Notes: a model not told the origin generated them from the sequence alone. 33,876 nt of DNA from an uncultured Parvularcula sp. (GCA_937919225.1 CALFRH010000229.1:1-33876), one strand, 5' to 3'; counted from the first letter of the stretch, positions 1 to 33,876 are shown. Translations and numbers: made by a program.

Positions 1-1190
1 GCGCTATTGCCCCTAATTATGTCGTTTGTCTTTTCGGCTCCGTTTTCTTGTGTTCCCTGTACATTCTCGGCTGTCCCTCTGCCGGGGGTTAGACCTGCGA
101 TAAGGCCTCTGGCCTCTGGCGCCCAATGGGGGGCGCCAAGGCCGGTAAAGGCGGGGACAACGTACACACCGCCCGTATGCGGAATGCTTTTGGCAAGGGC
201 CTCGGTTTCGTCGGCGGATTGGATCAGCCCAAGGCTATCTCGGAGCCATTTGACACCAGAACCGGCGATAAAAATTGAGCCCTCAAGGCAATAGGCCCGT
301 TTTCCCTCAAGCTGATAGCTTACCGTTGAAAGAAGCGCATTATCTGACGTGGGCGGTACATTTCCTGCTTGAACCAATAGAAAGCAGCCGGTGCCATAGG
401 TACTTTTTGCGCTGCCCACATCAAAACAGCCTTGCCCGATAGCGGCGGCCTGCTGATCGCCCGCGATGCCGCCAATAGGGATGGGACGTCCGAAAAGGTT
501 GGGGTCTGTATTGCCAAAATCAGCGGCACTGTCTTTCACTTCAGGAAGCAGGGCCCGCGGCACCCGGAAAAGGGACAGCATCTCGTCATCCCATTCCCCG
601 GTGGTGAGGTTTAAAAGGTTCGTTCGCGACGCATTCGTCGCATCAGTGGCGTGAACATGGCCGCCTGTTAACTTCCAGACAAGCCAAGAATCCACCGTCC
701 CAAAGGCCAGCTTTCCTGCCTCCGCTGCGGTGCGGGCACCCTCAACATTATCGAGAATCCAGGCGACCTTCGTCGCGGAGAAATAAGGATCAAGGAGGAG
801 CCCCGTCCGTCGCCGAAGGGGGACTTCGGCACCGTCGGCTTTCAGTCGTGCGCATTCATCGGCTGTCCGACGGTCTTGCCACACAATAGCCGGGTAAACT
901 GGTACGCCGGTCTTACGATCCCAGAGGATTGTCGTCTCGCGCTGGTTCGTGATGCCGATACTGACGATTTTATCGCCATCCGCTTCAGCTTTCGCAATCG
1001 CTTTCTTTGCGACAGACAGAATGGACGCCCAGATATCGTTCGGGTCCTGTTCCACCCATCCCTCATGGGGGTAGGATTGTGGGAACTCTTCCTGGGCGGA
1101 GGCGACAAGCTCGCCATTGGGGGTAAAGACCATCGCACGGCTGGAGCTTGTGCCTTGGTCAAGGGCGAGGAGGAGGGGGGTGCCGGACAT
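1..1190 (-). CDS. glpK: glycerol kinase, partial (reading frame open at the left window edge; C-terminal part anomalous)
   Basis: Not in the ORF track because it runs off the edge. Reverse complement from ATG at 1190 reads MSGTPLLLALDQGTSSSRAMVFTPNGELVASAQEEFPQSYPHEGWVEQDP...SIGITNQRETTILWDRKTG...GTVDSWLVWKLTGG...GIAGDQQAAAIGQ...STYGTGCFLLV...GGVYVVPAFTGLGAPHWAPEARGLIAGLTPG, hallmark FGGY glycerol kinase sequence. Confidence 0.93.
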   Translation of the reverse strand, partial: MSGTPLLLALDQGTSSSRAMVFTPNGELVASAQEEFPQSYPHEGWVEQDPNDIWASILSVAKKAIAKAEADGDKIVSIGITNQRETTILWDRKTGVPVYPAIVWQDRRTADECARLKADGAEVPLRRRTGLLLDPYFSATKVAWILDNVEGARTAAEAGKLAFGTVDSWLVWKLTGGHVHATDATNASRTNLLNLTTGEWDDEMLSLFRVPRALLPEVKDSAADFGNTDPNLFGRPIPIGGIAGDQQAAAIGQGCFDVGSAKSTYGTGCFLLVQAGNVPPTSDNALLSTVSYQLEGKRAYCLEGSIFIAGSGVKWLRDSLGLIQSADETEALAKSIPHTGGVYVVPAFTGLGAPHWAPEARGLIAGLTPGRGTAENVQGTQENGAEKTNDIIRGNS

Positions 1191-1202
1191 GGGTGCTGCT
1201 CC

Positions 1203-2822
1203 TTATGCGGGGGTGGGTGAACGCCGACCCAAGCGAAGAGTGGCCGTTTTACCGAAGAAGAGGAGGTTGATCGTCAGGGAAAAGATCAAAATCGCAAAAA
1301 ATGTGATGGCCATATAATGGATGTAGTGCAGGTGAGCCACCCAATCTATAGTCCGCAGCACAAGGCCGCCCTGGGTCAGCCCGCCCAGGAATTCAGCCAT
1401 CGGGCCCGTGGTGATGTCACCCGCAAGGGCAGCACGGGTTGGCTCGGTACTGAGGATAAAGGTGTGTACTGCGTAAAAGCAGACACCAAAGACAACGCCC
1501 GCCATAGCTGCGCGATAGTCCACATTGTTGAACAAAAGCGCTAGGGTGAAGGCGGCCAGAACGGGCATGGAGCCAAGGCCATAGAGCTGTTGCAACAGGT
1601 TGATCAGGCTCTCTGCGCTGCTGAAGACCGGCACCATGCCGATGGCGAGGACTACCATAATGAGAGAAAAGATGGTGGATACCCGCGGCACATTCACATC
1701 GGCGTCAATGTATCGCTGATGGATATCGCAGACATAGAGGGCAGCAGCGGAATTCAAAAGCGAGTTGAACGTGGTAAGCACCGCAGCGGCCATCATCGCC
1801 GCAAATGCCCCCGAAAGGTAAGGGGGTAGAATATCGCCGACTAAGGTGCCGAAGGCCGCGTCATTGATATCGCCATAGAGTTTGAAGGCCACAACGCCGG
1901 GCACCACCACGATCACCGGGACAATCATGAGCCGGATGGCCGCCGCGGCCACAATGCCTCGCTGGGCTTCGCCAACGGTTTTAGCGGCCATGGCCCGTTG
2001 GGTGATGGTTTGGTTCGTTGACCAGTAGTAGATTTGGATGAGGATCATCCCCGTAAAGAGGGTTGTAATGGGGATGGGAGAGTCGGTTGCGCCGATCATC
2101 GATAAGCGCTCCATGGGGACGTCGGTGACAATATCGAAATCGACAGCCTTCAACGCCAAATAGACCACCAGCACGGCAAGGCTCAAAAGCCCAACACCGC
2201 TAAAGGTGTCCGAAACAGCAACAGCGCGCAGGCCGCCAAGGATCGCATAGGCCGCACCAATAACGGCAAAAAACACCGCGATCACCATTAATGGCAGGTC
2301 GGTATCGAACATCGTTTTCATGAACAAGGAGCCGCCATAGAGGGCGGAGGGAAGAAAAATGAAGACCGTTCCTGCCATGAAGATGACAGAGATCAGTGCT
2401 CGGATATGGGGATTGTTATAGCGGCGTTCGAGTAATTCTGTCGTGGTCGTACAATTATTACGGTAATAGATGGGAATAAACACGAAAGCGAGAATGAAAA
2501 GGCCAACCACGGCGGCCAATTCCCACCAGGCGAGCAGCAGCATCTGGTTCCCATTCATGCCCACCAATTGATCGGTGGAGAGATTGGTGAGGGTGATCGA
2601 TCCGGCCACAAAAAACCAAGGAAGACCGTTACCCGCGAGGAAATAGTCGTGGGCCGAGTTTTTCTCAGAGGCTTCCCCCCGTGCCCGCCCGCCCGAACAT
2701 TGCCACCAGGTCAGCACGCCGATGAGGACGGTCAGCCCAACGAAAACACCCATCTGTAGTGGGTCGAGAGACAGCTTATCTGGCGTCACGCGGGTCCTCC
2801 TTGCATGTGTCTCGGGGTTCAC
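1203..2822 (-). CDS. sodium:solute symporter (SSS/SGLT family), candidate sugar or galactoside transporter
   Basis: 539 aa, many TM segments, SSS-type motifs (DYFLAGNGLPWFFVAGSITLTNLSTDQLVGMNGNQ; ATDSPIPITTLFTGMILIQIYYWSTNQTITQRAMAAKT). GTG start; 12 bp upstream of glpK on the same strand. Confidence 0.88.
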   Translation of the reverse strand: MNPETHARRTRVTPDKLSLDPLQMGVFVGLTVLIGVLTWWQCSGGRARGEASEKNSAHDYFLAGNGLPWFFVAGSITLTNLSTDQLVGMNGNQMLLLAWWELAAVVGLFILAFVFIPIYYRNNCTTTTELLERRYNNPHIRALISVIFMAGTVFIFLPSALYGGSLFMKTMFDTDLPLMVIAVFFAVIGAAYAILGGLRAVAVSDTFSGVGLLSLAVLVVYLALKAVDFDIVTDVPMERLSMIGATDSPIPITTLFTGMILIQIYYWSTNQTITQRAMAAKTVGEAQRGIVAAAAIRLMIVPVIVVVPGVVAFKLYGDINDAAFGTLVGDILPPYLSGAFAAMMAAAVLTTFNSLLNSAAALYVCDIHQRYIDADVNVPRVSTIFSLIMVVLAIGMVPVFSSAESLINLLQQLYGLGSMPVLAAFTLALLFNNVDYRAAMAGVVFGVCFYAVHTFILSTEPTRAALAGDITTGPMAEFLGGLTQGGLVLRTIDWVAHLHYIHYMAITFFAILIFSLTINLLFFGKTATLRLGRRSPTPA

Positions 2823-2855
2823 CTGGGGTGAGGCCTCAAGTTCACATCACATTTC

Positions 2856-2875
2856 TATTTTCATTTTCGAACATG
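2856..2875. promoter_or_regulatory. putative GlpR operator in the symporter/alpha-galactosidase divergent promoter
   Basis: TATTTTCATTTTCGAACATG matches 16/20 of the E. coli GlpR consensus WATGTTCGWTAWCGAACATW (consensus recalled from memory), with an intact CGAACAT half-site. Confidence 0.45.
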
Positions 2876-2887
2876 ATAGAGTAGAGG

Positions 2888-5089
2888 ATGGATCATTCAA
2901 TCCTTAAAACCCTCACTCATGTCGAGGGACGTGCCATGACCGATGTCCCCGCAAACCATGTGTCGCTTCGGATGGACAATGTTCAGCTGGTGATCGCCGT
3001 GAAACGAGGGCAACGGCCCAGCATCGTGCATTGGGGCCGGGCGCTTGCGCATTCCGCCCCTGAGGAATTTGAGGTCTTGTCCACTCGACAATGGGCTTTT
3101 GGCGGGCCGACCGAGGATGTGGCGCCATCCCTTTCCAATGAATTGGGCGCAGGGTTAGGCGGCCCATCTGGTCTGTTGGCGCATCGTGATGGAGGGGATT
3201 GGGCCTCTTTCCTGCGGGTCGAACAGGTGGAGATGGTCACGGCCCAGCATGTTCGGATCCACTGCCGGGATAAAAATGTCGGGTTGGGGGTGACCTATGA
3301 CGTGGCGTTGGGGCCCGACCATGCCGCTCTGAGCATCACAATTTCGGTGAAGAATGAAGGCGACGCGGCCCTATTCATCGCCTGGGCACCTGTTATGGCG
3401 ATGCCGTTGGACGAGCGGTTAAGTCGCGTTTGGGGGGTTACGGGCCGCTGGGCCCATGAGTTTGAGGTGCAGGAAATCGGAGCCCATCGCGGCACCTATC
3501 TGCGCGAGAATAAGGCGGGGCGGACAAGCCACGATAATTTCCCCGGGCTGATCGCCTTAGCACCCTTCACCCATGAGACGGCGGGGCCTTGCGCAGGATT
3601 TCATTTGGGGTGGAGCGGGAATAATCGCGTCAGAATAGATCGTCACACTGATGGTCGATCTTTTGTCCAAATGGGGGAGCTTTTCTTCCCGGGTGAGATG
3701 AAATTGGACGCGGGAGAAGTCTATCGATCCCCAACCCTTTACGCTGTATGGTCAGATACCGGGCTCAACACCCTGTCCCAGAGCTTTCATCGGGTGCTGC
3801 GGCAGGATATTCTTGATGGACGCAGTCGCGCCAAACCTCGACTAGTTCACTATAATACGTGGGAGGCTGTTTATTTCGACCATGGTGAGGACAAGTCGAT
3901 GGCCCTGGCGGATCGGGCAGCCGCGGTGGGGGCGGAACGATTCGTTTTGGATGATGGCTGGTTCGGTGGCCGGCGAAGTGACCGCGCTGGACTTGGGGAT
4001 TGGACGGTCTCATCGGCGGTCTATCCCAATGGGCTGCATCCGCTTGTCGATCATGTGAGAAGCCTTGGGATGGAGTTCGGGATTTGGTTTGAGCCTGAGA
4101 TGGTGAATCCTGACAGTGATCTATACCGCCAGCACCCCGATTGGGTTCTCAATGCGCGGGGGGTGGAGCAGGTCCCCTTTCGTGAGCAGTATACGTTGGA
4201 CCTCACCCGGCCAGAGGTGTCTGCCTATTTGTTTGATGCCATTGATGCCATCGTCAAAGACTATCGCGTTGACTATATCAAATGGGATATGAACCGGGAC
4301 AGTACGCACCCTGGCGGTATGGACCAAAGACCCGTCATCCACCGTCAAACGCATGCAGTCTATAGCCTGATGGACCGCCTTCGGCGAGCCCATCCTGAGC
4401 TTGAGATTGAAAGCTGCGCCTCAGGCGGGGCGCGGGCTGATTTCGGAATATTACGGTATACGGATAGGGTTTGGACGTCGGACAATAACGACGCGCTGGA
4501 CCGTCAGCGTATTCAGCGGGGGGCAAGCTATTTCTTCCCGCCTGATGTGCTGGGCAGCCATGTGGGGCCCAAGCGTTGCCACATTACGGGCCGCATGTTC
4601 GATATGGAATTCCGTGCGGCAACCGCCATGCTCGGTCATATGGGGATGGAGCTAGATCTCAGTGAGGAAACAGACGCCGATCTAGACGTTCTTCGGCGCG
4701 CTATTGCCCTTTATAAGGCGCATCGCGCGTTGATCCATTCAGGTGATCTTTATCGCCTAGAGGCGTCTGATTACCTCAATATGGTTGGTGTGGTGGCGAA
4801 AGATCAGTCAGCGGCGCTTTTTTCGTGCGCGAAGGTAGAGGGCCATAGCACTACTTTGCCCGGCCGCATCCGGTTTGCGGGGCTTGCGCCCGACAAACAC
4901 TATCTGACGCGCTTAATATGGCCAACGCATCCGCCATCGGTCACCGCTCCCTCCATTGTCGAAGCCGCCGACCTTTGTGGTGATGGGACGGTATTTCGCG
5001 GTGAGGCGCTCGTCCATTTTGGGATCCAGCTGCCGCTGATGCATCCCAATAGCTGTCTTCTTTATCATCTTGAAAGTGTGGAGGGGTGA
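2888..5089 (+). CDS. alpha-galactosidase, GH36
   Basis: 733 aa; GH36 motifs FVLDDGWFGGRRSDRAGLGDW, GIWFEPEMVNPDSDLYRQHPDWVL, YIKWDMNRD (nucleophile Asp), IESCASGGARADFGILRYTDRVWTSDNNDALDRQRIQRG. Start may be 2936 instead. Confidence 0.93.
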   Translation: MDHSILKTLTHVEGRAMTDVPANHVSLRMDNVQLVIAVKRGQRPSIVHWGRALAHSAPEEFEVLSTRQWAFGGPTEDVAPSLSNELGAGLGGPSGLLAHRDGGDWASFLRVEQVEMVTAQHVRIHCRDKNVGLGVTYDVALGPDHAALSITISVKNEGDAALFIAWAPVMAMPLDERLSRVWGVTGRWAHEFEVQEIGAHRGTYLRENKAGRTSHDNFPGLIALAPFTHETAGPCAGFHLGWSGNNRVRIDRHTDGRSFVQMGELFFPGEMKLDAGEVYRSPTLYAVWSDTGLNTLSQSFHRVLRQDILDGRSRAKPRLVHYNTWEAVYFDHGEDKSMALADRAAAVGAERFVLDDGWFGGRRSDRAGLGDWTVSSAVYPNGLHPLVDHVRSLGMEFGIWFEPEMVNPDSDLYRQHPDWVLNARGVEQVPFREQYTLDLTRPEVSAYLFDAIDAIVKDYRVDYIKWDMNRDSTHPGGMDQRPVIHRQTHAVYSLMDRLRRAHPELEIESCASGGARADFGILRYTDRVWTSDNNDALDRQRIQRGASYFFPPDVLGSHVGPKRCHITGRMFDMEFRAATAMLGHMGMELDLSEETDADLDVLRRAIALYKAHRALIHSGDLYRLEASDYLNMVGVVAKDQSAALFSCAKVEGHSTTLPGRIRFAGLAPDKHYLTRLIWPTHPPSVTAPSIVEAADLCGDGTVFRGEALVHFGIQLPLMHPNSCLLYHLESVEG

Positions 5090-6171
5090 TGGTGATGACG
5101 GTTTCAACGCTTGATCAAAAAGTTGGAGGTCAGCCGGTCCACCGGCGGCGGCACGTGAAGGCCGATGGCCGGGAACTGCTGCTTTATGGGTACACCCCCC
5201 ATAATCTGCCGTCGCTCGATGAGACAGATGATCCGGTGGCAACGGGGGGAGAATTACGCTGGCATCCGTTTCGGCAGGAATGGAATATTTATGCGGCTCA
5301 CCGCCAAAATCGTACCTATAAGCCGTCGGCTGCCAATGATCCTTTGGCCCCGACCCAACCGAGCGGTGTACCGACAGAAATCCCTTTTGCTGACTTCGAG
5401 CTAGCGGTTTTCGAGAACAAGTTCACAAGCCTTCATCCCAGAGCGCCTCAGCCCCACGCTCCCCCCTTGATAGACGTTGAACCGGCCTACGGGCGCTGCG
5501 ATGTGGTGGTGTACTCACCGCAGAGCAGTGGGAACCTGCACACAATTGGTCAGGATCGGCGTCGGCTCCTGCTGGCGGCCTGGATTGATCGGTATGACGC
5601 GCTTCTTGGGACGGGTTGCGACTATGTCATGCCTTTTGAAAGTCGGGGGGAAGAAGTCGGGGTGACCCTGCACCATCCCCATGGACAGATTTACGGTTTC
5701 GGCAAGACGCCTCTGGTAGAACAACAAGCGGTTGCAGCCTTTGCGAAGGGGTATGATCTCACCGCGGCGATGGCTGCCTGGAAAGATGTATACGACATAA
5801 CGGAAGCGGGGGGCGTTCACGCCTTCTGTCCCCCCTATGCGCGTTTTCCATTTGAAGTCTGGGTGGCGCCCCAGCGCCGGGTGCCTGGTCCTTGGGCCCT
5901 GACTGAGGAGGAGCAGGACGGGTTTGCCCATTTACTGGGGGAGATGACCCGTCGGTATGACGCCTATTTTGAACGGGATACGGCTTATATGCTGACTCTT
6001 CGCGCTGCTCCGGTGGGGAGTGAGGATAGCTATCATTTCACCGCTCAGTTCTATCCCATTCTGCGCGCGCCTGGCCGGGTAAAGTATCTTGCCTCTGTGG
6101 AGCAGGGGACCGGGGTCTTTACCGTTGACGTTATGCCAGAGGTCGCCGCGCTAACCCTGCGAGATCAGTAA
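5086..6171 (+). CDS. galT: galactose-1-phosphate uridylyltransferase
   Basis: 361 aa; RWHPFRQEWNIYAAHRQNRTYKP, FENKFTSLHP, HHPHGQIYGF (HxH active site), RFPFEVWVAP. Confidence 0.94.
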   Translation: MMVMTVSTLDQKVGGQPVHRRRHVKADGRELLLYGYTPHNLPSLDETDDPVATGGELRWHPFRQEWNIYAAHRQNRTYKPSAANDPLAPTQPSGVPTEIPFADFELAVFENKFTSLHPRAPQPHAPPLIDVEPAYGRCDVVVYSPQSSGNLHTIGQDRRRLLLAAWIDRYDALLGTGCDYVMPFESRGEEVGVTLHHPHGQIYGFGKTPLVEQQAVAAFAKGYDLTAAMAAWKDVYDITEAGGVHAFCPPYARFPFEVWVAPQRRVPGPWALTEEEQDGFAHLLGEMTRRYDAYFERDTAYMLTLRAAPVGSEDSYHFTAQFYPILRAPGRVKYLASVEQGTGVFTVDVMPEVAALTLRDQ

Positions 6172-7235
6172 TGGGAGAGGTGTTTTTCAAAGAGCGGTTT
6201 GGAGCCCGTCCAGAGGTCACCTTATTCGTACCAGGACGGGTGAACCTTATTGGGGAGCATATTGACTATAATGGCGGTCGCGTCCTGCCTTGCGCGCTTG
6301 GGGTGGGCAGCACCCTATCCCTCAAGATGCGGCAGGATGACCAGGTAACGGTGGTGTCCGACAAATTTGAAGGCGCTATTTCGGCGTCCCTTTCCGACGA
6401 TATGAACCAAGGCTGGGCTCGCTACGCCTTTTACGCGGTGCGGTTGGCCAAACGGCTGGGCTGGGTCGAAAGGGGGGCCGACATCGCTCTTGTCTCCACC
6501 CTTAGTCACGGGGCGGGGCTGTCTTCGTCCGCCGCTTTGTGTGTGGCGGTGATCAAAGCCTTGCGTGACGTCTCATCGATGTCGGCGGATGATGTCGAGA
6601 TCGCGCAGCTGGCTCGGCGTATCGAGAATGAGGATATTGGTGTTCCTTGCGGGATTATGGATCAGATGGCGGTGGCTGTCGCCAAGCCGGGTCAGGCACT
6701 TTTTCTGGATACGGAAAGCCTTGACTATGACCCTATCCCGCTTCCCACCAGCCACCGGTTTGTGGTTCTCCATTCTGGTATTCATCGGGAGTTGGCGGAT
6801 GGTCGCTATGGGGCCCGCAAGCAGGAATGCGACGTGGCGAAGGAGCATTTTGGGACAAACGATTTGTGTCACCTCACCCTGGACGATGTCGTAGGGAACG
6901 GCGCCTTGCCCGAACCCGTCCGTCGTCGCGTTCGGCATTGCATCACAGAGCATCACCGTACAGTAAGCGCCGCGACGGCGTTAAGGGATCAGCGTATGAC
7001 AGACTTCGGTATGCTGATGGATGAAAGCCACCTATCCATGCGGGACGATTTTGAGATGTCGGTCCCTGGCATTGATCGGTTGGTGGAGGAGGCCAAAGTC
7101 CAAGGGGCCATCGGCGCGCGGCTCACCGGAGGCGGGTTCGGGGGCTGTATCGTGGCCTGTGTGGCGGCAGACGGGGCGGAGGATTGGGAGAGGCGTGTGC
7201 TTGAGGCGTCTCCTGGGGCTTTTCGTGTTCAATAA
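6171..7235 (+). CDS. galK: galactokinase
   Basis: 354 aa; PGRVNLIGEHIDYNGGRVLPCAL, SHGAGLSSSAALCVA, GIMDQMAVAVAKPGQALFLDTESL, GARLTGGGFGGCIVAC (GHMP kinase motifs). Confidence 0.95.
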   Translation: MGEVFFKERFGARPEVTLFVPGRVNLIGEHIDYNGGRVLPCALGVGSTLSLKMRQDDQVTVVSDKFEGAISASLSDDMNQGWARYAFYAVRLAKRLGWVERGADIALVSTLSHGAGLSSSAALCVAVIKALRDVSSMSADDVEIAQLARRIENEDIGVPCGIMDQMAVAVAKPGQALFLDTESLDYDPIPLPTSHRFVVLHSGIHRELADGRYGARKQECDVAKEHFGTNDLCHLTLDDVVGNGALPEPVRRRVRHCITEHHRTVSAATALRDQRMTDFGMLMDESHLSMRDDFEMSVPGIDRLVEEAKVQGAIGARLTGGGFGGCIVACVAADGAEDWERRVLEASPGAFRVQ

Positions 7236-7299
7236 TAATCTCCATCAAGAGGTAAGCAGCGGCGATGCAAAAGGGTCTTGACCAACAGGTGATAAAGCG

Positions 7300-8106
7300 A
7301 TGAGCGAAGACAGCCATGTCTTCAATGATCGTCAGGAGGCGATCGTGAAGCTGGTGGAGCAAACCGGCTTTGCCACCGTGACGGAGCTTGCTGACCGGTT
7401 CGACGTGACCACCCAAACGATCCGTAGGGATGTTAACGCCCTATGCATCGCGTGTCGGTTGGCGCGATTCCACGGCGGCGTGGGCCTACCGAACTCGACG
7501 CAAAATGAGGAATATTCGGATCGCCGCACCGCGCTCATATCCTCAAAGGATGCGATTGGTCGGTTGGTGCGCGAGATTATTCCTAATCACGCTTCTTTAT
7601 TCATGAATATTGGCACGACCACTGAGGCGGTGGCGGAGCATCTGGTGGATCACCAATCGCTGCGCATTGTCACCAATAATCTTCATATTGCTGACCTTTT
7701 TTCCCGTAAGACGGCGTTTGAGGTCATGATGGCGGGCGGCACGGTGCGGGGCAGCGATGGTGGTGTGGTGGGGGAGGCGGCTATCGAGTTTCTGTCAGGC
7801 TTTCGGCTTGATTTTGGTATTATCGGCATCAGCGGCATCGATCCTGACGGCTCTTTACTGGATTTCGACTATCGAGAAGTCCGGGCGGCAAAGACGATTA
7901 TTGCTAATGCGCGCAAAACCATTTTGGTGGCTGACCATTCTAAGTTCGGGCGGGCGGCGATGGCGAAGGTCGCTGCACTTGAAGATATTGATATCTTGGT
8001 GACCGACAAAGCGGTGCCGTCGGCGTTCGCCGACATTGTGCATCGATCAGGGGTGGACGTGGTGGCCCCGCCCCCGACGGAGATGGCAGGGGCAGCACCG
8101 ATTTAG
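7300..8106 (+). CDS. glpR: DeoR-family regulator, GlpR-like (glycerol-3-phosphate regulon repressor type)
   Basis: 268 aa; DeoR HTH (TVTELADRFDVTTQTIRRDVNAL) and sensor domain LFMNIGTTTEAVAEHLVDHQSLRIVTNNLHIA...GIIGISGIDPDGSLLDFDYREVRAAKTIIANARKTILVADHSKFGRAAM, closely resembling recalled E. coli GlpR. Confidence 0.85.
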   Translation: MSEDSHVFNDRQEAIVKLVEQTGFATVTELADRFDVTTQTIRRDVNALCIACRLARFHGGVGLPNSTQNEEYSDRRTALISSKDAIGRLVREIIPNHASLFMNIGTTTEAVAEHLVDHQSLRIVTNNLHIADLFSRKTAFEVMMAGGTVRGSDGGVVGEAAIEFLSGFRLDFGIIGISGIDPDGSLLDFDYREVRAAKTIIANARKTILVADHSKFGRAAMAKVAALEDIDILVTDKAVPSAFADIVHRSGVDVVAPPPTEMAGAAPI

Positions 8107-8151
8107 AGCGCTATAGCCGCCTTCAAGGCTTGATTTCACCTCTGAACATGC

Positions 8152-8171
8152 GATGTTGGATATCGAACTCT
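8152..8171. promoter_or_regulatory. putative GlpR operator upstream of glpD
   Basis: GATGTTGGATATCGAACTCT matches 16/20 of recalled GlpR consensus; preceded by the inverted repeat AACAT-GCG-ATGTT at 8145-8157; ends 12 bp before the glpD ATG. Confidence 0.45.
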
Positions 8172-8183
8172 CGCAGGTACGCT

Positions 8184-9695
8184 ATGTCGGTTTATGATCT
8201 TCTCGTCATTGGAGGCGGTATTAACGGCGTCGGGATCGCCCGCGATGCGGCGGGGCGGGGCCTTTCAGTGTGCCTATGTGAAAAAGATGACTTTGCTAGT
8301 CACACATCCTCTTGGAGCACGAAACTCATCCATGGGGGTTTGCGCTATCTAGAGCATAAAGAGTTTCGACTTGTGCGGGAGTCGCTGATCGAGCGGGAAG
8401 TGCTGCTGAACGCGGCCCCTCATCTCATCGAGCCCATGCGCTTTGTGCTCCCCCATCATCAGGGGATGCGGCCCGCTTGGATGTTGCGGGCGGGGCTGTT
8501 CATTTACGACCATATTGGCGGGCGAAAGGCTTTGCCCTCCACCGCGCGTGTGGACTTGAGGACGAGCCCATTGGGCACGCCATTGGCTGACGGCTTCCGC
8601 ACGGCCTTTGAGTATACGGATTGTCGCGTCGATGACTCCCGTTTGGTCATTTTCAATGCCATCGACGCCGCCGTCCGCGGGGCCGTCCTTAAGACCCGAA
8701 CACGGTTCGTTGGCGGTCAACGATCAGAGGGTGGTTGGTCCATCACGCTGGAGGATCAAAAGGGCGGACGTCAAACGGTGCATGCCAAAGCGGTGGTGAA
8801 CGCTGCTGGTCCTTGGGCGAATGATGCTCTGGGAGCGTTCGCAGGGGCCTCTATCCGCAAAAACCTCCGCCTGGTGAAGGGCAGTCATATCATCACAAAA
8901 CCGCTTTATGATCATGACCGCGCCTACATCTTTCAAAATGCGGACGGGCGGGTCGTATTTACGATCCCATATCTGAACAACACAACGCTGATCGGAACCA
9001 CCGATGAGCCTTATGAGGGGGACCCCGGAAAAGCAGCGATCAGCGATGAGGAGGTGCGTTATCTGTGTGCGTCAGTGAGTGAGTACTTAAAGCAAGACGT
9101 TACCCCTGACCATGTTGTGGACACCTATTCTGGGGTGCGGCCTCTCTATGATGAGCTATCAAGTGCTGATGCGTCTGCGGTGACCCGCGACTATGCTTTC
9201 GATGTGGAAGCCGATGATGGGGTGCCCCTTCTATCCATCTATGGGGGTAAGCTGACGACCTACCGGAAGCTGGCGGAGCATGCGCTTGAAAAGCTGAAAC
9301 CTTTCTTGCCGGCTATGGGGGCGGCTTGGACAAGGGGGGCTTCGCTTCCCGGTGGCGAGATGGCCTATGCCGGTTGGTCTGCATGGCGGCGTGGGGCGCG
9401 GGAGCGGTATGCTTTCCTCAGCGATCCTGTCTTTGACCGGATGGTTCGAGCCTATGGGTCGAGGCTTGACGACCTTCTAAAGGGGGTCACAGCTGAGCCT
9501 GATCTGGGCACCCATTTTGGGGCGGGCCTTTATGAGGTTGAGGTGCGTTACCTGGTGGAGCATGAATTTGTGCGCTCTGGTGACGATCTTCTCACACGGC
9601 GAACCAAGCTCTATTCGGCAATGTCGCCCAATGAACAGGAAGCGGTTTGTGCCTTCGTTGACCGCTTGCAAACTGCGACAGGGTGTGCAGCTTAG
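8184..9695 (+). CDS. glpD: glycerol-3-phosphate dehydrogenase (FAD-dependent)
   Basis: MSVYDLLVIGGGINGVGIARDAAGRGLSVCLCEKDDFASHTSSWSTKLIHGGLRYLEHKEFRLVRESLIEREVLLNAAPHLI is diagnostic for GlpD. The ORF track start 8130 adds a non-conserved extension. Confidence 0.95.
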   Translation: MSVYDLLVIGGGINGVGIARDAAGRGLSVCLCEKDDFASHTSSWSTKLIHGGLRYLEHKEFRLVRESLIEREVLLNAAPHLIEPMRFVLPHHQGMRPAWMLRAGLFIYDHIGGRKALPSTARVDLRTSPLGTPLADGFRTAFEYTDCRVDDSRLVIFNAIDAAVRGAVLKTRTRFVGGQRSEGGWSITLEDQKGGRQTVHAKAVVNAAGPWANDALGAFAGASIRKNLRLVKGSHIITKPLYDHDRAYIFQNADGRVVFTIPYLNNTTLIGTTDEPYEGDPGKAAISDEEVRYLCASVSEYLKQDVTPDHVVDTYSGVRPLYDELSSADASAVTRDYAFDVEADDGVPLLSIYGGKLTTYRKLAEHALEKLKPFLPAMGAAWTRGASLPGGEMAYAGWSAWRRGARERYAFLSDPVFDRMVRAYGSRLDDLLKGVTAEPDLGTHFGAGLYEVEVRYLVEHEFVRSGDDLLTRRTKLYSAMSPNEQEAVCAFVDRLQTATGCAA

Positions 9696-9735
9696 GTTGA
9701 TACACAAAAATTTGGCACGGTGAGAGGGTTTGCCC

Positions 9736-11676
9736 ATGGATTTTGGCGTTTGTTACTATCCGGAGCATTGGCCAGAGGATCGCTGGGCCCAGGATGCTGC
9801 TCAAATGCGGGAAACCGGCATTTCAGTGGTGCGCATGGGCGAGTTCGCGTGGAGCCTCTTCGAGCCGGAGCGGGATGTTTTCCATTGGGATTGGTTGGGA
9901 AAGGCCATTGATGTGTTGGCGGGGGAAGGTCTCAAGGTTATCCTTGGTACCCCCACCGCAGCGCCGCCTAAATGGTTGATCGACGAACGGACTGATATCC
10001 TTGCCTATGACAGCCAAGGTCGCCCCCGGCAGTTCGGGTCGCGGCGACATTATTGCTTCTCTTCTTCTGCCTATCGCGACGAAACAGTTCGTATTGTTAC
10101 GAAAATGGCTGAGCGATTTGGTCTGCACGATTCGGTTATTGGATGGCAGACGGATAATGAGTTCGGATGTCATGATACGGTGCGCAGCTATTCCCCCGCG
10201 GCGACAATGGCGTTTCGCGAATGGCTTGCGGAAAAGTATACCGATATCGATTGCTTAAACCAATCTTGGGGCGGTGTTTTCTGGTCGCAACTCTATCGTG
10301 ATTTTGCTGAGATTGATCTGCCGAACCTGACAGTGACGGAACCAAACCCAAGTCATGTGCTTGATTTTTTCCGATTTTCATCAGACCAAGTTCTATCCTA
10401 TCATCGGGTGCAGGTGAATATTATAAAATCCCTCAGCCCAGGCCGTTCCATTTATCACAATGAGATGGGCCATTTCACAGACTTCGATCATTTTGCCCTA
10501 GGGGCGGAGGTCGATGTCATGGGATGGGACAACTATCCTTTGGGGTTTTTAGATCAAGAGCCTTATGCCGATAACGATAAACGACGCTATCTGCGTCAGG
10601 GGCACCCTGACTTTGCTGCGTTTCATCATGATTTGTACCGGGCGTGCGCGCCGAAATGGGGCGTTCTTGAGCAGCAACCTGGGCCGGTGAACTGGGCGCC
10701 GCACAATCCTGCGCCGTTGCCCGGAATGGTGCGCTTATGGCTCCACGAAGCGGCGGCCCATGGCGCGGACATTGGGTCGGTTTTTCGGTGGCGGCAGGCG
10801 CCCTTTGCCCAGGAGCAGTGTCATGCGGGCCTTTTACGTTCTGACGGAATGCCCGCGCCGGGATTATCAGAAGTAAAACAGTGCGTAGAGGAACAGATAT
10901 CCCTTACCCCGGATAGCGTGATGTCTGCCAATGTGGCCCTCTTGTTTGATTATGAGACCCAGTGGATGTCAGAGTGCCAGCCGCAGGGCGACTGGAGTTA
11001 TCTCATGATGGCGATGGGGTGGTATGGTGTTGCCCGGTCCTTAGGGTTGAATGTTGATATTGTCCGTATGGGTCAGGATATTTCCAACTATGCCCTTGTT
11101 CTCACCCCTAGCCTTTTCCATATCACTCCCCCTGGGCTTCAGGCTTTCAAACAGACCGAGGCAGCCCTTCTCTTTGGTCCTCGCTCTGGTAGCAAAACGG
11201 CGCATTTCTCAATTCCCGATGAGTTGGCGCCTGGGCCGTTACAGGCCCTATTCCCAGCCAAAGTCGTGCGGTCTGAGAGTTTGCCAGACTGGTGGCAGGC
11301 GACGGGACTGTTTGCCGGCGAAACCGTGACGGGCCGTCATTGGTTAGATCACATTGAGGGGGATGTTGCCCCTCTTGTGACAAGCGATGAAGGGGATGGC
11401 CTTCTCTACCACCACGGATCTGCGTTCATGTTCGCAACGTGTCCTGATGACCATTTTCTCCGAACACTCATTCAATCACTGTTGCGGGAGAGGGGTGTAG
11501 AGACAACAAAGCTTCCAGATGGGTTGCGGCAGCGAGTAACCGATCAGTATAAATATCTATTCAATTACGGAGCATCGCCGGTTTCTTTACCAACTGATGA
11601 GGATACGCCCTTATATGGCGAAGATCCATTGCGCCCCGGTGGTGTGGCGATCTTTTCTCGAGGTGATGTGCTCTAA
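9736..11676 (+). CDS. beta-galactosidase, GH42
   Basis: MDFGVCYYPEHWPEDRWAQDAAQMRETGISVVRMGEFAWSLFEPE..., IGWQTDNEFGCHDTVRSYS (acid/base NE), VLEQQPGPVNWAPHNPAPLPGMVRLW (nucleophile E). Confidence 0.94.
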   Translation: MDFGVCYYPEHWPEDRWAQDAAQMRETGISVVRMGEFAWSLFEPERDVFHWDWLGKAIDVLAGEGLKVILGTPTAAPPKWLIDERTDILAYDSQGRPRQFGSRRHYCFSSSAYRDETVRIVTKMAERFGLHDSVIGWQTDNEFGCHDTVRSYSPAATMAFREWLAEKYTDIDCLNQSWGGVFWSQLYRDFAEIDLPNLTVTEPNPSHVLDFFRFSSDQVLSYHRVQVNIIKSLSPGRSIYHNEMGHFTDFDHFALGAEVDVMGWDNYPLGFLDQEPYADNDKRRYLRQGHPDFAAFHHDLYRACAPKWGVLEQQPGPVNWAPHNPAPLPGMVRLWLHEAAAHGADIGSVFRWRQAPFAQEQCHAGLLRSDGMPAPGLSEVKQCVEEQISLTPDSVMSANVALLFDYETQWMSECQPQGDWSYLMMAMGWYGVARSLGLNVDIVRMGQDISNYALVLTPSLFHITPPGLQAFKQTEAALLFGPRSGSKTAHFSIPDELAPGPLQALFPAKVVRSESLPDWWQATGLFAGETVTGRHWLDHIEGDVAPLVTSDEGDGLLYHHGSAFMFATCPDDHFLRTLIQSLLRERGVETTKLPDGLRQRVTDQYKYLFNYGASPVSLPTDEDTPLYGEDPLRPGGVAIFSRGDVL

Positions 11677-11713
11677 AGCGTCTCCCCCTCAATTGGAATC
11701 AGGGAGACGCTTT
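11675..11713 (+). terminator. hairpin terminator-like inverted repeat after the GH42 gene
   Basis: Perfect 12-bp arms AAAGCGTCTCCC / GGGAGACGCTTT with a 15-nt loop, starting at the GH42 stop codon. Confidence 0.55.
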
Positions 11714-11729
11714 GAGGCTTTGTTCTTTC

Positions 11730-11772
11730 GCATTTCCGGACGGCCAACCGTACACACTTGGCCTGGAAATGC
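11730..11772. repeat. extragenic palindromic repeat
   Basis: GCATTTCC-GGAC-GGCCAA-CCGTACACAC-TTGGCC-T-GGAAATGC followed by TCTAG: nested complementary arms; resembles intergenic palindromes recalled from other alphaproteobacterial genomes. Confidence 0.55.
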
Positions 11773-11848
11773 TCTAGAGTCTTTGTTTTGTCGCGCCGAT
11801 CTAGCGACACCGCCACCTTTGCGGGGTCATGCCTATTCGCTCAGCGCT

Positions 11849-12784
11849 CTAACGCGCCACCGAAATTTCCATCCAGATCGTATGGGTCTCTCCCGGCATG
11901 AGCTGTTTGATCCGTAAGGGGTCCTCTGAAAACGGATCGGCGCGATCCGTCACCGGCTCGACGCAAAAGAAATCTTCCCCGGCAGGACAGTAGAGGTGAA
12001 CATTCCTACACATTGAGGACGCCGTAAGGTGGATTGTCGGCTTGCCCGGTTCTGTGATGGTCGCTTGGCCCTTAAACCCGAAAAAGCTTGTGTCGATTGT
12101 TTTGGGATCGATCAGATCATCTCCCTTACCCCAGTGCTTTCGGAACAAACCGTCTACGGCCTTCAAGGGACGAAGTTTCTCATCGGTGGCCCAGTATCCA
12201 TCGGCGTCAAAGGAAAGGTGGGTCCTTGCAGTTTTGGAGAAATAGGGGTGCAGGCCGAGGCCGGCGGGCATGACGCGTCGATCTTGATTTTGTACGGACA
12301 GTTCAAAGTGGCATCCGTCGTTCGTGACAGTGATTTGTTGTTCCGCCCTATAGGTCCAGGGCCATTCCGCCGCTTCATGATCATATCGTAGTCGAGCCAT
12401 GGCTGAGGTCTTTTCAACGGTGTGCCAGGGGGCCTGCCACCCATGCCCATGGAGGAAGTTTGGGTGACCCTCCTCGTTCGGCGTGAGGCGAATGGCTCGT
12501 CCATCAAAGATAAAGTGTCCGGAGGGAATGCGATTGACGATCGGCACCAGGGGAAAGCACGCGGCGGTTAGGACCGATCCATTGTCTTTCGGCGCGGGCC
12601 TTAGAACCGGTTCCCCCTCAATGGAAAAGCTCTCCACGCAGCCGCCCAGCCTTGGGTTGAGTGTCACTTCGGCATGTTGGGTGCGGAGCGTCACCCTGTT
12701 TTCAGCTGGCGATAGTCTTGGTGTCATAGGGCCCCGAAGGAGTTTTGTGTGTCGCGAAAGTTTTGTAAGAAAACGAACACTCAC
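11849..12784 (-). CDS. aldose 1-epimerase family protein (GalM-like)
   Basis: LNPRLGGCVESFSIEGEPVLRP, FPLVPIVNRIPSGHFIFDGRAIRL, HPNFLHGHGWQAPWHT, GLGLHPYF, FCVEPVTDRADPF. Start may be 12727. Confidence 0.85.
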   Translation of the reverse strand: MSVRFLTKLSRHTKLLRGPMTPRLSPAENRVTLRTQHAEVTLNPRLGGCVESFSIEGEPVLRPAPKDNGSVLTAACFPLVPIVNRIPSGHFIFDGRAIRLTPNEEGHPNFLHGHGWQAPWHTVEKTSAMARLRYDHEAAEWPWTYRAEQQITVTNDGCHFELSVQNQDRRVMPAGLGLHPYFSKTARTHLSFDADGYWATDEKLRPLKAVDGLFRKHWGKGDDLIDPKTIDTSFFGFKGQATITEPGKPTIHLTASSMCRNVHLYCPAGEDFFCVEPVTDRADPFSEDPLRIKQLMPGETHTIWMEISVAR

Positions 12785-12867
12785 ATATCCTGCCTGTGAT
12801 AAGGGCGAGGATTGAGAATGGCCTTCTTCCTCTTCTGCGGGTGTTTGGCTTCCCCTTTGCCTCTTTT

Positions 12868-12901
12868 ATTGTGCACGATAATGAGGTAGATTGTATGCAA
12901 T
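12868..12901. promoter_or_regulatory. paired palindromic operators (proposed GntR/FCD sites) upstream of the enoyl-CoA hydratase operon
   Basis: ATTGTGCACGAT (12868-12879), 10-nt spacer, ATTGTATGCAAT (12890-12901). Confidence 0.6.
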
Positions 12902-12920
12902 GTTGCAGCGGACTCCCATT

Positions 12921-13697
12921 ATGCCCAGTATTGATAGTCATGAAGAAGACGGGATCGTTACTGTCACCCTCAATAATCCATCCAAGCTGAACGCCATGAC
13001 TCACGATATGTGGGTGCAATTTGGTGAGCTATGGGAGAGTTTAAACGAAAATGGAGCCATTCGCTGCATTATTGTGACCGGCGCTGGAGAGCGTGGGTTC
13101 TGCCCCGGCAATGACATTAGCGAGTTTGATGAGTTCCGCTCTAATGCGGAGAAAGCAAAAGCGTTATCGGCGATCATGAACCGGGGGCGTGAGGCGATGC
13201 TCGCCTGCCCGCATCCGGTTGTCGCGAAAGTGCGCGGGGCGTGCGTGGGCGGTGGGCTTGAGATTGCGGCCATGGCTGACATGCGGATTTGTAGCGATAA
13301 TAGCCGATTTGGGGCGCCCTTGAACCGGATTGGCCTTACCATGGCTTATGAGGAAATGCTGCCCATTTGGCGCATCGCGGACCGGCCAACCATGTTTGAA
13401 TTCCTCGTTGAGGGGCGGCTTATTGATGCTGCGGATGCTAAGCAACGGGGGCTGGTGAATAGGGTCGTTCCCGAAGCGGATCTTGACGGCGAGGTTGCTG
13501 AGTGCGCCCAAAAGATAGCTGCAGGCCCGCCCTTGGTTCATCGCTGGCACAAGCGCTTCCTTGATCGACTTGAGACAGATCATCAGCTTACCGACGCTGA
13601 CCATGAAGAGCATTATCTCGCTTTTGAAACCGAAGACTACAAGATCGGTTATCGCTCATTTTTGAGTAAGACGAAGCCAAAGTTTGTTGGGAGGTAA
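12921..13697 (+). CDS. enoyl-CoA hydratase/isomerase family protein
   Basis: MPSIDSHEEDGIVTVTLNNPSKLNAMTHDMWVQF, GAGERGFCPGNDISEF, VRGACVGGGLEIAAMADMRICSDNSRFGAPLNRIGL: crotonase fold motifs. Confidence 0.93.
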   Translation: MPSIDSHEEDGIVTVTLNNPSKLNAMTHDMWVQFGELWESLNENGAIRCIIVTGAGERGFCPGNDISEFDEFRSNAEKAKALSAIMNRGREAMLACPHPVVAKVRGACVGGGLEIAAMADMRICSDNSRFGAPLNRIGLTMAYEEMLPIWRIADRPTMFEFLVEGRLIDAADAKQRGLVNRVVPEADLDGEVAECAQKIAAGPPLVHRWHKRFLDRLETDHQLTDADHEEHYLAFETEDYKIGYRSFLSKTKPKFVGR

Positions 13698-13699
13698 TA

Positions 13700-14911
13700 A
13701 TGGATCAACCCCAAAAAGGCCCTCTCACCGGCGTGAAAGTGTTGGAGTTGGCGCATGTGATGGCGGGCCCCACATGTGGTCGTATCCTAGCTGATCTGGG
13801 TGCTGATGTTATCAAGCTAGAGCGGTTAGAGGGAGAGGATTGCCGACGCATGGCGCCGCCATGGCAAGGTGAAGAGGCTGCGGGCTTTTTGATGCTCAAT
13901 CGCAATAAGCGCGGCATCGCTGTTAACCTAAAGACCGAGGGTGGCCGAAAGGTCGTCACCCAATTGGCCCAGCGCTCTGATGTCCTCATTGAGAATTTCC
14001 GTAAGGGAACGATGGAACGTCTTGGCATCGGGTATGAGATGCTGGCGGAATTTAATCCGGGGCTCATCTACGCAGAAATCTCCGGTTATGGCCGAACGGG
14101 CCCCTATGCCGATAAGGGGGGGTTCGATCTTGTTGCCCAAGCGATGAGCGGGGTGATGAGTGTGACGGGGGAGGGGCCGGGACGACCTCCGGTGAAATCT
14201 GGCGTGCCGGTCGCCGATATCAGCGCCGGGCTTTATGCGGTGATTGGTGTCCTGGCTGCCCTGCACCATCGCCAGCAAACGGGCCAGGGGCAACGGGTTG
14301 ATACGTCTTTATTTGAAGCGGCGGCGTCCTATATGACTTGGCCGGCGGCCATGCACTTTGCTGGTGCGCCGCCGGCGGTGCCGATGGGAACCGCTCATCC
14401 ACTTGATGCCCCTTATCAGGCGTTTGAGGCGGCCGATGGGTGGTTTATTGTTGGCGCGGCCAATCAGGCAAACTGGCTTCGTCTGGTGAAAGCCATTGAT
14501 GCCCCTCAACTGGCCGAAGATCCTCGGTTCAAAGACAATCCTGCACGGGTTGAAAACTTGTCCGCACTGGTGGAGGCGCTCACCGCGATCTTCAAAACCC
14601 AACCCAAGGCCTATTGGACAGAACGGCTTGAACAAGCCGGTGTGCCCACGGGTCCCATTAATGATATCGCCGAAATGGTAGAGGATCCGCAGCTGGCCGC
14701 CCGGGGCATGGTTGCCGAAGTGCAGCATACGACCTTAGGATCTATCAAGACGATGGGGATGCCTATTCGTCTGTCCCAAACGCCTTGTGTCATGGGCAAG
14801 GGCGCCCCCGTCCTGGGTGAACATACCTGGCAGGTGCTAGCCGATGAGCTTGGCTATGATGATGCTGACATTAACGGGCTGATTGAAGAAGGGGCGGTTG
14901 CCACCGTTTGA
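13700..14911 (+). CDS. CaiB/BaiF family (class III) CoA-transferase
   Basis: GVKVLELAHVMAGPTCGRILADLGADVIKLERLEGEDCRRMAPPW, LNRNKRGIAVNLKTEGGRKVV, YGRTGPYADKGGFDLVAQAMSGVMSVTGEGPGRPPVKSGVPVADISAGLYAVIG. Confidence 0.95.
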   Translation: MDQPQKGPLTGVKVLELAHVMAGPTCGRILADLGADVIKLERLEGEDCRRMAPPWQGEEAAGFLMLNRNKRGIAVNLKTEGGRKVVTQLAQRSDVLIENFRKGTMERLGIGYEMLAEFNPGLIYAEISGYGRTGPYADKGGFDLVAQAMSGVMSVTGEGPGRPPVKSGVPVADISAGLYAVIGVLAALHHRQQTGQGQRVDTSLFEAAASYMTWPAAMHFAGAPPAVPMGTAHPLDAPYQAFEAADGWFIVGAANQANWLRLVKAIDAPQLAEDPRFKDNPARVENLSALVEALTAIFKTQPKAYWTERLEQAGVPTGPINDIAEMVEDPQLAARGMVAEVQHTTLGSIKTMGMPIRLSQTPCVMGKGAPVLGEHTWQVLADELGYDDADINGLIEEGAVATV

Positions 14912-14939
14912 CACGGGCGAAGGGATGCTGCGGCGTCCG

Positions 14940-15602
14940 TTACGCGTCCTTTAAATCAAACCCGGCGAGAAGCTCGATCACATTGTCGCCAACAATGCCC
15001 GTATGGGCCCGCATCAACCGCTCAGCGGCGTCTTCATCGCCATCCAAAATCGCTTCTAGAACCGCGCTATGTTCCTGGAACGACGTTTCAGTGCGCTTAG
15101 AGCGATTAAGCTGGCGCCGTCGATAGCCCGTCAGCTGGTTGGACAGTTTGGTTGCCATCCCCTCCAAAACCTCGTTCTGGCTTCCCTTGAAAATAAGCTG
15201 ATGGAACGCCTGGCTTTCCTCATAGTACTGATCGGCGGTCTCGCGCGTGGCGTAGACGCTATAGGCCTCATGGGTTTCTTTGAGGGTGTCCTTTTGCTCG
15301 GGCGTCATCCTGCGGGCCGCCAGCCGAGCGCTTAAGGCCTCAAGTTCCTCCATCACTTCGAACATTTGAAGCAAACGCTGAACCGGGATCTCAGCGACGA
15401 ACGCCCCGCGTTGTGGCTTCACCTCAACCAGCCCGGCGGCGGATAGCTGACGCACCGCCTCCCGCACCGGGGTGCGGGAAACCGAAAACCGATTGGCGAT
15501 TTCTTGCTCGTTAAGGTGGCTGCCGGGCGCCCTTTTGCCGGAGATGATTTCACTCTCTATGGTTCGGCTAATCCGATCGCTATGGGTCAGGTTTTCGCTC
15601 AT
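14940..15602 (-). CDS. GntR-family transcriptional regulator, FCD (FadR) subfamily
   Basis: N-terminal wHTH SGKRAPGSHLNEQEIANRFSVSRTPVREAVRQLSAAGLVEVKPQRGAFVAEI, helical FCD-like C-terminus. Confidence 0.93.
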   Translation of the reverse strand: MSENLTHSDRISRTIESEIISGKRAPGSHLNEQEIANRFSVSRTPVREAVRQLSAAGLVEVKPQRGAFVAEIPVQRLLQMFEVMEELEALSARLAARRMTPEQKDTLKETHEAYSVYATRETADQYYEESQAFHQLIFKGSQNEVLEGMATKLSNQLTGYRRRQLNRSKRTETSFQEHSAVLEAILDGDEDAAERLMRAHTGIVGDNVIELLAGFDLKDA

Positions 15603-15678
15603 TCACGTCTTCCAATGCCGGAGAAGCGCACATTTACGAGCCGAACCTCAAGATAGCAATTGCGTCCGAACAGGGAAA

Positions 15679-15711
15679 ATTGTATGCAATATTTGAGATA
15701 TTGCATAAATT
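15679..15711. promoter_or_regulatory. paired palindromic operators in the GntR/oxidoreductase divergent promoter
   Basis: ATTGTATGCAAT (15679-15690), 9-nt spacer, ATTGCATAAATT (15700-15711); they form the inverted repeat TATGCAATAT-TTGAG-ATATTGCATA (15683-15707). Confidence 0.65.
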
Positions 15712-15742
15712 TTGCCGAGTGTTGGCGTCAGGAGCAGCGAGA

Positions 15743-16750
15743 ATGAAAGCGTGCGTATTTGAACAGCATGGGGGCGTTGACCAGCTGCATATAGCAGATC
15801 TTCCAGCGCCGCGCCCAGCGGCCGATGAGGTGTTGATCCGGGTACGGGCCGTCGCGTTGAACGGATTTGATCCGATGATGCTCGCTGGTTCGACCAAGCT
15901 CAAAGTGCCGTTTCCGATGGCGCCTTGTGGCGATTTTGCGGGCGAGATTATTGAACGAGGTGATGCGGTTGATCCCCGGTGGCAAGTGGGGCAGCGGGTG
16001 AGCGGCTATCCCATTCTGCCAGGCAAGGGGATGATGGGAGAGGTCACCATGGGGGCCGCCTGTGAGGTGGTTGCTATTCCCCAGCAAAATCTTGTGACAT
16101 TGCCGGACGGTTTATCCTTTGAGCATGCGGCGGCATTGCCGGTGGCGTACGGCACGGCTTACCGGATGATGACCATGCGCGGACAGGTAAAGGCCGGTGA
16201 ACGGGTATTGATCCTCGGCGCGACCGGCGGTGTGGGTGTCGCCTGCCTGCAACTCGCCAAAGCAGTTGGGGCAGAGGTCACGGCCTGTGGCGGTGGCGTC
16301 TGGAAGGGGGAGAAGCTCCGGGAAATCGGGGCGGATCACGTCATTGATACAAGTAAGGATGATTTCCTTAGCGCCGCTCGTGATCTCGTTGGAAAACCAT
16401 CCTATGACGGGTCAAGTGATGGCGGTTATGATGTCGTTGTCAATTATATTGGTGGCGATACTTATGCAAAAAGCCTTAAACTGATCAAACGGTATGGCCG
16501 GATCTTGGTATGCGGGGCGACGGCTGGCTATGATCCCCAGACAGACTTGCGGTACATTTGGAGTTTTGAGCAGAGCGTCATTGGATCGAACGGCTGGACC
16601 GTGGAGGACCAGCAGACCCTCATGGAAATGGCCGCTGATGGACGATTGGTGCCCGTCATTCACGCTGTGCGACCGGTTGAAGAGATGGCGACTGCTATGC
16701 AAGAACTGACGGAACGCAACGTCTTTGGAAAATCGGTGTTAACCCTATGA
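15743..16750 (+). CDS. zinc-type/quinone oxidoreductase (MDR family) NAD(P)H-dependent
   Basis: MKACVFEQHGGVDQLHIADLPAPRPAADEVLIRVRAVALNGFD, LPVAYGTAYRMM, GERVLILGATGGVGVACLQLAKAVGAEVTA (Rossmann). Confidence 0.88.
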   Translation: MKACVFEQHGGVDQLHIADLPAPRPAADEVLIRVRAVALNGFDPMMLAGSTKLKVPFPMAPCGDFAGEIIERGDAVDPRWQVGQRVSGYPILPGKGMMGEVTMGAACEVVAIPQQNLVTLPDGLSFEHAAALPVAYGTAYRMMTMRGQVKAGERVLILGATGGVGVACLQLAKAVGAEVTACGGGVWKGEKLREIGADHVIDTSKDDFLSAARDLVGKPSYDGSSDGGYDVVVNYIGGDTYAKSLKLIKRYGRILVCGATAGYDPQTDLRYIWSFEQSVIGSNGWTVEDQQTLMEMAADGRLVPVIHAVRPVEEMATAMQELTERNVFGKSVLTL

Positions 16751-17166
16751 GTGCAGCTTGGACCCCCGACCGTTTGCAGGCGGAATTAGATGCTTGCCCA
16801 GCCATTGCCTTTCTCGGCCTTAAGGTGATTGATCTCGATGAGGCTGCGCTCAGCGTTCAACTTGAAATGCCATTGCGGCCCGAACTTGAGCGGGCGTCAG
16901 GCAGTGGTCAGTTCCATGGCGGGCCTGTTGCCGCGTTGCTCGATACCGCTGGCGACTATGCGGTGGCGATGGCGACCGGGGGCGGGGTGCCGACCATGAA
17001 CCTCCGTGTTGACTATTTACGGCCTAGCGTGGGGCCTCGCCTTTTGGCGGTGGCGACGTGCCGCCGGGCCGGTCGCTCGGTCGCGGTGGTGGATATTGAT
17101 CTCTTTGATGAAGAAGGCCGCCTATGCGCCATTGGTCGAGGCACCTATAGCACAAAGGTCGGATAG
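16747..17166 (+). CDS. PaaI-like hotdog thioesterase
   Basis: 139 aa; FHGGPVAALLDTAGDYAVAMATGGGVPTMNLRVDYLRPS hotdog motif; 4-bp overlap with the upstream gene. Confidence 0.87.
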   Translation: MSAAWTPDRLQAELDACPAIAFLGLKVIDLDEAALSVQLEMPLRPELERASGSGQFHGGPVAALLDTAGDYAVAMATGGGVPTMNLRVDYLRPSVGPRLLAVATCRRAGRSVAVVDIDLFDEEGRLCAIGRGTYSTKVG

Positions 17167-17168
17167 GG

Positions 17169-18656
17169 ATGTCGGGTCCTGATCTTTCTCGGCTCGTCGA
17201 TGAAACGGCGCCTGATGATGCGCCGGCCTTGACCTTTTTTGGCGGTGACGCCTCCACCGCGATAACCCTCACCTATGGTGATCTGCAAGCGAGGGTCACG
17301 ACGGTGGCTGCGGTTTTGCAGCATAAAGGGCTGCCCGCCGGTGCGGCCATTGGGATACTCGCCGAAAATCAGCTGGCGCACTTTATTGCTTACCTTGGCA
17401 TTCAGCGGGGCGGCTACGTCGCTGTGCCCATCAACCAAAAACTGGGTGAGGGGGGCATTCTCCATATCCTTGAAGATGCTGGTATCCATCTTTGTTTTAC
17501 GGACATGGTGAACGGCGCCTTGCTACCCCCCAATGTCGAAACTGTCCTCATCGACGGGGCTGAGATTGATTTGCCGCTGGTGCCTGATACGTGGACACCA
17601 TTTTCCCCTAAGACCGATCATTGGGCGACGATCATGTATACGTCCGGCTCAACTGGCACGCCGAAGGGGGTTCCCATCACCCATGCGGGCTACCGCTGGG
17701 CGATGGAGCGGTTTGAGTTTCTCCGTCCCGTGATTACCAGTGGGCCAACCTTCGTTGCCGCACCGCTTTACCATATGAATGCGCAATTCCACCTCAAAAG
17801 TATCTTGATGGTGGGCGGGCACGCGGTCCTTTTGCCGCGATTTGAAGCAACTCTCGCATGGGCGGCACTTGACGCGTTTGATCTTGCGCGCCTGACTGGT
17901 GTACCGACCATGTTTGAGCTTCTCTTAAGGGAACGGCCAGCTGCAAAAATAACGTCGGTGCAGTCCATCGGCGTTGGCTCAGCGCCATTGAGCGAAACGC
18001 TTCTCAAGCGCTTAGAAGGGGCGTTTCCCAATGCGGTTATTAGTAATGGGTATGGCACCACAGAGATTGGTCCCGCCGTCTTTGGTCCCCATCCGGATGG
18101 ACGGCCCACGCCTCCATTGTCGATTGGGTACCCAATGGCGGGGGTGGAGATACGATTGGTTGACGGTGAGGGGCCTGACCAGGGAACCCTCCTTGTGAAA
18201 ACGGGGATGCAAACCCCTGGCTATCTTCATCGTCCGGATCTTAATGAAAAAGCATTTGAGGACGGTTGGTACAATACGCGCGATGTGATGCGTTGTGACG
18301 AAGATGGCTTCTTTTATTTTGATAGCCGTTCGGATGATATGTTTGTCTGCGGGGGTGAGAACATCTTTCCTGGAGAGGTGGAAACGCGCCTGTTGAGTCA
18401 CCCCCTCGTGGAGGAGGCGGCGGTGGTTCCCCTTCCAGATTCTGTAAAGGGCGCCCTTCCCGTGGCCTTTGTTATAGTGCAATCGCCCACTTCTGAAGAA
18501 GGGCTTAAACAACACACGCTGGCCTTGGGTCCCGCCTATGCGCATCCCCGATATATTGCGTTTCTTGACGCTATGCCGCTGAACGGCGTGAACAAAGTCG
18601 ATAAGAAAAAGCTGACGGCCTTAGCGGAGGAGCAGTTTGGGGGCTTGCGCGCTTAG
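17169..18656 (+). CDS. AMP-binding acyl-CoA synthetase/ligase
   Basis: IMYTSGSTGTPKGVPITHAGY (P-loop), ISNGYGTTEIGP, GWYNTRDVMRCDEDGFFYFDSRSDDMFVCGGENIFPGEVE. Confidence 0.93.
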   Translation: MSGPDLSRLVDETAPDDAPALTFFGGDASTAITLTYGDLQARVTTVAAVLQHKGLPAGAAIGILAENQLAHFIAYLGIQRGGYVAVPINQKLGEGGILHILEDAGIHLCFTDMVNGALLPPNVETVLIDGAEIDLPLVPDTWTPFSPKTDHWATIMYTSGSTGTPKGVPITHAGYRWAMERFEFLRPVITSGPTFVAAPLYHMNAQFHLKSILMVGGHAVLLPRFEATLAWAALDAFDLARLTGVPTMFELLLRERPAAKITSVQSIGVGSAPLSETLLKRLEGAFPNAVISNGYGTTEIGPAVFGPHPDGRPTPPLSIGYPMAGVEIRLVDGEGPDQGTLLVKTGMQTPGYLHRPDLNEKAFEDGWYNTRDVMRCDEDGFFYFDSRSDDMFVCGGENIFPGEVETRLLSHPLVEEAAVVPLPDSVKGALPVAFVIVQSPTSEEGLKQHTLALGPAYAHPRYIAFLDAMPLNGVNKVDKKKLTALAEEQFGGLRA

Positions 18657-19120
18657 TCGATCACCCCAAGCACCAGCTGCGCCATGAGAGCGGACCCTAA
18701 ATAGGTCCCGACAAAGACAAAAATGGCGAGCACTACAAATTGCAGCCCGAATTGACGGAACGTGTTCACATCACTGCGTCTTAGTCCTAGGGCTGCAATG
18801 GCAAGCACCGGCGTGATGGTGGCCACGAAGCTGAGAGCGGAAATGGTCTCGATCACCCACGCCGTACCCGGAATGCCGGGGAGACCGACGAGGGTTGCGA
18901 CAATCGATATCCAAAAGAGCGCCGGCAGCTTGCCGGGCATGATTTTAACAAGCCCATAGCCTACCATCACAATAAGAAAGAGCAGCCCGAGACCCGGTAG
19001 GATAGCGACAAGATTCTCCGTTCCCGCTGCAAAATGGGCGAGGAGCGTTAAGGCGAGCGTCACGACCAGGATATGAGCTTTTCCGCTGAAGCTTGGCTCT
19101 TTTAAAGCTTGCTCAGTCAT
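18653..19120 (-). CDS. small integral membrane protein, partner of the DUF3100-like protein
   Basis: 155 aa, several hydrophobic segments; overlaps the 3' end of the upstream membrane protein gene by 8 bp. Confidence 0.6.
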   Translation of the reverse strand: MTEQALKEPSFSGKAHILVVTLALTLLAHFAAGTENLVAILPGLGLLFLIVMVGYGLVKIMPGKLPALFWISIVATLVGLPGIPGTAWVIETISALSFVATITPVLAIAALGLRRSDVNTFRQFGLQFVVLAIFVFVGTYLGSALMAQLVLGVID

Positions 19121-19934
19121 CGGATGCCCCCTTTTGTTGACGCCCGTCGAGCAAGGTAAAATATCGCTCCGCCAGCGGGAGGGTGATAAAAATGGTGACG
19201 AAAAGGCCCGTGAGGCCTGTCATGAGGTTACTGCTGGCGGCGAGAGCGCTGATCTCTTCGGTTTGTTCTGGATAAATCGCAGCGAGAGTGGTGGAGCATG
19301 CCCCTGTCATGCTGGCGCTTCCGGTACCGCACGCCATGGCGAGCGCTCGTGGGTCAAAAAGAGATAGGCCCGCGACGAGGGAGGGCATGATACTGAAGAA
19401 AATCACGCCAAAGATCGTGCCGCAAATATAAATGCCCATGACGCCTGTCCCCTCGGGACTGCCGCCGCCATATTTTCCAAAGATAAAGGCAATGCCGCCC
19501 TCCCGCGCGATGGAAAAGGTAGCGCCAATTGCCTCCCGGCCCATCTTAAACACCAGGACGGCTAACGGCATGGATAAGGCCATGGTGCCCAAATTGCCTA
19601 ACTCTTGAAGGATGAGGGCGGGGCCCACTGCGGCCACATTCTGAAATTGTGGCCCGATAAACACGGATAAAAAAGCGATAAGGGGCATGACGGCCACTGA
19701 CAGCGCGGATGCGGCCGCTTGACTAAAGTCTGCCGGTATCAATCGGCTCATCCATCGGTTCACATTGGGGTTAAGCGCTAGGCCAACAAAGAACGCAAAG
19801 ACCAGGGGCAATAGGGTGATGGTGAGCGATCCTATGGGAATACGCACCAAGCCGATCTGCTCTGCAATAACGACGCATACCGCCAATGCTAAGTGGAGTT
19901 TCCACAGACCTAAAAAGTGTAGGGATGCCTTCAT
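19113..19934 (-). CDS. DUF3100-like integral membrane protein (putative transporter)
   Basis: 273 aa, multiple TM; KLHLALAVCVVIAEQIGLVRIPIGSLTITLLPLVFAFFVGLAL and MACGTGSASMTGACSTTLAAIYPEQTEEISALAASSNLMTGLTG. Confidence 0.6.
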   Translation of the reverse strand: MKASLHFLGLWKLHLALAVCVVIAEQIGLVRIPIGSLTITLLPLVFAFFVGLALNPNVNRWMSRLIPADFSQAAASALSVAVMPLIAFLSVFIGPQFQNVAAVGPALILQELGNLGTMALSMPLAVLVFKMGREAIGATFSIAREGGIAFIFGKYGGGSPEGTGVMGIYICGTIFGVIFFSIMPSLVAGLSLFDPRALAMACGTGSASMTGACSTTLAAIYPEQTEEISALAASSNLMTGLTGLFVTIFITLPLAERYFTLLDGRQQKGASDD

Positions 19935-21388
19935 GCCTTTGATCCCTCATAGGCATCCATCAGGTGTTGGAGGGCGGTGGCGAGTGGTTCGCGACCTGCA
20001 TTGGTATCAAGCACGCCGCGCACATGGCCCATGCGGACAATCACAAGATCCATTGAGGGCACGACGAACGTATATTGCCCTCCAATTCCCAACATAAAAT
20101 AGGCATCCGCTGGTAAGGGCCAGGCATCTGCCGCAGGGTATTGGTTCAGCCAAACTTGGCCCCCATAGATAGACCCTTTCCATCCGTCAGGGCCGGGACC
20201 TGTCCAATATTTCCCCGACCATCCAGGGGCAGGGGTACGGACGAAATCGATAAACCCGGGCGGGAACAGGCGTTCGCCTTGCCACACCCCACCTTGCAGA
20301 AAGAGGAGCCCGAGGCGGACCCAATCCCGCGCGGTGCCGTAGCAGAACCCAGACGTCACCAGGTTACCATAAGGGTCAGGCTCAAGCACCATTTGCCTTA
20401 TGCCTATACGATCAAAAAGGGCTCGCTGGGGCCAGCTGAGATAGTCTTCGCCCAGGGCTTCGACCGTCCGTTTGACGATAGCGCCGAGGGCCAGCGTATC
20501 GCTATTCTTATACGCACCAAAAGTGCCGGAGGGGTGGGCCGCAGCGCGGCTGAGAGCCAGTTGGAAAACGTCAATAGCGCCGCCATACATATAGCTGTGG
20601 TCGGGAAACCCTTTTTCGGGTGTGTAGTCACCGGACCAGGCAGCAGTAAAATCGAGACCCCCGCACATTTGCATCAAGTCGGCGATCCGGATGGCAGAAC
20701 GGGGATCGTCCGTCCTCGACCATTCGGTGATTGGCGCTTTATCCTCGAGCGTCAGATGTCCCTCTTGCGCTAATCGGCCAATAAAAGCGCCCGTCAGGCT
20801 TTTGCCCATCGACCAGCTGGGAAGTTGCATCGTGCCATGAGCGCCATGACCGTAGCGCTCCGCAATCAATTGGCCCTTATGGGCGATTAAGAGGGCCGCC
20901 GTATAGGTGTTGGGTGATGCCGCAAACGCGCTGTCCACAGCGTTCGCAAGCTTTACCTTATTCCAAGACGCGCCGGGTTGCTCTTCGGCGTTCCGGTCGC
21001 CCATCGGCCAATCCATCTCATCAGCAGGCGGCAGGGTCGATGTAATTGGGCGGGGTGTGAAATAGGGCTTTGCAGACCCTAACGGGAGAACAACAGCGCC
21101 ATGATCCCCCACAATACGGGCGGCCCGTTGGGTACCATCGTCGAGGGTGGCAAGGACGAGCTGCGCATCCTCACGGACCTCTACCCGAACAGGCAGTCCA
21201 TCTTCAGTCTCGGGTTTGATGCTATAGCGAAGAATATCTTCGACGGAACGATTGGAGACAAAGACGCCGGAGCATACCCCTTTTGCGATCAAAGCGAGGT
21301 CTAGGGACCGCCGCTCACTGATGCTTGGTATACCATCGATCTGGGCGGCGCGAAGGTCAGCAGTGGCAAAAGCTTGGCTCATCAGCAA
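19931..21388 (-). CDS. serine hydrolase, beta-lactamase/S12 family
   Basis: SWSMGKSLTGAFIGRL (SxxK: SMGK) and YKNSDTLALGAIV (YxN). Confidence 0.88.
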   Translation of the reverse strand: MLMSQAFATADLRAAQIDGIPSISERRSLDLALIAKGVCSGVFVSNRSVEDILRYSIKPETEDGLPVRVEVREDAQLVLATLDDGTQRAARIVGDHGAVVLPLGSAKPYFTPRPITSTLPPADEMDWPMGDRNAEEQPGASWNKVKLANAVDSAFAASPNTYTAALLIAHKGQLIAERYGHGAHGTMQLPSWSMGKSLTGAFIGRLAQEGHLTLEDKAPITEWSRTDDPRSAIRIADLMQMCGGLDFTAAWSGDYTPEKGFPDHSYMYGGAIDVFQLALSRAAAHPSGTFGAYKNSDTLALGAIVKRTVEALGEDYLSWPQRALFDRIGIRQMVLEPDPYGNLVTSGFCYGTARDWVRLGLLFLQGGVWQGERLFPPGFIDFVRTPAPGWSGKYWTGPGPDGWKGSIYGGQVWLNQYPAADAWPLPADAYFMLGIGGQYTFVVPSMDLVIVRMGHVRGVLDTNAGREPLATALQHLMDAYEGSKA

Positions 21389-22980
21389 ACCCCCTTATCG
21401 AACCGCAGACCCCTCGCCAACCAGGCATTTATGGTGATCCCCGTGACCTGACGGTCTGGATTGGTGTCTACCATGACGGAAAACTCGCCGGGGGCCGCAT
21501 AATCGAGGGCGCGGTCACACCGAAAGGTGGCGTAATTACCGCCCACCAACTGAAGGGGGACGGCATGGTGGCTGCCTTTGGGCCCGACAAAGCGGATGAA
21601 CAACTGGCCCCCTTTTGTCTGCGTGATCAGAGCATCGGACGCCAATGACGCCGAATGATAAGACCCGATTAGCCCATCCGGCTCGATGGTAGGGGGAGGG
21701 AGTGTATGAAGTGTCGTTCTGATATTTTCTTGGGGGAGATGAAACGAGATGACACCGCTCTCTTGGTCAATATGGAGATGCCCCTGCGCCTGGTCCCCAT
21801 CAAGGGCTAAACCATTGGCGTTTTTGAGAAACTGAAAATGTCGCCACCCGCAACTTAAGTCGATGGCCGTCGCCGTTTGCGTGACGTGAAAGATGAGATC
21901 GTTCTCTCGGTCAACATATTGAACGGTCTGTGGAGCGGGATCGGTTATAGGGGCAGGCGCTGCTGCGCCACGGGGTGTGCCGTTCAGCTGATCAAGGATC
22001 CTTTCGGCAATGGGGTTAGGATCCAGCACATGATTAAGGAGTACAATGACAGAATGGCCAAGGTCCGGGCGATGAATTTTAGCCATCCGCCACCCGCGAA
22101 GGCCGCCAGTGTGTCCAACCTCTGTGATGCCCTCTCTTTGCGACACCCTGAGCCCAAAGCGATAGGCGGATGCTGTCCCATCATTGAATGAGGTTGCCGA
22201 CTGAAGGCGGGCGACAATCGGATGGAGCGGGTGATCCTGTTGGTGAAATACCTGTTCCCAGGCCAATAAATCCGTCAATGTGGAGATGATGCCAGCATCA
22301 CCAGCCCATTCGAGATTGGTCTTTGCGACCATGTAGCTTCCGCACCCATCAGGTTCGTACCCCACCGTATCGTCTGGTAAGGGGCCGCCTGTGGACGTAG
22401 TATCAAGGTGCGTATCCTCCATCCCCAGCGGCGCGAACAGCCATTCATCGGCCAGTTGCGGCAGAGGCCGTCCGGTCACTTTCTCCAAAACACGTCCCAA
22501 CATCATGAAGTTGGTGTTCGAATAGGCAAAACGAGCGCCGGGCGGGAAGTCAGGGTCGGCGAGACAGTCGACCATCCTGTCAGCATCGTCATGGGTAAAT
22601 GGGCTTTCGGCTATTGCGCCCGTGAGCATCGCGGCCGTCCAATAGTCCTTTATGCCTGATTGGTTTGTGCAGAGATGGTAAAGATTTAGACTGGTGGGAT
22701 AGGATGTCATCTCGGTTAAAAAGTGCCGGGGGTGATCGCTCAGGCGGAGGAGGTCCCGGTCAGCTGCCATCAACACGAGTGCGCAGATAAATTGTTTAGT
22801 GACAGAGCAGATGCGGAACTGCGTGTCCGGTGTGAAGGCCAGCTGGCTTTCAGCCTGGGCAAACCCGTATCCCGCCGCGTGGGTGACGGCGCCCTGTTCG
22901 ATGATGCCAATAGCGGCACCCAGTGTTGGCGCGGACAGCGCGTCGCCAATCATTTCTTCGATGAATGTGTGATCACTCAT
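21382..22980 (-). CDS. S12 serine hydrolase, D-aminopeptidase (DAP)-like
   Basis: 532 aa; FRICSVTKQFI (SxxK), YSNTNFMMLG (YxN), VGHTGGLRGW (HxG), long C-terminal beta-rich region as in DAP. Confidence 0.75.
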   Translation of the reverse strand: MSDHTFIEEMIGDALSAPTLGAAIGIIEQGAVTHAAGYGFAQAESQLAFTPDTQFRICSVTKQFICALVLMAADRDLLRLSDHPRHFLTEMTSYPTSLNLYHLCTNQSGIKDYWTAAMLTGAIAESPFTHDDADRMVDCLADPDFPPGARFAYSNTNFMMLGRVLEKVTGRPLPQLADEWLFAPLGMEDTHLDTTSTGGPLPDDTVGYEPDGCGSYMVAKTNLEWAGDAGIISTLTDLLAWEQVFHQQDHPLHPIVARLQSATSFNDGTASAYRFGLRVSQREGITEVGHTGGLRGWRMAKIHRPDLGHSVIVLLNHVLDPNPIAERILDQLNGTPRGAAAPAPITDPAPQTVQYVDRENDLIFHVTQTATAIDLSCGWRHFQFLKNANGLALDGDQAQGHLHIDQESGVISFHLPQENIRTTLHTLPPPTIEPDGLIGSYHSASLASDALITQTKGGQLFIRFVGPKGSHHAVPLQLVGGNYATFRCDRALDYAAPGEFSVMVDTNPDRQVTGITINAWLARGLRFDKGVC

Positions 22981-25304
22981 TGTCGCGGCTGAGGCTCACC
23001 CAAATGGGCACCAAAGAACCGACCGATTTTGTTGGCTGCGAAGGCATATCGATCCCCGCGCCCTTGGTGGGCATGGTTGGTACCAGGAAAAAGAACTAAA
23101 TCATACTCCTTACCGTGTTCTGCCAATGCGTCTAATAGTTTCATCATATTTGAGATCGGGACGTTGGCGTCTGCCGTCCCGGCGATCAAGAGGATCGGCG
23201 CAATGATATTGGCCGCAAGGGCGGGGGTGCCATTCTTCTCATACCATTCCTGATTGGTCTTGGGATCGCCATTGGCAAATTCGATCCAATGAACATGATC
23301 AAATAGATCCGTTTCGGGAACACTGATTGAGCCGGCTTTGTAGAATTCTGGAGCGTCGGTGAGGGCCCTCGTGCCAATATACCCGCCCCACGAGTTTCCT
23401 AAAACACCCACGCGGTCTAGGTCCATATAGGGACGGTTGGCCGCCATGTCGCGAAGGCCTGCCACATGATCTGCAATGACCCCCTCCGGCCATTTGCGGT
23501 GAGTATCAAGATTATAGGCGCGTCCCCGGCCGGGTGTGCCGGGTGCATCAATCATCACAATGACAAAGCCAAGATGATTGAGATAGGAAAGAAGTGTTTG
23601 ATACTCTCCTCCCGGATAGCCTGTCCCTTCACCAACGAAGGAGCGGCGCATCACATTACTTTGCATCCCCCCATATATCCGTTCAATAACGGGATAAGAC
23701 TTGGACGGGTCGAAATGGGGCGGCTTCATAATAAGACCATACATGTCTGTGGTCCCGTCGGCTGCCTTGACAGTCACCTCTTCGGGGGGAAGCCAGCCGT
23801 CCCGGAAGTCTTCATCAATATGAGCCTTTGCCACGGTGGATAGGACTTCTCCGTCCGCTGTGATGAGGTCGGTCTGACGGGGGCGGTCAAGGTGAGAGTG
23901 GGTGACGAGGAAAAACGCGTTATCCGGCGACGCCTTGGCTTGATATTGTCCGGGCAGAGAGGTGAGTTGTTGAGCTTCGCCTGTTCCGTCTAGCCGCACC
24001 CGGTTTAGGTGTCGGTCCCAAGGGCGCCCTTCATCGCTGCCGGCAATGTAGTAGAGCCATCCCCCGTCCTCATCGATGCTGACCACATTGCCAACAAAGT
24101 GGTCGCCTTGGGTCACCTGCCCCTGAAGCCGTCCCTTCCGATCATAATGGTACCAATGGAACCAACCGTCTCGGTCTGACCGCCATAAGAACCCGTCCCC
24201 TGACGGCAAGAAGTGCAGGCTTTTCGTGCCGCCCGGCCATTTGACCCAGCCGTCCCGGCGCTTTTCTTTGACGAGGGTTCGCGATTTTCCGGTGCGCGCA
24301 TTAACGGCGACGAGTTCTTGCTTGGTGATATCTCGATTATACCGAATAAAGACAAACTCTTCACCATCTGGAGACCAATCGACGAAGAAAGCGAGGTGCT
24401 GATCATCATCCCCTGTTTTTGTCGGGGTCATCTCGCCGGTGGCGGCGTCGAAAATAGCGAAACTGGTGATGGGCAAAGGTTGGCCGGCGCGCGCCCAATA
24501 GTCGAACCATTCCACCGTTTCATTGGTTTGCAGATAATCAACAATGGGAAAGCCTGTGACCCCTTTTGTGTTATGACGGCGCGCGACGACCTTTGAGGAG
24601 TCCGGTGACCAGGGGGAGCCTGAACTCTCCCACAAGTCTCCGGCAAAAAACCATCTATCCTGCGTCGCCCCATCGCTGGTCAGTTGACGGACCTTACCAT
24701 CTTCGGCGGAGCGAAGGCCGAAATCATGGTCGATAAGCGTCGCGAGGTGTTTACCGTCAGGGGATTTGACTTCCCGTCGATCCCACCCGTTGATCGGGAA
24801 CATTTGTCTGACAATATTTGCATCCCCATGGGGGTTGATATCTCCAATACGGGTGAACTCTTTGGTGTCGATGGCATAGGACCATTTGGCGCCATTAAGG
24901 TGTAGGATGAGGGCGCCCTTTTCTTTATCAACGGACGTGACCTTGAGGTCTTCGCCTGAGAGATCTTGCGCCAATGCGGCCTGCACAAGCGCGGCTTTGG
25001 TTGTCAGTTGCGTCTGTTCCCCCTCAGGCAGGGAGATGGAATAATAGGCTTCGCCATCAGCCTCTTCGATGGCGGTCCAAAACCCGCTCCCATCTTCGTG
25101 CCAATGGGCCTCAACGCTCCCCCCGCTGACCGAACCACTCACCCCATTGAGATAATCGCGTACCCCAGCGGGATCCCATGGTGCTGCCGCATGGCTGGCT
25201 GCTAAGAAAAAGACCAAATAGGTCACCAACCCTGAAAGCCAGGCATAGCGACCTATCTTATGGCTGATCGGGTGCTCTGGGCGGATGTGAGAAGTTGACA
25301 TCAC
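22977..25304 (-). CDS. S9 family prolyl oligopeptidase / dipeptidyl peptidase IV-like
   Basis: 775 aa; N-terminal signal-like segment, DPP4 beta-propeller (WSPDSSKVVARR, DWSPDGEEFVFIRYNRD) and catalytic RVGVLGNSWGGYIGTRAL, FPGTNHAHQGRGDRYAF. Confidence 0.92.
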   Translation of the reverse strand: MMSTSHIRPEHPISHKIGRYAWLSGLVTYLVFFLAASHAAAPWDPAGVRDYLNGVSGSVSGGSVEAHWHEDGSGFWTAIEEADGEAYYSISLPEGEQTQLTTKAALVQAALAQDLSGEDLKVTSVDKEKGALILHLNGAKWSYAIDTKEFTRIGDINPHGDANIVRQMFPINGWDRREVKSPDGKHLATLIDHDFGLRSAEDGKVRQLTSDGATQDRWFFAGDLWESSGSPWSPDSSKVVARRHNTKGVTGFPIVDYLQTNETVEWFDYWARAGQPLPITSFAIFDAATGEMTPTKTGDDDQHLAFFVDWSPDGEEFVFIRYNRDITKQELVAVNARTGKSRTLVKEKRRDGWVKWPGGTKSLHFLPSGDGFLWRSDRDGWFHWYHYDRKGRLQGQVTQGDHFVGNVVSIDEDGGWLYYIAGSDEGRPWDRHLNRVRLDGTGEAQQLTSLPGQYQAKASPDNAFFLVTHSHLDRPRQTDLITADGEVLSTVAKAHIDEDFRDGWLPPEEVTVKAADGTTDMYGLIMKPPHFDPSKSYPVIERIYGGMQSNVMRRSFVGEGTGYPGGEYQTLLSYLNHLGFVIVMIDAPGTPGRGRAYNLDTHRKWPEGVIADHVAGLRDMAANRPYMDLDRVGVLGNSWGGYIGTRALTDAPEFYKAGSISVPETDLFDHVHWIEFANGDPKTNQEWYEKNGTPALAANIIAPILLIAGTADANVPISNMMKLLDALAEHGKEYDLVLFPGTNHAHQGRGDRYAFAANKIGRFFGAHLGEPQPRQ

Positions 25305-25320
25305 GGGAAGTCCCTCGACA

Positions 25321-25353
25321 AATGTATATTATTATTGAAAGATTGTACACAAT
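25321..25353. promoter_or_regulatory. palindromic operator in the S9-peptidase/BAAT divergent promoter
   Basis: ATTGTACACAAT (25342-25353), with a weak second copy AATGTATATTAT (25321-25332). Confidence 0.5.
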
Positions 25354-25374
25354 TTTACGCTTTGTCGAGGGGTA

Positions 25375-26733
25375 ATGACCTATTCTTCTTCTATCTCCGT
25401 CGCCACGAACCCGCCCAATGCGGCCCTCTACCAGCTTCAAGGTTTAGATTTCCAAGGCTTACCCCCTGAAACCCATATGCGCATAGAGGTGCGTCACCAG
25501 GATGCCGCTGGCTGGGATTGGGGGGCGTCGTTTGCCGGGCAGACGGATGCTGAGGGCCAGCTCACCATGGGTGCTGTTAAAGGTGCCGGGGAGGCGGCGG
25601 ATAGTCTGACTTGGCTATGGAACCTTCAACCCATAGCGGGGGAAGCAGCGCTGATTGAAGCCGTCCAGCGGGGCACTCTTATTGGCTTGGCCCCCGCATT
25701 GGAAACGCCGCTATCGCCGCTTGAGCTTGATCTAACGGTTCTCCTTGATGGTGATGCCATCTTCGCATCCCCTCTTTCCCTACCCCGCTGTCCGAAGAGT
25801 GTTCGTGCAGAGACCATCCAACACCAAAAATTGCGGGGGCAATGGTTTAGACCAATCGACCAGGCGGTGAGGGGAGCTGTGCTCGTCCTTGGGGGATCTG
25901 AGGGCGGGATTGTCCCCGCGCGGGCGGCGGCCTTGGCGGCAGAAGGGTACGCCGCGCTGGCCCTTGGCTATTTTGATTATGAGGACCGGCCCAAGGCCGC
26001 CAGCAATCTCCCCCTCGATTACTTTGAGGCCGCCCTTGCTTGGATGGGAGAACAAGTTCCAGGTGAAAAACGATTTGTGTGGGGAGGGTCCCGGGGGTCG
26101 GAGGCTGCTCTTCTGTCGGCGGTCCATTTTTCGGCATTGGTTGATGGTGTCATTGGTTGGGTTCCTGGGCCGCTGGTTCACACAGGGTTTGATATGGTGG
26201 GGGGAACAGACTTTGCAGTGATCGAAGACCCTATGTGGACACTGAAGGGCGTGCCGGTGCCAGGCGCCCCCCACCTGCCGGTGACGGCAGCTCGACAATC
26301 GGCGCGAGAGCGCGCCTATTCGTCTATGCCAGGATATCGGTATACAGCGGAATTTCGAGATCTTTGGGCAACCCCTGGGTTGGGTAAACCCTATGGCATC
26401 CCGATTGAACAGGTAAAGGCGCCGGTCTTGTTGGTGGGGGCAGAGGATGACGGCATCTGGCCTTCGGCTGAAGGGGCGGAGATACTCTTAGCCCGCCATC
26501 AACAAAGGGGGGGAGAGGCAACGGTGGAGGCGATTATCCTGCCCAAGGCGGGTCACGCCCTTGGCATGCCGAATGAGCCGCGCCCCTATTCCCATGTGGC
26601 CTATTGGCAGGGGGGATATTCCGGAGTTGAAGGCGGCTTTATTGACCAGGGCGGCACCCCTGAAACCAATGCCAAAGCGGCCCGTGACGGTTGGGCGGCG
26701 GCGCTTCGCTTCTTGGGCTGCGACGCGGTTTAG
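25375..26733 (+). CDS. acyl-CoA thioesterase / bile acid-CoA:amino acid N-acyltransferase (BAAT) family protein
   Basis: 452 aa; N-terminal ACOT/BAAT beta domain and alpha/beta hydrolase GAVLVLGGSEGGIVPARAAALAAEGYAALALGYFDYE, RFVWGGSRGSEAALL. Confidence 0.85.
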   Translation: MTYSSSISVATNPPNAALYQLQGLDFQGLPPETHMRIEVRHQDAAGWDWGASFAGQTDAEGQLTMGAVKGAGEAADSLTWLWNLQPIAGEAALIEAVQRGTLIGLAPALETPLSPLELDLTVLLDGDAIFASPLSLPRCPKSVRAETIQHQKLRGQWFRPIDQAVRGAVLVLGGSEGGIVPARAAALAAEGYAALALGYFDYEDRPKAASNLPLDYFEAALAWMGEQVPGEKRFVWGGSRGSEAALLSAVHFSALVDGVIGWVPGPLVHTGFDMVGGTDFAVIEDPMWTLKGVPVPGAPHLPVTAARQSARERAYSSMPGYRYTAEFRDLWATPGLGKPYGIPIEQVKAPVLLVGAEDDGIWPSAEGAEILLARHQQRGGEATVEAIILPKAGHALGMPNEPRPYSHVAYWQGGYSGVEGGFIDQGGTPETNAKAARDGWAAALRFLGCDAV

Positions 26734-28469
26734 GGGTGTTCTTCATCCGCCCCGCCCCAGGTGAAGGTCGGCCCTTCTTCTAAGAGCGTGATCAAGGGCT
26801 TGAGATGGTCCGTATAGGTCTTCCAGCGACCGACAGACCCCTTATAAATCGGTTGCCGAACCTGCCAGCGACTAGGGGTCCGAACTGGGCGCTCGGTCTC
26901 ATGGAACCGTGCGCAGGCTTCATCCCATGGGAGGCCGCATGCGTCTACAAGGCCTTTAGCGTGCTGGTCGAAATCGGCGACCATCCCTTCATAGGGAAGA
27001 TGGTGAATTCGTCCGGGCAGCACTTTTTCCCAATGGGACACAAGGCGGCCGTAAAGGGCGTAATAGCGGGCAAAACTATCCTGACGGGCACGGAAGGCCT
27101 GAAGACTATCCGTAAACTCCGTCATATAACAGGAAATGAAGACGTCTCGGGGGTCCCGGTGGCAATGAATGATCGTGCCGTTTGGAAAAAGGGCGGCAAA
27201 CAGTCCAAGATGGCTGAAATTGAAGGGGAATTTGTCCACCACCCGGGCGGGGTCACCGCTTGTCGCGGTGGCAAGCGCTTCAAGATAGCCTACGGCGGCA
27301 TCCTTCAACGCCCCGCTAATGGCCTCCTGTTTAAGGAGTTCAGGGTAAGTCCCAAACCCTCCTGCGGTGAGGTGCGCTGGAATGCGCGCGAGGTCCGGTA
27401 ACTCTCCTGCCCCCTCTCCTTGGGGATGGCTGGCCAGGACTTGTTCAGCCAGGGTGGTCCCGGTGCGGGGGAGCCCCACAATAAGGACGGGCTTTGTGGA
27501 TGGAGAGCCATGGGCAGCGAGGTCCGTCACAAGGTCGCGGGTAAAGACGGCTTCTAACCGGTCGACTTCTGCTTCGGCGGCGGCCGCGTCGAAGGGGGCG
27601 GTTTTTGCGACAGCGTCGTTTGCCCGCTTAGCAGCGGTGAATGCCGCATCCCAGTCTCCCCGGCGGTCTCGAGCCCGGGCAATGGCGAAGGACAGCCGAA
27701 CCTGATCGGGTTCCTGCAATCGCGGATCGTCCACAATGGTCTCCGCCTGCGAAAGTTCGTCTGGTGTTGCGGTATCGGTCCGGAGGCTGAGAAGAGCGGC
27801 GAGGGCGCGGGGGTGGCCCGGTCGTTGGTTGAGGGCGTCGCGAAGCGTACTTGCCGCTGCGTCGAACTGGCCCAGTTCCGTCTCGCATGAGGCGACTTGT
27901 ATGGCAGCGGCGGTCAGATTGGGTTGAGCCGCCAGCGCTCGTCGGTAGGCGGATAAGGCTTCCGCCGCCTTGCCCTGGTGGCGCAAGACCCCGCCCAAAG
28001 CCATAGCGGGTTTAGGGTGGTTGAGGACCTTAACCGCCCGCTCGAAGAGTTGGGCGGCCTCGTCGAGGAGGCCTTGATCACGATAGAGACTTCCCAAATT
28101 GGTCAGCACTTCGCCATTGTTAGGGTTTTGGAGAAGAGTGGCTTCGAATGCCTTTCGCGCCTCGTCTAGGGCGCCGGCGGCAAGGGCCACCTTGCCTAGA
28201 TCAGCAAGGACCCGCGCGTCGCCATCCGTTAGCTGAGCAGCTGTCCTAAGGGCGCTGAGGGCACCGTCCTGTTGGCCGGACTGTGCCAGGGCGATCCCCA
28301 GCCCATAATGAACACCAGGGTTTTTGGCATCAAGGGCGAGGGCCTTTTTGTAGAGTGTAATAGCGGTCGCAAGATCGCCCGAGCGGTGCCTGTCGGCCGC
28401 CGCCCGGGCGATATTGGCTGGACTCTCAGTCCCGTGGATTAAAAGCTCGCTGTTAGATTTGCTGTCCAC
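26730..28469 (-). CDS. TPR-repeat sulfotransferase family protein
   Basis: 579 aa; N-terminal TPR units (GVHYGLGIALAQSGQQDGALSALRTAAQL...) and C-terminal PAPS-type sulfotransferase motifs (KPVLIVGLPRTGTTLAEQVLASHP; IIHCHRDPRDVFISCY). GTG start. Confidence 0.9.
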   Translation of the reverse strand: MDSKSNSELLIHGTESPANIARAAADRHRSGDLATAITLYKKALALDAKNPGVHYGLGIALAQSGQQDGALSALRTAAQLTDGDARVLADLGKVALAAGALDEARKAFEATLLQNPNNGEVLTNLGSLYRDQGLLDEAAQLFERAVKVLNHPKPAMALGGVLRHQGKAAEALSAYRRALAAQPNLTAAAIQVASCETELGQFDAAASTLRDALNQRPGHPRALAALLSLRTDTATPDELSQAETIVDDPRLQEPDQVRLSFAIARARDRRGDWDAAFTAAKRANDAVAKTAPFDAAAAEAEVDRLEAVFTRDLVTDLAAHGSPSTKPVLIVGLPRTGTTLAEQVLASHPQGEGAGELPDLARIPAHLTAGGFGTYPELLKQEAISGALKDAAVGYLEALATATSGDPARVVDKFPFNFSHLGLFAALFPNGTIIHCHRDPRDVFISCYMTEFTDSLQAFRARQDSFARYYALYGRLVSHWEKVLPGRIHHLPYEGMVADFDQHAKGLVDACGLPWDEACARFHETERPVRTPSRWQVRQPIYKGSVGRWKTYTDHLKPLITLLEEGPTFTWGGADEEHP

Positions 28470-30679
28470 GACCGTGTTTCACCATATCCCCATCCGGCAA
28501 AGCCAGAGCCGAGGAATAGCACAAAGTACTCCTCGTCCGTGAGGTTTTTACCGACAATCCGCGCCGTGAGGGTATCGTTGATCTCATAGGACAAGTTTGC
28601 CTCGAACAGCGTGTAGCCATCAAGCTGCAGATCGTTGTCGTCGTCAACCTCTTGCTCCCCCACATGGCGAAGGCCGCCGCCAATGCTCAGGCCTTCAATC
28701 CCAAGCGAGGCGGGGATTTGATATTGCGCGAAGATATTGAAGAGATGCTTCGGCGCGTTTGGAATGGCGTTACCGATGAGGCTTTCTTCGGCTGAGTTTG
28801 TGATTTCCGTATCGAGGTACGAGTAGGACGTAATCACGTCGAGGCCGGGTAGGACCTCCCCGATCACTTCCAGCTCAACGCCCTTATGTTCCTGTTCACG
28901 GGGTGAAGGTTCGGCACGGACGCCATCACCGATCACTGAGGGAACATTGTCCCGCTCAATAAGGAACGCCGCAATACTCGCCCCCACAAGGCCATCCATG
29001 AACTCGCCTTTTACCCCAAGCTCATATTGAGTGCCCTGTTCGGGGTCGATGGGCTCGCCGGTTGCTGTCAGGGATTGCGTGGGGATAAAGCCCTCTGAAT
29101 AGCTGAAGTAAGCAAAGACATTGTCCATCGCCTCATAGACAATACCGGCGCGCAATAAGGTGTCATCAACCTTGCCGTCAACATCCAGATCATATCCGGA
29201 CGCGTCCGGGTCACCGGGGTCTGCGAACGGACCTTCTGAGCCACCATTGTTGATCCCGGTACCATCAAATTCTTCTTCTTCGTACCGTGCGCCCAGCAAG
29301 ATCTGTAGGCGGTCGACTGGTCTGAGGATGAGTTGTGCGGTCAAAGACAGATTCTGTTCGCTTCGCTCCGTCTGGTCCCAGGGGAAGGTGGGCTGGACCG
29401 AGATGGGCACATCGTCAACACTCGGCGCATCGGTTGTGGGCGTCAGGATGTTGGCATATTGAGCGAAGAACGTTGAAGGATCCTGGAGCTGATAGTCTTC
29501 CTGAAAGGTCCGGTCCTGATACTGACCGAGTAGAAGGAAAGTATGCTCTTGACCACCAAGTTCGAAATCCCCCCCGAGGGCGAGTTCGGTGAAGGTTGTC
29601 TCATATTTGTCTTCGTCATCGTAGGTATACCAGAAGGCATAAGGGCCTTCGACGCCAAATCCGAATGCTTCTGGCCCACCAAGGCCGAGGAAGCTGACAA
29701 AGCGGTGGCGACGCTCGGATGTGGCGTACCCAGCCGATGCGCGGACATAGAGATTGTCGTTGATCTGATGCCGGAGGTTCGCGAGCACATCTTTGTTCTC
29801 ATACTCATTGTCACACCCTTGAACGAAGGCGCAGCCATTCCATTCGGTGGGAATGAAATCTGGCACTGATCCTTCACCGCGATAATCACGGGAGAACAAG
29901 GAAACAGGATCCGCTTGACCTGACTCATAGCTGAAATCGATCTCAAGGATTGTGTCCGGGCTCAAATCAATGTCGAGGGCAGCTTTGACCGGTGTTTTCT
30001 CGATGCCCTCGCGGTTCCGGAAGCCGTTCCGGGTCTCATAGGCGACACCCGCATACCCGCGAACACTGCCGGACTCGGTAAGGGGACCGGAAATCTCAGC
30101 GGAGTAACGCTGACGGTCAAAGGAGCCTGTCTCAAGGAGGAGGTCGATTTCCAAACTGTCGGAGGGGCGCCGGGTCACAATGTTAATGGCGCCGCCATAG
30201 TTCAGTGTTCCCAAAGTAATTGATGTCGGGCCGCGCAGGAATTCGATCCGCTCAATACCGAGAAGGTCGCGATCCACATTGGTCCCGATCATAACGCTGT
30301 TGAGCAGAATCCCTTCCGCCACGCTAAGGTTGAACCCGCGGGCCTGGAACCGGTTATCGAAACCGCCATAGCTACCGACATTCACATAGCCGGGCACAAG
30401 GCCAATCGTGTCTTCAAGGTCGCGCGCGGCGGTGAGATCGAGAAGGTCGTCCGTCAAAACCGTGATGGCCTGGGGCGTCTCAACGATCGGGAGCAAGATC
30501 TTCGTTGCGGTGCTGGCATCGGTGGGGCGGAAGAATTCCACCTGGCCCGTCACAACAATTTCATCCACGACTTCGCCCGATTGCTCCTGCGCATTGGCGA
30601 TGGCCGTTCCCATGGCGGCAAGGCAGCACCCAGAAAGGAGCGCTGAGCGATGACCCTTAGAAATCCTGTAAATCGACAT
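28439..30679 (-). CDS. TonB-dependent receptor (siderophore-receptor-like)
   Basis: Signal-like N-terminus MSIYRISKGHRSALLSGCCLAAMGTAIANAQ, plug ETPQAITVLTDDLLDLTAARDLEDTIGLVPGY...RGFNLSVAEGILLNSV...IERIEFLRGPTSITLGTLNYGGAINIVTRRP, C-terminal ...SWTANLTASF. The track start at 30751 reads through the operator. Confidence 0.93.
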   Translation of the reverse strand: MSIYRISKGHRSALLSGCCLAAMGTAIANAQEQSGEVVDEIVVTGQVEFFRPTDASTATKILLPIVETPQAITVLTDDLLDLTAARDLEDTIGLVPGYVNVGSYGGFDNRFQARGFNLSVAEGILLNSVMIGTNVDRDLLGIERIEFLRGPTSITLGTLNYGGAINIVTRRPSDSLEIDLLLETGSFDRQRYSAEISGPLTESGSVRGYAGVAYETRNGFRNREGIEKTPVKAALDIDLSPDTILEIDFSYESGQADPVSLFSRDYRGEGSVPDFIPTEWNGCAFVQGCDNEYENKDVLANLRHQINDNLYVRASAGYATSERRHRFVSFLGLGGPEAFGFGVEGPYAFWYTYDDEDKYETTFTELALGGDFELGGQEHTFLLLGQYQDRTFQEDYQLQDPSTFFAQYANILTPTTDAPSVDDVPISVQPTFPWDQTERSEQNLSLTAQLILRPVDRLQILLGARYEEEEFDGTGINNGGSEGPFADPGDPDASGYDLDVDGKVDDTLLRAGIVYEAMDNVFAYFSYSEGFIPTQSLTATGEPIDPEQGTQYELGVKGEFMDGLVGASIAAFLIERDNVPSVIGDGVRAEPSPREQEHKGVELEVIGEVLPGLDVITSYSYLDTEITNSAEESLIGNAIPNAPKHLFNIFAQYQIPASLGIEGLSIGGGLRHVGEQEVDDDNDLQLDGYTLFEANLSYEINDTLTARIVGKNLTDEEYFVLFLGSGFAGWGYGETRSWTANLTASF

Positions 30680-30718
30680 CTTATCCCTCATTTTGCTGCG
30701 ACGCAGCATCTCTGCTAC

Positions 30719-30752
30719 TTTGTGCACGATCATTAAATTTATTGCATACAAT
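30719..30752. promoter_or_regulatory. paired palindromic operators upstream of the TonB receptor
   Basis: TTTGTGCACGAT (30719-30730), 10-nt spacer, ATTGCATACAAT (30741-30752, reverse complement of ATTGTATGCAAT). Confidence 0.65.
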
Positions 30753-31064
30753 CTTTTGGTCTAATAGATACATTTTGCACCGAAGCTTGGTTTGGGCGGG
30801 TGATGTTTCATTTTGGCAACATCGCGTGCGGTGCGCTGGACGACGGATCGCGAGGGTGGCCCTTTCGCCGGCGCCGCATCATCGGCATCGTCAGTCTTGG
30901 GAAAGCCGCGAAGAACGTCTTGTATTCCGCCCGATAGCGATGGGATTTCAGCGCCTTCTTGTCGCGATCACGTCAATGTAAGAGCGATGGCGTTTTGCAT
31001 TCCTTTGGGGCGTGAGGCGCCCTGACCCTTGCCAATCGCGGCCCCATCCCTATGGGTCTCCCGC

Positions 31065-32090
31065 ATGGATCAGAACAGAGAAGACTTCGAAACGCAGCTC
31101 CGAGCCGCGCTCGACGGGAAAACCAAGCCCCTCGGCTCCTTAGGGCGAATGGAAACCCTGGCGGCCACTGTGGCGCGCATTCAAGGGACGCTCGCGCCGC
31201 GGGCCGAGACCTGCGCCCTCACCATCTTTGCCGGTGACCACGGCATGGCCCAGGCGGGGGTCTCGGCCTTCCCCCAAAGTGTGACCCGTCAAATGGTGCT
31301 CAATTTCCTGTCAGGCGGCGCCGCGGCCAATGTCTTTGCGGCATCGATTGGCGCAACCATCAATGTCGTTGATGCAGGCGTCGCTGGCGCCCCCATCGAC
31401 CAGCCGGGCCTTATCCAGGAGCGTATCGCAGCGGGGACGGCAAACGCTATCGAGGAAGCGGCGATGGACCCTGGCCAGGTGGCGCGCGCTTTTGAACGCG
31501 GGCGCGGCATGGGTCAGGCTATCGACGCGGACGTGGCCTGTTTTGGGGAGATGGGCATCGGGAACACCTCCTCAGCCTCCCTGGTTGCTGCGAAGGTGCT
31601 CGGACGATCAGTAGGGGACCTTGCTGGGCGAGGAACCGGGCTTGATGATGAGGGCCTCCGTCGCAAGGTGGCGCTCCTCGAGACAGCGGCCCACCGAACG
31701 CCAGTGCAATTAGAGGCGCATACGGCCCTTTCCGAATATGGTGGATTTGAGATCGCGATGATGGCCGGCGCGATGGTGGGGGCAGCCGAAAAGCAGCGTG
31801 TGGTGATTGTGGACGGATTCATTGCAACCGCTGCTGCGCTGTGCGCGCGGGGGATGGCCCCTGGATGCGAGGCGGCCTTCATCTTCGCTCATCAATCCGC
31901 TGAAGCAGGACATGGGGTGATGCTGGAGGCGCTCGGCGCAACGCCATTGCTTGCCCTCGATATGCGCCTTGGGGAAGGGACCGGGGCGCTTCTTGCCTTC
32001 CCATTGGTGAAGGTGGCGGCAGCGATGTTGCGAGACATGGCCAGTTTTGAAAGCGCGAGCGTTAGTGGACCCGTGAGCGATCCCGCGTGA
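31065..32090 (+). CDS. cobT: nicotinate-nucleotide--dimethylbenzimidazole phosphoribosyltransferase
   Basis: KTKPLGSLGRMETLAATVARIQGT, IFAGDHGMAQAGVSAFPQSVTRQMVLNFLSGGAAANVFA, CFGEMGIGNTSSASL, DGFIATAAALCA. Confidence 0.95.
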   Translation: MDQNREDFETQLRAALDGKTKPLGSLGRMETLAATVARIQGTLAPRAETCALTIFAGDHGMAQAGVSAFPQSVTRQMVLNFLSGGAAANVFAASIGATINVVDAGVAGAPIDQPGLIQERIAAGTANAIEEAAMDPGQVARAFERGRGMGQAIDADVACFGEMGIGNTSSASLVAAKVLGRSVGDLAGRGTGLDDEGLRRKVALLETAAHRTPVQLEAHTALSEYGGFEIAMMAGAMVGAAEKQRVVIVDGFIATAAALCARGMAPGCEAAFIFAHQSAEAGHGVMLEALGATPLLALDMRLGEGTGALLAFPLVKVAAAMLRDMASFESASVSGPVSDPA

Positions 32091-32845
32091 GGAACGAGGC
32101 GGCCACATTCCTCCTCGCGGTGCAGTTCTTGACCCGACTGCCGGTGCGGGGCGATGGTCTCTACTCACCGGCGCGTCTGGCCGCGTCGGTGCGGTACTAC
32201 CCTCTAGTTGGTATGCTGATTGGTGGTGTCTGCGCAGGTGTTTTTGTGGCAAGCCACTTTCTGTTTCCATCGATGATCGCCGTGATCCTCGCCGTGGCGG
32301 TGGGGGGGCTACTTACGGGGGCTTTCCACGAGGACGGTTTGGCGGACACATTTGACGGTGTGGGCGGGGGGCTCAGCCGGGAAAAAGCACTGGCCATCAT
32401 GAGGGATTCTCGGCTGGGCACTTACGGCACCTTGGCATTGGTGACGGCGTTGGCTCTAAAGATCAGTGCCTTGATCTTCCTGGCCCCAGACCTTGTTATC
32501 GCTGCGCTTATGGCGGGACATGGTTTGTCGCGACTGTCCAGCGTCCTCGTTATCGCCACGAGCCGCTATGTTCGAGATGAAGGCACGGGCAAGCCGGTTG
32601 CAGGGGGCGTATCCCCCACAAGCCTGATGATTGCCCTTGGGACGGGGGCGGCAGTTATAGGCATATGGTGCGTTTTTCTCACGCCGATGGCTCTGGCATG
32701 GGCGAGTGGTGGCCTTCTACTAGGGCACCTCTTTATGCGGATGTTCTTTGAACCGAAGCTTGGCGGGTATACTGGTGACACGCTGGGGGCGGTTCAACAG
32801 ATGAGTGAGATTGGCTTTTACCTGGGGCTCGTGGCATGGCTTTGA
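32087..32845 (+). CDS. cobS: adenosylcobinamide-GDP ribazoletransferase
   Basis: FLLAVQFLTRLPV, YYPLVGMLIGG, GAFHEDGLADTFDGVGGGLSREKALAIMRDSRLGTYGTLAL, GYTGDTLGAVQQMSEIGFYL. Confidence 0.95.
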   Translation: MRNEAATFLLAVQFLTRLPVRGDGLYSPARLAASVRYYPLVGMLIGGVCAGVFVASHFLFPSMIAVILAVAVGGLLTGAFHEDGLADTFDGVGGGLSREKALAIMRDSRLGTYGTLALVTALALKISALIFLAPDLVIAALMAGHGLSRLSSVLVIATSRYVRDEGTGKPVAGGVSPTSLMIALGTGAAVIGIWCVFLTPMALAWASGGLLLGHLFMRMFFEPKLGGYTGDTLGAVQQMSEIGFYLGLVAWL

Positions 32846-33366
32846 TCCTTTTGCGCCATACAACCCCCATGGTGGCGCCCGGTACATGCTATGGTCAAAC
32901 CGATCTCGACGTCGCGGCAACGTTTGAAACCGAAGCGGCCAAGGCGTTTGTTGCCCTACCTCCTGTTCATCGGCCCGCCCACCGCATTGTAACAAGTCCC
33001 CTTCGCCGATGTCGCAAGCTAGCGGACTTTATCAGCCAGCGCTCAGGGTTGCCGGTGGAGGATGACCCTCGCCTTATGGAAATGGATTTCGGCAGCTGGG
33101 AGGATCGGCCCTGGACGACCATTCCCAAGATCGAGATCGATATGTGGGCAGATGACTTTTTTCACGCCTGTCCCCATGGTGGCGAAAGTGTGTCCATGCT
33201 GAGCACTCGCGTTCGGGAGGCCCTTCATGATTGGGGTACTCGCGAGACGCCGACGCTGATTGTCACCCATGCGGGAGTGATCCGCGCCGCCTTGGCCACC
33301 GGCGAGACCGCGGATGACTTCAACACACAGATCGACTTTGGCAGCTTTGTCACTATATCCCAATGA
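32836..33366 (+). CDS. cobC: histidine phosphatase family protein, alpha-ribazole phosphatase-like
   Basis: LILLRHTTPMVAPGTCYGQTDLDVA (RHT), TSPLRRCRKLAD, MEMDFGSWEDRPW, VTHAGVIRAAL; overlaps the cobS 3' end. Confidence 0.85.
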   Translation: MALILLRHTTPMVAPGTCYGQTDLDVAATFETEAAKAFVALPPVHRPAHRIVTSPLRRCRKLADFISQRSGLPVEDDPRLMEMDFGSWEDRPWTTIPKIEIDMWADDFFHACPHGGESVSMLSTRVREALHDWGTRETPTLIVTHAGVIRAALATGETADDFNTQIDFGSFVTISQ

Positions 33367-33379
33367 AGAGGAGCCCTTC

Positions 33380-33876
33380 ATGAGTGATGCTGAAACCCAC
33401 AAGGCCCAAATGCAAAAGCTGCAGGCTGAACAAAAGCGCAAAACCAGCGAAGCAACGGACCCCGGTCGCGGGCTCGTGCTGGTTCACACTGGAGACGGGA
33501 AGGGCAAGTCTAGCTCCGCCTTCGGGGTGATTGTTCGCGCCCTTGGCTGGGGGCAGACCGTAGGCGTGGTCCAGTTCATCAAAGGCAATTGGATTACGGG
33601 CGAGCGGCAGTTCTTTGACAAACTCGGCACCGTTGATTGGCACACAATGGGTGAGGGGTTCACCTGGGACACGCAGGACAAGGACCGCGATATCGCAGCG
33701 GCGGTCGCCGCGTTTGACCAGGCCGGCCAAATGATGGCCAGCGGTGACTATGACCTTCTCGTGATGGATGAGATCAACATTGCGCTGCGCTAAGACATTC
33801 TCTCTGTGGAGGCTGTTCTTGACGGGTTGAAAGCCAGCTCCGAACGAACCAGCGAGGTGTTGACCGGCCGGGACGC
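33380..33876 (+). pseudogene. cobO: cob(I)yrinic acid a,c-diamide adenosyltransferase, interrupted by in-frame TAA at 33791-33793 and cut by the right window edge
   Basis: LVHTGDGKGKSSSAFGVIVRALGWGQTVGVVQFIKGNWITGERQFF...LLVMDEINIALR-stop-DILSVEAVLDGLKASSERTSEVLTGRD. Same-frame translation after the stop continues the CobO fold. Confidence 0.8.

Follow-up and report, generated by a model that had tools for sequence, protein, structure and literature searches.

Paired palindromic operators mark a predicted FCD-GntR regulon across an 18-kb gene block of an uncultured Parvularcula sp.

The window analyzed here, the whole stretch of 33,876 nucleotides from an uncultured Parvularcula sp. (GCA_937919225.1, CALFRH010000229.1), contains an 18-kb block of genes that most probably forms one regulon, in which the locally encoded GntR regulator of the FCD subfamily would bind strong and weak palindromes and repress six transcription units. 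The regulon reading is well supported, because the sites are rare, double and kept at orthologous promoters, and follow the closer homologues of the regulator. Paired palindromes for FCD regulators have been described before in catabolic divergons; what is new is this regulon, with its unusually regular operator.

The block begins with two plus-strand genes, which encode an enoyl-CoA hydratase/isomerase (ECH; 12921–13697; PF00378) and a family III CoA-transferase (CaiB/BaiF; 13700–14911; PF02515). They are followed by the minus-strand gene of the GntR regulator of the FCD (FadR) subfamily, the candidate binder of all the sites (14940–15602), and by the plus-strand operon of a zinc-type MDR oxidoreductase resembling quinone/enoyl-CoA reductases (15743–16750; PF00107/PF08240), a hotdog acyl-CoA thioesterase (4HBT; 16747–17166; PF03061) and an AMP-binding acyl-CoA ligase (17169–18656; PF00501). 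The right part holds a minus-strand operon that encodes an S9 dipeptidyl-peptidase-IV-like peptidase (22977–25304; PF00930/PF00326), a D-aminopeptidase (DAP; 21382–22980; PF00144 and DAP_B; best PDB match the D-aminopeptidase 1ei5, E 1.5e-65), an S12-type serine hydrolase of the beta-lactamase fold (19931–21388; PF00144), a DUF3100 protein (19113–19934; PF11299) and, at the operon end, a 155-aa ORF with no Pfam match (18653–19120). Next come a plus-strand gene for a BAAT-like acyl-CoA:amino acid N-acyltransferase / acyl-CoA thioesterase (25375–26733; PF08840) and a minus-strand pair for a TonB-dependent receptor (28439–30691; PF00593/PF07715, TIGR01783) and a TPR-sulfotransferase (26730–28469; PF13469 and TPR). 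Four double sites cover the starts of all six units.

The four 12-mers reported in the first-pass annotation were all found, as three copies of ATTGTATGCAAT and one of ATTGTACACAAT. The predicted strong operators ATTGTATGCAAT are located on the plus strand at 12890–12901, 19 bp 5´ of the ECH ATG (12921), and at 15679–15690, between the regulator gene and the divergent MDR operon, and on the minus strand at 30741–30752, upstream of the TonB receptor operon; ATTGTACACAAT occupies 25342–25353 (plus strand) in the divergent BAAT / S9-DAP-S12 promoter. The site at 25342 has the form TTGT-AC-ACAA, and the other three read TTGT-AT-GCAA, with one half altered. Their placement before the transcription units of the block is borne out, with four regions fronting six units, and the sites end sharply at the block edges, which are flanked by galactose genes to the left and by cobalamin genes to the right. 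The repetition is non-random, as had been claimed: the pattern ATTGTRYRCAAT yields four sites, or five strand-matches, in the window versus 0.02 expected from dinucleotide shuffles, and none of 100 shuffles reaches five. Allowing three mismatches gives 23 matches in the window versus 21.9 expected, which is no excess; therefore, the signal resides in the near-exact sites.

The genome-wide motif check that the same annotation had named came out in its favor, as the 12-mer is not common outside the block: exact ATTGTATGCAAT occurs three times in the 5.4-Mb assembly of origin, each time within the block. The closest match elsewhere, ATTGTATACAAT on contig C445, lies within an SDR-like reading frame and has no partner copy at 21–22 bp. 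The assembly (G000; 695 contigs, of which the window is C229) may be a mixed bin, because it measures 5.4 Mb against about 3 Mb in the listed congeners and shows 5.7% contamination; the uniqueness of the 12-mer holds for whatever the assembly contains. None of the ORFs of at least 110 codons spans any of the four strong sites. Called ORFs that begin at the TTG of ATTG inside the sites (12891, 15680 and 30751) reflect mechanical choice of the start codon and are artefacts. The likelier starts are the ATG at 12921 for ECH, 15743 for the MDR gene and an ATG at about 30691 (or 30709) for the TonB receptor.

Each strong site has a weaker copy 21–22 bp away, centre to centre, a double form that the first-pass annotation overlooked. 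The predicted weak operator copies are ATTGTGCACGAT at 12868–12879, 22 bp 5´ of the strong site at 12890, ATTGCATAAATT at 15700–15711, 21 bp from that at 15679, and AATGTATATTAT at 25321–25332, on the S9 side and 21 bp from that at 25342 (all three on the plus strand), together with a minus-strand copy at 30719–30730, which reads TTTGTGCACGAT on the plus strand and lies 22 bp from the strong site at 30741. When a matrix derived from the strong sites only was used for scoring, an offset of 21/22 bp was the best among offsets of 8 to 89 (combined mean score +7.3; background −9.9, sd 3.1). Partner scores are 7.1–11.8 in the window versus at most 1.6 at 16 other high-scoring sites of the own and comparison genomes. 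In a pair search of the own genome, the fewest mismatches were those of the window pairs (0 and 0 at 22 bp; 2 and 3 at 21 bp), and the remaining matches had three mismatches each; the one such match examined, C28:8071, lies within a reading frame and its weak half scores 0.1. Sites on C28, C244 and C445 and other near-exact sites were rejected as further regulon members, as they lie within ORFs or stand single without a partner. A possible third weak copy, AATAGATACATT, is present at 30763–30774, 22 bp beyond the strong site at 30741 on the opposite side.

One scan of species genomes turned up an uncultured Sphingomonadales MAG (L011, G398) with a regulator of 65% identity to that of the window. 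One contig of this MAG (C403) carries ECH (65.5% identical), CaiB (68%), the regulator, MDR (64%), thioesterase (67%) and ligase (50%) orthologues with a TonB receptor relative (27%); another (C10) carries S9 (46%), S12 (57% over 327 aa) and BAAT (46%) orthologues with a D-aminopeptidase (37%) and a TPR-sulfotransferase relative (33%). The orthologous-promoter check proposed earlier found the palindrome at three of the four promoter regions. The sole exact ATTGTATGCAAT of the MAG lies between BAAT and S9, matching the layout of the window, and its partner ATTGTATACTCT is 21 bp off (L037:4641 and 4662); at the TonB promoter, ATTGTGCACAAT is paired with ATTGCATACGAA over a distance of 21 bp; the ECH promoter, the counterpart of the 12890 site (L041:8866), has ATTGTATGCAAC with a half-site as its partner. 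A weak copy at 21–22 bp thus accompanies 4/4 window sites and, at exactly 21 bp, 2/3 MAG sites. No site was found at the MAG regulator/MDR promoter. When the window was scanned with a matrix derived only from the three MAG sites, the four window sites scored highest, and a Markov null gave no such site in 300 trials. The sequence around the conserved sites has diverged between the two genomes. A search of 62 genomes of the family gave no regulator homologue closer than about 41%, and within the order 398 genomes yielded no match at E≤1e-45 apart from the own genome; plasmid records contain 44–49% homologues in different gene neighbourhoods. The full block was found in two genomes only.

The regulator belongs to the GntR/FCD family (PF00392, 67.8 bits; PF07729, 101 bits; both over cut-off). 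Its best NCBIfam match, the PhnR-type regulator of Burkholderia (TIGR03338), scores 136.3 bits, under the equivalog cut-off of 271.5. Operators of the FadR subfamily are TKGT/ACMA palindromes around a centre of 2 or 3 nt, in which a helix arginine reads G (PMC4494728; PMC7797058). The window sites are palindromes of this TKGT-N2/3-ACMA form, with a 2-nt centre, as the form is defined in PMC4494728, and the recognition helix SRTPVRE (within SVSRTPVREA), when aligned by eye, has its arginine at the position of Arg45 of FadR and Arg45 of Atu1419. A TTGTATACAA palindrome (at most one mismatch, at most 700 bp from the regulator start) is present at 5/8 closer-homologue loci versus 0/22 distant FCD loci (Fisher p = 4e-4), where the eight include the window locus but not the MAG orthologue, whose lack of a site there would make the count 5/9. 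This contrast is supportive but not clean, because the closer and distant groups also differ in taxonomy. The protein at 14940–15602 thus stands as the best candidate by motif form and homologue promoters; the argument from a site at its own promoter, on which the first-pass annotation had relied, is weaker than claimed, because the MAG regulator/MDR promoter has no site and autoregulation is not conserved.

TTGTATACAA-type palindromes also lie near regulator homologues (43–46%) in four loci of other alphaproteobacterial families: L058 (6378–6399), L059 (5713), L060 (6476) and L061 (5720). Weaker, incomplete copies also occur 21 bp away (L058, L059, L060, L061), although at the last three some other offset does as well or better.

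The regulon could be real and yet be served by a different GntR/FCD protein encoded elsewhere, with the local regulator acting on another target, which we consider unlikely. Seven FCD proteins are encoded in the own assembly, and four above the Pfam cut-off plus one weak match in the MAG; another MAG FCD gene is preceded by ATTGTATACTTT, and the bare promoter of the MAG orthologue also leaves room for this reading. Against it, the regulator gene lies within the block in both genomes, the motif tracks homologues of the local regulator across the class, and around the ECH-CaiB cluster of the closest paralogue in the own assembly (C496, about 40% identical) the palindrome is a different one, ATRGYATRCYAT. 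FCD operators resemble one another, and the MAG protein in question (L044, gene at 2154, beside an oxidoreductase and a racemase-like gene, with ATTGTATACTTT directly upstream) may be a rival binder, or ATTGTATACTTT may simply be the usual motif of the family.

We therefore keep to the local regulator, and the double palindromes are very probably the binding sites of this block-encoded repressor. The model that we infer comprises binding by the FCD protein, two bound dimers, repression, an inducer class and a substrate. FCD-GntR dimers would occupy the strong ATTGTRYRCAAT palindrome and the weaker copy two helical turns (21–22 bp) away, side by side on one DNA face, with the strong site as the anchor and the weak site conferring cooperativity. 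Promoter occupancy near the start codons would keep ECH-CaiB, MDR-thioesterase-ligase, BAAT, S9-DAP-S12-DUF3100, TonB receptor-sulfotransferase and probably the regulator's own gene off until an inducer appears. The inducer that lifts repression would be an acyl-CoA or an acidic intermediate of the substrate; carboxylic acids are the usual ligands of FCD proteins (PMC4494728).

Marginally less likely than binding by another protein is that the local regulator binds but mainly activates, or activates some units and represses others. The distance from strong site to likely start codon differs (about 20–75 bp), and core promoter elements could not be placed: a sigma-70 scan gave no convincing hexamers at the sites and no excess over shuffles, because of which steric blocking is an assumption. 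However, the sites are near start codons, where a bound protein would block polymerase, and both relatives with solved structures, Atu1419 and AlkR, act as repressors (PMC7797058, PMC12042122); repression remains our preferred reading. That the 12-mers are chance copies or a local repeat with no regulatory role is hardly credible: loose matches with three mismatches do occur at chance frequency, but the near-exact sites are far above shuffles, are clear of long ORFs, come in double form without exception and recur at orthologous promoters amid diverged surroundings.

The window regulator is weakly similar (E 9e-9) to PDB entry 6z74, which we take to be Atu1419, a VanR-group FCD protein of Agrobacterium fabrum. 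Atu1419 likewise represses a catabolic block with CoA-pathway enzymes, through an even-centred palindrome, ATGTATACAT, and a degenerate second copy, and its recognition-helix arginine reads G, a role predicted from sequence for the window protein; in contrast, its sites are 109–190 bp apart and looped by a tetramer, whereas the window copies are 21–22 bp apart, and it serves a hydroxycinnamic acid pathway (PMC7797058). AlkR of Pseudomonas aeruginosa (VanR-group FCD, PDB 9ISW; E 7e-8) shares the ATTGT...ACAAT palindrome and has acyl-CoA as its effector, but its site is an odd 13 bp, ATTGTCAGACAAT, with a 1-nt spacer, and its reported control is of alkane genes (PMC12042122). GntR-family dimers of Escherichia coli NanR bind neighbouring repeats cooperatively, as we propose for the window, although these are direct GGTATA repeats, and NanR has a special N-terminal extension and another pathway (PMC8012715). 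For the FadR subfamily, the motif TKGT-N2-ACMA and double sites are already described (PMC4494728); the window regulator was matched to none of the orthologous groups named in the passages considered, and, as far as seen, only this block has a strong-weak pair that keeps to 21–22 bp at all its promoters. The literature searched offered nothing useful linking TTGTATACAA with GntR, on PmiR, or linking DUF3100 with D-aminopeptidase.

The C496 paralogue resides in another ECH-CaiB-S9 cluster, whose palindromes read ATAGCATACTAT, ATGGCATACTAT and ATGGTATGCTAT, two of them, judged by eye from the sequence, with a second copy about 19 bp off. Its wing tip is PRKRAR, compared with PQRGAF in the window protein and PRRGAF in the MAG protein. 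This difference agrees with the published association of wing position 59 with the K base of the operator (PMC4494728). More speculatively, and as a possibility rather than an expectation, a clade of alphaproteobacterial FCD regulators may use a fixed unit of strong and weak even-centred palindromes, two helical turns apart and bound by two adjacent dimers; the paralogue beside the parallel ECH-CaiB-peptidase cluster would have rewritten this code (third base A/G in place of T, spacing about 19 bp rather than 21), with an accompanying change of the wing tip (RGAF to KRAR), and the regulon would govern the uptake and breakdown of an undescribed acylated D-peptide. Paralogous regulators with different wing tips and palindromes in one assembly offer a natural test of FCD site choice. 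Besides the FCD regulator, the C496 locus (L039; G000:C496:8000-20000, 941–12001) encodes ECH, CaiB, S9, alpha/beta hydrolases and an MFS transporter, and its ATRGYATRCYAT palindromes lie at 7160, 10357 and 11938; the CaiB gene of this locus (5046–6199) is split over two overlapping frames, a frameshift or assembly error.

The block enzymes suggest, as a guess, that an acylated peptide with D-amino acids in it is taken up and degraded, because they include the D-aminopeptidase (1ei5 match), S9 and S12 hydrolases, BAAT, the TonB receptor and the CoA enzymes. The TonB receptor would import the peptide, the hydrolases would cut it, and the acyl part would be routed through CoA activation (CoA-ligase/ECH/CaiB/MDR). 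In the MAG (L011, 7016–9827), the ECH promoter is common to a divergent operon that the window lacks, encoding a DppA-type M55 D-aminopeptidase, a DgcA-like racemase and a DgcN-like N-acetyltransferase, all under their equivalog cut-offs (456 bits versus 480 for the DgcN-like protein). Enzymes of these kinds serve D-amino acid breakdown, in which DgcN has a role (PMC12363236). Microcystin was considered as the substrate, and the D-Glu genes and S12 hydrolases fit; we do not claim it. As one regulon, a set of vaguely annotated enzymes (S9, D-aminopeptidase, S12, DUF3100, BAAT, TonB receptor, sulfotransferase and CoA enzymes) becomes one predicted pathway under one switch, which narrows the substrate search and gives DUF3100 a context.

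To the left of the block (1–12784) lies an ordinary galactose/lactose use cluster, with genes for a sugar kinase, an SSF symporter, GH36, galT, galK, a DeoR regulator, an FAD oxidoreductase, GH42 and an aldose epimerase. Cobalamin genes follow directly after the block on the right (31029–33876) and encode a CobT-like phosphoribosyltransferase, CobS, a phosphatase and an adenosyltransferase.
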